From contig NZ_KB905158.1 in NCBI RefSeq assembly GCF_000378605.1, positions 62,001-126,000 on the forward strand: 64,000 bases of DNA. The letters are read 5' to 3'. The notes under the pieces were generated by a model. It was not told where the DNA came from and did no database searches. It saw only the letters and a list, made by a program, of their open reading frames with translations. Source of the DNA: Thioalkalivibrio sp. ALJ21 (GTDB lineage Bacteria > Pseudomonadota > Gammaproteobacteria > Ectothiorhodospirales > Ectothiorhodospiraceae). Position numbers and translations under genes: made by a program. Shown piece by piece: positions 1 through 64,000 of this stretch (its first letter is position 1; the number at the start of each line of letters is the position of its first letter).

Positions 1-767
1 CGTATCCGCCACCGCCCATCCCGGCTGCGAGTACAATCTCCCACCGCCATCAGTGCGGGCTCATGGATGCGGGCCGCGACATCAACCATTAGTAGAGTAA
101 TCAGATTCAGCCTTGCTCGGTCCTTCGCTTGCGCCACAGTCGAATGCGGCATCTCATCGATCGCCTCGAATATTGCCGACAACTGGATGTCATCGAAAAT
201 ACGTTCTTGCTTGCCATGGGCGGCTGCGCTCCCCTTATTGCCCCGCCGGCGGGCCGACCTGCGCACCGCAAATGGCGTGGCAGCAAGGTAGTTCGCGTCG
301 ACCAGGAAGGCATACATGGCCGCCACGACAACGAGCGCCGTCCTCCGACTGGATGGCGAAAGGCCGCCAATAAACGGCCGCCATTCTGGATTTCGACTCC
401 CATCAGCAAGGACTCGTGGCTTCTTTGGCCCGCACCACTTCGACCGCGGCTGGGGATCTTTTAGAAACTCTTCGTAACAACGGATATCTTCGGGAGTGAG
501 GTCGCTGATCGACTTTCCCCTCTCTTCCGCGGCCCACACCACCAGGCGCACACACTCTTTCTCATACGAGCGAAGGGTGCTCGGCGAATCTGTGTACTCT
601 GCGAGAAATTCCTGGATCGCTGCCAGGTCATCTTCGACATGGATGAGTACCGGCGCACCCACTTCCCCTTCTGCGCGTTTGAGATACCCACCGGCTCGAG
701 CCACATCCGCCAACGCCCCCGCCCGACCATGTGAAGTCGAAAGCCCCCGGCCCGCAACAGGGGCCAT
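1..767 (-). CDS. Tyrosine-type site-specific recombinase, C-terminus beyond the window
   Basis: Reading the minus strand from ATG at 767 gives an open frame of 255 codons with no stop before the window edge. Residues about 30-150 form a SAM-like core-binding domain: AAIQEFLAEY, TLRSYEKECVRLVVWA and ISDLTPEDI, followed by WRPFIGG, LSPSSRRTALVVV and YAFLVDANYLAATPF. This is the usual N-terminal half of plasmid and ICE integrases. The catalytic half starts at about residue 200, and the first catalytic arginine is probably in VDVAARIHE near residue 233. The remaining catalytic residues, including the nucleophilic tyrosine, lie outside the window. Its ATG overlaps the TGA of the upstream gene (TGATG), so it is probably translationally coupled as the last gene of the traX-trbA-SNF2 operon. 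It could integrate the element or resolve multimers; the sequence does not say which. Confidence 0.88.
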   Translation of the reverse strand, partial: MAPVAGRGLSTSHGRAGALADVARAGGYLKRAEGEVGAPVLIHVEDDLAAIQEFLAEYTDSPSTLRSYEKECVRLVVWAAEERGKSISDLTPEDIRCYEEFLKDPQPRSKWCGPKKPRVLADGSRNPEWRPFIGGLSPSSRRTALVVVAAMYAFLVDANYLAATPFAVRRSARRRGNKGSAAAHGKQERIFDDIQLSAIFEAIDEMPHSTVAQAKDRARLNLITLLMVDVAARIHEPALMAVGDCTRSRDGRWRI

Positions 768-1078
768 CACGCTCTTGCTCCACCCAGGTTGTCCCTGGAC
801 CTTTCGAGCTCCCGGAGCGCTCTCGGCTTTCGATGGTCCTTTGCGCGCTGAATCAGTGCCTCCAGATCATCCGCTAGCCACGACTCCACCTGACCAAGAG
901 CGGATGACAAGGCCTCGTCAGAGTCGAGGTCGATCATCTCGTGAATAAGAGCCATAAGCTCATCATCAGTCATGCTCAACCCCATCGGATGCGTCCTTAG
1001 CCGCGGATCGTCCGCGCCCCAGTACCAATGAAACTCGCTCTCACCACCGTCATCACGATCGTATTGCGTCTCGTCCAT
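767..1078 (-). CDS. Small acidic hypothetical protein
   Basis: The gene encodes 103 residues, strongly acidic at the N-terminus (MDETQYDRDDGGESEF) with a helical, Arg-rich C-terminal half. The chosen ATG lies one base after the TGA of the SNF2 helicase gene, and GGAG in the end of that gene serves as ribosome binding site. A TTG at 1093 would give a longer form but has no ribosome binding site. Its stop overlaps the start of the recombinase gene. I recognise no domain. Its place between a helicase and a recombinase suggests a DNA-transaction accessory role, but that is inference only. Confidence 0.7.
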   Translation of the reverse strand: MDETQYDRDDGGESEFHWYWGADDPRLRTHPMGLSMTDDELMALIHEMIDLDSDEALSSALGQVESWLADDLEALIQRAKDHRKPRALRELERSRDNLGGARA

Positions 1079-1079
1079 C

Positions 1080-3257
1080 TCACACTCCAGCAAGGCTCAC
1101 AGCAGGACGAGCGACCCGAGCCTTCCCGGCCGCGGCCACCTTCTCCAGTAGCTCCTGCTTCACCGAGGCCTCCGCCTCCTCCTCATCCACCCCGGCCTGA
1201 GCAGAGAGCATCTCTCGCACCCGCTGCGCAGACCCCATCACCTGGTCGCTAGTCCTGCGCTTGGACTCAACGCAACGGTGCAGGTCCTCCGCAATCGTGC
1301 CCTCAGCGATCGGAATCGTGACATTCACATCTCGCGTCTGACGCATCCTCCAGGCCCGGTCCTCAGCCTGGTCTACCATCCCCGGCGTCCAAGGGAAAAG
1401 GTTGAACGTGACGTTATTCCCCCTGACCAGGTTGAATCCCACCCCCCCGGCTGCAGTGGTTGCGGAAAAGACCCTGCAGCTCTCGTCTTCCTGGAATTGG
1501 TCCATTCGGCGGGTGCGCTCTTCCATCGATGAGTCCCCGGTAACCGTAACTCCCTCGATTCCTCTCGCCCCCAGGGCCTCACTGACCCAGTCCGCGGTCT
1601 CCCGGAACTCGGAGAACACAATGAACTTCTCATCAGGCCGGAGGGCTAGATCGCGGAGCGTGTTCTCGACGACCCATTTCGCGGTCTCGCGCTCAACCAG
1701 CCGGCGCAGCGCGTTGAGCTTCGGAAGCGGGTTCTCGAACGAATCATCATTGTACAGGCGGTCGTACAGCTCCTGGCTCTCTGGCCCCAGGCTAAATCTG
1801 TTGACATTCCGGTGTTTCGCAGGGAAATGCTTGAGGACGTCGGCTTTTATCCGGCGAATCATCCACTCCGCGAGCACCTCACCCAGCCGCTCCCGAAGGG
1901 GGGCTCCCCCTGCAAATTCCTGCTCAAACCGCTGCCGGTCAAGTGCACCCAGCGGATGCCCGCACACCTTCAGGAGCGCGTGAATCTCTCGTTCCCGGTT
2001 CAGGATTGGCGTGCCCGTCATCGCCAGAACATTGCCAATGATTGCGGACACTTCAGCCGTATGCTGATACCGCTGACTCTCTTCTTCTTTCAGGTAGTGA
2101 GACTCATCGAGAACAATCTTCCCAAATCGCCCTGGATTCTGGCGGACGTACTCCTTGATGAGATCCATCTGCTCGTAGTTCGCAATGACCCAGCGACTAT
2201 CTGTCAGTATGCCGTCGCGCTTGCGCTGGACCACCTCAACCCGGAACGCCTCATCTACATCAACGATCTCTCGCCGCCAGTTCTCTTTCAGGTTTGCCGG
2301 GCACACCACCAGGATATCTTTCGGCGTAGCTCCGGCAGCGACCACGGATTGGCGGGTCTTTCCGAGACCCATATCATCCGCGATCAGCGACGATGTGAAC
2401 TCTGCTCCATGCCGAGCCCCTTCAATCTGGAAGTCTTCTAGGGTTGCCTTTCGAGCAAGGCGATCGAACTCGGCCTGGTCATAGTGCGCCGGGCGACGGG
2501 GCGTGGAAACGATCTCGATTACTTTTCTTCGGCGATACTCGCTGACGATCTTCGGCGCTACAGGGAGTTCGTCATCCGCGCTACAGAGGGCTCCGACATC
2601 GATCCCCACGTACTCATCATCAATGAGCTCGGCCGCTTCCTGCAGCGAGAGGGCCCGAGGGTGGACATGCTGCAGCTCCCTACGGATGCCGGCCTGCTCA
2701 AGCTCCTGCGACACCGTGGCGAGATTGAGCCCCCACCTCAGCCAGCAACTACCTGCCTCGTCCCACTGCCACCCCATCCTTTTGAGGTCCGCATTCACCC
2801 AGCGGTCGGATTCCACGCTCACGGCATAAACGTCGCAGGCCAGGCTCTCATCGCGAACCACGAACACCCGCGTATTCAGGTATCTCACGATCGCTTCCGG
2901 CTTGGGCGACTGGACCGCCCTTTCGACCTTGGTCAGGGCAGCATTCTTCGAGAAGTAGAATGCCGACCTGGGAGGCATCATGGAGAATTCGTACTCGATC
3001 CTGTCGAGCAGGCCCACCACCTGGTTAGGCGGATAACACCACGCTCTTCTTGGCCCGAAGAACCCACCGCCAAACCTCGGATCCTTCAGTGCTGGCAGCA
3101 ATTGCTTCACATAATCAAAGTTCATGACCATGCGCCGACCATCCCACACGACGGCCTTCAAAAAGGGGCGCTGCCTCGTTTCTGGCTGATCGCCGGTCCT
3201 TAGGGGGGCGCTCGGGGGCGCAATCTCACCGATACCGAGCGATTCCGACGAGAACAT
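1080..3257 (-). CDS. SNF2-family DNA helicase/translocase
   Basis: The 725-residue protein has a two-lobe SF2 ATPase of the SNF2 type. Motif I is DDMGLGKTRQS near residue 291, motif Ia is VVCPANLKENW, the DEAH-type box is VLDESHYLK near 382, and motif III is MTGTPILN. The second lobe begins with KFIVFSEF near 540 and continues with TVTGDSSMEER, SATTAAGGVGFNL and DQAEDRAWRMRQ (motifs IV-VI). The N-terminal 270 residues are not catalytic and may bind DNA, as in SMARCAL1/HARP-like annealing helicases, though I cannot confirm homology. The ATG is two bases downstream of the trbA/dotM stop, so the two are co-transcribed. Such enzymes remodel forks or displace proteins; a role in plasmid transfer or replication restart is inferred from the operon. 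Confidence 0.93.
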   Translation of the reverse strand: MFSSESLGIGEIAPPSAPLRTGDQPETRQRPFLKAVVWDGRRMVMNFDYVKQLLPALKDPRFGGGFFGPRRAWCYPPNQVVGLLDRIEYEFSMMPPRSAFYFSKNAALTKVERAVQSPKPEAIVRYLNTRVFVVRDESLACDVYAVSVESDRWVNADLKRMGWQWDEAGSCWLRWGLNLATVSQELEQAGIRRELQHVHPRALSLQEAAELIDDEYVGIDVGALCSADDELPVAPKIVSEYRRRKVIEIVSTPRRPAHYDQAEFDRLARKATLEDFQIEGARHGAEFTSSLIADDMGLGKTRQSVVAAGATPKDILVVCPANLKENWRREIVDVDEAFRVEVVQRKRDGILTDSRWVIANYEQMDLIKEYVRQNPGRFGKIVLDESHYLKEEESQRYQHTAEVSAIIGNVLAMTGTPILNREREIHALLKVCGHPLGALDRQRFEQEFAGGAPLRERLGEVLAEWMIRRIKADVLKHFPAKHRNVNRFSLGPESQELYDRLYNDDSFENPLPKLNALRRLVERETAKWVVENTLRDLALRPDEKFIVFSEFRETADWVSEALGARGIEGVTVTGDSSMEERTRRMDQFQEDESCRVFSATTAAGGVGFNLVRGNNVTFNLFPWTPGMVDQAEDRAWRMRQTRDVNVTIPIAEGTIAEDLHRCVESKRRTSDQVMGSAQRVREMLSAQAGVDEEEAEASVKQELLEKVAAAGKARVARPAVSLAGV

Positions 3258-3259
3258 CC

Positions 3260-4354
3260 CTAGCGGCCTTTGCTTCTCTTGTGTTTCAAGTAATCATCGA
3301 ATGCGGCCTTGAGCGAGTCCACAGCCTTCCTGATGCAGGGCTCATCAAGCCCCTTTCCTGCGGCCTTCTCAGCGAGCAAGTGCGCTCGGATAGCAGCCGC
3401 TTCAGCCGAGGCAGTCTGCCTTCCAACGTCATTGAGGACGTAATAAAGCCGCCGGCTCTCGAGCTTGACCCACGGTATAAAGCTCGTCGACATTTTCCCC
3501 CCGTAGTGGAGGCTCATCATATAAGCGAGCATGGTGAAGACGTACGCATGCCGCTTCTTGGCTTCTTGCGCGTACTTGGAGTCGCCATACTCCTTCAGAA
3601 CTTTCGCAACCTCTGAGTTAACGTCTTTCTTGGAGAATTCGCCGGCATAGCAAGCCCCCATGTCGCCCTTGAGCGTGTCCCAGCGGTCTTTCTGTTCGTT
3701 CACCTTCAGCAGAAGCACCGCCATGACCCAGCGCTCGGGGTCCGTCATGTCGTCGTACCCAGTGAAGCGCTTCCCGAGTTGTTTTTGCATGACCTTCTCT
3801 GCTGTCGGGTAGTCAAAGTATTCCCCAACAGCCGGGTCCTTCTTTGCCAGATGATATTTGGCAATAAACTGGATGGGCTTCAGCCTTACCGCCCAATCAC
3901 CTTTGGTCAGGTCGAGGTTTTTGGAAGGGTTGTGCTTCACGAACAGCCGAGAGAACCTCCACACCTCGGTTTCCTGCTTGAGCAGGCTCTCCATGGTGTG
4001 CGCCTTGTTGAATCGATTCTTCCGGTACATCATCAAGCCCATGAGCACCACGACCAGGCCGTACAGAACGGAAGGGAACGGGTACAGCATCTGCTCGACC
4101 CGCCAGAATGCCGCGTAATCGGCCGACCCAATTGGCGACGTCCTGAAGTTTTGATGTACCTCCTCCATGGTCGCGCCCACCGATTCCGGCAGCATGAACG
4201 CCAGTTTCGACCAAACCCAGGTATCCGCCATGCGGGTTATATGCCATGGGATTGTCACTAAGCGTGGCTCAAAGTACAGAAATATAAGAAGCCCAAGAGC
4301 CAGGAGGGTCCACATCCAAAACGTGTTCTCCTGAAGAGAGAGATCGCCCTTCAT
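3260..4354 (-). CDS. trbA: Type IVB conjugation coupling-complex protein TrbA/DotM (IcmP)
   Basis: The 364-residue protein has a hydrophobic segment at residues 11-30 (WTLLALGLLIFLYF) and another near 90-110 (VLYGLVVVLMGLMMY), followed by a soluble C-terminal domain. The stretch KRHAYVFTMLAYMM, then FIPWVKLESRRLYYVLNDVGRQ and EAAAIRAHLLAE, is the conserved core of the DotM/IcmP/TrbA family. In IncI plasmids and Legionella this inner-membrane protein works with TrbC/DotL, the coupling ATPase, to recruit substrates to the secretion channel. Here no TrbC is present next to it. It overlaps traX by four bases (ATGA) and is followed directly by a SNF2 helicase, an arrangement I do not know from IncI plasmids. 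Confidence 0.85.
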   Translation of the reverse strand: MKGDLSLQENTFWMWTLLALGLLIFLYFEPRLVTIPWHITRMADTWVWSKLAFMLPESVGATMEEVHQNFRTSPIGSADYAAFWRVEQMLYPFPSVLYGLVVVLMGLMMYRKNRFNKAHTMESLLKQETEVWRFSRLFVKHNPSKNLDLTKGDWAVRLKPIQFIAKYHLAKKDPAVGEYFDYPTAEKVMQKQLGKRFTGYDDMTDPERWVMAVLLLKVNEQKDRWDTLKGDMGACYAGEFSKKDVNSEVAKVLKEYGDSKYAQEAKKRHAYVFTMLAYMMSLHYGGKMSTSFIPWVKLESRRLYYVLNDVGRQTASAEAAAIRAHLLAEKAAGKGLDEPCIRKAVDSLKAAFDDYLKHKRSKGR

Positions 4355-4950
4355 TCGCCGCGCTCCATCGGGCGCTCTACGTTCCTTTCACTCTTGGCTT
4401 TCGCTCGAGCGAGGGTCAGACTTGGAATCCAATCTTTAGGATTTGTGTACCAGTCCAAGAACGGAACCAAGCTGCGCTCGCGAATCTGCAGGGCTTGCCA
4501 GCTATACCTGGAGGCCATCAAAGCGGTCGAGGTTAGAATTAATAGAAGACCAATGACCGTTACGATCTGAAGACCGCTCGCGATACTAAAAATCGGGTGA
4601 ATCACCGGGACACCGTTCTTTGCCACATACAACGTGAATGCCGCAATCAGGGCGGACCACACCACGTTCATCCAGAACCCGATAATGATTCTGCCGTACA
4701 TAGTCGCAAGGTCCTCATCCGTTAGACCCTCCTCCCGCACCCTCCACTCGAACCGCTCTCGGTCATTCTCGATCGCGAGCGCCCTGGAGTCGGCCTCAGC
4801 CGTCTTCCTGGCGAGGCTATCGACCGCTTCTTTGCTGGTCGAAAGAATCGATCCGGATCCCTCTGGAAGGACCCCTGATCCCAGCTTCCTGTGAAAATAA
4901 GGGGACGCCAGCCAGCCAAGGAATCCTCCACGTTTTTCTTCTGATGACAT
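4351..4950 (-). CDS. traX: TraX/IcmV-like type IVB secretion membrane protein
   Basis: The 199-residue protein has a soluble N-terminal half, two transmembrane helices at roughly 100-122 and 130-155 (IIIGFWMNVVWSALIAAFTL; GLQIVTVIGLLLILTSTALM), and a C-terminal tail WQALQIRERSLVPFLDW followed by NPKDWIP. The order 'GLTDEDL, two helices, aromatic-QIR-x-R, W-P' matches TraX of IncI plasmids and IcmV of Legionella, as far as I remember those families. I chose ATG 4950 because AAGGGG lies about 12 bases upstream and the in-frame ATG at 4971 would sit almost at the predicted transcription start. An alternative is an unrelated two-helix transfer protein. Confidence 0.6.
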   Translation of the reverse strand: MSSEEKRGGFLGWLASPYFHRKLGSGVLPEGSGSILSTSKEAVDSLARKTAEADSRALAIENDRERFEWRVREEGLTDEDLATMYGRIIIGFWMNVVWSALIAAFTLYVAKNGVPVIHPIFSIASGLQIVTVIGLLLILTSTALMASRYSWQALQIRERSLVPFLDWYTNPKDWIPSLTLARAKAKSERNVERPMERGE

Positions 4951-4984
4951 TGCGTAAGTGACCCCTTGCATAAAGTGAGTATGT

Positions 4985-5012
4985 CTTATAGGCTATCTTC
5001 TCACCATGCCAA
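4985..5012 (-). promoter_or_regulatory. Sigma-70-type promoter for the traX-trbA operon
   Basis: On the minus strand TTGGCA (5012-5007) and TATAAG (4990-4985) are separated by 16 bases, each one or two bases from consensus. The transcript would begin near 4978 and give a leader of roughly 28 bases to ATG 4950. The region between 4950 and 5045 must also carry the plus-strand promoter of the divergent gene at 5045; a weak TTGCAT (4966) with TATAGG (4988) is a candidate. Confidence 0.55.
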
Positions 5013-5044
5013 TTTTTCGTCAACGTGTTTAGGAGTTGTTGCTG

Positions 5045-5608
5045 ATGAGCGAAGTTCTCGCAAACGAAGCCCTCGAGTCGGGCGCGGAAGACGTTTCTTC
5101 TGGCGCCCTGGTGGAGCGCTACCGGGAGGGCTTGAGCTCGGAAGGCTCCTATCCCGCTGCACGCATGCTTTCGGTAACCATGCGCTCCGCGCTCGTTACA
5201 GGCCAGGATCGATCCCACGCGATGACGCGCGAGATGGTGGAGGAGATTCGCAATGCGGCGCTTCTCGCCGCCTCGGAGGCAGCCGACAAGTACGGCCTCT
5301 CCCTTGATGACGTGGACACCCAGTTCGGGGAGAGGGAGGCTGAGCTCTCCTTCAGGATCTCCGCGGTAGATCTCCTCGGCATGGATCGGTATGCCCGCAT
5401 GCTGCTTTCCGACTACGCGAATGCTGGGCTTGAGGCCAGCGACTTTGGCCGGGAATTCCACCACCAGGGGCATCGATTCGTCATCACGGGTCTGCGCGAT
5501 TCCTCCCGGCCTGGCCTCTTTGAGGTCCGCCTATTCGACCTCGAGAGTCAATCCATCTCGTTCGTGGCAAGCGCGGCGGTCGCCAAGGTTATCTACGGCA
5601 CCCAGTAG
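5045..5608 (+). CDS. Hypothetical protein
   Basis: A 187-residue soluble, acidic protein. ATG 5045 has AGGAG nine bases upstream; an in-frame TTG at 5036 lies too near that site. The C-terminal third (HHQGHRFVITGLRDSSRPGLFEV) looks like a small beta-rich domain. I have seen similar 'G-x-R-F/Y-x-I-T-G-L' patterns in phage and plasmid proteins of unknown role, but I assign no function. It is transcribed alone, divergently from traX, and is followed by a strong terminator. Confidence 0.75.
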   Translation: MSEVLANEALESGAEDVSSGALVERYREGLSSEGSYPAARMLSVTMRSALVTGQDRSHAMTREMVEEIRNAALLAASEAADKYGLSLDDVDTQFGEREAELSFRISAVDLLGMDRYARMLLSDYANAGLEASDFGREFHHQGHRFVITGLRDSSRPGLFEVRLFDLESQSISFVASAAVAKVIYGTQ

Positions 5609-5641
5609 TCGCTCCCTTCCCGAAAATTACGGGATCGCGAG

Positions 5642-5670
5642 AAGGCCGGGCAGGTACGCCCGGCCTTTTT
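5642..5670 (+). terminator. Rho-independent terminator after the gene at 5045
   Basis: A stem of AAGGCCGGGC (5642-5651) pairs with GCCCGGCCTT (5658-5667) around a six-base loop, followed by a T run to 5670. It lies 34 bases after the stop at 5608. It also separates this gene from the convergent minus-strand gene ending at 5701. Confidence 0.9.
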
Positions 5671-5700
5671 GTTTGCGCCTGCGACTCAGTCACAGCAATC

Positions 5701-6009
5701 TCATCGCCGCATGGCTGCCCGGGTTTTCGCCACCCCGGGGCCAACCGCCGACGGTGACCACTGCAGCGCTCCCCTTTCTGAGCGCAGCTGATCGGCGATT
5801 TGCTCCGGATCCGCATTCGGCCCAGCGGATCTCGCCACGGTTGCCGACCTGCTCATCCGCTCCCTGTAAGCGTCGGACAGCCCCTTTTCCCTTAGTGGGT
5901 GCCCTTCCGCCAGTCGAGGGGCCACCTCAGCCTCGAAAAATCCCGGATCAGCCCGGAAACCCTCGCCTGTCGAAACCACGGTTTCCCCGCCCTTGAGTCT
6001 CACCCCCAC
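5701..6009 (-). CDS. Small hypothetical protein
   Basis: The 102-residue protein is basic at its C-terminus. Start choice: AAAGGAGGT at 6024-6016 is a near-perfect ribosome binding site and points to GTG 6009 six bases further on, not to the upstream TTG at 6027. N-terminal residues GVRLKGGETVVSTGEGF suggest a short beta strand pair. No domain is recognised. It follows the gene at 6038-6526 on the same strand after 28 bases and may share its transcript. Confidence 0.6.
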   Translation of the reverse strand: MGVRLKGGETVVSTGEGFRADPGFFEAEVAPRLAEGHPLREKGLSDAYRERMSRSATVARSAGPNADPEQIADQLRSERGALQWSPSAVGPGVAKTRAAMRR

Positions 6010-6037
6010 AAAACCACCTCCTTTCAATTGCCAAACG

Positions 6038-6526
6038 TTAACGATGGCTCAGCGGCACATTCCGCCGCTCCTGCACAATCGCCTTTTCACGAGACATCAG
6101 ACAGAGATCAACCGATCGGGTGTTTGCGTCCCTTATAGCTCTCGTCACCGCCGGGGAGCAGCCAACCCTGATACCAAGCGTCCGAGGCTCATCGTCCATA
6201 TAGGTATCCGCCTGGAGGACCAGTGCGCGCGGCTCGATGGCCACCGACCGCCACTCCACATCCGCCAGAAACGGGGCCTCCTCTTCTGGCGCCACAATGA
6301 AGAGGCGCCCGCCCTCTCGAACCCCAACGCCAAAGACACTATTGGCTTCTCCGCGCAGACAGAAGACGCCCTTCCCGTCTGTTGTGGCGAACCCCGTCTC
6401 CACAAGGGCCGCGACGTACTCTTCGAGCAAGGTCTTGCCAATCGCAGCGCGCAGCGCCGCCTCGATCCCATCGTTCAGCGCCCCCGAGGGTCGGCGCGCG
6501 CCCTGCTCGGCTTTTAGATTCTCCAT
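6038..6526 (-). CDS. Hypothetical protein
   Basis: A 162-residue protein beginning MENLKAEQGARRPSG. I chose ATG 6526 because AGGGGCG lies just upstream; a longer frame to 6577 has no ribosome binding site. The sequence alternates predicted helices (IEAALRAAIGKTLLEEYVAALV) and beta-rich stretches (EGGRLFIVAPEEEAP). No signal peptide or membrane helix is present. Function unknown. It diverges from the operon that starts at 6649. Confidence 0.6.
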   Translation of the reverse strand: MENLKAEQGARRPSGALNDGIEAALRAAIGKTLLEEYVAALVETGFATTDGKGVFCLRGEANSVFGVGVREGGRLFIVAPEEEAPFLADVEWRSVAIEPRALVLQADTYMDDEPRTLGIRVGCSPAVTRAIRDANTRSVDLCLMSREKAIVQERRNVPLSHR

Positions 6527-6584
6527 TTCGCCCCTGTCCTCGGTTATGTGAGCACTCCGAGGTGTGCGCATTCTCACCTAAATC

Positions 6585-6612
6585 TTGCCTACCTCGAGAG
6601 GTCGTGTAGAAT
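6585..6612 (+). promoter_or_regulatory. Promoter of the 6649-13434 operon
   Basis: TTGCCT (6585-6590) and TAGAAT (6607-6612) are 16 bases apart, followed 36 bases later by ATG 6649 with AGGAG upstream. The -10 differs from consensus at one base. The overlapping stretch at about 6620-6633 contains CAAAGTGATCGTGT on the minus strand, which resembles the promoter motif discussed at 15980 and 58695. Confidence 0.5.
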
Positions 6613-6648
6613 ACAAGAACACGATCACTTTGGAAATTAGGAGCCATC

Positions 6649-7215
6649 ATGGCGTCCGTCAGCATTCCCTCTGAAGTTCGCCAAACTCACGCCCTCATCG
6701 CGCGCCTTATGGTCCCTGAGGGTGGCTCCCCGCGCATGATCGAGTCGACCCTCGATGAGCCGTCCTCCTCCGTAGAGCCGAGCGACAAGCTGATCCGGAT
6801 CGCCTCCTATATGACCAACGAATACAGCATCGCACTTTTTGGCGATGCCGCATATGACGTTGATTTTGTTTCCAATGGAACAGAGATCGAGACGCCAAAG
6901 TTCCTTCGCAACCGTGATTTCGCAGCCTTCGACTCGAGCATCGAAATCTCCCTTGGCTACGAAGCCTGGCGAACGATCCTTCCATACAGCCCTGAGCTTA
7001 ACGCTCTTGATGGGCGTCCCGCTGAGCAGTGGTGGGACGATCTGGCCATCGCGGCAGGGCCCGGCGCAAAGCTCGTCCAGGGCGAAGGTTTTGCGTCTAT
7101 GGTCGCTGGTCAAGCGAGTCTATTTACGCACATTGACGCGGAAACCCTTATGGCTTCGCTCGCGGATGACACCTTGCCCCATATCTTCCCTCGCGCGCCC
7201 TCAAGGGCCCTGTAG
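6649..7215 (+). CDS. Hypothetical protein, first gene of a six-gene operon
   Basis: The 188-residue soluble protein starts MASVSIPSEVRQTHALIARL, with AGGAG seven bases before ATG. It has a mixed helix/strand composition, with EAWRTILPYSPELNAL and EQWWDDLAIAAGPGAKL in the C-terminal half. No known motif is visible. It lies 17 bases upstream of the next gene and opens the operon that encodes the three related exported proteins, so it is likely made together with them. Function unknown. Confidence 0.75.
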   Translation: MASVSIPSEVRQTHALIARLMVPEGGSPRMIESTLDEPSSSVEPSDKLIRIASYMTNEYSIALFGDAAYDVDFVSNGTEIETPKFLRNRDFAAFDSSIEISLGYEAWRTILPYSPELNALDGRPAEQWWDDLAIAAGPGAKLVQGEGFASMVAGQASLFTHIDAETLMASLADDTLPHIFPRAPSRAL

Positions 7216-7232
7216 AAGACCAAGAGAGCACC

Positions 7233-8453
7233 ATGGACAGCGAACACAAGCAGTCGGCCGACCCCTTTACTCCGGCGCGAGAGTTTCAAGCGGAGCGGTT
7301 TGCCCGCAAGAACGATGGCGAGACCGAGAATGAGGCGCCGCGCACGAGACGACGCGCACGCAAGAAACAACGAGGGGACACCTCTGGCGGCACCGCGTCT
7401 TCGTCCTCTGTCTTTGAGCACATGAAGCGGCGCGCTGAAGAGAACCAGTCGGCTGACGAAATGGCCCCTCCCTCCCACGAATCAAGCGTGAGCCGGGAGG
7501 CAGATTACGCGAGCCGTGTCTGGCTTACGGCTCTCGGCACCCTTGAGCCCCTACTCCGGTCCACCATCGCCCGGCCTGGCTCAGGCGAGACCGTTGGGGA
7601 TCGAATCTCAAGTCTGAAGCCGCTCATCCGCGAGTCGGACTCGCTGGCTTACAACATTGCGCACAGCCTTCAAGAAAACGCGTTCGACCCTTGGGCCGAA
7701 AAGAACCGATGGTCGCTGAGGAAGATTCTCCGGATGGCGTCGGAATCAGTGGGCTTCAACTGGGAAAGGCATGAGACCGCCGACCATAGGCCCATTCTGG
7801 GTCAGTATCAGTTTGTCATCGAGGGCCTCAGCGAGAACCTGCCGGGTAAGGGGGAGCCGGAGCGCGCGCATGAGAGCACGGGCGACCTATTCGCCGGATT
7901 CATCAAGGAGGTTGCGAGCGAGTCTGGCAATGCGAACGAGCACTTCACTGCAGATGCGAAGGCACGCCTCCAGCTCAGCCTGCTCGAATCCATGCGCCCG
8001 GTCATCAACGAGATCAATCGTTTCGCGTTCTTTCAGGACCGGAAGCAGCTTTCTCACGATGCAGCGAATCGTGTGGCCGCTGGGGCGATCTGGCTTTTCA
8101 ACAAGCAGTCGTCTCCCGCAATGACTGCCGACGGTCGACTCACTCTCCTGCAGGGGTCGCTACGACACGCCGGCGACCTGTACTCAAAAGCTTGGGCGAC
8201 TTGCGCCACCCAGGCGCTCAACCGCATCCTCGCCGCCAATTCGGAAGAGGAGCGGGAGCAGGCGAAGAGCGCCATCATTGCAGAAGGCAACCCTCTGGAG
8301 CTTGTTCAGAAGCACTTCGACCGGTCAGCGGGCTATCTCGCCTCCGCGGCGGAAGCGGCATCTGACCACATCCAGCGGGCTCTCAATTCTCGCCTCGAGT
8401 TCAAATCCAGCTCGGCGCAGGTGGGATCCCCCCCGGGCGGGGAGCGCAAATGA
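7233..8453 (+). CDS. Hypothetical cytoplasmic protein of the exported-protein operon
   Basis: A 406-residue protein. The first 90 residues are charged and low-complexity (TRRRARKKQRGDTSGG), probably disordered. The rest is helical, e.g. RSTIARPGSGETVGDRI, YNIAHSLQENAFDPW and EINRFAFFQDRKQLSHDAA. There is no signal peptide or membrane segment, unlike the next three products. It overlaps the following gene by four bases (ATGA), which ties its translation to that of the exported protein at 8450. It might be a cytoplasmic partner or chaperone of those proteins; this is inference only. Confidence 0.75.
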   Translation: MDSEHKQSADPFTPAREFQAERFARKNDGETENEAPRTRRRARKKQRGDTSGGTASSSSVFEHMKRRAEENQSADEMAPPSHESSVSREADYASRVWLTALGTLEPLLRSTIARPGSGETVGDRISSLKPLIRESDSLAYNIAHSLQENAFDPWAEKNRWSLRKILRMASESVGFNWERHETADHRPILGQYQFVIEGLSENLPGKGEPERAHESTGDLFAGFIKEVASESGNANEHFTADAKARLQLSLLESMRPVINEINRFAFFQDRKQLSHDAANRVAAGAIWLFNKQSSPAMTADGRLTLLQGSLRHAGDLYSKAWATCATQALNRILAANSEEEREQAKSAIIAEGNPLELVQKHFDRSAGYLASAAEAASDHIQRALNSRLEFKSSSAQVGSPPGGERK

Positions 8454-9547
8454 AGGCGCGCCGTCACGCCCTATCTTGGCTCCTAGGTCTTGGTATGGGG
8501 TCCGCCTCCATGCTCTTTGCGTCTCCGGCTCACGCCGCTGCGGCGAGCTGCCGCCCGGTTACGAACGCAATCATCGAATACCTCAACGTCTACCTCCCTG
8601 AGCAGATCGAGTTGTACATGGACAACCTCGAAATGACCATGGAGTACCTGACGGAGGCCTCAGGAGACCAGGATAGTGCGCAAATCGGACGCGCAGGTGA
8701 CGCCATCATTGACGGCATCACCCAGCAGCACAACCACAAGGTTCAGCTCGAGACGGAGCCACGCCCCTCCGCATGCACAGACGCCAGAACCCAGGCAGCC
8801 CTGGAAACGGTCAGCCAAGCCGCAGAGGCCGAGAAGGCACACCTCATCGCAGAAGAGATGTGCCGCGTGCAGACCCAGAACCATACCGAGGCCCGAAAGG
8901 ACCGGGTGGATCGACATCGGCAACTCCGCGAGTTTGAGGATGTTGGCTTCTCGGATATCGCTGCCGAGACCCTCCTCAATCCTGTCGGGTATCGCTACCC
9001 CGAGCTTGCTCAGGACTTTATTCATAACCTTCTCGGCGAGACAGCCCATCTAGCCCGAGAGGGCCTTGACGAGCGCACCGCTACGCCCCGCGAAGCCGCC
9101 TATAGGCACAACCGCGACGTCTACCAGATCCGTGTTGCGACCATTCTTGATGCCGTCTACACGATCTTCACGGATCGCCTTCGGTCCCCCGCTGCCGGGC
9201 AGGATATTTTCGACACGGCGACCCCACACGAAAACGCGATCCTGTCGGATATGGGGGTTGAGCGTGACCAGGGATTTTCCGTTCTCGACATCTACGAGTT
9301 CGAGATCAGACGGACGTACGGGAGCATCGAGTGGCGTGACCGGATCGCGCAGTACGGCGCATCCACCCCCGTGACAAAAGAACTTGCACGCCTGAAGAGT
9401 ATCGGCCGACAACTCCAGGACCGCCTGGCTTCCCAGGAGAGTCAAAAGGCGGTGCTGGAGTCTCTCCTGGGGATGTCCGAGCTTGAAGATAAGGCCCCTG
9501 GCGAAAGGCCCTCCTCCCCTCGCTCACTCGAACCCGTTGGAGGCTGA
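8450..9547 (+). CDS. Exported protein of unknown function, paralogue 1
   Basis: The 365-residue protein has a Sec-type signal peptide (WLLGLGMGSASMLFASPAHA, cleavage after AHA). The mature part shares blocks with the next two products. Block 1 is IGRAGDAIIDGITQQ, then E-P-R-P-x-A-C with a conserved cysteine near residue 104. Block 2 is FEIRRTYGSIEWRDRI near residue 285, also found in paralogue 3. The C-terminus SLEPVGG matches RLEPVN of paralogue 3. Long helices with many Gln and Glu dominate. It overlaps the upstream gene by four bases and lies six bases before paralogue 2. No match to a named family is certain; a periplasmic or surface component of the transfer apparatus is possible. Confidence 0.75.
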   Translation: MKARRHALSWLLGLGMGSASMLFASPAHAAAASCRPVTNAIIEYLNVYLPEQIELYMDNLEMTMEYLTEASGDQDSAQIGRAGDAIIDGITQQHNHKVQLETEPRPSACTDARTQAALETVSQAAEAEKAHLIAEEMCRVQTQNHTEARKDRVDRHRQLREFEDVGFSDIAAETLLNPVGYRYPELAQDFIHNLLGETAHLAREGLDERTATPREAAYRHNRDVYQIRVATILDAVYTIFTDRLRSPAAGQDIFDTATPHENAILSDMGVERDQGFSVLDIYEFEIRRTYGSIEWRDRIAQYGASTPVTKELARLKSIGRQLQDRLASQESQKAVLESLLGMSELEDKAPGERPSSPRSLEPVGG

Positions 9548-9553
9548 CCAGGC

Positions 9554-10612
9554 ATGGGTATCTCACGAAAGAAGAACCCCTCCAGGCGCGGCGCCCTGCG
9601 TTACCTCGTTGGAGGGGCCGCGGGCTTCTTGGGTGTGCTCGGATTATCCAAGCAGTCCAAGGCAGATATGTGCCCATTCAACCCGTTCCGCATCGGCTTC
9701 GAAGTTGGAACCGAGGTTGCGGAGGAGTTTGCCGAGGATCTGTGTGAGCTGCAGAGCACGACCACCGAGTCGGAGCAGGACGCTGCCGATCAGCGTAGTC
9801 GCGCCATAGGTGAGTTCGCCGACAGCATCAACCAGGCCATCATCAATGCCCACAATTCCGATGTCTATCGAGACTCCGAGCCCAATCCCAACGAATGCCA
9901 GCAGGCCTCTTTCGCCAAGGCAAACCTCGAGTCCGGGAACGCATTGCGCAACCAGATCCGAGTCGACCATCTAGCGCACATCAAGGCCCGAAACTCTAAT
10001 GTCTATGGCGACCGCGACCAGGCCTACGATCAAGCGGTAGCGCGAGGAGAAGTTTGTGGTGGCTCGTTCCCCGGGCATCTGTCTCCCTCCATGGTCACGA
10101 GCGATCACAATCTCCCCGACGAGATCAAACAAAGCGCGGACGAGTTCGAGCGCCTAATGAGTGACGGGCTTTTCCAGGTTCCGTACGAGGTTCCGCAATC
10201 ACAAACGGATAGCGGACGTGGTGAGCTCTATCAAGGCGCTCGCATCCGCCAGATGTCCCGCCAAAGCGCTCTCTGGTACGTCGTCCAGAAAAACATGGCC
10301 CGTCGAACATACGGGAGTGAGAACTCTCCCCGCGCCCTGGAAAGGGCTGAGGTCTTCGCTGCGAGTCGCGAGGAAAGCATCAGCGCCCTCGACCAACTCG
10401 GCTCTCCAGTACCGATTTGGAAGCACATGCTCTCCCTGCAGGCATCCATCAATCATCGGGAATACCGTCGCCTGGAGGCTATGAAAGAGCGCTCCGTACC
10501 GGCCGCCATTCGCTTCATGGTCTATTTCGAAGACCGCGCTGTGGATGAGGAGCAGGACCGCCCGGCTCCCGTCACGATTCGCCCCGCAACCCGCGCCCTA
10601 TCTCCGCGATAG
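9554..10612 (+). CDS. Exported protein of unknown function, paralogue 2, with Tat-like signal
   Basis: A 352-residue protein whose N-terminus has a twin-arginine-like leader (SRRGALRYLVGGAAGFLGVL) followed by GLSKQSKA, a possible cleavage site. This differs from the Sec signal of paralogue 1. The mature part carries the family block FADSINQAII, then VYRDSEPNPNEC and AKANLES, and a second block SGRGELYQGARIRQMSRQSA that recurs in paralogue 3. The RTYGS motif is also present (ARRTYGSENS) near residue 253. The C-terminus is Pro/Arg-rich (TIRPATRALSPR). The function is unknown. Export by the Tat route would imply folding or cofactor binding in the cytoplasm, which should be tested. Confidence 0.72.
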   Translation: MGISRKKNPSRRGALRYLVGGAAGFLGVLGLSKQSKADMCPFNPFRIGFEVGTEVAEEFAEDLCELQSTTTESEQDAADQRSRAIGEFADSINQAIINAHNSDVYRDSEPNPNECQQASFAKANLESGNALRNQIRVDHLAHIKARNSNVYGDRDQAYDQAVARGEVCGGSFPGHLSPSMVTSDHNLPDEIKQSADEFERLMSDGLFQVPYEVPQSQTDSGRGELYQGARIRQMSRQSALWYVVQKNMARRTYGSENSPRALERAEVFAASREESISALDQLGSPVPIWKHMLSLQASINHREYRRLEAMKERSVPAAIRFMVYFEDRAVDEEQDRPAPVTIRPATRALSPR

Positions 10613-10653
10613 CGCTAGAGAAACGGACTGAACGTCTAGGAAGACACGCATCT

Positions 10654-11928
10654 ATGAAAACCATCCTGAATCGCCTAAATCCCTTTTCGTCCGGCGCGAG
10701 CGCGAACACCAGCGGCGCGGATGAAACGGGAGTTATGGGCCCCAGCCAAGACCAGGACCCGGCCACCGAGAAGTCATCCAAGATCTTGTTGCGGGAACGG
10801 ATTGCCGAGAGTGTTGCCCACGAAAGCAGCGACCAGGAGGCCCACGGCGCACCCACCCCATCATCCGGCCACGAGGCAGGCACAGGGGCGGAGAAAGACG
10901 ACGCCGACTACGGCGGCTCCGTCCTCGCCGGCGCTGCCGCTATTGGAGCTGTTGCGGCGCTATCGGCCGCACCCAAAAAGGCGGAAGCCGCTAGCCTCGA
11001 CCTCATTGGTGAGATGGTTCTTGCCTTCTTCGAGGGTCCCTTTCAGAGCATGGTGGATGCCTTCCTGGGCGACATGACGGATGTTTTCGAGCAATCCGGG
11101 GACCAAACGGCGGCCTCTATTGGCGAGGCCGCAGACTCGATCATTGACACGATGATCAAGCAGACCAATAGCGAAATCTATCGCGCCACTGAACCATCCC
11201 CCATGCGATGCATGTCCGATAGCGCCGCCAAAGCAAACATGGAATCAACCGCGAAAGCGCGCGCCATGCATCGGAGTCGCTCGCGCAACAAAGCTCGCGC
11301 GGTCGTGCAAAAAGACCCGAACGACACGCACAGCCGTCGCGAAAGCCTGGTTTCCCTGCACAGGAGTCGCCGGGGCACCCAATACGAAGGGGAGGATATT
11401 TCGGCGGGCAATCTGCTTGATGGCGACCTGGACGACAACTCTCTTCGTGAGGCGGCCGAAGCGTTCATCGACAACGCCGAGGGTCAACTCCCCGACATGG
11501 CTCCGCGAATCCCCGAAGAGCGCGAGGAAACCGGCCGCGGCGAGATGTACACCGGTGCCCAGCTCACCCATGCCGCCAGGCTGTCGATCGCCAGCGAGTC
11601 GCTCGATCGGATCCTGACAAATCGGGTTTCAGCTGATTCCGACACCCCCTCACTGATGAAGACCTTCGAGCACGAGATCTCCCGGACCTACGGGTCAGAG
11701 GACTGGCGAAACGAGGTCGCCATCAAAGCTCACGCGGCACCCCTGGTGAAAGAGAGCCTCTACCTGACCGCGTTCCAGAACCGGATGCTGCTTGAACAGA
11801 TCCGCCAGAACGACTCGACTCTTGCCCTGCTTGCGGTGCAGACGCTCGAGCAACTCGAGGGAAGCGGGCGTTCTGCCTCCCTTGGCTCTGGACGTGCCGC
11901 CACGCGCCGTCTCGAGCCAGTGAACTAG
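10654..11928 (+). CDS. Exported protein of unknown function, paralogue 3, with internal signal-like segment
   Basis: A 424-residue protein. Residues 1-88 are charged and low-complexity, followed by a hydrophobic stretch VLAGAAAIGAVAALSAAP and AEAAS near residues 90-113, like a signal peptide behind a long cytoplasmic leader. The family blocks follow in order: IGEAADSIIDTMIKQ, YRATEPSPMRC, AKANMES, TGRGEMYTGAQLT, and FEHEISRTYGSEDW, and the protein ends RRLEPVN. It therefore combines blocks seen singly in paralogues 1 and 2 and may be closest to the ancestral form. It starts 41 bases after paralogue 2 and lies 39 bases before the last gene of the operon. No named family is assigned. Confidence 0.72.
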   Translation: MKTILNRLNPFSSGASANTSGADETGVMGPSQDQDPATEKSSKILLRERIAESVAHESSDQEAHGAPTPSSGHEAGTGAEKDDADYGGSVLAGAAAIGAVAALSAAPKKAEAASLDLIGEMVLAFFEGPFQSMVDAFLGDMTDVFEQSGDQTAASIGEAADSIIDTMIKQTNSEIYRATEPSPMRCMSDSAAKANMESTAKARAMHRSRSRNKARAVVQKDPNDTHSRRESLVSLHRSRRGTQYEGEDISAGNLLDGDLDDNSLREAAEAFIDNAEGQLPDMAPRIPEEREETGRGEMYTGAQLTHAARLSIASESLDRILTNRVSADSDTPSLMKTFEHEISRTYGSEDWRNEVAIKAHAAPLVKESLYLTAFQNRMLLEQIRQNDSTLALLAVQTLEQLEGSGRSASLGSGRAATRRLEPVN

Positions 11929-11967
11929 CCCCAGCCCAGATCGATACTCTGATAAGGAGAACACTCC

Positions 11968-13434
11968 ATGGTCCAGCCGATCGAGCCAGTTGAGCCACCC
12001 GCGTTCGCTTTCAGCCCGAACCCAGACGATGACCCAAACGATGAGCTCAACGTCGCGAACGTGTACCACGATGTCGAGTCGCTCTCGGAACGCCGCCTAA
12101 AGCCACCGGAAGATGGGTCACCGTCGCGCGCGATCTATATCAACAGCCTCGATGAGAGCCAGAAAAAGGACCTCGAGAAGCTCGTCGATATGGCCCACAC
12201 GAAGATGGACCAACAGCTTCAGGATCCCGACCTGAAAGGTGTCGACTTCTCACACTTCGACAATGCCCGAAGGCTTTGCGCGCTCACTGCGACCCGGAAT
12301 GACACTTCGGTCTCGCGCGTCTATTTTCGGCCTCAGGTCTTCAACGAGGAGGAACGCCAAAACGTCAGGGATACCCTGAACAGGATCTTCCCTGGGGCGC
12401 CCATTAGCCACCTCCAAACCATGCAACTCTATATCGACCACAAGAACGGGTCGCTATACACGCAGGACTTCAACTGCGACCGACCCGTCGTAATCGAGTC
12501 CACAGAAAAGACCGAGCCCGGCGTCAAAGGCTTTACCAAGCCCAAAGACAAGGCCCAGGCCACGAACCATAAACAAGCCGCGAACGACCCCGCTCCAAAG
12601 CAAGCGAAGGAGAACGGCCCCTCTCGTGGCAACCGCCAAGAGGCTCTCAGCGAAGAAGAAAAGGCCCTCCAGGAAGAGGCCGAGAAGGGCCAGCGAAACA
12701 TGAGAAAGCCGATGTATGGCGGTGGAGGCCAGGGCGGGACCGTGTTCAATCCGTTCGCAGGCCTTGGTGGCGCCATCGGAAAGACCTTCACATCGACCGG
12801 CAAAGGTATCGCGACCGCCTCGCCTATCGTGGCCGCTGGGGCTGCCAGATCAGGCAAATGGCTCCAGAACAACGACCGCTCGATCCGGATGATCCGCGAA
12901 CTGCGGAGCATGGATCATTCCGCACGAGGCTACCGCGCCGCGATGGCGCGGGCGCACGCCATCAAATCCAAAGCGGTGGACGGCGATTTCTCCAAGTACG
13001 AGAAGAACCCCAAGCTCCTCAAGATGGTGGAATCCTCGGAGGTGTACCAGAGTGCGATCCAGTCCGCCGAGAAGAACTACAACAAGGTCGAGCAGAAGCT
13101 GAACTCATCGAAGAAGGCTCTAAACAAGAGCTATCACGAAGCGTTTGAGCGAAACGGAACCCCTCTCAGTCCGACCCACAAGGCCGAGATGGAGGCCCGC
13201 CTGAGGTCGATCGAAGAGAACACAAAGAAAGGGACCGCTACCGCCAAGAAACTCCCCACGATTGGCGAGGACGGAAAGCTCACCAACGAGGCCAAAAAGC
13301 GCAAGCTAGAGCGCATCCAGAAGAAGCTCAAAGAGGCGGCTCTGGCAGCAATCAATGCGCTCAAGCGTCTCGTGGGGCTTCGTCCTTCGGCGGGTCCGTC
13401 AGCAACGTCCTCCATGGCACCGCCCTCCCCATAA
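11968..13434 (+). CDS. Hypothetical basic coiled-coil protein, last gene of operon
   Basis: The 488-residue protein has an acidic N-terminal domain of about 180 residues, a low-complexity linker (residues about 195-250, rich in Lys, Ala, Glu), a Gly-rich region with GGGGQGG and GLGGAIGK, and a Lys-rich C-terminal half predicted to form long helices or coiled coils (YNKVEQKLNSSKKALNKSYH; ERIQKKLKEAALAAINALKR). There is no signal peptide. AAGGAG lies upstream of ATG 11968. Function unknown. A hairpin terminator follows 8 bases after its stop. Confidence 0.7.
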   Translation: MVQPIEPVEPPAFAFSPNPDDDPNDELNVANVYHDVESLSERRLKPPEDGSPSRAIYINSLDESQKKDLEKLVDMAHTKMDQQLQDPDLKGVDFSHFDNARRLCALTATRNDTSVSRVYFRPQVFNEEERQNVRDTLNRIFPGAPISHLQTMQLYIDHKNGSLYTQDFNCDRPVVIESTEKTEPGVKGFTKPKDKAQATNHKQAANDPAPKQAKENGPSRGNRQEALSEEEKALQEEAEKGQRNMRKPMYGGGGQGGTVFNPFAGLGGAIGKTFTSTGKGIATASPIVAAGAARSGKWLQNNDRSIRMIRELRSMDHSARGYRAAMARAHAIKSKAVDGDFSKYEKNPKLLKMVESSEVYQSAIQSAEKNYNKVEQKLNSSKKALNKSYHEAFERNGTPLSPTHKAEMEARLRSIEENTKKGTATAKKLPTIGEDGKLTNEAKKRKLERIQKKLKEAALAAINALKRLVGLRPSAGPSATSSMAPPSP

Positions 13435-13441
13435 CCGCGTA

Positions 13442-13465
13442 GGCCCGGCGATTTGTCGTCGGGCC
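13442..13465. terminator. Hairpin between convergent genes
   Basis: GGCCCGGCGA (13442-13451) can pair with TCGTCGGGCC (13456-13465), including one G-T pair, around a four-base loop. It sits between the plus operon ending at 13434 and the minus helicase gene ending at 13483. The following CTTCC is only weakly T-rich, so strength is uncertain. Confidence 0.5.
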
Positions 13466-13482
13466 CTTCCTCCAGAGCACCA

Positions 13483-15909
13483 TTAAAGCAAGGAGCGGGC
13501 GGCGGCCAGCCTCTTCTTCCTAGCGCTTTCCACGCCCTGGATCCGCGTTCCTTGATCATTGGCCTGCCGAACCGCGATCGAGACATCAATGGGCGCCTCA
13601 GGGACTTCCACGGCATCCAGGTCCTTCCCAAATCGCTCACGCATCCTACTTTCGAGAGTCGTTACACGCGCCAGGCTCTTCACGGACTTGATTCTTTTCT
13701 CGAAGGCTTTCCCGTCACCAACGAGAACCACCCTCTCTTTCGCCCTTGTGATCGCCGTATAATCGAGGGCTCGGTCTGCAATGAGCCCATGACCATACGT
13801 GTTCGTGACCGGCATGATCACGGATTTGAACTCGGACCCTTGGCTCTTGTGGACGGTGATCGCGTAACCCAGAGAGATGTATCGCGCCTTTCCTTTCTCA
13901 ATCTGGACGGGCTCCCGGTCGTCACCCTCAAATTGGATGACCAGCCTCCCATCCTCACCGATCTCCAAGACTCGGCCGAATTCTCCATTCCGGACATCGA
14001 GATCGTAGTCATTCCTCGTCTGAATGACCCTGTCCCCTTCCACAATCATCAGCCCCCGGAATCCTTTCACCTTTTTCTTTCCGTCCAGCTCGCCGGATTG
14101 AGCAATGCGCTGCAGGGCCTTGTTCATTTCCAGCATGCCGAGAGGCCCGTTATTGGAGGGCGTCAGGACCTGGATGCCGTTCCCCACCTCGAGCCCCTCC
14201 CCCATCTGCATAGGGATGATCTCGTGCAGAATCTTGTCGCGAATCATGTTTGCCTCGGCGAGATCACCACCCTCACCTCCGCTGCACCACACCTGAGAAT
14301 AGGCACTCGAGTTCGCGATCTGAGGGACCTTTCCGGCATTGACCGCATGGGCCGCCTCGATGATCGGAGACCCTTCTCCTTGCCGGTGGATCTTGTCTAG
14401 GTGAACCCGCGGAACGCTGCCGGATTTCACGAGATCCAAGAGCATATTGCCCTGCCCCACCGACGGGAGTTGATCGGGGTCGCCTACCAATACGAGGCGC
14501 GCCTCCGGGCTGAGGTTGGCAACGATCCCCCTCATCAAATGGATATCGACCATCGACGTCTCGTCAATAACGAGAGTGGAAGCGTGGCAGATCGGGCTGT
14601 CTGGCTCCACATCGAACCCGGATCCCTTCCAGCCCAGGATTCTGTGAATGGTGGAAGCGGGGATCCCCGTGCTCTCACCCATCCTCGCAGCTGCCTTTCC
14701 AGTGGGCGCTAACAGAACAACCCCGCCATCGCCCTCTCTCTTCTTGATGGTGTTGATCACACCTTTCAGAACCGTCGTTTTTCCAACGCCCGGGCCGCCA
14801 GTCACGATGGATACGGAGGAGACCACGGAATTCTTGATTGCCTCCCGCTGGCGCGGGGCCAAAGAGAATCCTTCGGCTTCTTCGAACTTGCCGATGTCTT
14901 CATCAATCTCGGATGCAACTGCCGCGCTCTCGTATTCCGCGAACCGCTTCGGCCTTTCTTTCCCTAGCCTTGCTGCGATTCTTCCCGCAATCCGTTCCTC
15001 CGCTGCGTTCGACCGCGGGTCCATAAGGAGGTCCGTGCCCCCAATCCGGCGCTCGATGAGAGCCCCCAGCTCAATGCCGAAGTCGATACCCTCTTTTGCA
15101 GTCCCGTAGTCAACACCAAGAAACTCGGACGCCGCGCGCACAACATCGGTATAACGGGCCGCCGTGTGTTGCCCCCGCGCGGTGTGCTCCTCAACCAAAT
15201 GGAGCGCCCCCATGAACATCCGAACAACCGAATCTTTGGGGTGACCGAGGGCATGAGAGAGCCGATCAGCATCCAGGAAACCTGCCCTTTGCATCCCGCC
15301 GCACATAGCGTAGGGATTGTCAGCGAGAAGCTTGACGGCCGCCTTCCCGTGCCGCTTCTTGATCTCGATGGCTTTCCGCTCATCGAGCCCCATTTTCACA
15401 AGGTAGTCGGTTGTCCACATGTCCTCAGCGCGGTCAACCATCTTGCTCAACAAGGCCTTATCCGACTCAGAGAAATACACGAAGCGACGAAGCCCCCGGG
15501 AATCCCTCTTCACGAGAGGATCCCAGATCATTTCCATGGCGATGATGTCTTTTGCGGATTTCCGCTTGCCCTCAATAACGCGATGAGCGTCCCCCTCATC
15601 AGCCAGGCAGCACGTGACAAAAGCGAACCCTTGCTCGGTCGTCTTTGGGGTCCCAACCGTGATCTGAGTGGCCTCGATGCACCGGTCTCCCCGATTATCG
15701 ACACCGACTGATCCCGCGACCGCAATCCGCAGGTCTCGGACCGGGTTCATATGGAACCGGCCGGCAAGCTTGATCTCTCCTCGCTCCAAAGCGGGCCCGT
15801 CCCACGCATCCGGTCGGAACATCACCACCGAGAAAAGACTTTCTGGGCTCCGGAACCGGACCTGGGTAACCACCCCTGAGAACAGCTTGTCTGCGTCTTT
15901 CTCTGACAC
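13483..15909 (-). CDS. recD2: RecD2-type SF1 DNA helicase (copy 1)
   Basis: The 808-residue protein has an N-terminal beta domain and a helix-hairpin-helix region with LLADNPYAMC near 210-240, then the SF1B core. Motif I is GGPGVGKTTVLK near residue 370, motif II is LVIDETSMVD, motif III is VGDPDQLPSVGQG, and the C-terminal motifs include YAITVHKSQGSEF and ALDYTAITRAKERV. These features define RecD2, a 5'-3' helicase acting without RecBC. I chose GTG 15909 because AAGG lies seven bases upstream; the frame extends to GTG 15963 but that start has no ribosome binding site and sits about 10 bases from the predicted transcription start. A second, clearly different RecD2 lies at 58728-60935. Confidence 0.92.
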   Translation of the reverse strand: MSEKDADKLFSGVVTQVRFRSPESLFSVVMFRPDAWDGPALERGEIKLAGRFHMNPVRDLRIAVAGSVGVDNRGDRCIEATQITVGTPKTTEQGFAFVTCCLADEGDAHRVIEGKRKSAKDIIAMEMIWDPLVKRDSRGLRRFVYFSESDKALLSKMVDRAEDMWTTDYLVKMGLDERKAIEIKKRHGKAAVKLLADNPYAMCGGMQRAGFLDADRLSHALGHPKDSVVRMFMGALHLVEEHTARGQHTAARYTDVVRAASEFLGVDYGTAKEGIDFGIELGALIERRIGGTDLLMDPRSNAAEERIAGRIAARLGKERPKRFAEYESAAVASEIDEDIGKFEEAEGFSLAPRQREAIKNSVVSSVSIVTGGPGVGKTTVLKGVINTIKKREGDGGVVLLAPTGKAAARMGESTGIPASTIHRILGWKGSGFDVEPDSPICHASTLVIDETSMVDIHLMRGIVANLSPEARLVLVGDPDQLPSVGQGNMLLDLVKSGSVPRVHLDKIHRQGEGSPIIEAAHAVNAGKVPQIANSSAYSQVWCSGGEGGDLAEANMIRDKILHEIIPMQMGEGLEVGNGIQVLTPSNNGPLGMLEMNKALQRIAQSGELDGKKKVKGFRGLMIVEGDRVIQTRNDYDLDVRNGEFGRVLEIGEDGRLVIQFEGDDREPVQIEKGKARYISLGYAITVHKSQGSEFKSVIMPVTNTYGHGLIADRALDYTAITRAKERVVLVGDGKAFEKRIKSVKSLARVTTLESRMRERFGKDLDAVEVPEAPIDVSIAVRQANDQGTRIQGVESARKKRLAAARSLL

Positions 15910-15979
15910 CGTAAGGCCTTGAGCTGATGGGCGTATGAAACCTCGGAGGAGTCTACCCGGCACGCACCGAATAGTCCAT

Positions 15980-15998
15980 ACAATATCACTTACGCAAC
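15980..15998 (-). promoter_or_regulatory. Extended -10 promoter with recurring TTGCGTAAGTG motif
   Basis: On the minus strand GTTGCGTAAGTGATATTGT (15998-15980) ends in TGATATTGT, an extended -10 (TGn followed by TATTGT). No good -35 is visible, as expected for extended -10 promoters. The TTGCGTAAGTG part also occurs at 4950-4960, and variants lie at 58713-58703 and 61475-61465. Confidence 0.45.
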
Positions 15999-16023
15999 CT
16001 ATCCCGCTTCAGGCGGACAAACA

Positions 16024-16054
16024 AAAAGCCGCGACCACTACGGCCGCGGCTTCA
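16024..16054 (-). terminator. Terminator of the parA-parB-RHH operon
   Basis: On the minus strand AAGCCGCG (16052-16045) pairs with CGCGGCTT (16033-16026) around an 11-base loop and is followed by a T run. It begins about 20 bases after the stop of the RHH gene at 16074. Confidence 0.75.
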
Positions 16055-16073
16055 CTCATTCTGGCTTGCCGGA

Positions 16074-16484
16074 CTACCGGCCGCGCGGACGAAGCAAGCG
16101 CTGAGAAATTGCCGTCCGGACGATCTCAGAGATTACCCCCTCAACATACGGGTTGTCGCGACGGACTTCGGCAATCGCCTTCTCTAGCGCCTCGGCTCCA
16201 GCCGGGGACAGACTGAATTGCTTAGTCGACCCCCCCTCTGTTCCGAGGGCTGAATTCGGCGCAAAGAGGCAATCTTTCCAGTCCGGGTATTGCACGAGGT
16301 CGATCACGGCCTCATCTACCCAGCGCGAACGCCCTCTCTTTCCGTATTCTTCTTCGACCTGAGCATCCATCTCACGCAGGAGCCACGCCGGGATCACCAC
16401 GCGCACTGCGCGCCCCTGGGCCTGCCCCACGATTGGCTCCGCATTGATCTTCAGCGTCCTCGGTTTCTTATTTTGCTTCGTCAT
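16074..16484 (-). CDS. Small basic ribbon-helix-helix-like protein downstream of parB
   Basis: A 136-residue protein with a Lys-rich N-terminus and a stretch VRVVIPAWLLREMDAQVEEE followed by RGRSRWVDEAVIDLV. One short strand and two helices in this order, with a serine at the second helix cap, fit a ribbon-helix-helix DNA-binding domain. The gene overlaps the 3' end of parB by 17 bases, so it is made with the partition proteins. It could be a transcriptional regulator of the operon or a third partition factor. The C-terminal part (LSPAGAEALEKAIAEVRRD) is helical with no known motif. ATG 16484 is preferred to TTG 16496. Confidence 0.65.
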   Translation of the reverse strand: MTKQNKKPRTLKINAEPIVGQAQGRAVRVVIPAWLLREMDAQVEEEYGKRGRSRWVDEAVIDLVQYPDWKDCLFAPNSALGTEGGSTKQFSLSPAGAEALEKAIAEVRRDNPYVEGVISEIVRTAISQRLLRPRGR

Positions 16485-17583
16485 CTTGGTCTTCAATCGC
16501 CTCGATCAATTTTTTCCATGCTTTTCGAATCTCGGCTGGATCCGCGCCATCCAGAGCAGACGGCTCGATGCCGATCTCAATCCCCGCAAATGCTTCTGAC
16601 TCAAGGAGGGTCCGGAGAATGAAGGTCGCCTTCTTCGCTGGCACCGAGCCCAGGCTCGTCTTTTCGGTCCGTTTCGGGCCTGGCTTCTTTTCCTGCTGCG
16701 CCGCGGCACCGGCATCACCCGACTCTCCTTGGCTCTCCAGCTGAGCGATCTTCTCCAGGGCATCCCTCTCGCTGGTGGCCGCAACTGCCGAGTCGAGCAT
16801 TTGCCGAAACTGAGCTCCGGGAAAAGCCTCGTGTGCAGAGGCAAGGCGTTCCAGGACCTTCTTCGACGAGATACGGCCTTCCCTCAGCTCCCCCATGACC
16901 TCTTCTGGAAGTGAGGCGAGGCGCAGAACCTGAAACCCTCGATATCGGGAAAGCCCCAAGGTCTTGGCAATCTCAGGCCCCGTAACACGTTCGCCGCCCT
17001 TCTCTCGGGACATGGTGTCCACGAGATCCCTCTGAGCGATCACCTGCTCGTAAAGGCTCAGGTCGACACGATGCACGTTCTCCACGTACTGCATCAGCCG
17101 GATCTTTGTAACCGGCGGGGGGTCAGGAAACACGTTCGCCGGAATCGTCGGGGCCCCAGCCATCAGCGACGCGAGATATCGACGTTCACCGGCAATCAGC
17201 GAATAACGATTCCCTCGGGCGTAAACCCGGATGCTCTGCACCACACCAACCGCCAAGATCGAAAGTGCGGTCTCTCGAAGGTCATCGAGGTCCTGGATCG
17301 CTCGGTCGTTCAGACTGACGCCGTCGTTGACCAGATCGCGAGCATCCAAGCGCGAAAGAACCTCAGCAAAGGACTCCTCCCCTTCTGCAAGCGATGCCAG
17401 ATCACGCCGGATATCTCCCGGCTCGATCTCGAGCTGACGGTGATTGTTCGGATCAATGTCGACCAGGTCGACGCTTAGTTCGTCGTGATATGCCTGACCC
17501 GAGGCATCCGACATGACCTCCTGAAACGCCTTCTTCAGAGGATCGTTGATGCCTAGGCGCTTTTTCTGCCCTAGCTTAGCCAT
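16468..17583 (-). CDS. parB: ParB-type partition protein
   Basis: The 371-residue protein has the ParB/Spo0J N-terminal nuclease-like (CTPase) domain: VGVVQSIRVYARGNRYSLIA, then the conserved box AGERRYLAS near residue 130 and ENVHRVDLSLYEQ near 170. A helix-turn-helix follows (ITGPEIAKTLGL-type: VTGPEIAKTLGLSRYRGFQ) at about 200-225. The C-terminal region is charged (AAAQQEKKPGPKRTEKT) before a helical end. ParB binds centromere (parS) sites, slides as a CTP clamp and stimulates ParA. Its start overlaps the end of parA by eight bases. The ten palindromes at 20358-22470 are its most obvious candidate sites. Confidence 0.95.
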   Translation of the reverse strand: MAKLGQKKRLGINDPLKKAFQEVMSDASGQAYHDELSVDLVDIDPNNHRQLEIEPGDIRRDLASLAEGEESFAEVLSRLDARDLVNDGVSLNDRAIQDLDDLRETALSILAVGVVQSIRVYARGNRYSLIAGERRYLASLMAGAPTIPANVFPDPPPVTKIRLMQYVENVHRVDLSLYEQVIAQRDLVDTMSREKGGERVTGPEIAKTLGLSRYRGFQVLRLASLPEEVMGELREGRISSKKVLERLASAHEAFPGAQFRQMLDSAVAATSERDALEKIAQLESQGESGDAGAAAQQEKKPGPKRTEKTSLGSVPAKKATFILRTLLESEAFAGIEIGIEPSALDGADPAEIRKAWKKLIEAIEDQDDEAK

Positions 17584-18484
17584 TGGCGTTCATTCTCCTC
17601 CAGATCTCGTCGCAGGCCGCCTGCGCTTCAACCCTTGCCGGATCGTTCTGCGAGAGCTGGAATACTGAGTCCGGGCGATCTTCTTTTGCGTTCACCGCAT
17701 CAAACGCCGTTCGCAATCCAACGCTGTGAGGCAGAACATACTCACTGAGAACCGATCCCTCCCCCATCAGAGAAGCAATCATCTGCTTGGTCTGGCGGGT
17801 GTTTTTTCGCACCATGTTGGGAAGGATTCCGACGAGGTTGAGAGGCGTGTCATCGCCGCCCCGCCGGTGCTTTTCGTCCTTGTAGAAGCGGAGCATGCCA
17901 TAGACGCCTTCCATCGAGACCTGGTCGAGCTTGGTCGGGATTACGAGATCCGTCGAGGCTCTCAGAACCGAGCGGGTGACCGGGCTCTTTGCCGGCGGCG
18001 TATCAATGACCACGATGTCGTAGATATCGGCAATATCCTCCGTCCAGAGGAACTCGCGCATGCGAGCGAGGATCCGGAGCTCGACCTCTTCTCGGCGGAC
18101 CAGCTCGATAGTCCGGAGCTTGCTACCCCACCCCGGGAGAACATGGATGCCGTGATAAGGCGTCTCGTACGGGGTAACGCCGTAGGTCATGTCCATGTAC
18201 AGGTCGGCCGAACATGACCTACCGTTCCAGCCGGCCATCTCGGGATCGTTTGGGTCGAACTCTTCAGAAACCGGTGGCTTGTAGGATCCGTCCGAGTCAG
18301 ATTCCGCTTCCATCTCGAGGTAGCGAAGGGAGTACGAGCATTGCGCGTCAACGTCGATGCCCAGGACACTCTTGCCATGGACGATGGCGAAATACTCGGA
18401 GATGGCTTTCGCCATACTGGTTTTCCCAACGCCGCCTTTGTTGTTGACGACGGAGATGACTCTCAGCCCACCCGGTGCCTTCAT
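17576..18484 (-). CDS. parA: ParA-type partition ATPase
   Basis: A 302-residue ATPase with the deviant Walker A motif NNKGGVGKTSMAKA at residues 13-26, the A' region VLGIDVDAQCSYSLRYL near 40-57, and Walker B-type IYDIVVIDTPPAKSPVT near 150-165. There is no long N-terminal DNA-binding domain, so this is closer to short (type Ib/chromosomal-like) ParAs than to P1 ParA; without that domain autoregulation must come from another protein such as ParB or the RHH protein. AGGGG lies six bases before ATG. The promoter region contains a palindrome and a half-site of the array repeat. Confidence 0.95.
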   Translation of the reverse strand: MKAPGGLRVISVVNNKGGVGKTSMAKAISEYFAIVHGKSVLGIDVDAQCSYSLRYLEMEAESDSDGSYKPPVSEEFDPNDPEMAGWNGRSCSADLYMDMTYGVTPYETPYHGIHVLPGWGSKLRTIELVRREEVELRILARMREFLWTEDIADIYDIVVIDTPPAKSPVTRSVLRASTDLVIPTKLDQVSMEGVYGMLRFYKDEKHRRGGDDTPLNLVGILPNMVRKNTRQTKQMIASLMGEGSVLSEYVLPHSVGLRTAFDAVNAKEDRPDSVFQLSQNDPARVEAQAACDEIWRRMNANG

Positions 18485-18522
18485 GGTTACCCCTGTTGTT
18501 GTCTGCTATTGTTTGGCTGTTA

Positions 18523-18543
18523 CTGACATCTTGTCAGCTAACC
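18523..18543. promoter_or_regulatory. Operator-like palindrome in the parA promoter plus GGTTAGC half-site
   Basis: CTGACATCTTGTCAG (18523-18537) is a perfect inverted repeat with a three-base centre. It is followed by GCTAACC (18537-18543), the half-site of the 18-bp palindrome repeated ten times beyond the rep gene. On the minus strand it falls on a plausible -10 region of parA (TTGTAT at 18555-18550, spacer about 17). Binding here by ParB, the RHH protein or Rep could autoregulate the operon. Confidence 0.5.
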
Positions 18544-18570
18544 CATCAGGATACAACCACTGTTCCAGGT

Positions 18571-18600
18571 TTGATGGTTTAGCGATTAAGAACAGATAAA
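18571..18600 (+). promoter_or_regulatory. Promoter of the rep gene
   Basis: TTGATG (18571-18576) and GATAAA (18595-18600) are separated by 18 bases. The leader to GTG 18724 would be about 117 bases long, leaving room for post-transcriptional control of initiator synthesis. Confidence 0.5.
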
Positions 18601-18723
18601 GACCTTTTGCGGGGAAACAGCGCCGTCAAAACAGGCATTTGCGACGGATTCGTTGGTTTCTGTAAGGGAAAAAGACCATCCTGCAATCAAGAAATTGCGG
18701 GGATAATCGGACGGAGAGTGACT

Positions 18724-20046
18724 GTGGGGAATACTGGACCTGTCAGCGGGAAATCCGGCAAAGGCTGGGAAATCAGCAGTATAGACTCGCACGAGAGACT
18801 TACCGCTCGGCCTCTTCGGAAGCACGTCGCGCTCGTTCACAGCAATGCCGAGAGCCTATCTCTGGCAAAGCGCAAACTGACGAACCTCTTCCTTCAGGAG
18901 GCCTCGCTGTCCAGAAGGAACGGTCAGGGTCGCACGGAAGAAGGCTACTTTCGGACTCACACCAAAGACATTGCGGCTGTGATGGGGGTCACATCCCGGA
19001 ACATCACCTGGCTGAAGAACCAGCTGCGTGGTCTGCAGGATGTCGCGCTGGAGCTGAATCTGCTCCACGACGATGTTCCCGAGCTCGACGATAACAGTGA
19101 CAAGGACACCGAAAGCGCAGAAGCGAAGGCTGACAAGGGCACCGCGCTATGGGAGCGCTGCATTCTGTTCCCGTCGGTTCGGATCGAGCGAAATGGGGAG
19201 GTCCTGTTCAGGGTGAACCCCGATATCGAAGACCTGGTCTTGAAGCCGAGCGTTTACGCTTACATCAACCTCCAGGAGATGCTCGCTCTTAAGAGAAAGC
19301 ACGGGCAGCAGCTTTACGAGGTCCTGTGTCGATTCATTGGAACCGGGAGCACCGGTTGGGTCGACTACTCGGATTGGCTGCGTTTGTTCGCTGGGCCGAA
19401 GAAGACATCGGCACCATGGAGCTGGTTCGAGAAAGACATCCTGATTCCAGCCCTTGAGGATGTCGCTGAGCACACCGGCTTCAAGGTTCGCGTTGAGCTC
19501 AATCAACGCGGCAGGAAAGTCACATCCGTGCGCTTTCTGTTTTCCCATAAGAATTCCGGCCGCGACGCTCTTGCGGAGATCGATCCCTCTGCTCTGAGGG
19601 CCCTGAAGCGTGCCGGGCTTGGGGACTCTGATGCTCGATCGGTAGCCCAGTGCGGATCAACACAGGCCGTCATCAAGGCAACAGAAGATTTCATGGCTCT
19701 AAACGCGGCTGGAAAGATTCGCTACGCGGCGAAATGGTTACGCACGCGGGTCCAAAATCTTGACAAGGCCCCCTCCCCTTCCGGTTCTCTCGCCCCTCCC
19801 CAGGATGCACCGGGCCGCAGCACCGGCTCCGTCGGCCAGGGATCCGAACAAGATGCCGAGGACCACGTCGACTTGGAGGCGCTCCCCGAACAGCAGGTCA
19901 AGGATCTGTGGGCGAGATTCGAATCGAGTGCGTCCGGGATGACCAAGATTCATCTCGAGTCAGGAGGGGCTGACCATCCAATCATCAAAGAAGAGTTTCG
20001 CCTTTTCGTTGGGACCGTGCTGAGGCGGCAGCGCGAGGCAAAGTAG
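18724..20046 (+). CDS. Plasmid replication initiator, Rep_3-like
   Basis: The 440-residue protein has two winged-helix-like halves. The first begins RKHVALVHSNAESLSLAKRK and contains DIAAVMGVTSRNITWLKNQL. The second is introduced by VYAYINLQEMLALKRKHGQQ, LYEVLCRF and WLRLFAGP, ending EDVAEHTGFKVRVE. This arrangement is that of iteron-binding initiators of the Rep_3 superfamily. The C-terminal 120 residues are a Pro-rich linker and a helical tail. The start is uncertain: GGAGAG precedes GTG 18724, whereas the frame extends to TTG 18607 without a ribosome binding site. It diverges from parA. Rep presumably binds the iterons at 23020-23101, more than 3 kb away, which is unusual. Confidence 0.82.
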   Translation: MGNTGPVSGKSGKGWEISSIDSHERLTARPLRKHVALVHSNAESLSLAKRKLTNLFLQEASLSRRNGQGRTEEGYFRTHTKDIAAVMGVTSRNITWLKNQLRGLQDVALELNLLHDDVPELDDNSDKDTESAEAKADKGTALWERCILFPSVRIERNGEVLFRVNPDIEDLVLKPSVYAYINLQEMLALKRKHGQQLYEVLCRFIGTGSTGWVDYSDWLRLFAGPKKTSAPWSWFEKDILIPALEDVAEHTGFKVRVELNQRGRKVTSVRFLFSHKNSGRDALAEIDPSALRALKRAGLGDSDARSVAQCGSTQAVIKATEDFMALNAAGKIRYAAKWLRTRVQNLDKAPSPSGSLAPPQDAPGRSTGSVGQGSEQDAEDHVDLEALPEQQVKDLWARFESSASGMTKIHLESGGADHPIIKEEFRLFVGTVLRRQREAK

Positions 20047-20357
20047 GACCTGGGGTTCTGGAATTTGCCCAGGAACCACAGTCTCTAGAGGCGGCCTCAG
20101 GCGCCCTCTGTGGGGCGATACCCGCAAAGATAGGCCAGCGCCCATCCTTGGTTGCGAACGGCCAGCATGCGCGATCCTGTGAGGTCGATTTTTCACGTCA
20201 TTATAGCCTATGTCTATTCGCCGTCTATGTTCTATAGGCCGTTAGCTATCGAAAGGCTTCTGTCGCGGCGCGAAACTTCTGCCCCTGGCCTCAATGGGCC
20301 CGGGCTTCTGTGGGCGCAACACCACCCCAAACAAGAAGGCACGCCGCGACGTATTTG

Positions 20358-22470
20358 GGTTAGCGCGCGCTAACCGATCGCTCCTGCACTGCCGGGACCG
20401 TCACCGAATCGCCAGACTGGCGGCGCTTGACCGCGGTGACGGGCTGACGCGCCAGGACTCCATGCGCCCCACCCTTCCCCTCTGCGTTAGGTCCGGTATG
20501 AGCCTATGCAGGCCGGTTCGTGCCCATTATGCGGGGTACACCAACCCCCGGGTTCCCACCCAAATGGCCCATCCTGGGCGACTGATGGGCTTCGTCGGCC
20601 GCCTCTTGGGGCTATCTTGCGGACGAACTATTGGTTGCAGCGACAAGGTCACGGACGCAGTTGACCTGGAATCTTTGTGGCGCCCCACCCCCTTTCGGAC
20701 AGTCACTGCTAGGGTTAGCGCGCGCTAACTCTCCCGCCCACGGCCGATCAATTACCGATCAAGATGCCGACTCCCACGCGCAATCCTCGCTTCCACGCGT
20801 GTCCGATCGCCGGGAATTTGCCCGGCTTCATCGTCCGCCTACCCTGGTTAGCGCGCGCTAACCCCACCCCGGATACGAAGCGTATGGCGTGCACCCCTAA
20901 GGGTCTGTCTGCCCCACCGAGTTAAGCGTTTGGGCCGGGTGGATGAGAATGCGCAGGTACAAGATCCGCCCTATTGGCCGGGCCGTCATCTGCCCGCGAT
21001 AACCTACCGCCTCGACTCACCGCATTTCGAGAAGACCTCTCCTTGAAAGGATCTGATCGTGAACTCCCGGCTTGTTAGTGGTTTCGTTTACGCACGGTTA
21101 GCGCGCGCTAACCACCCGGACTTTTCGGTAACGGAAGGCTTCGTCTTGCCCGGCTAGGGGTTGCCGCGAGGTCGATTGGGCGATATGCAACGCAAGCCGA
21201 AAAAGGCTTAAATGCCGGCTCATCGGAATCAAGATTTGTAGAGCAATCATCCGCTCCAGGCCCGCAATGCGTTGGCGTTCAAATGGCGCGCCATGGAGGC
21301 ATGATTGACCTCCTTATAAATCCCAAATTTCGAGCGCCATAAGTGATTGAAAATAGACGCCCGTTTGCCCCCCCCTTATAAATCCCAATTTCAGGCGACG
21401 CATGAAGCCTTCGAAGGCCGGGTCAACAGGCCTCGGTTGAGGGTTAGCGCGCGCTAACACCCATGCGGGCATTTGGTTGTTGCGTCACGCTCCTTGTGCT
21501 TCCCCTCATGGATCGCCGCGCATGATGAGCACGGCGAGACACTCTCGAATAACAGCAATCACTGACGAAAGAATGCTGGACACCGAGTGGAATCCGAAAG
21601 AGGGTTAGCGCGCGCTAACCGTTCGGACAAGGTATTCAGTGGTTCCGTCCGCAGCAGAAGACGAGCTCTCGATGTGCTCCGAGCGTGAGATCACAGTGGA
21701 GGCCTGGTTAGCGCGCGCTAACCAAGATCACCTCGTTCTGGCCGGAAAGACCCATAAACTGAAAGAGGGGCGCGAGGCCAAAAATCAGGGCAGGGCGACA
21801 AAAGAGCTGCGGCTCTTTGCACACACTGCATAACCGAAAGACGAGGGTGCGGGCGCGTGAACAGATTCACTGGTCAGGATATTCGGCTTGTCCATGCCAC
21901 ACCGAACGTCAACTGACAGCAGGTTGGACGCTCGAAGGCGATCTGAGATCGCGCAGTCATCCCTGGGACAGCGCTCCGGTTAGCGCGCGCTAACCGCGAG
22001 AAGGGTGGGGCGATCACAGGAAACCACATCGCAACGACCCGCGGATCTCGCAGCTTGTCGCGTCATCTATCGAGTGGCTCAGCCGTGGCGAATAAACATA
22101 GTGAGCTCTGGCCTGACCGAATCATCCGGCCGTCAGAATCATTCGGACCAGCGCCAGTGACGCAAGAGGGTTAGCGCGCGCTAACCCTGTATCAACGCGA
22201 TCCAAGATCTAATTCTGAACCCGCTGAAACCCACGCGCCTGGAGCTGGAATTGGGACCTGTAGATCGTGCCAAGGCCTTCTCATTTCAAGAACGCTGGCC
22301 AGAAACGTCGGCGCGGAAGGGCTATGCGCTTTCAAATCAAATAGTTAAAGGCCTTAGATCTGCAGCAAGGGCCAATTGACAACGCCACGCAAACAAACAT
22401 GTCGAGCGATTCCCGCTTCATCCCCCTTGGCTCATGCAGAAGGGGAGGGGGGGGTTAGCGCGCGCTAACC
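20358..22470. repeat. Array of ten dispersed 18-bp palindromes, candidate centromere (parS)
   Basis: The sequence GGTTAGCGCGCGCTAACC, a perfect 18-bp inverted repeat, occurs at 20358, 20846, 21096, 21603, 21706, 21978, 22169 and 22453. Two more copies at 20713 and 21442 keep the 16-bp core GTTAGCGCGCGCTAAC but differ at the last base. Start-to-start spacing is irregular, from 103 to 355 bases. The sequence between copies is not repeated. The half-site TTAGC/GCTAA is shared with the RK2 operators of KorB (a ParB relative) and KorA, and this window encodes both a ParB and a KorA-like protein. The likeliest reading is a multi-site centromere; operators for a regulator or sites for an organising protein are alternatives. 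Confidence 0.9.
21313..21391 (+). repeat. Duplicated AT-rich element
   Basis: CTTATAAATCCCAAATTTC (21313-21331) recurs as CTTATAAATCCCAATTTC at 21375-21392, with one A fewer. The two copies are about 62 bases apart and lie between palindromes 4 and 5. They could be protein-binding sites or the remnant of a duplication. Confidence 0.6.
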
Positions 22471-22880
22471 TTGAATCGGAAGGAAAGTCGGGAGCGCAGC
22501 CCGGTACGCCAAATTCATATCGGGACTCGTGTGCTCCCTATGCGGAAGAATCAGACTTCCGCTGTCCGACCCCACGACAGGCAGGATAGGCTCCAGGGTC
22601 TGCAGATAATAGAAGTGGTAGGGCAGGGCGAACCTATCGCTTAGCAGGGCTGGTTTTTGATTCGCCGTTTTCGACACAGGCGAAGGGTGCTTGCGAAGGG
22701 TCGATAGGACGCCACAAACAAGGGCGGCTGAAAGCGTCTGTGTTTGTGGAAGCACGAACGGCTGGCGTAGCCGGCCCCTCCTTCTTGGTCAGCCAAGGTT
22801 TTGCGGGTGATACCGTTTGTGCAGTGTCGCTCTCCGCTCGTTGGGACACTGAAACCAGGTCGATACAGCCGGATCCCCGG

Positions 22881-22899
22881 AAAGCCCAGCGGGCTTTTT
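22881..22899 (+). terminator. Terminator-like hairpin upstream of the origin
   Basis: AAAGCCC (22881-22887) pairs with GGGCTTT (22891-22897) around a three-base loop, followed by TT. No gene ends upstream on this strand. It may insulate the origin from transcription or end a small RNA made inside the array region. Confidence 0.5.
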
Positions 22900-22924
22900 G
22901 GAGCTCCGGTTAGGGGTATTCTTT

Positions 22925-23120
22925 TAGGTTCCTTTTTTCTTTTTTTTTATCCTCCCGCGGCGCAAGTCCGCAAGTCATTGTATTCACGTATTAAAAAGGA
23001 CAATTTGAGGGCGCTCTGCGTAACCGCTATCCCGTGCCGTGTAACCGCTATCCCGTGCTTGGCGTAACCGCTATCCCGTGTGCTGTAACTGCTATCCCGT
23101 GCGTGCTCCGTAATTCCGTG
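22925..23120. other. Candidate replication origin (oriV)
   Basis: An AT-rich tract with runs of T (about 22925-22960) and TATTCACGTATTAAAAAGG (22981-22999) is followed directly by four direct repeats and then, 97 bases on, by a replisome-organiser gene and dnaB. An AT-rich unwinding region beside iterons is the usual architecture of an iteron-controlled origin. I do not see a clear DnaA box. Confidence 0.7.
23020..23120 (+). repeat. Iterons: four 17-bp direct repeats
   Basis: GTAACCGCTATCCCGTG occurs at 23020-23036, 23041-23057 and 23064-23080, and with one change (GTAACT...) at 23085-23101. Start-to-start distances are 21, 23 and 21 bases, close to two helical turns. A shortened version, GTAATTCCGTG, follows at 23110-23120. 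This spacing and identity are typical of Rep-binding iterons. Confidence 0.88.
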
Positions 23121-23217
23121 AGGCCGCACGGATCGCTCCTAGCAGTCTTCACTCCATTGCCAAGAACGGTTTGCGTATGTAGTATTGCAATATCACGACA
23201 CGGAACGATCTCTACCG

Positions 23218-24081
23218 ATGGCAAGACAGCGGACTGTAAGCCCGGACATTTGGGGTGATGACGCCTTTCTCGAGCTCTCTTATGCGGCTCGGCTGGTCTA
23301 CCTGGCTATGCGAAATTTTGCCGATGACGGCGGCGTTCTCCCGGCTAACGCAAAAACCGTGGTCTCAAAGGCTCTGCCTGGTGACGCGGAAGCGCTCCTT
23401 GCTGCTGACGGCCTCATTGGAGAGCTTGTCTCACGGGGGTTCCTGATCGAATGGACAGCAAATGACGGGAAGGTCTATTGGGCTGACGCGCATTGGTCGA
23501 GCCAATACGTCCATCGCCCAACCTATCGTTACCCGTCCCCTCCGAAAAGGGGCGAGTCTTACGACCTCGTGGGAACGTTCGGTGATGGCGAGCCCGTGCC
23601 GCAGATTTATATCCCCCTCCGTACTGGAGATGACTGGCTCGTTCCGGCGGAGGACATCCTCGCGTGGGTTGACCTATATCGCGACATCGACGTGCTGGAA
23701 ACCCTCCGAAAGGCCCGCGAGTGGAACCTAGCCAATCCGAAAAAGCGAAAAACTCCCGAGGGTATTCGTCGGCATCTGATCTACTTCCTCAACACCGCAA
23801 ACGGCGGCGCCGGCCCGAAACCCCAAGATGCTGCGCCATCCCCCAATGCTGCGCGACCGAGTCGGCCCCCTGCTCACAGCCCGAGGCCGAACCCTCAAGC
23901 CGAGCTCCTAAACCAGGCCCCTGCCGGCGATGCTCTTGTTGAATCCCCTGTGGCGCCCGACGTCGACTTCGCAGCTATGCGCAAGCATCTCCGTGGCGGT
24001 CGATTCGCGGGCCAGGGGCTTGGCGGGACAGATGATCAGCAACCCAATAAGCCCGCGGGCGCTCAGCGGGGTTCGAAATGA
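23218..24081 (+). CDS. Replisome organiser/DnaT-like replication protein
   Basis: The 287-residue protein starts MARQRTVSPDIWGDDAFLEL followed by SYAARLVYLAMRNFADDGG, an N-terminal pattern common in phage and plasmid replication proteins that act before DnaB loading. Residues 20-140 look like a winged-helix domain. A Pro-rich linker near 210-240 leads to a short C-terminal tail. The stop overlaps the dnaB start (ATGA), so the two proteins are made together, and the iterons lie directly upstream. A role in recruiting or loading the DnaB helicase at this origin follows from that context. ATG 23218 is preferred to an upstream TTG at 23185; no strong ribosome binding site precedes either. Confidence 0.72.
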   Translation: MARQRTVSPDIWGDDAFLELSYAARLVYLAMRNFADDGGVLPANAKTVVSKALPGDAEALLAADGLIGELVSRGFLIEWTANDGKVYWADAHWSSQYVHRPTYRYPSPPKRGESYDLVGTFGDGEPVPQIYIPLRTGDDWLVPAEDILAWVDLYRDIDVLETLRKAREWNLANPKKRKTPEGIRRHLIYFLNTANGGAGPKPQDAAPSPNAARPSRPPAHSPRPNPQAELLNQAPAGDALVESPVAPDVDFAAMRKHLRGGRFAGQGLGGTDDQQPNKPAGAQRGSK

Positions 24082-25547
24082 GCGGTTCCGCTTTTGATGC
24101 GCTGCAAAAGCAAGCCGTCCGCGTCGAGTCCGACGGTGCGGCTGGAATGGCTGCGTCAGTAGCCCAGCTTGCGTCATTGGAGCAGGGCGGCTCGCCGACT
24201 GAGGCCACCAGCGACAAAACGATGATGTTTGAGCGCGAGGTCCTCGCTTGCTGCATGAAGGACTCTAGCGTTATCGGTGAGGTGGTCCAGGAGGGTCTTC
24301 GTGAGACAGATTTTTCTGTCGACACGCATCGCAGGGTGTTCTCTGTGCTCATCTCTCTCGATGCTAGCGGCACCCCGATTGACCCGGTAACGGTGACCGG
24401 GGCCCTCGAGCGCGAATCACCAAAAAGCTGGTCCAGCCTTGTCGCCGACATTGCCACCAACTCCCTGGCCAGCGTGAAGAATGTTTCGCACTACGCGACA
24501 ACGATCCGCGACCAGGGTCGCCGGCGCCAGGCGATCGAGATGATTGGGGGGCTTACATCCAGGATCGCGACGGATGGAATCGCGTCTATCGACTCCGTCA
24601 TCCAGGATTTGATGTCCTTAACCATCAATGAGGCGACAGCTTCTCTCTCTCTGCGCGACGCTCTGTCTCAAAGCGTCGGCTATTTGGAAGACGTCATGGA
24701 TCTTGATGGTGAGCTTCCTGGCGTGCCTACGGGCCTCGAGGGCTTAGATGAGGCGACGGGCGGATGGCGCGACTCCGACTTCATTGTTATTGGCGCTCGA
24801 CCAGCGATGGGCAAGACGGCGTTCCTGCTCAATTCCGCGATGGGAGCCGCCACCAGGGCAGGCAAGCGGGGCCCGGCGCATGCGGGAATTATCAGCACAG
24901 AGCAGCCGGCCTCTCAGCTCGGGCTCCGTTGCATTTCGATCCGGGGTCGCCTGAGTGCGACACATCTTCGGCAGCCTCTTAAGATGACGAACGAGGACTG
25001 GTCCAAAGTAACGTATGCGATCCAGGAGATGTCTAGCTATCCCGTTTGGATCAATGAGTCCTCTAGCTTAACCATTGACGATATCTTTCGCCAAGCTCGC
25101 CACTGGAAACATCATAATAAGCTAGATATACTTTTTGTGGACTATATTCAGCGCATCAAGCCGGATAACGAAAGAGCAAATCGTTCGGAGCAAGTTGCGC
25201 AGATCGCTTCAGGACTGAAGAGCATCGCTAAGAATCTTAAGATCCCCGTTGTCGCCCTTTCTCAGGTTCGCCGAGAGGTCGAGGACCGGCCGAACAAGCG
25301 CCCAATGATGGCTGACTTTAAGGAGTCTTCCGCGATTGAGCAGGAGGCCGATCTTATGTTCACCCTGTATCGAGACGAGGTCTATAACGAAGAGACGCTC
25401 GATAAGGGGATTGCGGAGATCGCGGCTTGCAAGAATCGCCACGGCGAAGTCGGAGTCCCGATCAGGGCTAGGTGGGAAGGGAAATACCTGACTTTCCGCG
25501 ATTACGACCCGGCAGAGGGCGTTTACGAGAATTTGAACAGGCATTGA
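24078..25547 (+). CDS. dnaB: Replicative DNA helicase DnaB
   Basis: The 489-residue protein has the DnaB N-terminal domain (EREVLACCMKDSSVIGEVVQ; DTHRRVFSVLISL) and a RecA-like C-terminal domain. The latter contains GLEGLDEATGGWRDSDFIVI, Walker A GARPAMGKTAF near residue 237, the Glu-containing motif IISTEQPASQLGLR, Walker B DILFVDYIQRI near 350, the H3-like LSQVRREVEDRPNKRP and DFKESSAIEQEADLMFTLYR. It unwinds DNA 5'-3' at the plasmid fork. The residue order 'STEQPASQLGLR' replaces the usual SLEM-type motif. The gene ends 58 bases before the conjugation operon. Confidence 0.95.
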   Translation: MSGSAFDALQKQAVRVESDGAAGMAASVAQLASLEQGGSPTEATSDKTMMFEREVLACCMKDSSVIGEVVQEGLRETDFSVDTHRRVFSVLISLDASGTPIDPVTVTGALERESPKSWSSLVADIATNSLASVKNVSHYATTIRDQGRRRQAIEMIGGLTSRIATDGIASIDSVIQDLMSLTINEATASLSLRDALSQSVGYLEDVMDLDGELPGVPTGLEGLDEATGGWRDSDFIVIGARPAMGKTAFLLNSAMGAATRAGKRGPAHAGIISTEQPASQLGLRCISIRGRLSATHLRQPLKMTNEDWSKVTYAIQEMSSYPVWINESSSLTIDDIFRQARHWKHHNKLDILFVDYIQRIKPDNERANRSEQVAQIASGLKSIAKNLKIPVVALSQVRREVEDRPNKRPMMADFKESSAIEQEADLMFTLYRDEVYNEETLDKGIAEIAACKNRHGEVGVPIRARWEGKYLTFRDYDPAEGVYENLNRH

Positions 25548-25605
25548 TGGCTTATCGAGCTCGCCTCTCGGGGCCGCGCTCTTTGTTCTAACTTGGGGGA
25601 TAACG

Positions 25606-26376
25606 ATGTTTGGCAAGAAGAAGGATGAAGGCGGTTCAAAGGTCGCCACAGAGGGCGCTGCCGCAACGGAGGGGCAGGGCGTGGGCGGTTCCGGCCCTGG
25701 CAAGGGTGCGGCAGAAACGAAGCCGGGACCGCAGCGCCGGGCGCGCAAGCAGCCGGACGACTCTGCGTTTGCGTCTGCGATTAAGAGCATCCTTTTCCGT
25801 GATTCATTCCGGGTCGCCGTTCGTGTCCTGACCGTCTCGATGGTCGTGAATGTGGTCCTGGCGCTTGGGATCATCTATGTGGGTTCTCAGGATGAGCCGG
25901 CCCCTCGTTATTTCGCCACTAACCCCGATGGCACGCTGACTGAAATGACGCCCCTTTCGCGTCCAAACCTAACGGACACGACGTTGCGTAACTGGGCTGG
26001 TATGTGCGTCACAGAGGCCTGGACCATGGGTTTCCATGATCTTGATCGCCGGATCACCCAGGCCTCGGATAAGTGCTTCACTGAGTCTGGTGCCACCGCA
26101 TACCGAAATGCGCTCATCCGGAGTGAAACGGTATCCCGTATCCAGTCGGACGAGATCGTGATGAACACGACCCTCAATGGCAGCCCGATTATCGTTGACA
26201 AGGGTGAGTCCCAGGGTCGCCTGGCGTGGCAGATCCGGGTGCCGGTTGTGGAAACGATCCGTGGCGCCGACATCCGAACCCGTACGCGTGAGCGCACGAT
26301 CGTCATCCTTGCTGTTCGCTCACCGACTCTTGAGCACCCGCATGGCGTCGCAATCAATCAGTTCATCTTCGAATAA
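25606..26376 (+). CDS. traM: Type IVB conjugation protein TraM (DotI/IcmL)
   Basis: A 256-residue inner-membrane protein with a low-complexity cytoplasmic N-terminus, one transmembrane helix (VSMVVNVVLALGIIYVG, about residues 83-100) and a periplasmic VirB8-like domain. The segment YFATNPDGTLTEMTPLSRPN after the helix and WAGMCVTEAWTMGFHD are characteristic of DotI/IcmL. The C-terminal domain ends WQIRVPVVETIRG and a beta hairpin. GGGGG lies before ATG. It opens the operon traM-traN-traO-traP-traQ-traR-traT-traU, the same order as in R64. Confidence 0.88.
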   Translation: MFGKKKDEGGSKVATEGAAATEGQGVGGSGPGKGAAETKPGPQRRARKQPDDSAFASAIKSILFRDSFRVAVRVLTVSMVVNVVLALGIIYVGSQDEPAPRYFATNPDGTLTEMTPLSRPNLTDTTLRNWAGMCVTEAWTMGFHDLDRRITQASDKCFTESGATAYRNALIRSETVSRIQSDEIVMNTTLNGSPIIVDKGESQGRLAWQIRVPVVETIRGADIRTRTRERTIVILAVRSPTLEHPHGVAINQFIFE

Positions 26377-26390
26377 GTCCAGGAACTCTA

Positions 26391-27383
26391 ATGACCAAAC
26401 CGAATCGACTGGAGCCTTTGCGGTTCGCGATCCTCGCCGCCGTCCTTGGGCTGGGGGTGTCCGGCGGCGCGATCGCCGAGGAACAAGGCTCGACCCTGAA
26501 GGCGGCCCCGGGCTCAATGGATCCCGTAGACCCGGACGTTCTGGATGCGATGCGCCCGCCGCCCTTGCCCGTGCCGGCATTCCAGGGGGCCGCCTCTGGT
26601 GTGCTCGATTTGACGCCTGACGAGATTCGGGTTTTTCGGAGCCTGGTGGAGCAGGTCCAGCGTGCGAGCTCGTCTGAGATTCGGCCAGTGAAGCCGAAAA
26701 TCTCGACGACCCGTATTGATACGGATCCTTCGGCGCCGCCGCCCGAGCTCTACCTTAGGGTTGGGTATGACACGTCGGTAGCGTTCCTGGATGCCGCTGG
26801 AAACCCGTGGCCTGTGCGCCCGGTATCTATCGGGGATTCGGAGGCCTACTCGGTTCAGCAAGCCGATGAAAACGTGATCGTGCTACACGCTACGTCAGCG
26901 TTCCGCCCGTCAAACTTCACGGTCATGCTAGAAGGTCGATCCAGCCCCTTGATGATTCACCTAGTCAATGGTGAGGAGACGGTCGACTATCTTCGAACTA
27001 TGACGATGCCGGAGCTCACTCCAGGTGCAATGCGGGAGCGTCTTAAGGCCGGCCAGCCCACGGACGTGCCAACCATCAATGACCCCTCGCTCACATCCTT
27101 CCTCGATGGCGTGCCGCCAAGTGACGCGCAGGTGATCCCCGTCCTCGATGCTCAAGTGCAAGCATGGAAGTATCGTAACAGGATGGTTGTGCGCACGAGA
27201 TTGGATCTGCTCTCTCACGCGGACTCGATCCTTCATGGCCGCGATGGGTGGAGGGTGTACGAGCTGAAAGACATCCTTCCCTCTCTCGTGATGTCCCAAG
27301 GGGGGCAAAGCCGAACGGTTCAGTTTGTCCTCGATGACATTGATTTTGATGACTATGTCGACCGCAGAAGGAGCGCCCGATAA
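26391..27383 (+). CDS. traN: Outer-membrane core protein TraN (DotH/IcmK)
   Basis: The 330-residue protein has a signal peptide (FAILAAVLGLGVSGGAIAEE), an N-terminal region with TPDEIRVFRSLVEQVQ, and the VirB9-like domain YLRVGYDTSVAFLDAAGNPW, IGDSEAYSVQ and FTVMLEGRSSPLMIHLV. These are hallmarks of DotH/IcmK, which with DotC and DotD forms the outer-membrane ring around DotG. It starts 14 bases after traM, and its stop overlaps the traO start (TAATG). Confidence 0.9.
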   Translation: MTKPNRLEPLRFAILAAVLGLGVSGGAIAEEQGSTLKAAPGSMDPVDPDVLDAMRPPPLPVPAFQGAASGVLDLTPDEIRVFRSLVEQVQRASSSEIRPVKPKISTTRIDTDPSAPPPELYLRVGYDTSVAFLDAAGNPWPVRPVSIGDSEAYSVQQADENVIVLHATSAFRPSNFTVMLEGRSSPLMIHLVNGEETVDYLRTMTMPELTPGAMRERLKAGQPTDVPTINDPSLTSFLDGVPPSDAQVIPVLDAQVQAWKYRNRMVVRTRLDLLSHADSILHGRDGWRVYELKDILPSLVMSQGGQSRTVQFVLDDIDFDDYVDRRRSAR

Positions 27384-28567
27384 TGAGTAAGTTCACTCAA
27401 AGCTATAAGCGCCTCAGTGGTCGCCGGAAGGCCAATTTTTGGGGCGTAATGGCGGTATTCGGGGTGGTCGTAATTGTCACGCTGAACTACGTTTTTTCGG
27501 GGTCGGGTGGCGAAGAAGAGAACCCGCATGCTGATCGAGGTGACGGCCGAGCCGTAGTGTCCGCGCCTCCGGTTTCGCGGGAGAGGGGAGCGGGTGAGCG
27601 CCCCCCTGGATACGACGAGTTCCGGCAGGAGGCTGACAATCAAGCGCGTGACGAAGCTCGAAGCTCTGGAGACTCGTTTATGCCGCGGCAGCGCCTGGAA
27701 TTTGGGCGCGCCGATGTTGGGGAGGTGATCCCGGTCCGTGAGGAGCCAGAACCGGAGCCCGAGCCCGAGCCCGAGCCGGAGCGCGAACCGGAACCCGAGC
27801 CGGTCCAAGTAAGCGAGGAGCGCTTCAACGTGGCGATGAGCGCAATGTCCCGCCTCGCTGAACGAGAAACCTCCCGCGGGGAAGAGGTGGAGATTCTGTC
27901 CTCCCCTTGGGAGCGCGAGCATGACGATGGCGCGGGCCGCGATGATGACGCGGACAATGGCGGCGATACATGGCCGCCCGAGCGCCCTGAGCGTCGACAT
28001 GTGCTACCTGGCGACCTGTTTGTTGGCGTTCTGGATACCGGTATCAACTCGGACACGCCATCGCCGATTAGGGTCTACATCACTGACGGCCCGCTTAAGG
28101 GTGCCCGACTAATGGGTGGATTCGAACTCGTCGGCGAACGCGTTGTAGCCCGGATTAACACGATCACGTTCGAGGACTGGACGGCGTCGGTCAACGCCGT
28201 TCTCGTCGACGCCGACCTGAAAAAGACGAGTCTTCAAGCTGACATCAATCGCCACATCATCTCTCGCTACGGCAGCCTTTTCCTGGCTGGGTTCGCATCA
28301 GGAGCCCGGGATGTCATGTTGTCTGATGGCCGTCAAACGACCGTCGTTGATGGTGCGGTTATTTCCGAGGGCCGGGAAGCCCAAACGCGTGATTACGTCA
28401 TCGGCGGCCTTGGCCGGGTAGGGGACGTCCTGATCGATAACCTTGCGCAGAACTTCAATCGCCCGCCCACCATTCGCGTCCCTGAGGGCGAGATGGTCGG
28501 GATCATGTTCGCGAATGAGTTTGAGGCCGACTGGCTTCCGGACATGCGCAACCAACCGGACTACTAA
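27383..28567 (+). CDS. traO: Channel core protein TraO (DotG/IcmE), VirB10-like
   Basis: The 394-residue protein has a transmembrane helix at about 18-40 (FWGVMAVFGVVVIVTLNYVF), a Pro/Glu repeat (EPEPEPEPEP, about residues 120-143) spanning the periplasm, and the VirB10-like C-terminal domain starting GDLFVGVLDTGINSDTPSPI. Further matches are GPLKGARLMGGFELVGERVV, NAVLVDADLKKTSLQADINR and the antenna-like end VPEGEMVGIMFANEFEADW. It is far shorter than Legionella DotG because the pentapeptide-like repeat region is absent, as in plasmid TraO. It links inner and outer membrane parts of the channel. Confidence 0.92.
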   Translation: MSKFTQSYKRLSGRRKANFWGVMAVFGVVVIVTLNYVFSGSGGEEENPHADRGDGRAVVSAPPVSRERGAGERPPGYDEFRQEADNQARDEARSSGDSFMPRQRLEFGRADVGEVIPVREEPEPEPEPEPEPEREPEPEPVQVSEERFNVAMSAMSRLAERETSRGEEVEILSSPWEREHDDGAGRDDDADNGGDTWPPERPERRHVLPGDLFVGVLDTGINSDTPSPIRVYITDGPLKGARLMGGFELVGERVVARINTITFEDWTASVNAVLVDADLKKTSLQADINRHIISRYGSLFLAGFASGARDVMLSDGRQTTVVDGAVISEGREAQTRDYVIGGLGRVGDVLIDNLAQNFNRPPTIRVPEGEMVGIMFANEFEADWLPDMRNQPDY

Positions 28568-28579
28568 GGTACGAAACTG

Positions 28580-30127
28580 ATGAGCCGCAACGACGACAAG
28601 CAAAGACTCGAAGAGCATAACCCGCTGTTTGCGGGTATCGAGGGGAACGAGCGATCGGTGCCGGCGTCGGCGCCGGAGAACAATGGGCACAACGGCGATG
28701 ATGCGCCCGGCCCGCTGGAGGCTTCAGCGGACGAAGGGGCCGAGAATTCCGCTTATCTCGCAAAGGACGTGGGCGGATCGGTAGAAAAAGAGGATTTTCC
28801 GGATCCTCTCGAGGACCTGGTTTCGTCGACCGTGGATCCCGACACATCTGCCGCAGCGGATGACATCTCAGACCTAGAGGAAGCTGTCGATGACTCCACG
28901 TTCTTTGAGCGAGAGAGCGCCAAGTCTGACAGCGAGGTAGAGCAGCCTCACGAGGTCGGACTCCCGACCGACCAGGACGACAGCGACTCAATCTTTGGGT
29001 TGTCGGAGGCCGATATCCCGGAGGCGACCGATACGGATGCGCCTGCTGATTCGTCGCTCGAAAGCAGCGAAGCTGCCCCTGAACCTCGGGATGCGCCAGA
29101 AGAGCCCGACGATGAGGGATTTTCTGACGACGAGATCGACGATTCTGGGGCTGGCCTTGACCCTTACCTGTCGAACTCCACGGAGGACTCCGACGAGTAC
29201 GAGGAGCCGGCGATGGACGGCGATCCGATGGCCGAGCTTGAAGGCTCCGATGGCGACGCACCCTCAATCGAGGATGAGCTGAGCGCGATCGACAACCTCG
29301 ACGCAGAGCTCGAGTCCCTGGATCAGGATGGCGCGGCCGAAATTGGTGATGCGTCCGATTCTGCTGGAGTCCAACAACGCGGCGACCTCGTGCGCAAAGG
29401 CATGATGGCGGCAGCGGTGGTTATTCCGGTGGTCGCCCTCGGGGCGATCATCCTTCCGTCGATGTTTGGTGGTGGTGGTGCTGAGCAGCAGCCTCCGCCC
29501 CTCGACGCCACAGCTGATATCGCGGCCACGGAAGAGAGCGGCGACGACCGCCCCGGGGGTGGCGAGGGATTCGATTTTTCGTCTTCCGTGGGCCCCATTG
29601 CGGACAGTCAGGAAGAAGACCGGGTGCCGGCAGGCGACGACTTCGGTTCTTCTACGAACGGCATGGTCGATTCGGAAACGATTGAGGCACTCATTGAGGA
29701 GCGCCTGCAGGAGCGCCTTGCGGAGGAGCGTTCGCGCTTGATCCGCGCCATGAGTGCTGAACTCGATACGCGTTTTGCAGATGTCGACCTGTACCTGGCC
29801 GATGGCCAGCGCGGTGTCTCGAGCGAAGAGGGCGCTTCGGAATCCCAGGACCAGCCGACCAAAGAGCCCAAGACCGAGCCGAGCCAGGCGGCAGCCAGCG
29901 AGTCGGTCAATGATCGCTTCCCACTGGAGCGTGACCTTGTGGTCATTGGGGCCACACAGGGAGCGGCGATTATCCGCGAGAACCGGTTCGGAGAAGAGAT
30001 TCAGTTCCCCCTGTATGAGGGCGAGAACCTGGTCCGTTTCGGACGCGTCGCATCGATCGATTCTAGCGGTTGCATCTACTTCGAGAATGATCGCGAACCC
30101 CTCGGGGCTCCTTCCTCCGAATGCTGA
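28580..30127 (+). CDS. traP: TraP-like (DotF/IcmG) type IVB inner-membrane protein
   Basis: A 515-residue protein with an unusually long acidic, Ser/Asp/Glu-rich N-terminal region (residues 1-265), one transmembrane helix near 274-295 (MMAAAVVIPVVALGAIILPS), a coiled coil near 362-385 (IEALIEERLQERLAEERSRL) and a small C-terminal domain (DLVVIGATQGAAIIRENRF; GRVASIDSSGCIYFEND). The bitopic plan with a coiled coil after the helix and its place after traO match TraP/DotF. The acidic region is much larger than in IncI TraP and resembles proteins adapted to binding basic partners; this may be lineage-specific. Confidence 0.75.
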   Translation: MSRNDDKQRLEEHNPLFAGIEGNERSVPASAPENNGHNGDDAPGPLEASADEGAENSAYLAKDVGGSVEKEDFPDPLEDLVSSTVDPDTSAAADDISDLEEAVDDSTFFERESAKSDSEVEQPHEVGLPTDQDDSDSIFGLSEADIPEATDTDAPADSSLESSEAAPEPRDAPEEPDDEGFSDDEIDDSGAGLDPYLSNSTEDSDEYEEPAMDGDPMAELEGSDGDAPSIEDELSAIDNLDAELESLDQDGAAEIGDASDSAGVQQRGDLVRKGMMAAAVVIPVVALGAIILPSMFGGGGAEQQPPPLDATADIAATEESGDDRPGGGEGFDFSSSVGPIADSQEEDRVPAGDDFGSSTNGMVDSETIEALIEERLQERLAEERSRLIRAMSAELDTRFADVDLYLADGQRGVSSEEGASESQDQPTKEPKTEPSQAAASESVNDRFPLERDLVVIGATQGAAIIRENRFGEEIQFPLYEGENLVRFGRVASIDSSGCIYFENDREPLGAPSSEC

Positions 30128-30167
30128 TGCGCACTCACCTTACCGGACTTCTCGAGGGTAGCTGTCA

Positions 30168-30749
30168 ATGAACATGACCAATCTTTTGGCGGCGATCTAT
30201 GCTGGTGGAGCGCTGGCCGTCGCGGTGGCCTTCGCGCTCGGGATGATCCTATTCGTCATTGGGTTCGTTCGCCTCAGGAGTCATGCGGGTCACGGGAGAG
30301 GGCAAAATCCATCCTGGACCGCGACGATCATGTACTTCGTTGCCGGCACGTTTCTGATCTATCTGTTCTCTTTCATTGCGGCCACGCACCACACGGTGTT
30401 CGATTCGGACGGCAGCCTCCACCCTGCAGGGGCCGAAATGCCGACCAGCTGGCAGCCCAACGCGAGCATCTCTAGCGGCCTAGAGGGCAACGAGATGCAG
30501 CTTCGGGCTCGACTCATTGTTGACGGGTTCGCTCTAGTGGGTCTGCTGTTTATCATCAAAGGCATCATGAAGATGCGGATGATTGGTAGCGAATACTCCC
30601 AGCCTGGAGACGGCAAGATCAGCACAGTGATCGCCCATATTGCGGGTGGAATCATCCTTATCGACATCATACGGGCGGCTGAGCTACTGGGGTGGCTCTT
30701 CCCCTTCTTTGACGACGTAGCAGAGTTCTTGAAGGGAGGGCATACCTAA
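30168..30749 (+). CDS. traQ: TraQ-like (DotE/IcmC) membrane protein
   Basis: A 193-residue polytopic protein with four hydrophobic helices: about 13-35 (GGALAVAVAFALGMILFVIG), 52-70 (IMYFVAGTFLIYLFSFI), 123-140 (LIVDGFALVGLLFIIKGI) and 158-180 (IAHIAGGIILIDIIRAAELL). The first helix ends FVIGFVRLRSHAG, a pattern repeated in the next gene (FVIGFFTLKSMGG), so TraQ and TraR are related, as in IncI plasmids. GAGGG precedes ATG. Role: assembly of the inner-membrane part of the transfer channel. Confidence 0.72.
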   Translation: MNMTNLLAAIYAGGALAVAVAFALGMILFVIGFVRLRSHAGHGRGQNPSWTATIMYFVAGTFLIYLFSFIAATHHTVFDSDGSLHPAGAEMPTSWQPNASISSGLEGNEMQLRARLIVDGFALVGLLFIIKGIMKMRMIGSEYSQPGDGKISTVIAHIAGGIILIDIIRAAELLGWLFPFFDDVAEFLKGGHT

Positions 30750-30775
30750 TATTATCCAGCTGAATATGAACTTCC

Positions 30776-30805
30776 TTGATTCCGTAACTACGCCTGTCTT
30801 ATCTT
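30776..30805 (+). promoter_or_regulatory. Internal promoter before traR
   Basis: TTGATT (30776-30781) and TATCTT (30800-30805) are 18 bases apart in an AT-rich 88-base gap, the longest gap within the operon up to traT. It could raise expression of traR and downstream genes separately. Confidence 0.4.
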
Positions 30806-30837
30806 TATAAATGAACTAACCAAAAGGAAACCAACCA

Positions 30838-31230
30838 ATGAAGTCGCTCTATCGTTATGGTGTTTCTGGCGCTCTTGCCGCTACCGCTGCCGCTCTCCCG
30901 TCCACCGCTTTCGCGCAGTCCGGGAACACCGGGGGGCTGGTCGGGATCTTCAACAACCTCATCGAGTTGTTCCAGGGTCTCGGTATGGCAGCCGTCGCGC
31001 TGGCCTTTGTGGTCGGCATCATCTTCTTCGTGATCGGCTTCTTCACTCTGAAGAGCATGGGTGGCCGCGGCGCTCAGGAGCCGGGCAAACTGGGCCTTGT
31101 GGTCGTCTACTTCGCCGCCGGCGTCGGCCTGATCTATCTGGGCTACATGATCCAGGTTGGTGGTGACACCATGTTCGGTGGTGATCAGAGCCAAAGCGGA
31201 TCAATCGAGGATGGAGCCTTCGGTCTCTAA
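30838..31230 (+). CDS. traR: TraR-like (DotP/IcmD) small membrane protein
   Basis: The 130-residue protein has a Sec signal peptide (ATAAALPSTAFAQS, cleavage after AFA) and two transmembrane helices at about 45-67 (GMAAVALAFVVGIIFFVIGF) and 80-103 (GLVVVYFAAGVGLIYLGYM). This plan and its position between traQ and traT fit TraR/IcmD. AAGGAAA lies eight bases before ATG. The small size, signal peptide and separate promoter are also what one would expect of a pilin-like or abundant subunit, so that role should be considered. Confidence 0.75.
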   Translation: MKSLYRYGVSGALAATAAALPSTAFAQSGNTGGLVGIFNNLIELFQGLGMAAVALAFVVGIIFFVIGFFTLKSMGGRGAQEPGKLGLVVVYFAAGVGLIYLGYMIQVGGDTMFGGDQSQSGSIEDGAFGL

Positions 31231-31231
31231 C

Positions 31232-31891
31232 ATGGCCTCGGCCTCTCTTTTTATATCGGTCGACAGAGGGGCGCCCGGCGGGCGCCCCTCTTCTGCGCCA
31301 GACAAAGAGAAGTATTCCCAGGCGAGGGCCAAAGTCCTCCAGAGGGATGACTTCACCTGCACGTATTGCGGGTTTCGAAGCCAGAAATGGCAGGAAGTGC
31401 ACGCGAAGGACAAGGACATAGGGAACCTGTCCCCCTCCAATCTGGAGACATGCTGCCCTCTGTGCCGGCAGGTCCTAAGTCTGGATTTCGTCGCAAAGCA
31501 TCAGTCTGGTGTTTTGGCGTTCATACCTGAGCTGGAGCAGGGCGACGTCAACCTGCTTTTCCATGCTCATGTGATGCTTGGCTCGAGCGATGACAGCTAC
31601 CTTGTCGAGCAGAGTGAACGGCTGTGGGGTGCGCTTATTCAGCGGCATCACCTCATGTTCGAGCTGTTCGGTGCGGAGATGTCTACCCCGGAGGGTATGG
31701 CCAAGTCGCTCCATTCGATCGAGCACAAGCTCTACGACTACAGGAGCCGTTTCCTGGGTGGCGTACGGGTTGTCCCACTTCCTGAGTCGCCGATTTTTTC
31801 CCAGCAGATTGACTACTGGATGTCTAAGGTCTACCGGCAGTATCCGGAAGGCTCATGGGGGAAGATAGCTGAGCAGTTCTTGGTGAAATAG
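31232..31891 (+). CDS. traT: TraT-like (DotN/IcmJ) protein with HNH-type zinc site
   Basis: The 219-residue protein contains LQRDDFTCTYCGFRSQKW, then EVHAKDKDIGNLSPSNLETC, CPLCRQV: two CxxC pairs and a histidine of an HNH/zinc fold near residues 45-90. DotN/IcmJ of the type IVB coupling complex has exactly this degenerate HNH zinc fold and binds DotL/DotM. The usual catalytic HNH residues look incomplete (EVHAKD where active enzymes have HH), consistent with a structural role. ATG 31232 follows the traR stop at once; an in-frame ATG at 31211 would overlap traR. Confidence 0.82.
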   Translation: MASASLFISVDRGAPGGRPSSAPDKEKYSQARAKVLQRDDFTCTYCGFRSQKWQEVHAKDKDIGNLSPSNLETCCPLCRQVLSLDFVAKHQSGVLAFIPELEQGDVNLLFHAHVMLGSSDDSYLVEQSERLWGALIQRHHLMFELFGAEMSTPEGMAKSLHSIEHKLYDYRSRFLGGVRVVPLPESPIFSQQIDYWMSKVYRQYPEGSWGKIAEQFLVK

Positions 31892-31913
31892 GCGAGGAGG
31901 CTGGGCTCTGCAT

Positions 31914-33176
31914 ATGCACCGGATCGATGACGTTGGGCCTTCTCGGACCCCGTTTGGGGTTGTTCTTTTCGATACCCCCTATAAGCCATCGGGCGGATGG
32001 GCCTCCAAGGCTGGTGGCGATGCCTTCCGAGTGAATGGGCGTCAGGACCTACCTTCTGACCACCTTTGGGTTACCAATCTAGGCGTTCAAGACTTCCCTT
32101 CTTATCGCTCGATCGGGGGGAATCTGAGGCGCAGCAACTTCTTTCGAACAGACCTTTCGGCCATTGCGGACGAGCTCGGCCTGCCCCGGGACAACCCTTT
32201 CGACTCCGTCCCTTTGCTGTCTGAAATCGCTGATAGGGCTTCATCGATCGCTTACAACGAATATGAATTTTCGCGCATTGGGCTAAGTCTGCGCGACACC
32301 ATTGCGCCCGCGGTTACCGAGAATCTGGTGACCCCCTCGACGTATGGCTCGAGGGTGGCGGATCTGGCGCTGATCAACGCTCACAAGACGCATCACGTCT
32401 GCGCCATGCGCGGCACGCTCGGCGCGCGAGCGGTCCGGTTCCGTTGGTCTCGCTCCCAGCATGCTGACACGCTCATGAGGATGCCAATCCCGGATGGAGC
32501 GTGGTCTCAGTACACTGGGGAGCCCCCGCCTTCAGCGAAGCGCGATTCGGGCGGGGGAGATTCGGCCCTTTATGCATGGCTCGACGAGGTAGGGACCGAG
32601 CAACCAGCCCTCATTCGTTTGTCTTTTGAGGCCTTTGATGCGACCGCTGATTCTCTACTGCAGCCCAGCGGGGAGGAGGCCGTACGCGAGTGGGTGCCGG
32701 TCCACGAGGCGATGCTGATGGTTCAGCATGGTCGCGTGTCTATACGGGGGGTGCTCGTCGGGCAGGGGTACACGTCGATTATGCCCTTTGCTGGCGTTCG
32801 GCCGCCCGCGAACGGCCTGGCGGGATCGGTCAGTCTTTCAAATGGAATTGTCGCCGAGAACTACTGGATGGTTCTCGCTTCGCTGCGCTCTGACTCAACG
32901 GCGGGAACCCGCCATCGGATCCCAGCTCCGATGTCGATTTGGATGAGGGCCTGGGACCGCCTGATCTGCTTCCGCGCCGCTCAGGCCTTCCAGAGGGCTG
33001 GGATCCCTGTTCAGTCTTACGGGGGTGGCGCCGTGAATGTCTCGCTGACGCCCCGCAAGTACCAAGAGGCCCTGGATGTCTGCATGCAGCAGGGGATGAC
33101 TCCGCCCATGTGGCTCATTCGGGATTCCAGCATTTCCAAGAGGAAGCTTAACCGGCCTGTCGGCGCCCCAGCATAG
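31914..33176 (+). CDS. Unknown protein of the conjugation operon
   Basis: A 420-residue soluble protein between traT and the small gene before traU. Residues 1-60 (FGVVLFDTPYKPSGGWASKA) and the C-terminal region (AFQRAGIPVQSYGGGAVNVS; DVCMQQGMTPPMWLIRDSS) have no known motif to me. There is no signal peptide or transmembrane helix. Its location between icmJ- and icmB-like genes, where Legionella has nothing, suggests a cytoplasmic partner of the TraU ATPase or the coupling complex. GAGG precedes ATG. Confidence 0.78.
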   Translation: MHRIDDVGPSRTPFGVVLFDTPYKPSGGWASKAGGDAFRVNGRQDLPSDHLWVTNLGVQDFPSYRSIGGNLRRSNFFRTDLSAIADELGLPRDNPFDSVPLLSEIADRASSIAYNEYEFSRIGLSLRDTIAPAVTENLVTPSTYGSRVADLALINAHKTHHVCAMRGTLGARAVRFRWSRSQHADTLMRMPIPDGAWSQYTGEPPPSAKRDSGGGDSALYAWLDEVGTEQPALIRLSFEAFDATADSLLQPSGEEAVREWVPVHEAMLMVQHGRVSIRGVLVGQGYTSIMPFAGVRPPANGLAGSVSLSNGIVAENYWMVLASLRSDSTAGTRHRIPAPMSIWMRAWDRLICFRAAQAFQRAGIPVQSYGGGAVNVSLTPRKYQEALDVCMQQGMTPPMWLIRDSSISKRKLNRPVGAPA

Positions 33177-33187
33177 GAGGCAGCCAG

Positions 33188-33400
33188 TTGTCACGCTCTT
33201 CAAATGCCCGTATGTCCGATCTTGTATCGGGCGATCTTTCTTTTTTGTCCCCGTATGGTGCCAATTATGGCCTTGAAGGGAAAATGACATCTTATGGTCA
33301 TCGTGGTATCGTAATTACCCTCGACCGTGTTATGGACCTTAGCTCTGATAAGGCCCGAAAAGTCGCACTCAACAACATCGCAAAAGAGCTTAGCCAATGA
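33188..33400 (+). CDS. Small protein preceding traU
   Basis: This 70-residue protein is supported by a strong ribosome binding site: AGGAGG ends seven bases before the TTG at 33188. Its stop overlaps the traU start (ATGA). Residues 30-70 contain LEGKMTSYGHRGIVITLDRV and end with a helix. It may be a small chaperone or subunit acting with TraU, analogous in position to small Icm proteins, but no homology is evident. Confidence 0.65.
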   Translation: MSRSSNARMSDLVSGDLSFLSPYGANYGLEGKMTSYGHRGIVITLDRVMDLSSDKARKVALNNIAKELSQ

Positions 33401-36400
33401 GTCTTCTACTTCGCCTAACGACTGCTCTTCTGAGCCAGCAGGTCCATAACTCTATCGCTCTCGAGGATATTGCGGACTCGCATACTTTCGTCTGCAAAGA
33501 TCAATCCATGATGACCTTGATTATGGTGTCTGGGCTAACGAAAATCCCGGGCGACGATGAGATCGAGGATACCAACGCCGTTATCGAACAGATGTTCGAC
33601 ACGATCTTCTCGAAGCCGGGGCACTCTATCTCTTGGGGATTTCTTCAGGACCCCGCGCGGACCCGGAGTGACGTTGAGTACACGATGCGGGCGGCCCGCA
33701 AGTCCGCAAAGGCCATGGGCCTCGACGTGGGCGATATTATCGATGAGAACGTGGACGTCGTAAGCCGGCTTTGCGTGCACGAAGAGAACTACATCGCCAT
33801 CTGGACCCACCCGAGCGCGATTGAGCCCGAAATCCTAAAGATGGATGCGAAGAAGTCGGCGGAAGCGAAAAAGAAGATTCCCTTTATCTATCCAGATGCG
33901 CCAGACCCCCTAAAGGTGGTGTCCGATATCTACGATAGCCACAGGGGTGTCGTTTCCTCGGTGCTCGCGTCTCTTGAGGATGCAGACCTCGTGGCTCGCG
34001 AGATGGAGGTCCACGAGGCGGCGAACACCATCAGGTCCCAGATCGACCCCAGCTTCACCTCTCATGATTGGCGCCCAACGCTTCACGGAGACCGCATCCA
34101 TCCGCGTGAGACTGACTGCGACATTCCAGAGCGCGACCACTCGGACATGCTGTGGCCGCGGCTGGACTGGCAGCTTGCGCGGACCCCCCATGACCCGGTT
34201 CCGCATGAGCCGACCTACGTGCGCGTAGGGGATGTTTATTACTCGCCCATGCTGTTCGAGCTCTTCCCCCAGGACATTCACCGCTTCGGGGTGCTGTTCA
34301 ATCGGATCCGGGATGCCGGCATCCCGTGGCGCATTACCTTTCACATGCAGCAGGGGAAGGGGCACGACGTTACGTACAAGAACCTGGTGACCGGGTTCCT
34401 TGCGTTCCTTCACAAGGAGAACAAGCTCATCCGTCGCGAGATCGAGGCCATGGATGACCGGATCCTCGAAGGAGGGTCGCCGATCAGAATGAAGGCGGTT
34501 GTGGCAACGTGGGCCCGGAACCTCGAGGAGCTCAAGCGCAACCAGGCGAAGCTGACCCGAGCGGTCCAGAGCTGGGGCAACCCGGATCTAGTGCACGATG
34601 TCGGGAGCCCTTCTGAGGCGCTTGTGTCGTCTTCGGTGGGGGCTACCTTCAAGTGCCCCGCGACGGCCGCGTACCCACCCTCCCATGATGCGGCGATGTT
34701 CATGCCCACCTCGAGGGCGGCCTCCAGCTGGGAGACGGGTGCGGTCATGTTCCGGACGCAAGACGACAAGATCTGGCCGTATCAGCCAGGGTCCTCGAAA
34801 CAGACCACCTGGATCGACCTGTTCTTCGCGAAGCCCGGCATGGGGAAGAGTGTTCTCTCGAACGCTATCCTGATGGGCCTTGCCATGAAAGCCGGTATCA
34901 AGCAGCTCCCTTACGTCGCCGTCATTGATATCGGTCCCTCGTCACACGGCCTGATCAAGCTGCTGCGCGACAACCTTCCGGAGGGTCGCAAGCACGAGGC
35001 TGTGCATCACAAGATGACGATGAGGGCGGAGGATTCGGTGAACCCGCTGGATACACAGCTGGGGTTGCGGTTCCCGCTCCCGCATGAGCGGTCGTTCATT
35101 GTGAACCTGCTGACGCTCCTGGGAACCCCGGTCGGGCGTGAAAAGCCGTACGAGAACCTTCCAGAAATGATCGGCGTCATCATCGATGAAGCCTACGCTC
35201 AGAAGGCCGATCCATCGACTGCTACGCGTTATCACCGTGGGATCGACGCGGACGTCGATAAGGCGATGGATGAGTACCTTCCCGACTACGATTACGATGA
35301 CAAGACTACCTGGTGGGAGCTGGTCGATGCACTGTTCCAGCGAGGCCTTCCGCTAGAAGCCAAGAAGGCTCAGCGGCACGCGGTTCCTCTCATTGGGGAC
35401 CTTGGCAGCATTGCCTCCCAGTCGCCGACGGTATCTGACATGTATGGGGAAAAAGCCGGAGTGTTTACGTCCGGGGCCGGGGGTGAACCGCTGAACCAGG
35501 CGTTCAGTCGCATGATGTCCTCGGTGGTGCGCGAATTTCCGCTCTTCTCCCGCCCGACCACGACAGACTTCTCGTCTGCGCGTGTCGCGGCGATCGACTT
35601 GAACGACGTCGCGCCGTCTGGATCCGACAATGCGGATCGCCAGACCGCTGTGATGTATATGCTCGCTCGGCGCCTGCTGGCGTCCGACTATTACCTCGTG
35701 TACGACCACCTCCGTCTCTTCCCGGAGGAATACCAGAAGTACCACGAGAAGCGCATTCGCGAGATCTCCGAATCCGATCGGCGCGTCGTGTACGATGAAT
35801 TCCACCGTACCCGCAAGGCTCTCGCCGTTCGCCAGCAGGTTGCCCTCGACATGCGCGAAGGTCGTAAGTGGAATGTCCAAGTGGCGGTGCTCTCCCAGAA
35901 CGTACAGGACTTCGACGCAGACATGGTTCGCATGGCGACGAACATCTTCATCCTGGGTGGGGCAAACGCGGCCGAGATCGAATCCATTCAAGACATCTTT
36001 GGTCTCTCCAGGACCGAGCTCAATCTGATGAAGAACAATTACATTCATGGACCGAAGGCCGGCGGCTCATCCATGATCTTCCGGCACCAGACTAAGACTG
36101 GGTGGAACTACCAGCTTCTCAAGTTCGCCAAGGGACCGATGGAGCTGTGGGCGTTTTCGACCACATCGGAAGATGCCAAGCTGCGAGACGAAATGGGGCG
36201 CAGGATTGGCGACAAGGAGGCCCGGCGCGCTCTGGCGGCCCGCTTCCCGAGCGGTTCTGCGAAAAACGAGATCGAGAAGCGGATGGATAGCGACAACCAG
36301 AGCGAAGCTGGGTATCAGAAAAAGAGCGAGTCGATTATCGGTGACCTTGCGGATGAAGTGATCGAGTGGTGGCACACCGAGCAGCACCGCATGCAAGTCA

Positions 36401-36426
36401 AAGAGAGCATCGCCGCAGCATCGTAA
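33397..36426 (+). CDS. traU: TraU (DotO/IcmB), VirB4-type conjugation ATPase
   Basis: At 1009 residues it has the length of DotO/IcmB. The N-terminal half is non-catalytic. The ATPase domain has Walker A FFAKPGMGKSVLSNA near residue 481, followed by PYVAVIDIGPSSHGLIKLLR, and Walker B VVYDEFHRTRK near 798 with the VirB4-like motif VQVAVLSQNVQDFDADM and ATNIFILGGANAAEIESIQ. The GPSSHG segment is typical of the IcmB family. It is a cytoplasmic hexamer that powers assembly and transfer. The start overlaps the upstream small gene by four bases. Confidence 0.95.
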   Translation: MSLLLRLTTALLSQQVHNSIALEDIADSHTFVCKDQSMMTLIMVSGLTKIPGDDEIEDTNAVIEQMFDTIFSKPGHSISWGFLQDPARTRSDVEYTMRAARKSAKAMGLDVGDIIDENVDVVSRLCVHEENYIAIWTHPSAIEPEILKMDAKKSAEAKKKIPFIYPDAPDPLKVVSDIYDSHRGVVSSVLASLEDADLVAREMEVHEAANTIRSQIDPSFTSHDWRPTLHGDRIHPRETDCDIPERDHSDMLWPRLDWQLARTPHDPVPHEPTYVRVGDVYYSPMLFELFPQDIHRFGVLFNRIRDAGIPWRITFHMQQGKGHDVTYKNLVTGFLAFLHKENKLIRREIEAMDDRILEGGSPIRMKAVVATWARNLEELKRNQAKLTRAVQSWGNPDLVHDVGSPSEALVSSSVGATFKCPATAAYPPSHDAAMFMPTSRAASSWETGAVMFRTQDDKIWPYQPGSSKQTTWIDLFFAKPGMGKSVLSNAILMGLAMKAGIKQLPYVAVIDIGPSSHGLIKLLRDNLPEGRKHEAVHHKMTMRAEDSVNPLDTQLGLRFPLPHERSFIVNLLTLLGTPVGREKPYENLPEMIGVIIDEAYAQKADPSTATRYHRGIDADVDKAMDEYLPDYDYDDKTTWWELVDALFQRGLPLEAKKAQRHAVPLIGDLGSIASQSPTVSDMYGEKAGVFTSGAGGEPLNQAFSRMMSSVVREFPLFSRPTTTDFSSARVAAIDLNDVAPSGSDNADRQTAVMYMLARRLLASDYYLVYDHLRLFPEEYQKYHEKRIREISESDRRVVYDEFHRTRKALAVRQQVALDMREGRKWNVQVAVLSQNVQDFDADMVRMATNIFILGGANAAEIESIQDIFGLSRTELNLMKNNYIHGPKAGGSSMIFRHQTKTGWNYQLLKFAKGPMELWAFSTTSEDAKLRDEMGRRIGDKEARRALAARFPSGSAKNEIEKRMDSDNQSEAGYQKKSESIIGDLADEVIEWWHTEQHRMQVKESIAAAS

Positions 36427-36463
36427 CCTGAGCGCTACCCAGGACTAACCAAGGACACAGCTG

Positions 36464-37807
36464 ATGCACTTCACTCTGGGAGTCGATGCGCACGCGAAGA
36501 AGCGGGGGCAGATCGAGACCGTTGGATGGGACTTCGAGACCGTGGTCAATCCGCACATGCTCATTATGGGGATGAGTGGTGCGGGCAAGACCCACACGAT
36601 CCGCTCGATCATTCGCGGGATGCTGAACACATCCGAGGGAATGACCCGGATGCCTCGCGTTCATCTGTTCGACGTGCACGGCGACCTTGCCAGCCCAAAG
36701 GCGTCTAGTGCGCGGATCTCGGAGCAGTCCCCATACGGGCTGAATCCATTGAAGATTAATCCGGACCCTCATTTCGGGGGGCCCCGGAAGCAGATCCAGT
36801 TTTTCCTCGACACCATTAATCGGTCTACGCGCCGAATGGGTGACCGGCAGGAGGCTTGTCTGCGTAGCATTTTGGTCGACCTCTACGCCGCGAACGGTTT
36901 CTACCTGGACAAGGTGGAGAGCTGGAAGCTGGATGATGGGCGGTCGCGCAAGTACCCGAAGAAACACCCAACGCTTCATGACGCCCAGCGTTTCGCGTAC
37001 CACAAGCTGAAGTCCCTGTATCTCGGTGGCGACAACAAGGCCACTGCTTCACTTGAGCAGCTCAACAAGAAAGTCGCCAAGCTGAATCGACTCAGAAAAC
37101 CGGACCCGAACGGAGAAATCGAGCCTGAAGACCTCGACAAGACCAAGGCCGAAGTGATCGATACCTATTCGCAGTATGTCGAATCGATCACCACTGGGCG
37201 CGAGCTAGAGCAGTACATCCGCTACGGCTCCAAGGATGTCCTGAGGTCCATTTCCGACCGCCTAGAGAACCTTGCTGCCTCGGGCATCTTCAAGAACGAG
37301 ACCCCTCCCTTTGATGATCGCGTCCCAGTCTGGCACTACGACATGACAGCGATCTCGAACGCGGAGCAGAAGATGTTCACGCTGTTTCGCCTCCAGGAGG
37401 TGATGGAGGAGGCGTACACCAGGGGGCCGACTAAGGATCTCGTCGACATCGTTGTCATCGATGAGGCGCATCGCTATATGTCCGGGGATTCCGAGAACAT
37501 TATCGACACGATCGCGAAGGAAGGGCGGAAGTTTGGGGTTGGTCTGATGGCCGCGAGTCAGTCCCCGAGCCATTTCACCGACGACTTCCTTTCGTCTGTG
37601 GCCACAAAAATCATTCTCGGCCTTGATGAAATGCACTGGTCTACGGGCGCGCGCAAGCTCAGGATCGACGAGAAGCTCATGACTATGGTGATCCCTCGTC
37701 GCCGCCTTCTGGTCCAGGTTAAGCGCTCGACCACCACGCAGAATCGTTATCACCTCACGCTTCCGCCGCAGGAGCAGAACGCTTCAGGCGTGGCCTCTGG
37801 GTCGTGA
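36464..37807 (+). CDS. HerA/VirB4-like AAA ATPase
   Basis: A 447-residue ATPase with Walker A MGMSGAGKTHTIRSIIRG at about 36-53, a following LFDVHGDLAS (strand 2 Asp), Walker B LVDIVVIDEAHRYMSGDSE near 328-342, and the sensor region GVGLMAASQSPSHFTDDF. This is the FtsK/HerA class with a DUF87-like core and no membrane helix. It is not TrbC/DotL, whose N-terminal membrane helices are missing. It lies 37 bases after traU in the same operon. It could process or translocate DNA before transfer; IncI plasmids have no obvious counterpart here. Confidence 0.82.
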   Translation: MHFTLGVDAHAKKRGQIETVGWDFETVVNPHMLIMGMSGAGKTHTIRSIIRGMLNTSEGMTRMPRVHLFDVHGDLASPKASSARISEQSPYGLNPLKINPDPHFGGPRKQIQFFLDTINRSTRRMGDRQEACLRSILVDLYAANGFYLDKVESWKLDDGRSRKYPKKHPTLHDAQRFAYHKLKSLYLGGDNKATASLEQLNKKVAKLNRLRKPDPNGEIEPEDLDKTKAEVIDTYSQYVESITTGRELEQYIRYGSKDVLRSISDRLENLAASGIFKNETPPFDDRVPVWHYDMTAISNAEQKMFTLFRLQEVMEEAYTRGPTKDLVDIVVIDEAHRYMSGDSENIIDTIAKEGRKFGVGLMAASQSPSHFTDDFLSSVATKIILGLDEMHWSTGARKLRIDEKLMTMVIPRRRLLVQVKRSTTTQNRYHLTLPPQEQNASGVASGS

Positions 37808-37813
37808 CGCCCC

Positions 37814-38935
37814 ATGGCACCCGCTGGTAGCGAGGGACCCCTTGAGATCTGCCGCGAGTCGATAGCGCGGGGGCTTTCAGCATTTCGTCCCGATGCCAAT
37901 CCTTTCCCGTGCTCGGATCCGGACGACCTCTTCATCGAGATCCTTGACCGGCGGCGTGAAGCTGACGATGGCGATCTTTTTACGCCGCTCCCCGCAGGTA
38001 TCCCGATCCTCACCTCGTTCTCTCATACTCTTCTCAGGGTCAGCCGAAAAGGGTGGAAATCGAAGAGGATCGTGCTCTGGAACAGCCTGGGGCAATGCCC
38101 GGAGGCAGTGGCGTTTTCTCCGGGGCTGTTCGGCGAAGGGCTAATCCACGGCTTCCAGGCAGCTCGCGTCAACGCAACGCCGAAAGAAGGTGGGGCCGCC
38201 TGGTCCTGGTCACCGAACCGACCGGCATTGGGCGATGGTTTGCGCTTCTGCGTGATTGACCGCTCGACTTACCTTCACCCCATTTCCAGGGCAAAGATGG
38301 GCCCCGGCTGCCTGGCCGGACTCCCCGAAGCTGAAAGCTTTTCAGAGCAAGCCAAACCACTGCCGGATGCTTCAGACCGCATCTTCAGCTCGGACACGAA
38401 GAGGGGGCGGGGCTGGTTATCAATTGACCTTGACGAGCACCAGGCTCAGTTCGCCGCAGGTGCTTCAAATCATCTTGGACGGTCGGTCGACTTCGTTCTC
38501 GCCTTGAGCGACAAGGCTGACTTACAGGCCGTTTGCCAGGCGAATGGAGCCCGAACAGAGCCGTCGTTCCTGGAGGAGTGCGCGAAGGCCCTGGGCTTCC
38601 TCCTGACACAAAAAGACGCGCAGATCGCCAGGCAGAGTTATCGGACCTCAATTCCTTGGGCGCTTTATGCGGACTCCCTGAATTGGATCCTGCAGCGGTC
38701 TCGGGCTCCTTCAGAGACCGTACTCCGCAAGTGTCTGCGTGGATTGCACGGGACCCGCGTTTCCTCGGGGCGCAATGCCAATGAAGAAATCGAGGCGATC
38801 GAGCGATCCCTCTCCGCGCTTCGCTCCGAGATTGACCGCGTGATTGGTCCGGCGGCGAATATGCCGATCACAAGGAGCGAGCTCTCGACGCTGATTGGAA
38901 CCGGGATCGACACGGTCGACGAGTTGCTTACCTAG
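37814..38935 (+). CDS. Hypothetical protein ending the conjugation operon
   Basis: A 373-residue soluble protein starting six bases after the HerA-like gene. The middle part contains IVLWNSLGQCPEAVAFSPGL and FSSDTKRGRGWLSIDLDEHQ; the C-terminus has helices with ANEEIEAIERSLSALRSEID, a likely coiled coil. No signal peptide, membrane segment or known domain. Tight coupling to the ATPase gene suggests a shared role, which I cannot define. Confidence 0.72.
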   Translation: MAPAGSEGPLEICRESIARGLSAFRPDANPFPCSDPDDLFIEILDRRREADDGDLFTPLPAGIPILTSFSHTLLRVSRKGWKSKRIVLWNSLGQCPEAVAFSPGLFGEGLIHGFQAARVNATPKEGGAAWSWSPNRPALGDGLRFCVIDRSTYLHPISRAKMGPGCLAGLPEAESFSEQAKPLPDASDRIFSSDTKRGRGWLSIDLDEHQAQFAAGASNHLGRSVDFVLALSDKADLQAVCQANGARTEPSFLEECAKALGFLLTQKDAQIARQSYRTSIPWALYADSLNWILQRSRAPSETVLRKCLRGLHGTRVSSGRNANEEIEAIERSLSALRSEIDRVIGPAANMPITRSELSTLIGTGIDTVDELLT

Positions 38936-38970
38936 GCCTCGAACCCGACAGACACAGGGCAGCACGATAC

Positions 38971-39543
38971 ATGATCACCGACAAAGACAACGAGCTTGCC
39001 TTCAAGGCTCATGCGGGTACGCCTCAGTGGGCGGACGGCCCCTCACAGATCACGAATCTCGGCACCTATTTGCTGATGCTAGCCCTCTTTGGGTTGGCCT
39101 TCTACGCCAGCTCTGCGTGGCCTGCTGAGTGGGTCGCTGACACCCTGCCATTCACGGGGGTCACCGAGAATCATGTTGCCGTGGTTTACTCCGGCCTGAT
39201 TCTGGCGCCTTTGACGTGGGCCTTTTGGTGCTACCTGGTCGTGTACTTCACTCGGTACACCGTGACGGATCAGAAGATCCTCAAGAGGGTCGGCGTCCTC
39301 AATGTGCAGATCGACTACGTCGAGCTCTATCGAGTCAAAGACTACCAGCTGCAGAAGCCCTTGCTGCTCAGGATCTTCGGCCTGGGGACGGTCCGAGTCC
39401 AGACGTCCGATCGGTCAAGGCCGCTATTTCACCTCGTCGGGATCCGAGATTCCGAGAACGTGGGGATGTCGATTCGTACGCTGTCTGAGGCTAAGCGCCT
39501 CGAGCGTGGGGTGCGGGAGCTGGATGTGTCTTCGGCCGGCTAA
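38971..39543 (+). CDS. Membrane protein with bacterial PH domain
   Basis: The 190-residue protein has two transmembrane helices (LGTYLLMLALFGLAFYASSA near 30-50; VVYSGLILAPLTWAFWCYLV near 70-92) followed by a bacterial PH-like domain: YFTRYTVTDQKILKRVGVLN, then VELYRVKDYQLQKPLLLRIF and GTVRVQTSD. This is the YdbS/YdbT-like (DUF304) pattern. Such proteins sit in the inner membrane with the PH domain in the cytoplasm. Entry exclusion or membrane organisation are possible roles because it follows the transfer operon; this is inference. Confidence 0.78.
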   Translation: MITDKDNELAFKAHAGTPQWADGPSQITNLGTYLLMLALFGLAFYASSAWPAEWVADTLPFTGVTENHVAVVYSGLILAPLTWAFWCYLVVYFTRYTVTDQKILKRVGVLNVQIDYVELYRVKDYQLQKPLLLRIFGLGTVRVQTSDRSRPLFHLVGIRDSENVGMSIRTLSEAKRLERGVRELDVSSAG

Positions 39544-39567
39544 GAAGGCGGGGTGAGCGAGATCCCG

Positions 39568-40104
39568 CTAGATCTCCTGGATGGGGGACTCTCTCGCTTG
39601 CTGCATATCCTCGCTTGCTGCGACCTGCAGGATTTCCCTGGCTGATGGATTCCGCCTCATAGCGTTCATGCTGCGCAGGCCGGTGACGATGGCAGGCAGA
39701 GCCAGGAACGAAACCAGCCATGTGGTGATCGCCCCCAAGGCCAACACAATTCCGACCACGGCCAGAGACAGCCACGAATTTCTCGCGTTTTTCGACTTGT
39801 AAGCCTGGACCAGGCCGGTCTCAAAGATCCCCTCATGCGGCGTCTTGACGCCGCATATCACCTTCTCCCCGCCGCCCATGCGCGCAACGATCAAGCGCAA
39901 CTCCTGATGCTTCTGCGGCCGCCATATGTCGCTCTTTACCTTTGCGTTTTTTATGACCGTCGAGGTGAAGCCTTTCCCCCCTCCATTACTGAGGATAACC
40001 TCCTCTAGATGGGTCACTTCCGAGCTTTCCTTTGCGCCCACCGCGCTTTCGAAAGTTCCGATAACCAGCTCAACGGACCCAGGCTTTAGCTCGCTGTACG
40101 TCAT
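39568..40104 (-). CDS. Small membrane protein of unknown function
   Basis: The 178-residue product starts at ATG 40104, with AGGGG upstream; a longer frame to 40308 runs into the AT-rich promoter and is not credible. The N-terminal 100 residues are soluble (MTYSELKPGSVELVIGTFES; EVILSNGGGKGFTSTVIKN; LRLIVARMGGGEKVICGVKT) and two hydrophobic helices follow (WLSLAVVGIVLALGAI; WLVSFLALPAIVTGL), then a charged tail. It is convergent with the PH-domain gene, with a 24-base gap. Its upstream element is shared with the gene at 56042. Confidence 0.7.
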   Translation of the reverse strand: MTYSELKPGSVELVIGTFESAVGAKESSEVTHLEEVILSNGGGKGFTSTVIKNAKVKSDIWRPQKHQELRLIVARMGGGEKVICGVKTPHEGIFETGLVQAYKSKNARNSWLSLAVVGIVLALGAITTWLVSFLALPAIVTGLRSMNAMRRNPSAREILQVAASEDMQQARESPIQEI

Positions 40105-40124
40105 TGACCAACCCCTGCACATTT

Positions 40125-40143
40125 GTGATATTATTATTTCATT
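40125..40143 (-). promoter_or_regulatory. AT-rich promoter element shared with the gene at 56042
   Basis: GTGATATTATTATTTCATT (plus strand) differs at two positions from GTAATATTATTGTTTCATT at 56068-56086. Both lie 21-26 bases upstream of the ATG of a minus-strand gene for a small membrane protein, and both give TAATAT as a possible -10 on that strand. Confidence 0.5.
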
Positions 40144-40213
40144 GATATTATGCTCTTTAAGCATTCTATCATTCGTTTGTGGTCCCGTCTGTGCATCGAT
40201 AAATGGAGGCCCC

Positions 40214-40696
40214 TTGCCTGTTCGGGTGACGCTTAAGCAAGCCATGAAAAATGGCTGGATATCGGACGAGGACAAGCCCTCCAAAACGGGGGCTGATCGC
40301 TCACTCAAGCGGGGCCTGAAAAGTGACTTGGCGTCTCCGCTGCTGAGTCATGAGCCGCAGGCCATCCTGTGGAGGTGCATGGCGGGCAGGTGGCCGGATC
40401 TCGTAGGGAAGGGGCTCTTGGTTTGGGAGGCGGAAGGCCTCATTGAGGGGCGCAAGTTCCGGGTGGATATCGCGCTTCAGGCGCCCCGAATAAATCTCGC
40501 GATCGAACTCGATGGCTGGCAGTTCCACGGGAAGCACAAGGCGGGGTTTCATCGTGACCGCATGAAATCCCGACTTCTGGTCCTGAACGGCTGGACCCCT
40601 TTTCCCTTTGCGGCGAAGGAAATTTTGAAGGACCCCGAAGGCTCCGTTGACCTCATTGAGCAGGCGGGCTGGGGAAGCGTAAGGAAGAGAAGATGA
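40214..40696 (+). CDS. DUF559/Vsr-like PD-(D/E)XK nuclease
   Basis: A 160-residue protein. The stretch GRKFRVDIALQAPRINLAIE followed by LDGWQFHGKHKAGFHRDRMK and LVLNGWTPFPF matches the small Vsr/DUF559 endonuclease fold, with Asp in FRVDIAL and Glu-Leu-Asp in AIELDG as catalytic acids. GGAGG lies five bases before TTG 40214; GTG 40226 is an alternative, and the long N-terminal extension of the frame overlaps the AT-rich promoter. It overlaps recJ by four bases (ATGA), so nuclease and exonuclease are produced together, suggesting a repair or defence role. Confidence 0.75.
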   Translation: MPVRVTLKQAMKNGWISDEDKPSKTGADRSLKRGLKSDLASPLLSHEPQAILWRCMAGRWPDLVGKGLLVWEAEGLIEGRKFRVDIALQAPRINLAIELDGWQFHGKHKAGFHRDRMKSRLLVLNGWTPFPFAAKEILKDPEGSVDLIEQAGWGSVRKRR

Positions 40697-42474
40697 TGCT
40701 GCAGCCGCAGGTGACGGAACGACCCCTTGACCACGATCGGTTGAGAGCGGCCAAAGCGCTGGGATTCTCCCCGGCCGTGACGTCCGTTCTTGCCCGCAGG
40801 GCAACGGCAGCGGGCGTCGAGCCCGACAGTCTGGTGAACCTCTCCCTGAGGAACCTCGAGGACCCGTCAGGGCTTTCCGATATCTCCCAAGCCGCTGGAC
40901 GGATTGCGCATGCCATCGCGCAGGGCGAGGTGATTGGCCTGGAGACTGATCATGACGTGGACGGGACTTCGTCGCACGCTGTCATGCATCGGGCCCTAAC
41001 AAAAGCCTTCGGCCACCCGGAGCACTTGATCCGCCATTACATTGGCCTCCGCCTGCACGAGGGGTACGGGATCTCTGACTCGCTTTGCGATCGGATCCTG
41101 AATGACTCGCCGCGTCCGTCGCTGATCATCACGGCAGATAACGGCTCGAGCGATGAAGACCGAATCGCCCGCATGAAGGCGGAGGGCGGGATCGACACCG
41201 TGGTCACCGACCATCACGGAATGGAGGATGGATTGGGGCCGCCCAGCGCATTTGCGTGCGTCAGCCCCTTGCACCGGGAATCGAAATACTCTGATCGCGC
41301 AATTGCCGGCGTCATGGTGGCCTGGTTGCTCATGGTCGAGACCCGCAGGTGCATGATCACCCGGGGCCTCCTCCCCGGGGATGCCCCCAAGCTCGGGACG
41401 TTGCTTGATTACGTATCGGTAGGCACCGTGGCCGATTGCGTCAGCTTGTCCCGCAGCCAGAACAATCGAATTGTGATCCGGGCTGGGCTCAGCCAGATCA
41501 ATTCCAATCGGCGGCGCGTGTGCTGGGATCCTTTGATCGCTGCGAATCAGGAGGCAGGGGGCGGAGCGCCCATTCGGGCTGAGGATCTGGCCTTCAAGGT
41601 GGGTCCGCGGATCAATGCGGTCGGGCGGCTGGATGACGCCATGAAGGCGGTGACGTTCTTTCTGTCCGAGGAGCCGTCCAGCGCCAGCGATGGCTACGAC
41701 CTTCTGTCCACCATGAACTCCGAGCGCCAGCGAATCGAGAGGGGCCTCACGGAGGTCGCGTTAGCGATGGCGCATCACCAGCACGATCAAGGCCGAAAGC
41801 TGTTTGTGCTCCTTCTTGAAAGCGGGCATGCAGGGGTTCACGGCATCGTTGCAAGCCGCGTTGTGGAGGCGTTCGGGCATCCAGTGATCTGCCTTTCGCC
41901 CCACGCGGGCAACCCGGACCTCCTCGCGGGGTCCTGCCGCAGCGTCCCCGGATTTGATATGCGGGAAGCTCTCTCGCGAATCGCAAACCACCGTCCGAAT
42001 CTGCTAACGAAATTCGGAGGGCACCCTGGGGCGGCCGGTTTGACGCTACCGCGCGATCATGCCCAGGAGTTTATCGAGCTATCAGAGGTGCTTGCGCGCC
42101 CGATGATGAGCGGCGCCACTTTGGGCCCCGTGCTCGAACATGATGGAGATCTCGATCCGAACGAGATCTCCACCAACCTGGTGAATGAGCTCTCAAGCCT
42201 TGAGCCATTCGGGCGTGAATTTGAGCCGCCGGTTTTCCGTTCGGTGATGAAGGTGGCCACTTTGCGCTCGATGGGGGCAGAGGGTAAGCACTGGCAGCTG
42301 GGTGTTGAGGCCGGAGTGGGTGGCACCATCCGAGGGGTCTGGTTTGGTGCTGGTACCGAGCCTCCCGCGGAGGAGGGGCAGGCGTATGCCTTCCTTTACA
42401 CGCCTTCGATCAACCACTGGAAGGGATACCAGAACCTCCAGGTGGTGATCCGAGGGATTGATCCGTCCATCTAA
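40693..42474 (+). CDS. recJ: RecJ-like single-strand DNA exonuclease
   Basis: The 593-residue protein has the DHH-family motifs: TDHDVDGTSSHAV near residue 85, ITADNGSSDEDRI near 153, VVTDHHGMED near 171, and further AGVMVAWLLMVE and LDYVSVGTVADCVSL. The C-terminal DHHA1 domain contains GGHPGAAGLTLP near 441, and the segment NAVGRLDDAMKAV is typical of RecJ. Length is close to E. coli RecJ (577 residues). It degrades single-stranded DNA 5'-3' in recombination and mismatch repair. Note HDVDG where RecJ usually has DYDADG: the first aspartate of the metal site is replaced by His, preceded by Asp in TDHD. It ends convergent with the next gene, overlapping it by four bases. Confidence 0.9.
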   Translation: MMLQPQVTERPLDHDRLRAAKALGFSPAVTSVLARRATAAGVEPDSLVNLSLRNLEDPSGLSDISQAAGRIAHAIAQGEVIGLETDHDVDGTSSHAVMHRALTKAFGHPEHLIRHYIGLRLHEGYGISDSLCDRILNDSPRPSLIITADNGSSDEDRIARMKAEGGIDTVVTDHHGMEDGLGPPSAFACVSPLHRESKYSDRAIAGVMVAWLLMVETRRCMITRGLLPGDAPKLGTLLDYVSVGTVADCVSLSRSQNNRIVIRAGLSQINSNRRRVCWDPLIAANQEAGGGAPIRAEDLAFKVGPRINAVGRLDDAMKAVTFFLSEEPSSASDGYDLLSTMNSERQRIERGLTEVALAMAHHQHDQGRKLFVLLLESGHAGVHGIVASRVVEAFGHPVICLSPHAGNPDLLAGSCRSVPGFDMREALSRIANHRPNLLTKFGGHPGAAGLTLPRDHAQEFIELSEVLARPMMSGATLGPVLEHDGDLDPNEISTNLVNELSSLEPFGREFEPPVFRSVMKVATLRSMGAEGKHWQLGVEAGVGGTIRGVWFGAGTEPPAEEGQAYAFLYTPSINHWKGYQNLQVVIRGIDPSI

Positions 42475-43421
42475 GGCTTGGGCAGCCCCATCTTCCGGGC
42501 TGCTTCCTCGTTCACCTCTTTTGCGCTAGGGCTGCGCGCCTTGCGCGTCGACCGCTGAATGCCGACCATCATCTGCTTTCCGATGGACAGGGACTCCTTG
42601 CCCGGCTCAGCGGGACCGTGCGCCTCGACATGGCGGCAGAGGATTTCGTGTTTTGTGTGGGCCTGCGCTCGACTGAGCTCAGCCTTAAATCCCTTGTTAG
42701 CCTGGAAGGTCGCGACATCTTTGTCGGGCGCATCCACAACCTCATCCCATACCTCATCCCAATGTTTACCTCCGGGGGCCTTCTCAATACGGAATCGGCC
42801 ACACCCCTCGATCTCCAGGGATTGATTGGTGATGAGGTTGCTCATCCAGAGGGCTTGAACAACCTGGACAAGATCCTGGGCGCCGACGCGCGTCATGTTC
42901 ATCCGAGCCCGCAAGGTGTCGACTAGAGATGCTTCACTCGAAATGGCCGCCACGGGGGCCGCATTAAGAGCTTCCGTGAAGGACACCGTTTCATCGTCTT
43001 TGTGGTAGAGCTTCTGGTCGCGCATCGACTTGGAGAAGTTGCGCTTCCTTTTCGACTCCATCGACTTCTTGAATCCTTGGGATGGCTCGAAATGAAGGGT
43101 TGTCTGGAGCCGAGTGGTTTTTCTCCGGCTCGCTCTGGTGTCAGCATCTTGAGACCACGGGCCGAGGTTCAGTCCGCCACTCAGATGCATTGGCCCCTCG
43201 AGCGGTCCAGACTGGTTTTTGACGGGTGTGATCACCCCGATTGCTCCGAGGTGGACTGCACGGCCGCCGACAAGCTCGTGCTTGATGGCGTTCACAACCC
43301 CCGCGTGCAGGTTCCTCGCCTCCAGTCGAGACACCCCGTATCGCTCGGCGAGCACCTTTTCGACCTCATTCCTCGCTTTGGTTGTCGGGTCGGAGGGCCC
43401 CCCGTCCTTCTCCTTGGGCAT
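42471..43421 (-). CDS. Protein with two HU/IHF-like domains
   Basis: The 316-residue basic protein contains two copies of the HU-like fold. Copy 1 (residues about 15-120) has KVLAERYGVSRLEARNLHAG, VNAIKHELVGGRAVHLGAIG and LHFEPSQGFKKSM. Copy 2 (about 160-265) has LVDTLRARMNMTRVGAQDLV, then LEIEGCGRFRIEKAPGG and FQANKGFKAEL. In each, two helices are followed by a strand with a G-x-G/F turn and a C-terminal 'F-x-x-x-x-G-F-K' end as in HU/IHF. HU proteins normally act as dimers, so this may be a fused pseudo-dimer that bends plasmid DNA. Lys/Arg-rich linkers follow. Confidence 0.72.
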   Translation of the reverse strand: MPKEKDGGPSDPTTKARNEVEKVLAERYGVSRLEARNLHAGVVNAIKHELVGGRAVHLGAIGVITPVKNQSGPLEGPMHLSGGLNLGPWSQDADTRASRRKTTRLQTTLHFEPSQGFKKSMESKRKRNFSKSMRDQKLYHKDDETVSFTEALNAAPVAAISSEASLVDTLRARMNMTRVGAQDLVQVVQALWMSNLITNQSLEIEGCGRFRIEKAPGGKHWDEVWDEVVDAPDKDVATFQANKGFKAELSRAQAHTKHEILCRHVEAHGPAEPGKESLSIGKQMMVGIQRSTRKARSPSAKEVNEEAARKMGLPKP

Positions 43422-43440
43422 TCTCGATACCGTGCTTTAG

Positions 43441-43470
43441 TTGACCATTGAGAGCCATAAGTAGTATCGT
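43441..43470 (+). promoter_or_regulatory. Promoter for the 43483 operon
   Basis: TTGACC (43441-43446) and TATCGT (43465-43470) are 18 bases apart. The first ATG, at 43483, is only 13 bases downstream of the -10, so the transcript would be nearly leaderless; the next in-frame ATG is at 43504. Neither has a ribosome binding site. Confidence 0.55.
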
Positions 43471-43482
43471 GTATTCACTTAC

Positions 43483-43875
43483 ATGTCCAGCCCGGCTATT
43501 TCCATGAACCCCTCCAGAAAGCGCTTTGACCCGTTCTCTCGTCTGTTCCTCGACACCGTCCTCACCAGCGTTATCGTATTAGGTACGGTATGTGCAGGCG
43601 TATGGATGGCCTTCAGGGGGCCGGAGTCGGTCCTGTTCGGGTGGCTGTTATGGGTCCCCGTGGCGGCATTGACCGTGACGGCGGGAGAGCTGGTTCTGCG
43701 TCGGCGGTTTTGGCCGCAAGGCCAGATCCCGGAAGCGTGGAGCGAGCGCATTAAAACGATCTGCTTCCCCGGCCTTGGCATCTTGGCGGGCTACTGGATG
43801 GTGTTCTCTGGCCTGTACGCAGCTATTGCTGGGGCGACCCTGTATTTCGTTGCATCCCAGGGCGTCGCGTCGTGA
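43483..43875 (+). CDS. Small polytopic membrane protein
   Basis: A 130-residue protein with hydrophobic helices at about 22-45 (FLDTVLTSVIVLGTVCAGVW), 50-70 (VLFGWLLWVPVAALTVTAGE) and 95-125 (FPGLGILAGYWMVFSGLYAA). There is no signal peptide. If ATG 43504 is used the protein has 123 residues. It overlaps the next gene by four bases (GTGA). It opens a run of genes for a TIM-barrel enzyme, a phosphatase and the Arg-tailed proteins. Function unknown. Confidence 0.65.
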   Translation: MSSPAISMNPSRKRFDPFSRLFLDTVLTSVIVLGTVCAGVWMAFRGPESVLFGWLLWVPVAALTVTAGELVLRRRFWPQGQIPEAWSERIKTICFPGLGILAGYWMVFSGLYAAIAGATLYFVASQGVAS

Positions 43876-44678
43876 AGGGGGCCCCGTACTTCACGCTCGC
43901 ATGTCTGCCTGGCCGAACCCCCTGGGGCGCCATGGCCTACGCCTTCGATCGGCGTGCGCACGCAGTCGATCCCTGGTTCGGCTCGCTGTCGTTCGACCAC
44001 ATTCAGATCTGCCCTCAAAACTGCCTGGGGGAGCTGACCGTAGACCGGGCGCTGCAGATGGCAGCCGATTACCCGGATACGCGGTTCCGGTTGCATGCCA
44101 ACGTGCGCCTGAGTGGAAAGCACTCGCTCCGGAGAGACGCCAACCGAATCCATCTGGATCAGGCCTATATCGACGAAATGCAGCAGGTGACTCGGGCCCT
44201 CGGGGCTCCCGCCTATGTCCTCCACCCGGGCCGCAGAGCGAAAGGTGAGCCCGAGCGAGCGATCCAGCGGGTCTTTCGCAATACGCTGGATCTCGAGCAG
44301 CGCCTCGGCATCCCCGTCGGGATTGAGGGGCAGTACCCAGTCACCTCCCCGCAACAGCATTGGTTCCATGACTGGGAGGGCTACCGCGCGCTCCTTGAGG
44401 GGCCGTGCCACTTCGCCATCGATTTGTCGCACCTCAACATCGTGGCCTCCAAAACCGGGCGCTGGGATTGGGCGTTGCTGCGGGATCTTGTGCAGAGCCC
44501 GCGCTGCATCGAGGTTCATGTGTCGGACAACGATGGAACCCGAGATCAGCACTCTCCGATGGATACGGCAGCGCCGCCTGCATGGGGCTCGGTCTTGTCA
44601 TCGGTCCAGCCTGGTGCTGCCATTTTCTACGAAGGGGTCATGCGCACGCTGGAGCCGACAGGTGAGGTGATCGCATGA
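43872..44678 (+). CDS. Xylose isomerase-like TIM-barrel enzyme
   Basis: The 268-residue protein looks like an AP endonuclease 2/sugar isomerase barrel. Strand-end motifs include RFRLHANVRLSGKHSL (H in the second strand), APAYVLHPGRRAKGEPER, GIPVGIEGQYPV (metal-binding Glu), HFAIDLSHLNIVASKT (Asp and His) and CIEVHVSDNDGTRDQH (His, Asp). These residues are those that hold the divalent metal in the family. The substrate cannot be told; sugar-phosphate isomerase or endonuclease-IV-like activities are both possible. It is coupled to both neighbours by four-base overlaps. Enzymes of this kind are unusual cargo on a conjugative plasmid core. Confidence 0.78.
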   Translation: MKGAPYFTLACLPGRTPWGAMAYAFDRRAHAVDPWFGSLSFDHIQICPQNCLGELTVDRALQMAADYPDTRFRLHANVRLSGKHSLRRDANRIHLDQAYIDEMQQVTRALGAPAYVLHPGRRAKGEPERAIQRVFRNTLDLEQRLGIPVGIEGQYPVTSPQQHWFHDWEGYRALLEGPCHFAIDLSHLNIVASKTGRWDWALLRDLVQSPRCIEVHVSDNDGTRDQHSPMDTAAPPAWGSVLSSVQPGAAIFYEGVMRTLEPTGEVIA

Positions 44679-45460
44679 CCCGCACGGCCAAGCTCGTATC
44701 TCTGGTGTGGGTGGCGTTTGCGGCCGCGGGGCTAACGATCACCGCCTCCGGAGGCAGCAAAGAGCCTGGACTCTTGTCCGAAAGCGAGGATCTACGTTTC
44801 GCGGACGAGGACTGGTCCCCATACGTCCTCTGGTACAAGAACGAAGTCGCGAACACGTACCTCTCCAAGGAGGAAACCTTTACCGTGGACCCGCCCCCTC
44901 GGTCGCGATCGGTCAGGACTCGATCCGAGATCAATGACCTTGTGGCCCTGCACTCTGAGCGCACGGAAAAGACGCTGCGCGAGATCGCATATGAAGACCG
45001 GGTCGGGTCGCTTGAACGAGCGTTCTCAAGGCACGGGCTACTTGACCATGCGGTTTTCGCCCGGCCGGCTCTGGAGCTCGCCCGCCGAGTTTCGACTACT
45101 GATGGAATCTACTTCGTGTTCGAGGAGAAAAAGCGCCACGCCCGGCCACGCCCCCGGCACCTTAGCGACGATGTTCGGCCGGTCATCGACATGCCTGGGC
45201 ACCCGGCGTACCCCTCTGGCCACGCAGCTCAGGCGCACATCATTGGGCTCATCTTGTCCGAGATCGACCCAGATCATGCGGAGGCATACATGGGGCTGGC
45301 CCGAGATATCGGGATCCGCCGCGAGATTGCGGGCGTCCATTACCGTTCTGACACATTGGCGGGCATCGATATGGCCGAGCAGGTCTTCGAGCGCCTGATG
45401 GAGCATGACCAGTTTCAATCCGACCTGGCATCTGCGGAGAAGGCGTTCCATGATCGATGA
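44675..45460 (+). CDS. Exported PAP2-type acid phosphatase
   Basis: A 261-residue protein with a signal peptide (LVSLVWVAFAAAGLTITA). The three PAP2 motifs are present: KKRHARPRP (K-x6-R-P) near residue 152, YPSGHAAQAH near 180, and REIAGVHYRSDTLAG near 215, where R, H and D match S-R-x5-H-x3-D. This is a class A non-specific acid phosphatase or lipid/sugar-phosphate phosphatase acting in the periplasm. It is translated with the TIM-barrel enzyme (overlap of four bases) and overlaps the following gene by 11 bases. Confidence 0.85.
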   Translation: MTRTAKLVSLVWVAFAAAGLTITASGGSKEPGLLSESEDLRFADEDWSPYVLWYKNEVANTYLSKEETFTVDPPPRSRSVRTRSEINDLVALHSERTEKTLREIAYEDRVGSLERAFSRHGLLDHAVFARPALELARRVSTTDGIYFVFEEKKRHARPRPRHLSDDVRPVIDMPGHPAYPSGHAAQAHIIGLILSEIDPDHAEAYMGLARDIGIRREIAGVHYRSDTLAGIDMAEQVFERLMEHDQFQSDLASAEKAFHDR

Positions 45461-46457
45461 AAACCGCGAACCCCCAATGACCCTCGATCAATTTGCCGAG
45501 CGCCTCCTTGATGGTGACGCCATTGTTTTTACGTTTTCAGGAGGTGGCGACAGCGGCGGGGTCGATCGCGTCGCGATTACCCGGAAACTTAAATATGACG
45601 ATGTGATTTCCAGCGAAGGAGGGGATGCTCAAGCACTGGACATAGATGGACTGATGGCGGAGGGCACTGAGGTGCCCGAGTTCCCTCGGGACGCAGGGGG
45701 GCAAGGGCTTAGCGATCGAATCGGCCAAGAGATGGTTCATGTGGGCGTCGACTGGATCAACAACGAGGGCGGTTCCGGCGGGGGGCTTCTGGCTGTGCAT
45801 CCAGATACCCTTGAGGCAACGGTAGCGGCTTATGCGGACGAATACCCTCCGAACACATACACCTCTATCGAATACGATCCCGATAGCGAATCGTCGCCCC
45901 CCTGGGGAGACCTCGACCTCGACCACTTCCTGAATCGGCTCTCCATGAGCGGATCCGCGCTTTCTAAGTGGCTCGAAAAAAATATCCCCGACTATAGCCC
46001 CTTGGCCGAACTCGCTGTCACGTTCTCAGAGGCGCTGGTTGATCGCGAGATGGTTACCGAGGCCACGGTATCCTGCAACCGTGACACGATCCAGCTTGGA
46101 GACGAAAACCACTCTGAGGCTCTTGAAGACCTCCGTTCCGCTCTCATTCTTGACGCGGCTAGCGAAGCGATCGACTGGGAGAGCGTAGATCCCGAGAGCG
46201 ATTTCGTTTTGAACATCCGGCGCCCCCTGGGCTCCGCAGAGTTCGAAGCGAGCGGAAGGATCTCGATTGAATTTCAGTGCGAGCTTGTTTCTGATCAGGA
46301 ATCGGTTTGCTCTGATTCAATGGTGACCAGTTTTTCGCTCCCACCGGAGATCGAAAATGCCTGTCTCCGAATCAAGTCTCAGCGCCTTGCGGAACGCCTC
46401 TCCCAGGACGTCACCCCACCATCGGATCAAACGGCGCGTCCACGGCCGCGGATGTGA
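45450..46457 (+). CDS. DUF6878-like protein with basic C-terminal tail (Arg-tail family A)
   Basis: A 335-residue acidic protein. The start ATG 45450 has GGAGAAGG seven bases upstream. Residues 20-120 contain VFTFSGGGDSGGVDRVAI and, later, VGVDWINNEGGSGGGLL, which I recall as the signature of DUF6878-type proteins (GDSG and W-x-N-N-x-G-G). Towards the end FSLPPEIENACLRIKSQRLA leads into a flexible PPSDQTARPRPRM tail. The last residues R-P-R-P-R-M are shared with the next two paralogues and with the gene at 49852. The protein may be a secretion substrate or bind a common partner. No signal peptide. Function unknown. Confidence 0.78.
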   Translation: MIDENREPPMTLDQFAERLLDGDAIVFTFSGGGDSGGVDRVAITRKLKYDDVISSEGGDAQALDIDGLMAEGTEVPEFPRDAGGQGLSDRIGQEMVHVGVDWINNEGGSGGGLLAVHPDTLEATVAAYADEYPPNTYTSIEYDPDSESSPPWGDLDLDHFLNRLSMSGSALSKWLEKNIPDYSPLAELAVTFSEALVDREMVTEATVSCNRDTIQLGDENHSEALEDLRSALILDAASEAIDWESVDPESDFVLNIRRPLGSAEFEASGRISIEFQCELVSDQESVCSDSMVTSFSLPPEIENACLRIKSQRLAERLSQDVTPPSDQTARPRPRM

Positions 46458-46467
46458 GGAGGGCGAC

Positions 46468-47550
46468 ATGCTAAAGCCAACTCGGCCCTTGTTTACATGC
46501 TACGAGGAATCTTGGGATGCTCGCATTCCGGCAAAGGAAACCTACGCAGCCCTGACAGACGGCGCGCTAGTCTGCGCGGTAGGGGTGGTGGACCCGAACA
46601 CGGGTGGTCGACGCTTTCAAAAAGCCTGGATCGCGAACGAGTGTGAGGCGGGCGATTCAGACCACGATAGAACCTTGGCGTACATCTCCCATGCGCACGG
46701 AATCGATCCAGAAGGGTCATTTCTTGTGCACATGGACGATGCCGCCGGCTGGCATTGCGATGTTGCGGACGAATCTTTGGGCGGCCGATTTGAGCTGATG
46801 ATCTATAGTGACCCGGCTGCGCGGTCTTTCGCCCCCGGCGAACTCTCAGCGACGCGATCCAGGGCGCCTGAGGCGCACGATCTTCCGCAGCCAAACACCG
46901 GCTTGTATCTGGAGGTTTGCGAGCGCCCGAACGTTGCGTCGACGTACTCGATCGAGAAAACGTTGGACGAGCGCGAATGCCGCCTCCTGGCAACATTAAT
47001 TCAAGCGGCGCAGGTGAGGGCCGAGCAAATCGGCCCTGGTGGCGAGCTCGAGATTGCGGCCTCCGTTCCAGATCAGGAGGTCGGCCGGCTCTCGCTTGCA
47101 TCGTGGGAAACTGAATCCGGAATTTGCGGCCGGGTCACGCTGAACGGCCCCGAAACCTCCACCGGGGACGGGGGCCGCTTTGACCGCGCTTCCGCGGCGC
47201 TTCTCGCGGCAAGCGATCGCTATGCATTTTCACCCCAGAACCGAGATCCGGATAGCGTTTCGGCTACAGCGGATCAGTTTCGCTTCAAAGCGACCGTCAA
47301 TGATCGCCTCGAGGTTGTCGCGGCCCGCGCGTCGATACGCGTTCACAGCCTGGCGCCAAGCCGCGAGCCCAATCACCGAATCATTTCCATGAGCACGCTC
47401 GCTACCCGGAATCATGATATGGCGAAGGCTTCGGCCGCTATTGAGCCTTTCCAGCGATCGAGAATGCTGGAAAGCGAGGCGGACGGAGTGAAGCGTTACC
47501 TGATGACCCCGAGTGCGCCGTCTTCACAACGGCGACGCCCACGTATGTGA
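46468..47550 (+). CDS. Arg-tail family B protein
   Basis: A 360-residue protein; GAGGAGG lies six bases before ATG 46468, while a longer frame to 46357 overlaps the upstream gene. It lacks the GDSGG motif but shares the general plan: two beta-rich halves, a segment RIISMSTLATRNHDMAKASA at the position of FSLPP in family A, and the tail SAPSSQRRRPRM. The first half has ALVCAVGVVDPNTGGRRF and GRFELMIYSDPAARS. The relation to A, C and D rests mainly on position, plan and tail, so it could be a distinct protein that has acquired the same C-terminal signal. Confidence 0.7.
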   Translation: MLKPTRPLFTCYEESWDARIPAKETYAALTDGALVCAVGVVDPNTGGRRFQKAWIANECEAGDSDHDRTLAYISHAHGIDPEGSFLVHMDDAAGWHCDVADESLGGRFELMIYSDPAARSFAPGELSATRSRAPEAHDLPQPNTGLYLEVCERPNVASTYSIEKTLDERECRLLATLIQAAQVRAEQIGPGGELEIAASVPDQEVGRLSLASWETESGICGRVTLNGPETSTGDGGRFDRASAALLAASDRYAFSPQNRDPDSVSATADQFRFKATVNDRLEVVAARASIRVHSLAPSREPNHRIISMSTLATRNHDMAKASAAIEPFQRSRMLESEADGVKRYLMTPSAPSSQRRRPRM

Positions 47551-47574
47551 ACTCACGATAAGGATCCTGCGCGG

Positions 47575-48531
47575 ATGCCAGACATCAACCGACCATTCTC
47601 TTGGGAAATGTCCAGGCGCCTTCTCTCTGGCGAAGAGGCACGTGTCTTGTTTGTGGGGCAGGGCGATAGCGGCGGGGTTGCAGGTGTCGAGATGAGCCGT
47701 GGCGGTCCCATGACCGAGGACGACCGCGAAGTGCTGGTGTGGCTGGCACACGAGGCCCTGCACGAGAACAGCGGCTTTGGCGGATACGAGAACGGCGAGG
47801 GGGCCGAGGTGACCGCGCGCATCTCCCTTCCGGACCCCGAGGGGCTTGGCCCGAATGCTCAATTCGAGGTTGCCTTGGAATGCCGGAACGCATGCCTGGA
47901 TGAAGCCAGCGACTTGGAGACTCGCGAAGTGTTCGTTTCCTTTGATCAGGCAGAGGATCGGGCCACGATTTCGAGTGAAGGCCAAGGCGCCCTGGACGAC
48001 CTCGTGGACGTTATGGTTTCCCATCTCCCGGAGGACCTGAAGCAGGAGGAAGGCTACACTCCTGCCGGGGTGATGCTACAAATCGAAGAGGGCCCGCTCG
48101 GCGACTGGCGAGACGCACATGGCCGTGTCTTCCTCGCCCCATCCGGCCAACAACCCGGGACCATGCATCGCAGATCGCTTGTCCGCTTCTCGATCCCACC
48201 CGATGCCTACAAAGAGCCCGTCGACAGGCTCTTTGACGCCTTCCTTGGCGCCTCAAATCCAAGAGTCAGGGATCGCTATCCAGACGCTTCCGAGCGCCCG
48301 CTTCGGCCTGGCTATCTTAATCTTCGCGCCAAGACTCTGCGTGATCCCGAAATGCTGGTATTGGTCGAACGTCGCCCCACTATCGAGGGGGCTTTGAAGG
48401 AGGAATCGGTACGCGTTCCGATTCCGGAAGCGGTGCGCTTCGGCTTCCAGGCTGCCATCAGTCACGATGCTGCCACGCGGGAAGTCAGCTGTCCGAGTGC
48501 GCCTCTTGATCGCCCGAGACCCCGACTTTGA
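47575..48531 (+). CDS. DUF6878-like protein, Arg-tail family C
   Basis: The 318-residue protein carries ARVLFVGQGDSGGVAGVEMS near residue 22-41 and, about 35 residues later, NSGFGGYENGEGAEVTARIS, the counterpart of the W-x-N-N-x-G-G region of A. A FSIPPDAYKEPVDRLFDAFL segment follows, as FSLPP in A. It ends SAPLDRPRPRL. It lies 24 bases after gene B and is followed by a promoter that starts within its stop codon. Cytoplasmic, function unknown. Confidence 0.75.
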   Translation: MPDINRPFSWEMSRRLLSGEEARVLFVGQGDSGGVAGVEMSRGGPMTEDDREVLVWLAHEALHENSGFGGYENGEGAEVTARISLPDPEGLGPNAQFEVALECRNACLDEASDLETREVFVSFDQAEDRATISSEGQGALDDLVDVMVSHLPEDLKQEEGYTPAGVMLQIEEGPLGDWRDAHGRVFLAPSGQQPGTMHRRSLVRFSIPPDAYKEPVDRLFDAFLGASNPRVRDRYPDASERPLRPGYLNLRAKTLRDPEMLVLVERRPTIEGALKEESVRVPIPEAVRFGFQAAISHDAATREVSCPSAPLDRPRPRL

Positions 48532-48556
48532 CTGACAAAACCGTATTACATAGGAT
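48528..48556 (+). promoter_or_regulatory. Promoter of nrdB
   Basis: TTGACT (48528-48533) and TAGGAT (48551-48556) are 17 bases apart; the -35 overlaps the stop codon of the preceding gene. The leader to ATG 48586, with AAGGAG upstream, is short. nrdB can therefore be expressed independently of the operon. I see no clear NrdR box pair. Confidence 0.5.
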
Positions 48557-48585
48557 TATTCCCTCACCAACAAGGAGCCTGAACA

Positions 48586-49830
48586 ATGCCGAACTCGACA
48601 CCCGCAACTCTCGGTGACTGGAATAACCCTCTGGGTGAAGCCACACCTCTGGCGGACGACGGGCCCGGCACCGATCAGGCCGATCACCCGGGAATCGCAG
48701 ACAACGAGTCGTTGATGAAAACCGCCGGGGATGCCCCTTCGGTCAACCCGAATCCGGAAACCGGAAGTGAGGAGGTTCTGGCGGGTACCGGCCTCGAAGA
48801 TCTCGAAATGGGGGCCAATCGCATCCGCGTGGATGACAAGAAGATCATCAACTGCCACGCGGACCTCAACCAGCTCGTGCCCTTCAAGTACAAGTGGGCC
48901 TGGCAGAAGTACCTGGACGGCTGCGCCAACCACTGGATGCCGCAGGAAATCAACATGACTGCGGACATTGCCCTGTGGAAGGACCCGAATGGTCTGACCG
49001 AGGACGAGCGCACTATCGTCAAGCGCAACCTGGGCTTCTTCTCCACCGCCGACTCGCTGGTGGCGAACAACCTGGTGCTGGCCGTGTACCGCCATATCAC
49101 CAACCCCGAGTGCCGCCAGTACCTGCTGCGCCAGGCCTTCGAGGAGGCGCTGCACACCCACGCCTACCAGTATTGTGTCGAGTCCCTTGGCCTGGACGAG
49201 GGCGAGATCTTCAACATGTACCGCGAGGTGCCCTCCGTGGCCACCAAGGCGGAGTGGGCCCTGCCGTTCACCAAGCACCTGGCGGACCCGAACTTCCGCA
49301 CCGGCACGCCGGAGGCGGACCAGAAGCTGCTGCGCGAACTGATCGCCTTCTACGTCGTGTTCGAGGGCATCTTCTTCTACGTTGGCTTCGTGCAGATTCT
49401 CTCCATGGGCCGGCGCAACAAGATGACCGGCGTGGCCGAGCAGTTCCAGTACATCCTGCGCGACGAGTCCATGCACATGAACTTCGGCATCGACGTGATC
49501 AACCAGATCAAGCTCGAGAACCAGCACCTATGGACCGAGGACTTCAAGAGCGAGATGCGCAGCATGATCGCGGACGCCGTGGAGCTGGAGGCCCAGTACG
49601 CGCGAGACACTATGCCCCGGGGTGTCCTGGGCATGAATGCCAAGATGTTCGAGGAATACCTGCACTTCATCGCTAATCGCCGCTGCGTCCAGATCGGCCT
49701 CGATGAGCTGTACCCCGGCGCGGAAAACCCGTTCCCATGGATGAGCGAGGTGCTCGACCTGAAGAAGGAGAAGAATTTCTTTGAGACCCGGGTTACCGAG
49801 TACCAGACCGGCGGTGCATTGTCCTGGTGA
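48586..49830 (+). CDS. nrdB: Class Ia ribonucleotide reductase small subunit NrdB
   Basis: The 414-residue protein has the conserved core from about residue 85 ([58 protein letters not shown]). Metal ligands and radical site are in [13 protein letters not shown]187, H190 and the radical tyrosine Y194. Further ligands are E260 (VFEGIFFY) and E294/H297 (DESMHMNFG). The C-terminus ([15 protein letters not shown]) is the tail that docks on NrdA. With NrdA it reduces ribonucleotides to dNTP precursors. No nrdA is in the window, so it must use a subunit from elsewhere. Codon use in the core is markedly richer in G/C at third positions than in its neighbours, while the first 80 codons are not, suggesting recent chromosomal origin. 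Confidence 0.95.
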
Positions 49831-49851
49831 GGGGGCTCCCGGAGAAGCCCC

Positions 49852-50892
49852 ATGACTGATGCGAGCGATAGAGGGCCGAGCCGCGAGGCGGTCTTTGAGG
49901 CGCTGATTGAGATCTTGGTCCCAGGCGGGCGTTTCTCATTCGATTTCCACGGAAGCGGGGACTCAGGGGATGTCACTGAGCTATCGGTGACACTCCCCAA
50001 GACCTTTCCGGAAGGATCCCAAATCGGTCTTGCCGCCGAAGTCTTGCTGGATCTCAACCATGAACCCTCCGTGAGTCCCGGTCGAGTCTGTGAGCTCAAT
50101 GAATCCGCCTCGGGGGTGCTTTCGGGATTCGCAAACGAGCTGATCAGTCGTCAGTTTCCCGGCAGCGAAATGGACGCGGGAAGCCAGGGCTCCTGCCAGG
50201 TTCTGCTTGAGACTTGCGCTGAGATGGGAGTGGACCCTGAAACCATGGCGACGGCCGCCCCCCCAATCGCTGGAAAATCTCTCTTTGTCGATTCCGAGAT
50301 TGTTTATAACCGGTCTGAGCCCCCTCCGGACTTGAACATCGAGTTTGAGGTCAAACCAAGCAACGACCAGTTGCTTTCATTGTTCCGGTCTGCCAGAAGG
50401 GCGTGCGGTTCGGATCGGCTCGACCTCGGGGAGGAGATCCTGGGGGTCATTACTGGGGATGCCCGAGGGGACACATTCCCGGAGGCTCGCTTTGCAGTGG
50501 CTTTGCATGAAGAAATTCGGGGCTATGACGCACGCGTGTCCCCCCATCTTGGCAGCAACTCCATCGGGGCTGAGCTAAAGGAGGCGGAAGAATTAGGTGC
50601 CAGTCCCGGTGATGCCATCGACCTATGGGTGGAAGAGAACAGAGGGGCCGAAAGCCTTCGCGTTGGGCTGTCCATAATTGGCAGCCATCGACCCATGGCC
50701 TGGACCACGACAGAATCCGAGCCAGAAAAGCGCACGACCTCGATTGAGGAGAACCTCTTTAAGCCGGCCGGCCTCGAAATCCTGTCGAAAATGGCGGCCA
50801 AGGTCCAGGCTCGCATCCGTGCTGTGGAAATGAGCAAGGCGGCCACTCCAAGCCCTCCATCACCGGGGCGCCCGCAGCGTCCGCGCATGTAA
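49852..50892 (+). CDS. Arg-tail family D protein (GDSG motif)
   Basis: The 346-residue protein begins with SREAVFEALIEILVPGGRFS and FDFHGSGDSGDVTELSVTL, matching the GDSG region of A and C. The middle has no clear motif; the last third contains TTSIEENLFKPAGLEILSKM and a helix before the tail PSPPSPGRPQRPRM. GGAGAAG lies four bases before ATG. It is separated from A-C only by nrdB, which looks inserted into the series. A bidirectional terminator follows. Confidence 0.75.
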   Translation: MTDASDRGPSREAVFEALIEILVPGGRFSFDFHGSGDSGDVTELSVTLPKTFPEGSQIGLAAEVLLDLNHEPSVSPGRVCELNESASGVLSGFANELISRQFPGSEMDAGSQGSCQVLLETCAEMGVDPETMATAAPPIAGKSLFVDSEIVYNRSEPPPDLNIEFEVKPSNDQLLSLFRSARRACGSDRLDLGEEILGVITGDARGDTFPEARFAVALHEEIRGYDARVSPHLGSNSIGAELKEAEELGASPGDAIDLWVEENRGAESLRVGLSIIGSHRPMAWTTTESEPEKRTTSIEENLFKPAGLEILSKMAAKVQARIRAVEMSKAATPSPPSPGRPQRPRM

Positions 50893-51028
50893 TCGAGAAA
50901 TGAGACTCCGATGAGCCACCTTCTCTACAGCATCAGGGTATTTCTGATGGGCCCGGATCCGATGGAGCCAAAGCGTTCGGTGTACCCATCGAAACGATAG
51001 GCCTGGCCTCGCCAAACCGCAAAACCAA

Positions 51029-51053
51029 AAAGGGGCGCTAATTGCGCCCCTTT
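51029..51053. terminator. Bidirectional terminator between family D gene and gyrA
   Basis: AAAGGGGCGC (51029-51038) pairs with GCGCCCCTTT (51044-51053) around TAATT, with A runs on one side and T runs on the other. It serves the plus gene ending at 50892 and the minus gene ending at 51088. Confidence 0.9.
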
Positions 51054-51087
51054 CCTTTGGTGCCACCAGATGCCGGCAGCTGATTTG

Positions 51088-53577
51088 CTATTCGGGCGCA
51101 GCGTCTAGAGCGACGTCCTCATCCGCCTGCTCCGGCACAGAGACAACATTTCGAACCCGTCCGTTCTTGATGATGCTGGACCCTGCCGTGGCCCGGCCGC
51201 TGCGCGGGAGATCGCCACCGGAAATTCGATTGGCGCCGCCTGCGTCGTTGAAGATCACGACATCCATGCCTTCGAACAAGACCGTGGCGGCAGCAATGTC
51301 ACCCGACCGCTTGTTCGGTGCATGAGCGGTGACCCCTTTGCCGGCTCGCGCCTGCATCCGGAAATCTCCGATGGGCGTGGCCTTGCCGATCCCCTTGTCG
51401 GTCAGCACGAGAAGGGCGGCCTTGTCGATCTCGTCATTGCGTACCAGATCCGCCGAGATGACGCTGTCTGGGTCACCCATCTTGATCCCGCGCACACCCT
51501 TCGAAGTCCGGCCAATGGCCCGCGCCTCGCTGAGCGGGAAACGGATCGCATGGCAGTTGTCGGAGGCCATCACCACCGATTCGTTTTCGGCATCGAACGA
51601 GAGGCGGGCGCATACGATGGCGTCGTCCTCCTCCAGCGTGATACCGCACGTCCCTCCTTTGCGTGTCGCGCTGGAGAAAAGGGATAGGGTCGTGCGCTTC
51701 ACCAGGCCTTTGCGAGTGAAGATCACGAAGCTCTTGCTCTCGTCACTCAGCTCCGGTGTCGTCACCATCGCTACCACACTGCCCTCGAGGCCCTCGAAGA
51801 CGTTCCTGTAGTGGCGTCCGCGGTTACCAATCCCGGTATCAGGGATGTCGTAGGCTTTGACTGCATGGACCTGCCCCTGGTCGGTGAGCGCGACCAGGTA
51901 GTCGTGGCTATTCCCGGTATGGAACGTCGTGACGACATCATCATCCGCAATCTCGATGATCGACCGCCCCTTGGTGCCTCGGTTCTGCCGCTTGAGCGCG
52001 TCGGCTGAGACACGCTTCAAGTACCCCTGCTGGGTCGCCACAAGGACCACCTGCTCTTCCGGGATCAGGTCGGCCGCAGAAACCCGAGACAGTGATGTGT
52101 CGATGGTCGTGCGGCGCTCGTCACCATGCGTGTCCACGATAGCCTGTAGCTCGTCTTTCAGGAGCCCCCGCTGGCGCTCATCGCTGGCCAAGATCGAGCG
52201 CAGTTCTTCAACCTTTGCTGCCAGGCCTTCGTGCTCCTCCCGAATGTCCTTGATCTGCATGCCCGTGAGCCGCTGGAGTTTGAGATCCAGAATGGCTTGA
52301 GCCTGTGTTTCATCAATCGCAAGCAGATTCACAAGCCCCAAGCGCGCCTCTTCCGCATCCATGCTGGCGCGGATGGTCGCAATGGTCTCGTCCAGGCGAT
52401 CCAGCGCCGCGAGGAATCCCTCGAGGATGTGCAGCCGATCAAGAGCCTTGTTCAGATCGAACCGAGTCCGACGCTGAATGACCTCGATGCGGTGTTTATA
52501 GAACTGATCGAAGACATCGCGAATGCCCATCTGGACCGGCGTCTGACCGATCAGAGCCCGCACGTTGTACGATTTCGTGTCCTCGAGACGGGTCTTTGCG
52601 ACGAGCTGGATTGCGATCAGCTCGGGCTCGTATCCCGCCTTGATGTCGAGCACGATCCGAATGCCTTTCTTGTTTGACTCTTCTCGCAGATCCGCCACAC
52701 CTTCGATCTTTTTCTCCCGGATCAGGTCGGCGATCTGTTCGACTAGAGAGGCTTTGTTGACTCCGTACGGGATCTCCGTGATCACCAGTCGTTTCGCGCC
52801 GCGCTTGCGGTCTTCGATCTCCCACCTGGCGCGCAGTTTTACGCTTCCAGATCCTGTCTCAAGCGCCTGAATGTACCCATCGAGGTCATGAACAATGCCG
52901 CCGGTAGGGAAGTCCGGGCCCGGCATGATTTGCGCAATCTCGCGCGTGGAGATCTCAGGGTTGTCCATCCACGCCAGGAACGCATCCGATGTTTCGCGGA
53001 GGTTATGCGGCTGGACCCTTGTAGCCATGCCGACTGCGATCCCATCGGACCCATTGACCCACAGATTTGGGTAGGCGAGGGGCAAGACCGAAGGTTCGCT
53101 CTCGGTGCCATCAAAGTTGTCGCGGAAATCGACGGTGTCTTTGCCGATGTCGTTGAACATCTTCCCGCCCATTTTCGACAATCGCATTTCGGTGTATCGC
53201 ATGGCGGCCGGGTTGTCGCCGTCCATCGAACCGAAATTGCCCTGGCCATCGATCAGCGGGTGCCGCATCGACCACGTCTGCGCCAGTCGAACGGCTGCCT
53301 CATAGGCAGCCGAATCCCCATGGGGGTGGTACTTACCGATCACCTCACCAACTACGCGAGCGGATTTCTTGTGCGGGCTCCCCGGCTGGATACCGAGGCT
53401 ATGCATGGCGTACAGGATGCGCCGATGAACCGGCTTCAACCCATCACGAGCGTCCGGAAGCGCTCGATCGGTAATGACGGACAGGGAGTAATCGAGAAAA
53501 GAGGTCTGCATGACCTCCCGAATATCCAGGTCGAGCGGGACCAGGTCTTCTCCGTCGACCTCAGTGATGTCAGACAT
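51088..53577 (-). CDS. gyrA: DNA gyrase/topoisomerase IV subunit A (GyrA-type)
   Basis: The 829-residue protein has the breakage-reunion domain: [39 protein letters not shown] (the region where quinolone resistance arises) and the catalytic tyrosine in [10 protein letters not shown] near residue 127. The primary dimer coiled coil spans roughly 350-480. The C-terminal domain has a degenerate GyrA box, [11 protein letters not shown], where QRRGGKG is usual, and repeated beta-pinwheel blades ([12 protein letters not shown] near the end). Length lies between GyrA (875) and ParC (752). GDSAAYE has Ser as in sensitive enzymes and Glu where GyrA usually has Asp, a ParC-like feature. It starts 64 bases after gyrB. 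It would manage supercoiling or decatenation of the plasmid. Confidence 0.93.
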
Positions 53578-53641
53578 GATGTTTCCTCAGGTTCTTTTGG
53601 TGGGCATGCGCCGGCCTATGGCTGCGCACCCGGATGATTTG

Positions 53642-55645
<2,004 letters not shown>

Positions 55646-55658
55646 CTAGCTTCATGCC

Positions 55659-56042
55659 TTACGAAGTCGGTTGTCCGTCCGTTCCGAGCTCTCCGGCGCG
55701 GATCATGTCGAGTTTGCGCTCGTAGTATTCGACTTCCTTCTTGCCCATGAGAAGGCTGAATGCTTTCTTTCCGTATTTGATCATCACCCAGACGAACGGA
55801 GAGGCCGCAATCAGCCCCCAAATGATGCCGAGCATCCCAAACATCAGAAAGAAGAAAATGATCGGAATGATCTGCGCAGCCGCCACGAAGAGGCTGCCTC
55901 GGCCGAGCTGACCCATCTGATCTCGAAGCACATTCTTCGCCTCTGGTCGGTCAGGCGACACGCCGAGCTGAGTCAGCAGGGGAATGACCTTCTCGGAAAA
56001 GAATTTGTCGTACTTCTTCGCTTCCTTTTCTTCCACATTCAT
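55659..56042 (-). CDS. Small membrane protein
   Basis: A 127-residue protein with an acidic soluble N-terminus (MNVEEKEAKKYDKFFSEKVI), two hydrophobic helices (SLFVAAAQIIPIIFFFLMFG near 50-72; GIIWGLIAASPFVWVMIKYG near 73-92) and a charged C-terminus. Function unknown. Ends 18 bases before a strong terminator. Its upstream element resembles that of the gene at 40104. Confidence 0.7.
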   Translation of the reverse strand: MNVEEKEAKKYDKFFSEKVIPLLTQLGVSPDRPEAKNVLRDQMGQLGRGSLFVAAAQIIPIIFFFLMFGMLGIIWGLIAASPFVWVMIKYGKKAFSLLMGKKEVEYYERKLDMIRAGELGTDGQPTS

Positions 56043-56067
56043 TGGATTTTAGTCCCTTGTAATAAAA

Positions 56068-56086
56068 GTAATATTATTGTTTCATT
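56068..56086 (-). promoter_or_regulatory. AT-rich promoter element shared with the gene at 40104
   Basis: GTAATATTATTGTTTCATT matches the element at 40125-40143 at 17 of 19 positions. On the minus strand TAATAT is a candidate -10. Upstream, TTGACG occurs twice near 56095-56115. Confidence 0.5.
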
Positions 56087-56186
56087 TCGGAGCCATTGCG
56101 TCAACCCCGACGTCAACTTTCCTGGTTGTTCTTCTTAAGTAGAGGAGCCACATCTAAAGAAACTGGATGGGCGGAAAATTTCGTTT

Positions 56187-56477
56187 CTAAACTCGCCTCG
56201 CGATCCTTCGAATCTCTTCGGCTTCCTTGGGAGGGACGACGACGGTCACCACTTCCCAGTCGCCAGGCTGGCCTTTGTACTTGGTGATGGCTTCCCGTAT
56301 CCGCTTGGTCACCTTTGCAACCATTTGCCGGGATACGCCTTCCTCTCTCGCGACCTCGGAGGCCTTTTTGCCGCCAAGAATCACTTGCTCAGCCATTTCA
56401 ATCGAGTGTTCTCCGAGCGGAGTCATTCGTGCGGCGTGATCGAAATCTTCTTTGGTGACTATGCTAGGGCTGGACAT
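56187..56477 (-). CDS. KorA/TrfB-like transcriptional repressor
   Basis: The 96-residue protein matches the plan of KorA from RK2: an N-terminal helix, LGEHSIEMAEQVILGGKKAS, then the helix-turn-helix EVAREEGVSRQMVAKVTKRI, and a short dimerisation strand WEVVTVVVPPKEAEEIRRI. KorA represses plasmid replication, partition and transfer promoters, cooperating with KorB, through GTTTAGCTAAAC operators. The array palindrome here has the same TTAGC/GCTAA arms. Targets in this element are unknown. It lies 74 bases after uvrD on the same strand. Confidence 0.75.
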   Translation of the reverse strand: MSSPSIVTKEDFDHAARMTPLGEHSIEMAEQVILGGKKASEVAREEGVSRQMVAKVTKRIREAITKYKGQPGDWEVVTVVVPPKEAEEIRRIARRV

Positions 56478-56551
56478 TGGCGCCGTCTTTATTCTGATTG
56501 GGATCCTCCCGACGCTACCAGAATGTCACCCTATATGTCAACCTATGCTTT

Positions 56552-58660
56552 TTATATGCCCAACGCTGTGGCTTTGGATCGCATCTTCTCAAACACGTCT
56601 TCTTTGAGCTCAGAAGCGCGCGATGTAACCAGTTCTGGAGCTGCCGCCACTTCCCACTCGAGACCCATTTCGGAAGCGAATCCTGAGGGCTGGTACTTGG
56701 CGCGCTCATACCCCCAGTAGATCTCGTTCGCGTGGTGGACGACCAGCCTCTCGCGAGCTCGCGTAGCGGCGACGTACGACAGGCGCCGTTCCTCCTCAAG
56801 AGAGTTCGTAGAGGCGTCGTCGTCATCTTCAGGCCCGGAGGAGCGACGCTCCATTGGCATCAGTCCAGCCGACATGCCAGCTACATGGACGGTGTGGTAC
56901 TCCAAGCCTTTGACCTTGAACACGGTCGCCAGCGTTACTGCATCGTGGTCCATCTCTTCATCCGGGGTAGCGATGCCCATCTCCTGGATGGCCGTCCATT
57001 GCTCGCGGCGAGACAACTCGCTGTCGACAGAGGATTGGTCGCTTGACCCGAACCGGGCGTGAATGGCGTCCTCGATGTCGACCAAGGTCTTGAGCCGTCG
57101 ATTGAAAGCTTCTTTCGGGCGCTCCGCCTGTTTGGACATCTCTTGCAGCTTGCCTTCGAAGTCGCCCCCATCGGGATCGAGAGCCCAGGAACTCAGGAAA
57201 AGCGGGGGCCATTTCTCCAGAGCGGCCATTCGGTTAGCCAGGGACTCGGCGGCCGCGGCTGCGCGCTTGTTCAGGCGAACATGGTGGCGCGACTCCAGAA
57301 TAGGCGTGTCGTGCACGGCGGCATGCCCAATCAGGGCGCCGAGCGATTTTTCTCCGAGCCCGTCTACCAACGTTGCCAGCTTGGTCACCGCGAAGCTGTC
57401 GCTTGGGTTGATGTTGTAGCGTACTGCGGCCATCAAAAGCTGCGCCTCCTGCCTATCGAAGAGGTCCACCCCTTGGGCGACGTGGTAGGGAATGCCCCTG
57501 GCGATGAGCGCCGGCTCCAGGACGCCGGCCATCCGGTTAGTGCGGTATAGCACTGCGATCCTTTTCGGCGGGACACCGCGGTCGATCTGCGCTTTGATGT
57601 CATCAGCGATCGCGCCGGACATGTCCTCTCCGGCGTCATGAAGCTGCGCGCGCGGCGGCGTGCCTTGATGCTGACGACCCGAGAACGGTGTCTTGGGGAT
57701 CCGGTTGACGTTGTGCTTTATATGCACTGCCGCAGCTTCAACAATAGATGGCGCACTTCGGTAGTTGCGCTCCAGGCGCACAATGCGGGCGCCGGTCTCG
57801 TCGAGGAATTCTTGGAGGTTTCGCGGCCTGGCGCCGCGCCACTCATAGATGCACTGATCATCGTCGCCCACGAGCATCAGGTTGTTGTGCTTAGTGAACG
57901 TACGAACCATCTGGTATTGCGCCCGGTTAGTGTCCTGGGCCTCGTCGACAGCCACACTGGGGAAGCGATCCGATAGCTGCTCCGCCCACTCTGGGTGCAG
58001 GGTGAGCCCGGATAGGGGGAGGGCGATAAGGTCTCCGAAGTCGACCACGTTCGCGTCTCTTTTCTCGGTGTTGTACTGCGAGAGCGCATTATTCAGCTCA
58101 GCCCAATGGCGACGCTCTACATCTGACTTTTCCAGGACTTCGATAATGGACTGCCGGCGCTCCGCATCGTCCTTGGCCGCCGTTGGGTCCCCGAGCATTA
58201 GGCCCTCGTTGGACAGGATGTCCTGTATGGTCATTAGTCGCTTGAGAGGAATCGCCTCCTGGAAGCCCTGGCTCTGCTCTTTCAGGAGTTTGCGCAGCAT
58301 CTTTTTCTGGTCCGCAGGATCGACCAGGCTGACCCCGCTTCGCCGCTGGCATTTCTCGGGTGCGGCCTGTATTAACCGCCACCCGAACGAGTGGAAGTTT
58401 TCGATAGTGGGCATCTTGTCCCGCCCCGGATTGCCGAGCCGGTCTCTTAGGCGGGCATACATCTCGCGCGCAGCCTTCCTGGAGAAGGTGAGCTTAAGGA
58501 GGTTCTCGGGGGGCATCCCGGACTCGATCATCCGGGCACTGCGCTCAGTCAGCGTTGCCGTTTTCCCCGCCCCGGCCCCCGCGAGCACAAGGACCGGACC
58601 CGATGTAATCGCGGCCGCTTTCTCCTGGTCGTTGTCCAGGACGATCTCGTCATGACCCAT
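56552..58660 (-). CDS. UvrD/Rep-family SF1 DNA helicase
   Basis: The 702-residue protein has the SF1A motifs: LAGAGAGKTATLTERSARMI (Q-motif and motif I, near residue 25-45), LTFSRKAAREMYARL (Ia), VAVDEAQDTNRAQYQMV (II), LVGDDDQCIYEWRGARP (III), LERNYRS (IV), VFKVKGLEYHTVHVAGM (V) and LSYVAATRARERLVVH (VI). It is a 3'-5' helicase of the UvrD/Rep/PcrA class, here with a plasmid role such as rolling-circle, repair or conjugative DNA handling. ATG 58660 is preferred to TTG 58678. The promoter upstream shows the recurrent motif at 58695. Confidence 0.93.
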   Translation of the reverse strand: MGHDEIVLDNDQEKAAAITSGPVLVLAGAGAGKTATLTERSARMIESGMPPENLLKLTFSRKAAREMYARLRDRLGNPGRDKMPTIENFHSFGWRLIQAAPEKCQRRSGVSLVDPADQKKMLRKLLKEQSQGFQEAIPLKRLMTIQDILSNEGLMLGDPTAAKDDAERRQSIIEVLEKSDVERRHWAELNNALSQYNTEKRDANVVDFGDLIALPLSGLTLHPEWAEQLSDRFPSVAVDEAQDTNRAQYQMVRTFTKHNNLMLVGDDDQCIYEWRGARPRNLQEFLDETGARIVRLERNYRSAPSIVEAAAVHIKHNVNRIPKTPFSGRQHQGTPPRAQLHDAGEDMSGAIADDIKAQIDRGVPPKRIAVLYRTNRMAGVLEPALIARGIPYHVAQGVDLFDRQEAQLLMAAVRYNINPSDSFAVTKLATLVDGLGEKSLGALIGHAAVHDTPILESRHHVRLNKRAAAAAESLANRMAALEKWPPLFLSSWALDPDGGDFEGKLQEMSKQAERPKEAFNRRLKTLVDIEDAIHARFGSSDQSSVDSELSRREQWTAIQEMGIATPDEEMDHDAVTLATVFKVKGLEYHTVHVAGMSAGLMPMERRSSGPEDDDDASTNSLEEERRLSYVAATRARERLVVHHANEIYWGYERAKYQPSGFASEMGLEWEVAAAPELVTSRASELKEDVFEKMRSKATALGI

Positions 58661-58694
58661 CGCGCCATTTGCTCCCAAGTGATGCTCTGTCGAG

Positions 58695-58713
58695 ACAGTA
58701 TCACTTGTGCAAC
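58695..58713 (-). promoter_or_regulatory. Extended -10 promoter of the UvrD-type helicase with motif variant
   Basis: On the minus strand GTTGCACAAGTGATACTGT (58713-58695) ends in TGATACTGT, an extended -10. It matches 16 of 19 positions of the element before the RecD2 gene at 15980. Confidence 0.5.
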
Positions 58714-58727
58714 AGCTCCGTCGAGTG

Positions 58728-60935
58728 TTAGACCGCCATTGAGGCCATAGGCGCCCCAGCGATTAGGCCGGCCAGGCGGGTCCTGCGCTGAATGCTGCTA
58801 GAGGCCCGAACAGCCCTCATAAGTGCCCCCCTGTCAGCAAGTATCGTGGTGTGCTGTCTCCCGCGCGTGATACCTGTGTAGAGCAACCTTTGATTCAGCA
58901 TGAACTGCGCCTGCGAGGAAACCACCTGGATGACCCCGGGGTATTCGCTTCCTTGGCTCTTGTGGACGGTGATTGCATAGGCAAGCTTGAGGTGCTGCAG
59001 GTCATCCGCCTCAAAGGTAACCGGCCCCTTGTTGTCGACGTCGACCACCATCGATCGCGTACTGCGACCCACCTCAAGAACCACCCCCTGATCTCCATTA
59101 AAAACCCCGAGGTTGTAGTCGTTGACGGTCTGGATGACCCTGTCGCCGGGGGCAATGATTCCGCCGTTCATGGGGATCGAGCGATGCTCCACGATCCCTG
59201 GGTTCAAGTGACCCTGCAGGAGGATGTTGAGGGCGTCCGTGCCGAGGACACCTCTCCGTTGCGGGGAGATCACCTGGACCTGATGTGGCCCGAACTTTTC
59301 GGCGAGCTCGGTGAATCTTTCGAGGAGGGCAGGGTGCGCCACGGACGGGTCTTTATCGTCGTCGATAAAACTCACATCCAGATCGCCCCCTGGCTGGGGC
59401 TCTTTGCCCGATAGCACCTGCTGCGCACCCAGTACGATTGCGCTCCCTTCCCCCTGGCGATGGATAGTATCCAGGCGGGCAACCGGCGTTGCGCCGGCCT
59501 GGATGAGATCCCGCAGCACTGCGCCGGCCCCTACGGACGGCAGCTGATCCGGATCCCCAAGCAGCACGAGCCGGGCCCCATCAGGGATCGCCTCGACCAG
59601 GCTCCGGAACAAGTGCGCAGGGATCATGCTGCACTCATCGACGGCAAGCACATCAACGTCAAGAGGGTTCTTTCGGTTCCGCGCAAAGCCGTTCTCTCCG
59701 TACTCGAGAAGGCGGTGAATCGTGAACGCTTCCACGCCCGTCGACTCCGTCATTCTATTGGCCGCTTTTCCTGTCGGAGCGGCAAGCTTGACGACAACCG
59801 ACTTTCCGGTCTTCCGGATCGCTTCGATCACCCCGGACAGAACAGTGGTCTTGCCGACGCCCGGCCCCCCGGTCACGATGGAGACGGGGCTGTCGTGGGC
59901 GATTTTGATGGCGTCTCTTTGGGCGTCTGCGAGATGAAAGGGGAGGCTTGCCTCGACCGATTTCATCGCCTCTTCAAACGGAATCCGATTGCGTTTGAGT
60001 TTGCCCATGGATAGGCGCTTGATCGCGTCAGCGATATCCTTCTCGACCTCGAAGATCTCTTTCTCCGAGAACACCGCCTCAAGATCCGCCCCCGTAGTCC
60101 GCACGATCTCGCCGCGAAGCTCCGCCTCCTCAATGCCAATTCGGGCTACCTTGTCGTTCCCAATCTCCAGTAGCGACATTGTTTTTCGGACGAGCTCATG
60201 CTCAGGAAGGTAGCAGTGCCCCTCGTTACCAGCCTCCTCTAGGGCATAGATTACGCCCGCCCTGGCGCGCCTTCTGGACGCCCACGGGACACCCAACTTA
60301 ATGGCCGCGGCGTCGGCTAGCTTGAACCCAATCCCGCGGATGTCTCGGTAAATGATGTAGGGGTCTTCTTCGATCAGTGAGCGAGTATCCTTCCCGAGCT
60401 TTTTGATGATGTTCGCTGCGCGCCGCCCTCCGAACCCGAGCCCCAGAAGGAATGCCATATGAGCTGAGTTCTCCGAGCATTCTTTGGCGGACAGATGGAT
60501 CTTCTCGGCGAGCTTGTGGTTGCATCCAAGAGCTTTCTGGACGGCTTCCGGGCCGGACTCAATGGCCTCTAGGGCGCGCTCGCCTAGTGCGCCTACTAGC
60601 TTCTTGGCGCGCTCTGGCCCAACGTTCTTAATGATTCCCGAAGAGAGATACCTCAGAAGCTCGGCCTCGGAGTTCGGGCGAACAACTTCGATTTCAGAGG
60701 CCTGCACTTGTACACCATACGAGGAATGGACGGACTCTTTCCCTCGAATTCTGACGGTAAGCCCTGGCGCCAGGGGTGCGGGCGTTTTTCCGACAACCTT
60801 TCGATCGGCCCCATCTTGGTCGCTCACCTGCATCGCGAAATAGCCGCTTTCTTCTCGCGCATGCATGAACACTCGGCTGATCTCAGCCTCAATTGATAGC
60901 TCCTCCTGCTCAGACAAGCTCGGCCCCTCGCTCAT
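58728..60935 (-). CDS. recD2: RecD2-type SF1 DNA helicase (copy 2)
   Basis: A 735-residue protein. The N-terminal region has an OB-like domain, then helix-hairpin-helix repeats (YLSSGIIKNVGPERAKKLVG; LGFGGRRAANIIKKLG; DIRGIGFKLADAAAIKLG) as in RecD2. The helicase core has motif I GGPGVGKTTVLSG near 357, LAVDECSMIPAHL, LLGDPDQLPSVGAG, YAITVHKSQGSEY and RLLYTGITRGRQHT. It is clearly diverged from copy 1 but has the same architecture, and its HhH region is more complete. The gene follows uvrD's start region with a short gap of 67 bases and is transcribed in the same direction, ending just upstream of that helicase's promoter. Confidence 0.93.
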   Translation of the reverse strand: MSEGPSLSEQEELSIEAEISRVFMHAREESGYFAMQVSDQDGADRKVVGKTPAPLAPGLTVRIRGKESVHSSYGVQVQASEIEVVRPNSEAELLRYLSSGIIKNVGPERAKKLVGALGERALEAIESGPEAVQKALGCNHKLAEKIHLSAKECSENSAHMAFLLGLGFGGRRAANIIKKLGKDTRSLIEEDPYIIYRDIRGIGFKLADAAAIKLGVPWASRRRARAGVIYALEEAGNEGHCYLPEHELVRKTMSLLEIGNDKVARIGIEEAELRGEIVRTTGADLEAVFSEKEIFEVEKDIADAIKRLSMGKLKRNRIPFEEAMKSVEASLPFHLADAQRDAIKIAHDSPVSIVTGGPGVGKTTVLSGVIEAIRKTGKSVVVKLAAPTGKAANRMTESTGVEAFTIHRLLEYGENGFARNRKNPLDVDVLAVDECSMIPAHLFRSLVEAIPDGARLVLLGDPDQLPSVGAGAVLRDLIQAGATPVARLDTIHRQGEGSAIVLGAQQVLSGKEPQPGGDLDVSFIDDDKDPSVAHPALLERFTELAEKFGPHQVQVISPQRRGVLGTDALNILLQGHLNPGIVEHRSIPMNGGIIAPGDRVIQTVNDYNLGVFNGDQGVVLEVGRSTRSMVVDVDNKGPVTFEADDLQHLKLAYAITVHKSQGSEYPGVIQVVSSQAQFMLNQRLLYTGITRGRQHTTILADRGALMRAVRASSSIQRRTRLAGLIAGAPMASMAV

Positions 60936-61031
60936 GCGCCCACCGCCCTCGATTTACTTTGATATTCGTAGCAGAGTATGCCTTACTGTATCATAACAAC
61001 CACCCGACGTTCTCATAGTATAGAGGTAGGT

Positions 61032-61382
61032 ATGGCACCTAGGATTACGCTCATAAAGACAGCCGGCGAGCAGTTTGCAGCCATGTTGGTTGGGGGCGTG
61101 AATGTCGCCTGTTCGCCGAGCCCCGGCGATCCCGAGCCAGCCACAGAGGACCCCAGCCGATTGGCGCGTGCATGCATACCCGCTCAGGAGGTGATCAACC
61201 TGTCGCGCATGATGGCCCTTGCTTGCGGCTCCAAGGTGAGCATCGTGGAGATGAGCGACATGGGCGGCGATGATTGGTCGTGGCTTGAGGTCCAGGACGT
61301 ACTAAGCGAGGCCGGGATTATAAGCGGGGAGGACGCGTTCCCGACCCATTTCCTCGAGTCGGCGGGGGCTGCCGCTCACTGA
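61032..61382 (+). CDS. Small hypothetical protein
   Basis: A 116-residue protein. GAGGTAGG immediately precedes ATG 61032, favouring it over the 60978 start. Residues about 48-70 (LARACIPAQEVINLSRMMAL) and 85-105 (MGGDDWSWLEVQDVLSEAGI) are helical. No recognised motif. Transcribed divergently from copy 2 of RecD2. Confidence 0.65.
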   Translation: MAPRITLIKTAGEQFAAMLVGGVNVACSPSPGDPEPATEDPSRLARACIPAQEVINLSRMMALACGSKVSIVEMSDMGGDDWSWLEVQDVLSEAGIISGEDAFPTHFLESAGAAAH

Positions 61383-61436
61383 CCGACGCCCCGGTCACCG
61401 CGGCACTACGGGCCGAGCGAATGCCCCAGGCAAGTG

Positions 61437-61464
61437 TTGACAGGGGGCGTGTCGAGACGATACT
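61437..61464 (+). promoter_or_regulatory. Promoter of the gene at 61508
   Basis: TTGACA (61437-61442, perfect consensus) and GATACT (61459-61464) are 16 bases apart. The motif TACTTACGCAAC (61464-61475), the reverse complement of the element at 15980, begins directly after the -10, so a regulator bound there would cover the transcription start. Confidence 0.6.
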
Positions 61465-61507
61465 ACTTACGCAACTATAGCCGCCGGCTGTTTTGCGAGG
61501 TAGCCCC

Positions 61508-62512
61508 ATGTCCGAACAGATGACTTTTGAGCTTGATTTTCCTGACCGTCATGCAGGCCCAGGCGGGAGCGCAGTTGCCCCTGGCTCGGATGCCTCCCGG
61601 GCCCATGAGCCCTTCTTCTTGCTCGGAGCCATGGACGCAGAGATGCGGAGGGTCGCAGAGATCCTGGATCAAGGGGTCCGCCTGGGGATCTGCTCGGGGT
61701 ACGAGCAGGCCCGGATCAACGGTCGCCCAGTTCATGTCGCCAACGCTTTCAAGGCCGTCGATGCCCCGAGCGCCTACAACGGCCAGGCGCCTTTCTTTGC
61801 CGTTGAATGCTCGCCGCCGAAAGGCGTCAAGAAAGCGATCCCAGTGACTCACGAGAAGCCAGGGCTCAGCGAAGGCCCTTCGGTGTCGGACTATTTGTCG
61901 GCCTCTCTTATCGGGCAGGTGGTTGGCGCGCTCTCGGAGCGCGCAATCGAGCGCCAATGCAGTAACGAGTTCGAGGCGTTTCTTTCCGAAAGGGGCGAAG
62001 ACCTGCGTTTCGCAGCCGCGGCGGATCACGCTCTTTCGGCCGCGTACCAGGGGCAGTGCCCAGGGGTGGATCCGAGCAGGCTAGCGGAGTGGCGGCTTCG
62101 GGAGCGGGCCGCAGCGCGGGGCATCCCAGTGGATCACGTTCGGGACCAGATGCGGGAAGCTGTCGACGTTATCGAGGCCACCAGCCATCACGGGGCGAGC
62201 GGAGAGTCATTGGCGGGCGCGCCGCTCGTGCGCTTGGAAGATTCCATCCCGGAAGTTAGGGAGGCCGCAGCCTATCTTGGTGTGGCGGTTGAGTACGAGA
62301 TCGAAGACATGGCCACCAATAATCGCAAGCTCGTTCTTGTTGGCGCGTCGCCCGGCCAGGTTGCCGAATGGATGGGGCAGAGGGCTCCGGATCTAGGCGG
62401 CGAGCGAATCCACGGGTCCCCCAGCAAAGGGACGGCCCAGGCGACCTTGGACATCCCCTTGGTGCCTGACCGCCCCGATGGCGATCGCCCCGCGCCCATG
62501 AGGATGCGTTAA
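61508..62512 (+). CDS. Hypothetical protein with Arg-rich C-terminus
   Basis: The 334-residue protein has a distinct N-terminal region, FFLLGAMDAEMRRVAEILDQ and QARINGRPVHVANAFKAVD, followed by a helical middle and a C-terminal domain with VAVEYEIEDMATNNRKLVLV. It ends RPDGDRPAPMRMR, again Arg/Pro-rich but not the exact R-P-R-M tail of the genes at 45450-50892. AGG lies nine bases before ATG 61508. Function not recognised. Confidence 0.7.
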   Translation: MSEQMTFELDFPDRHAGPGGSAVAPGSDASRAHEPFFLLGAMDAEMRRVAEILDQGVRLGICSGYEQARINGRPVHVANAFKAVDAPSAYNGQAPFFAVECSPPKGVKKAIPVTHEKPGLSEGPSVSDYLSASLIGQVVGALSERAIERQCSNEFEAFLSERGEDLRFAAAADHALSAAYQGQCPGVDPSRLAEWRLRERAAARGIPVDHVRDQMREAVDVIEATSHHGASGESLAGAPLVRLEDSIPEVREAAAYLGVAVEYEIEDMATNNRKLVLVGASPGQVAEWMGQRAPDLGGERIHGSPSKGTAQATLDIPLVPDRPDGDRPAPMRMR

Positions 62513-62544
62513 CCTCGATGCCGATCAGGCGGGCCGCCCAGAGA

Positions 62545-62841
62545 TCACACCTCGTAGACTTCCACTGTCGCGCATACGGGGCTTTCCGCCGCGCTGTCCT
62601 GGGGTGCAATCACATCTAGCTCGGCGGGCTCGCCGTTTCCGACATCCATGACGGACATGGTGTACATCTCAAGGTCCACATCGGGAAAAGCCTCAAGAAC
62701 GCCGTCGACAGCCATAAATGGTACGGCTTGATGGTAGCAATCGCTCCCCATGACCTTTGCTTCGAACGTCCTCTCAGGTGCGCCTGACATTGCCGATGGT
62801 GATGCCTCTACGCGCAGCATCCTAGGGTAGGCCCTTTGCAT
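62545..62841 (-). CDS. Small hypothetical protein
   Basis: A 98-residue acidic protein; AAGGAG lies six bases before ATG 62841. It contains LEAFPDVDLEMYTMSVMDVG and ends TVEVYEV. Function unknown. It starts nine bases after the winged-helix gene on the same strand, so the two form an operon. Convergent with the gene at 61508. Confidence 0.7.
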   Translation of the reverse strand: MQRAYPRMLRVEASPSAMSGAPERTFEAKVMGSDCYHQAVPFMAVDGVLEAFPDVDLEMYTMSVMDVGNGEPAELDVIAPQDSAAESPVCATVEVYEV

Positions 62842-62850
62842 GTGTTCTCC

Positions 62851-63345
62851 TTATGGCGCGCGACGGATTGACGGCGCGCTTTGTATGTCGTTCTCGGATG
62901 ATTCGTCTGCGTCGCTCTTCAGCGCCCGGCCACCCCCAAGTTTCGAAAGGGCAGCCATCATCGCGAGTCCGTTCTCGCGGCCTTCGCCGCCAAATCCTTT
63001 GAACCCTGAGGCCTTGTCCTGCTCGGGCGGACTATCGAGATAGCTTTCTAGAGCTGGCGCCCTATGCTCTGCGCTCCGACCTGCTGGGGCCTGCCTATGC
63101 GCTGAAGGCTTCACGCGGACGACCTCCCATCGGGTGACCCTGCTTCCGGCCGCATTCACTGCATCGCGCCCTTGTATGCGGCCATCCTCCATCAACCGTG
63201 CGATTTCACCTCTCACTTCCCCGGGGTCCATCCGCATCGTCTCGGCGATCTGATCGAGAGTGCAGCCAGGGTTTAGCCGAATAAGGTCAACAACCTTAAC
63301 CGGCCGTTGCGCGCGCCCGTGGCGCCAATCGATTTCCCGGCTCAT
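62851..63345 (-). CDS. Winged-helix DNA-binding protein
   Basis: A 164-residue basic protein. ATG 63345 has GGAGGCGAGG upstream; the frame to 63594 is extended by Arg/Pro-rich residues with no ribosome binding site. Residues 15-75 form a helix-turn-helix with a wing: VKVVDLIRLNPGCTLDQIAE, TMRMDPGEVRGEIARLMEDG and RIQGRDAVNAAG...VTRWEVVRVK. This fits a MarR- or replication-initiator-like wHTH. The C-terminal half is low-complexity. It may regulate itself and the adjacent gene at 62545. Confidence 0.72.
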   Translation of the reverse strand: MSREIDWRHGRAQRPVKVVDLIRLNPGCTLDQIAETMRMDPGEVRGEIARLMEDGRIQGRDAVNAAGSRVTRWEVVRVKPSAHRQAPAGRSAEHRAPALESYLDSPPEQDKASGFKGFGGEGRENGLAMMAALSKLGGGRALKSDADESSENDIQSAPSIRRAP

Positions 63346-63672
63346 GACCTCGCCTCCGCGAAACAAGACAGCTAAGAGCCTGCCCGGCCCCTCAGGGAAT
63401 CGAGCCGGACCTGCCGCATTTTGCATATCAAGCCTAGTTCTAGCACGACCTCGGGTGGCCTTCAATGTCCGCAGGATATGGGCGCGGGCCTTAGGGTTCG
63501 GCCATGTAGATCGCACGAAACCACAGAGCGGCCTCTGTTGATTGTCGATCAAGTAGCAGCGCCGAAGCCTCAAAATTGGAGACCATCGCCTCACAGGCAG
63601 GCCGGGGCTTAACTTTGACTTTCGCTTGGCTGAACACCTATATTCATAGAAGGAATCTCATTGAGGAATAAG
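63346..63672. other. Intergenic region upstream of two divergent genes
   Basis: About 330 bases with no supported gene. It holds the 5' region of the winged-helix gene (minus) and the promoter at 63615 (plus). Short frames on both strands here are Arg/Pro-rich and have no ribosome binding sites. Confidence 0.6.
63615..63644 (+). promoter_or_regulatory. Promoter of the gene at 63673
   Basis: TTGACT (63615-63620) and TATATT (63639-63644) are 18 bases apart, each one base from consensus. ATG 63673 follows after 28 bases with GAGG seven bases upstream. Confidence 0.6.
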
Positions 63673-64000
63673 ATGTTCTGCATACTTGTAGGTTACATCG
63701 AAGGGGCGCTGCCGAGCCCGTCATCCGATGCGCTCTCCGCGGGCGTTATGTTTTCTCTCTCACCCATCTCTATCGATGGAAAAAGAAGCGGACAAACAGT
63801 ATCTTGTCGGATATCTCACGCGTCTTCCGGGGCGGTTTCTATACCGGGAGATAGTAGCGAGCCAGTAGTGGTTACCGGCTCCCTCGATGTCGGTCAAGGT
63901 GGACAGCAGAGCGGCCAGATTTGTCTGGAAGTCGCGAGTATTGCTCCAGCCGCTGAGGGCCACGCATTAGATGTCTCTGCCGTGCTCGCGCGATCCGATA
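63673..64000 (+). CDS. Hypothetical protein, runs off the right edge
   Basis: From ATG 63673 the frame stays open for 109 codons to the window end. A ribosome binding site (GAGG, seven bases upstream) and a good promoter support it. The N-terminus reads MFCILVGYIEGALPSPSSDA, with later VMFSLSPISIDGKRSGQTVS and GQQSGQICLEVASIAPAAEG; it is Ser-rich and beta-strand-like. No signal peptide or domain is recognised. Codon use is less GC-biased than in the neighbours. The C-terminus lies outside the window. Confidence 0.6.
   Translation, partial: MFCILVGYIEGALPSPSSDALSAGVMFSLSPISIDGKRSGQTVSCRISHASSGAVSIPGDSSEPVVVTGSLDVGQGGQQSGQICLEVASIAPAAEGHALDVSAVLARSD

What the first reader, a model, noticed from the sequence alone, without database searches (positions are those of the whole stretch)
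20358..22470. Ten copies of an 18-bp GC-cored palindrome spread over 2.1 kb: a candidate new type of centromere
GGTTAGCGCGCGCTAACC occurs ten times (eight exact, two differing at the last base) at irregular 103-355-base spacing in a region with no genes, next to parABS-type genes and the origin. The TTAGC/GCTAA arms are those of RK2 KorB (a ParB relative) and KorA operators, and the window encodes a ParB and a KorA-like protein. The central GCGCGC is not part of the known operators. Irregular spacing differs from iterons and CRISPRs and fits ParB loading sites, whose spreading does not need phasing.
Basis: partly seen in the sequence, partly recalled or inferred. Interest (0 to 1): 0.85.

Follow-up and report, generated by a model that had tools for sequence, protein, structure and literature searches.

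The report
Ten-site plasmid centromere with own ParB
A large bacterial plasmid carries ten identical short mirror-image DNA sites beside its segregation genes, most likely the landing sites of its segregation protein; relatives carry the same genes with differently spelled sites, and protein and site appear to change together.

Summary
Ten copies of GTTAGCGCGCGCTAAC lie at 20359-22469 (eight extend to the 18-mer) in a 3.1-kb stretch without detectable genes. The genome holds no other copy at 2 mismatches or fewer, its 289,720-bp contig none at 3.

Best reading: an array of parS sites loaded by the window's own CTPase-type ParB (16468-17583), in a conserved cassette of Rep, ParA, ParB and a small tandem ribbon-helix-helix protein (Orf3).

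The main evidence comes from relatives. A same-genus contig has a related cassette and six copies of a different palindrome, all within 4 kb of it. Other relatives carry 3, 6 or 8 copies of further palindromes. In 35 of 51 distinct cassettes a palindrome sits at the end of orf3 (3.7% of control stretches). Across 36 cassettes the site varies with the ParB DNA-binding domain: residue 242 D/E/K goes with base -3 G/A/C in 35 of 36, with one more exception outside that set.

It is not a new type of centromere: replicon-specific palindromic parS sites are known, and high copy numbers too. The Orf3 cassette was not found in my literature searches. That the window's ParB binds these sites is inferred.

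The parts
20358..20375 (.). parS-like site 1, GGTTAGCGCGCGCTAACC
20713..20730 (.). parS-like site 2 (last base T)
20846..20863 (.). parS-like site 3
21096..21113 (.). parS-like site 4
21442..21459 (.). parS-like site 5 (last base A)
21603..21620 (.). parS-like site 6
21706..21723 (.). parS-like site 7
21978..21995 (.). parS-like site 8
22169..22186 (.). parS-like site 9
22453..22470 (.). parS-like site 10
20047..23184 (.). stretch without detectable genes that holds the array
   Evidence: codon log-odds negative in every bin wholly inside; no Pfam match to its ORF of 144 aa
16468..17583 (-). ParB, 371 aa, CTPase-type with helix-turn-helix domain
   Evidence: PF02195 E 1.2e-9; TIGR00180 above cut-off; solved ParB, Spo0J, Noc and KorB chains E 8e-14 to 4.5e-5; model
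17576..18484 (-). ParA-type ATPase, 302 aa, KGGVGKT motif close to the N terminus, so no N-terminal DNA-binding extension
   Evidence: PF13614 E 1.2e-21; sequence
16074..16496 (-). Orf3, tandem ribbon-helix-helix protein, third gene of the par operon
   Evidence: a ParB frame lies beside orf3 in 55 of 55 loci with an orf3; model E-H-H-E-H-H, mean pLDDT 86.3
18607..20046 (+). Rep (Rep_3 family initiator), divergent from parA
   Evidence: PF01051 E 2.2e-14, PF21205 E 5.4e-8
23020..23103 (+). about four 21-22-bp iteron-like repeats, candidate origin

Best explanation
The ten palindromes are the centromere (parS array) of a plasmid-type ParABS system whose operon begins 1.9 kb away. A dimer of the window's ParB places one helix-turn-helix domain on each half of GTTAGCGC|GCGCTAAC, closes on CTP, slides off into the neighbouring DNA, and builds a partition complex that the ParA ATPase moves. 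Ten loading sites in DNA without genes would raise loading and leave sliding unhindered by transcription. Shown here: the sites, the genes, the absence of the site elsewhere on the replicon, plasmid-specific palindromes next to related cassettes, and variation of the palindrome with ParB DNA-binding residues in relatives. Inferred: that this ParB binds this site, the CTP-driven sliding, and the gain from ten copies.
For: (1) The sites are confined to one place, 0.3-2.4 kb downstream of rep. (2) ParB has the CTPase motifs GERR and ENVHR-DL and aligns with Caulobacter ParB through the DNA-binding domain; its R213 aligns with the residue I take as R173 there (the number follows from the letters and the 28-residue distance to G201 given in PMC7383237). 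(3) A same-genus 240,256-bp contig has a related parA-parB-orf3 cassette (ParB 20-24% identical) and GTGCGC-NN-GCGCAC six times, all six at 130614-134535. (4) Further cassettes have 8 (L122), 6 (L111) or 3 (L074) copies of other palindromes; in 20 shuffles of each of these loci the largest family was 2. (5) 35 of 51 distinct cassettes have an odd palindrome with at least 6 consecutive inner pairs within -30..+45 of the end of orf3, against 174 of 4735 control stretches (3.7%); by the looser measure of 7 of 8 pairs 37 of 51, against 4.9-5.9%. (6) Over 36 cassettes, site distance follows ParB given Orf3 (0.39), not Orf3 given ParB (-0.19). The two strongest windows are ParB 269-280 and 242-253, in the DNA-binding domain (family-wise p 0.002). 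(7) Residue 242 vs base -3: D-G 18, E-A 14, K-C 3, K-A 1 of 36, with 5 changes on the ParB tree. Residue 242 is next to the position aligned with Caulobacter 201, a known specificity residue (PMC7383237, passages). (8) A second parA-parB pair on the same-genus contig, where the Orf3 profile finds no second Orf3, has its own palindrome four times starting 10 bp after the parB stop. (9) The only near-canonical parS of the genome (1 mismatch) is on C2, 12 kb from the chromosomal ParB, not on C4.
Against: No binding was measured. The window and its same-genus relative use even-centred GC-rich palindromes and have none at the end of orf3, unlike most relatives, so the ParB-site rule reaches them only by extrapolation. 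K242 with C at -3 fits three of four K cases, but even and odd centres do not align exactly, and the same-genus relative has R at 242. 16 of 51 cassettes fail the stricter orf3-end test and 14 the looser one; of the 37 that pass the looser one, the best palindromes of L113, L114, L117, L119 and L162 are not of the common spellings. L041, L077, L145 and L149 reach only 5-6 of 8 pairs there. No repeated palindrome was found in most single-site loci, so arrays are the exception. Windows outside the DNA-binding domain (32-46, 131-145) also reach family-wise p 0.002-0.008, so shared descent is only partly removed. Outside the 36, L123 breaks the rule (D with A; partial ParB), while L113/L114, L161, L163 and L171 keep it.
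Confidence: 0.86

Rival explanations
1. The palindromes are bound by Orf3, the tandem ribbon-helix-helix protein, as in partition systems whose centromere protein is of that fold; ParB binds elsewhere.
For: A ParB frame lies beside orf3 in 55 of 55 loci, Orf3 has a predicted DNA-binding fold, and one Orf3 window follows the site (0.35, p 0.014).
Against: Given ParB, Orf3 divergence does not explain the site (-0.19). The one Orf3 window is its last residues, whose codons overlap the site in the cassettes with the site at -18. A second parB without a detected orf3 on the same-genus contig has its own palindromes.
Confidence: 0.07
2. The array is a set of operators for a plasmid-wide repressor (KorA-like protein at 56208-56456, or the Rep protein), controlling genes or replication.
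For: A KORA-domain protein is encoded on the contig and plasmid repressors often use palindromes (recalled); the array lies between rep and an iteron-like repeat.
Against: No copy lies at any other place on C4 at up to 3 mismatches, so there is no regulon; ten copies over 2.1 kb without genes do not suit operators; no KorA- or KorB-type operator in the window at up to 2 mismatches; Rep_3 proteins usually bind direct iterons (recalled).
Confidence: 0.04
3. The palindromes are transcription terminators or another RNA-level feature.
For: In relatives a single palindrome often lies at the end of the operon.
Against: The window's ten sites have no centre loop and no T run next to them; the terminator scan lists none of them. 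Arrays also lie upstream of parA (L122) and in tandem (L111).
Confidence: 0.02
4. Chance or assembly artefact.
For: None found.
Against: Largest count in 100 shuffles is 1 against 10; the bases next to the ten copies differ, so it is no collapsed tandem repeat.
Confidence: 0.01

Closest known systems
ParABS1/ParABS2 of the Streptomyces linear plasmid SCP1 (PMC13245405, passages read)
   Same: Plasmid CTPase-type HTH ParBs with distinct 13- and 19-bp inverted repeats, three identical copies around each parAB operon, found by ChIP-seq.
   Different: Three copies each, not ten; no third gene mentioned in the passages read; another phylum.
Bsr partition systems of Burkholderiales (PMC5450999, passages read)
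   Same: 16-bp replicon-specific palindromes with a central CG; each ParB is selective for its own site. Bsr sites have a T-rich 5' end, here GTT.
   Different: The Bsr six-base core holds one A and one T; here it is CGCGCG. The window's par operon has Orf3 and is linked to a Rep_3 gene.
repABC parS, for example pAMI4 3parS (PMC9040568, passages read)
   Same: parS palindromes downstream of the replication gene, several per replicon, in pAMI4 in a long non-coding locus.
   Different: Consensus GTTNNNNGCNNNNAAC has centre GC, here CG; two to four copies downstream of repC there; Rep_3 here, not RepC.
RK2 KorB and its OB sites (recalled; KorB structures 8qa8/8qa9 match ParB)
   Same: ParB-family protein on palindromic sites present in many copies per plasmid.
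   Different: OB is 13 bp, odd-centred, dispersed at promoters and also operator (recalled); none in this window at up to 2 mismatches.
parCAB of Myxococcus pMF1 (PMC3235114, passages read)
   Same: Three-gene par operon with an accessory protein.
   Different: Type Ib ParB on iterons; the accessory gene comes first there and does not itself bind the DNA tested. No comparison of its ParC with Orf3 was made.

Membership tests
ParABS with CTPase-type HTH ParB | ParB N-terminal CTP-binding domain with GERR and EN-R motifs | tested here: met
   these residues invariant or at least 90% conserved in the 30-row alignment
ParABS with CTPase-type HTH ParB | Helix-turn-helix DNA-binding domain alignable with solved ParB-parS complexes | tested here: met
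   (6s6h and 4umk among matches)
ParABS with CTPase-type HTH ParB | ParA ATPase gene next to parB | tested here: met
ParABS with CTPase-type HTH ParB | Palindromic sites of 13-19 bp close to parAB | tested here: met
ParABS with CTPase-type HTH ParB | ParB binds the site | tested here: inconclusive
   only by covariation in relatives; no binding data
ParABS with CTPase-type HTH ParB | CTP-dependent sliding and stabilisation of the plasmid | not testable with these tools
   -
Bsr partition systems | 16-bp palindrome with central CG | tested here: met
   GTTAGCGCGCGCTAAC, 10 of 10; definition
Bsr partition systems | Six-base core of 2 C, 2 G, 1 A, 1 T | tested here: not met
   core is CGCGCG; definition
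repABC replicons | parS consensus GTTNNNNGCNNNNAAC | tested here: not met
   centre is CG; definition
repABC replicons | RepC initiator in one operon with the partition genes | tested here: not met
   the initiator beside the par genes is Rep_3 and divergent; definition
RK2 KorB/OB | Operator TTTAGCSGCTAAA (recalled) | tested here: not met
   0 matches in the window at up to 2 mismatches

The most novel reading that the evidence does not exclude
The Rep / ParA-ParB-Orf3 cassette is an undescribed branch of ParABS in which the tandem ribbon-helix-helix protein is a second DNA-binding partner at the centromere. It may act as a ParB loader or repressor, or tie partition to conjugative transfer (its closest structural matches, weak ones, are chains of the F relaxosome). 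Its ParB family follows a readable site code at residue 242 (D, E and K for G, A and C at base -3), so that new, mutually compatible plasmid centromeres arise by few changes.
Probability: 0.3. Interest if true: 0.72.

Novelty: new variant of a known kind. Interest (0 to 1): 0.5.

Why it matters
Plasmids that share a cell need centromeres that do not cross-react. Here is one ParB family with many natural site spellings next to their own parB, and a candidate residue that changes with the site, so the evolution of centromere specificity can be tested directly. The ten-site array is a natural case for asking what many loading sites buy over one, since relatives have one, three, six or eight.

Tried and rejected
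Kinship with RK2 KorA/KorB operators: rejected. Search for the same palindrome elsewhere: 1 of 192 genomes, the own one; a 41-base query in the plasmid collection at max E 10 gave 3 partial matches; viral contigs 1 single site; genome contigs 31 stretches, one site each, two of them on one Dactylosporangium contig. Arrays in the first Legionella and Aquicella plasmids: none of 14 or 16 bp with two palindrome methods; the later arm-based method found one (L074). A first covariation run used two wrong sites (L160, L162, AT-rich chance palindromes); it was replaced. A notebook entry put base 6 of the published half-site at -3; it is at -2 (corrected). Helical phasing: not clear. Taxon of the host: not determined (no 16S match in the own genome). 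Third-gene par operons of this kind in print: not seen in four searches (listings, plus passages of PMC13245405 and PMC3235114); absence from this open library is not absence from print. Not examined: five Orf3 matches for which no locus was returned.

Full report
Observation. One search finds ten copies of GGTTAGCGCGCGCTAACC at 20358-22470, eight exact and two with another last base; 100 shuffles give at most 1. The inner 16-mer is identical in all ten. In the whole genome (5 contigs, 2,964,639 bp) there is no other copy at 2 mismatches or fewer, and on the window's contig (C4, 289,720 bp) none at 3. The array lies in 20047-23184; every 300-bp bin wholly inside has a negative best-frame codon log-odds (-0.06 to -0.24), while most bins of the flanking genes are positive. 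Its 144-aa ORF has no Pfam match. The bases next to the ten copies differ.

Neighbourhood. On the minus strand lie parA (17576-18484), parB (16468-17583) and orf3 (16074-16496); divergent from parA is rep, a Rep_3 initiator (18607-20046), and the array follows rep. About four 21-22-bp iteron-like repeats follow the array (23020-23103), then a gene with matches to replication initiation families of phages (23185-24081) and a DnaB-type helicase. ParB carries GERR and ENVHR-DL motifs and matches solved ParB, Spo0J, Noc and KorB chains. Its model (mean pLDDT 83.9, 30 sequences) has the same families as best matches (E 9.6e-9 downward, TM normalised by the target 0.38-0.73 in the first 29 rows). 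Orf3 is predicted as strand-helix-helix twice, mean pLDDT 86.3. Its best structural matches are chains of the F relaxosome, at weak E-values (0.036, TM 0.53/0.65; none at 0.001 or below); that these chains are TraY is recalled.

Relatives: the cassette. ParB relatives in my alignments are 19-29% identical to the window's. Orf3 relatives were found in 2 of 47 genomes of the family, 13 of 369 of the class, 28 of 36 of the order of G197, 5 of 10 of the order of G275 and 3 of 3 of the order of G234; these sets overlap. Among 55 loci with an orf3, all 55 have a ParB frame beside it, some cut by a contig end. In the loci fetched with flanks, parA stands before parB except in L123, which is cut, and rep is often near.

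Relatives: the sites. In the same-genus genome G029, contig C2 (240,256 bp) has a related cassette and GTGCGC-NN-GCGCAC six times, all six between 130614 and 134535, one inside parB and the others downstream of orf3. A second parA-parB pair on that contig, where the Orf3 profile finds no second Orf3, has TTTCGCGSSCGCGAAA four times starting 10 bp after the parB stop, and one more copy far away at 155356. L122 (G365) has TGTCCAG-N3-CTGGACA eight times at irregular 112-197-bp spacing upstream of parA; L111 (G275) has ACTCAAG-N3-CTTGAGT in six copies at 35 bp after orf3 (five exact, one with a changed first base); L074 (an L. longbeachae plasmid) has AGTTAAG-N3-CTTAACT three times between orf3 and rep. 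In 20 shuffles of each of these loci the largest repeated family was 2. No array of three or more was found in the other par loci given, apart from the second locus on G029 (L082) and a second, unrelated repeat in L111. Many cassettes instead have one palindrome at a fixed place, the end of orf3: 35 of 51 distinct cassettes have at least 6 consecutive inner pairs within -30..+45, against 174 of 4735 control stretches (3.7%); by 7 of 8 pairs it is 37 of 51, against 4.9% or 5.9%. L039 was left out of the 51 because its record ends there. The commonest spellings are TTCGGTSACCGAA, TTAAGTSACTTAA and TTTCCCWGGGAAA. The window, G029 and L122 lack the orf3-end site and have arrays instead.

Which protein reads the site. 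For 36 cassettes with an assigned odd-centred site and a ParB frame of more than 300 aa, site distance was compared with protein distance. Left out are the window and G029 (even-centred), cassettes without an assigned site, those with a partial ParB, and near copies. Four of the 36 sites (L117, L118, L157, L169) are imperfect (6 of 8 pairs) and were assigned by their common spelling; those of L122, L039 and L172 are not at the orf3 end itself. ParB given Orf3: 0.39. Orf3 given ParB: -0.19. The best 12-residue windows are ParB 269-280, 242-253 and 266-277, in the DNA-binding domain (0.54, 0.50, 0.48; family-wise p 0.002 with 500 permutations). Windows at 32-46 and 131-145 also pass, so shared descent is not fully removed. 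One Orf3 window passes (0.35, p 0.014): its C-terminal end, whose codons overlap the site in the cassettes with the site at -18. Column by column, residue 242 against base -3 gives D-G 18, E-A 14, K-C 3, K-A 1. The highest single value belongs to residue 273 against base -2 (0.92), which only sets the few CC-type sites apart; residue 242 against -3 is next (0.91), and the best Orf3 column reaches 0.74. On the ParB tree without column 242 the four pairs need 5 changes (least possible 3; well-supported branches alone force 2 each for D-G and E-A), and residue and base keep in step; long branches (L122, L120, L115, L039) make parts of that tree unsure. Outside the 36, L113/L114, L161, L163 and L171 fit and L123 (D with A, partial ParB) does not. 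Residue 242 aligns one residue after the Caulobacter glycine that I take as G201, and R213 with R173 (alignment). These are two of four residues shown to switch specificity between parS and NBS; 173 was tied to base 1 and 201 to base 6 of the half-site (PMC7383237, passages read), which in a 14-bp even site I count as -7 and -2. In my set residue 213 varies with base -7 (0.69). That the window has K242 and C at -3 agrees with three of four K cases but is a weak point, because its site is even-centred.

How it most likely works. ParB dimers load at the ten palindromes, close on CTP and spread; ParA moves the complex. The chromosomal system is separate: the one near-canonical parS (1 mismatch) lies on C2 at 637647, 12 kb from a ParB match at 649241, and none lies on C4. 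Steps shown: sites, genes, confinement, family pattern, covariation. Steps inferred: binding in this plasmid, CTP switch, benefit of ten sites, role of Orf3.

Comparison with what is known. Replicon-specific palindromic parS sites are known in Burkholderiales (16 bp, central CG; PMC5450999), in repABC replicons (PMC9040568: two to four repeats up to 4 kb downstream of repC, and a non-coding locus called 3parS) and on SCP1 (PMC13245405: three identical copies around each of two operons). High site numbers are known from F sopC and RK2 (recalled). So the array is a further parS array, not a new type of centromere. What I did not find in print is the Orf3 cassette (with the limits of that library). 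For the residue-242 pattern I made no separate search.

Verdict. Observation confirmed; interpretation right in kind, overstated in novelty. The interest lies in the family: one ParB lineage with many natural site spellings and an associated tandem ribbon-helix-helix protein of unknown role.

Noticed in passing
window 51088-53577 (-) and 53642-55645 (-): The contig carries genes matching both subunits of a type II topoisomerase of the DNA gyrase kind, besides its own DnaB-type helicase (24078-25547), RecD2-like helicase (13483-15963) and RecJ-like protein (40693-42474): an unusually complete replication set for a plasmid.
   Followed up: no
window 3260-4354 and 25606-28567: DotM, DotI/IcmL, DotH/IcmK and TrbI-like genes: a type IVB secretion or conjugation system on the same contig.
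   Followed up: no
window 23020-23103: Iteron-like repeats TAACCGCTATCCCGTG; 80-90 bases of this stretch match a Pantoea agglomerans and a Plautia stali symbiont plasmid at 81-82%. A second candidate initiator gene follows (23185-24081), so the replicon may have two initiators.
   Followed up: partly
G029:C2 234096-235508 (L081, L082): A second parA-parB pair on the same-genus contig, with TTTCGCGSSCGCGAAA four times in 210 bp just downstream: two partition systems with two site spellings on one replicon, as on SCP1.
   Followed up: partly
L111 9233 and 9071-9372; L119 9651: Sites close to the canonical chromosomal parS (ATGTTCCACGTGTAACAT, ATGTTTCACGTGCAACAT) and a TGTCCG-N6-CGGACA repeat lie within 1 kb of some Orf3 cassettes.
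   Followed up: no
window 27742-27803: A 12-bp GGAGCCCGAGCC tandem repeat inside the TrbI-like gene.
   Followed up: no
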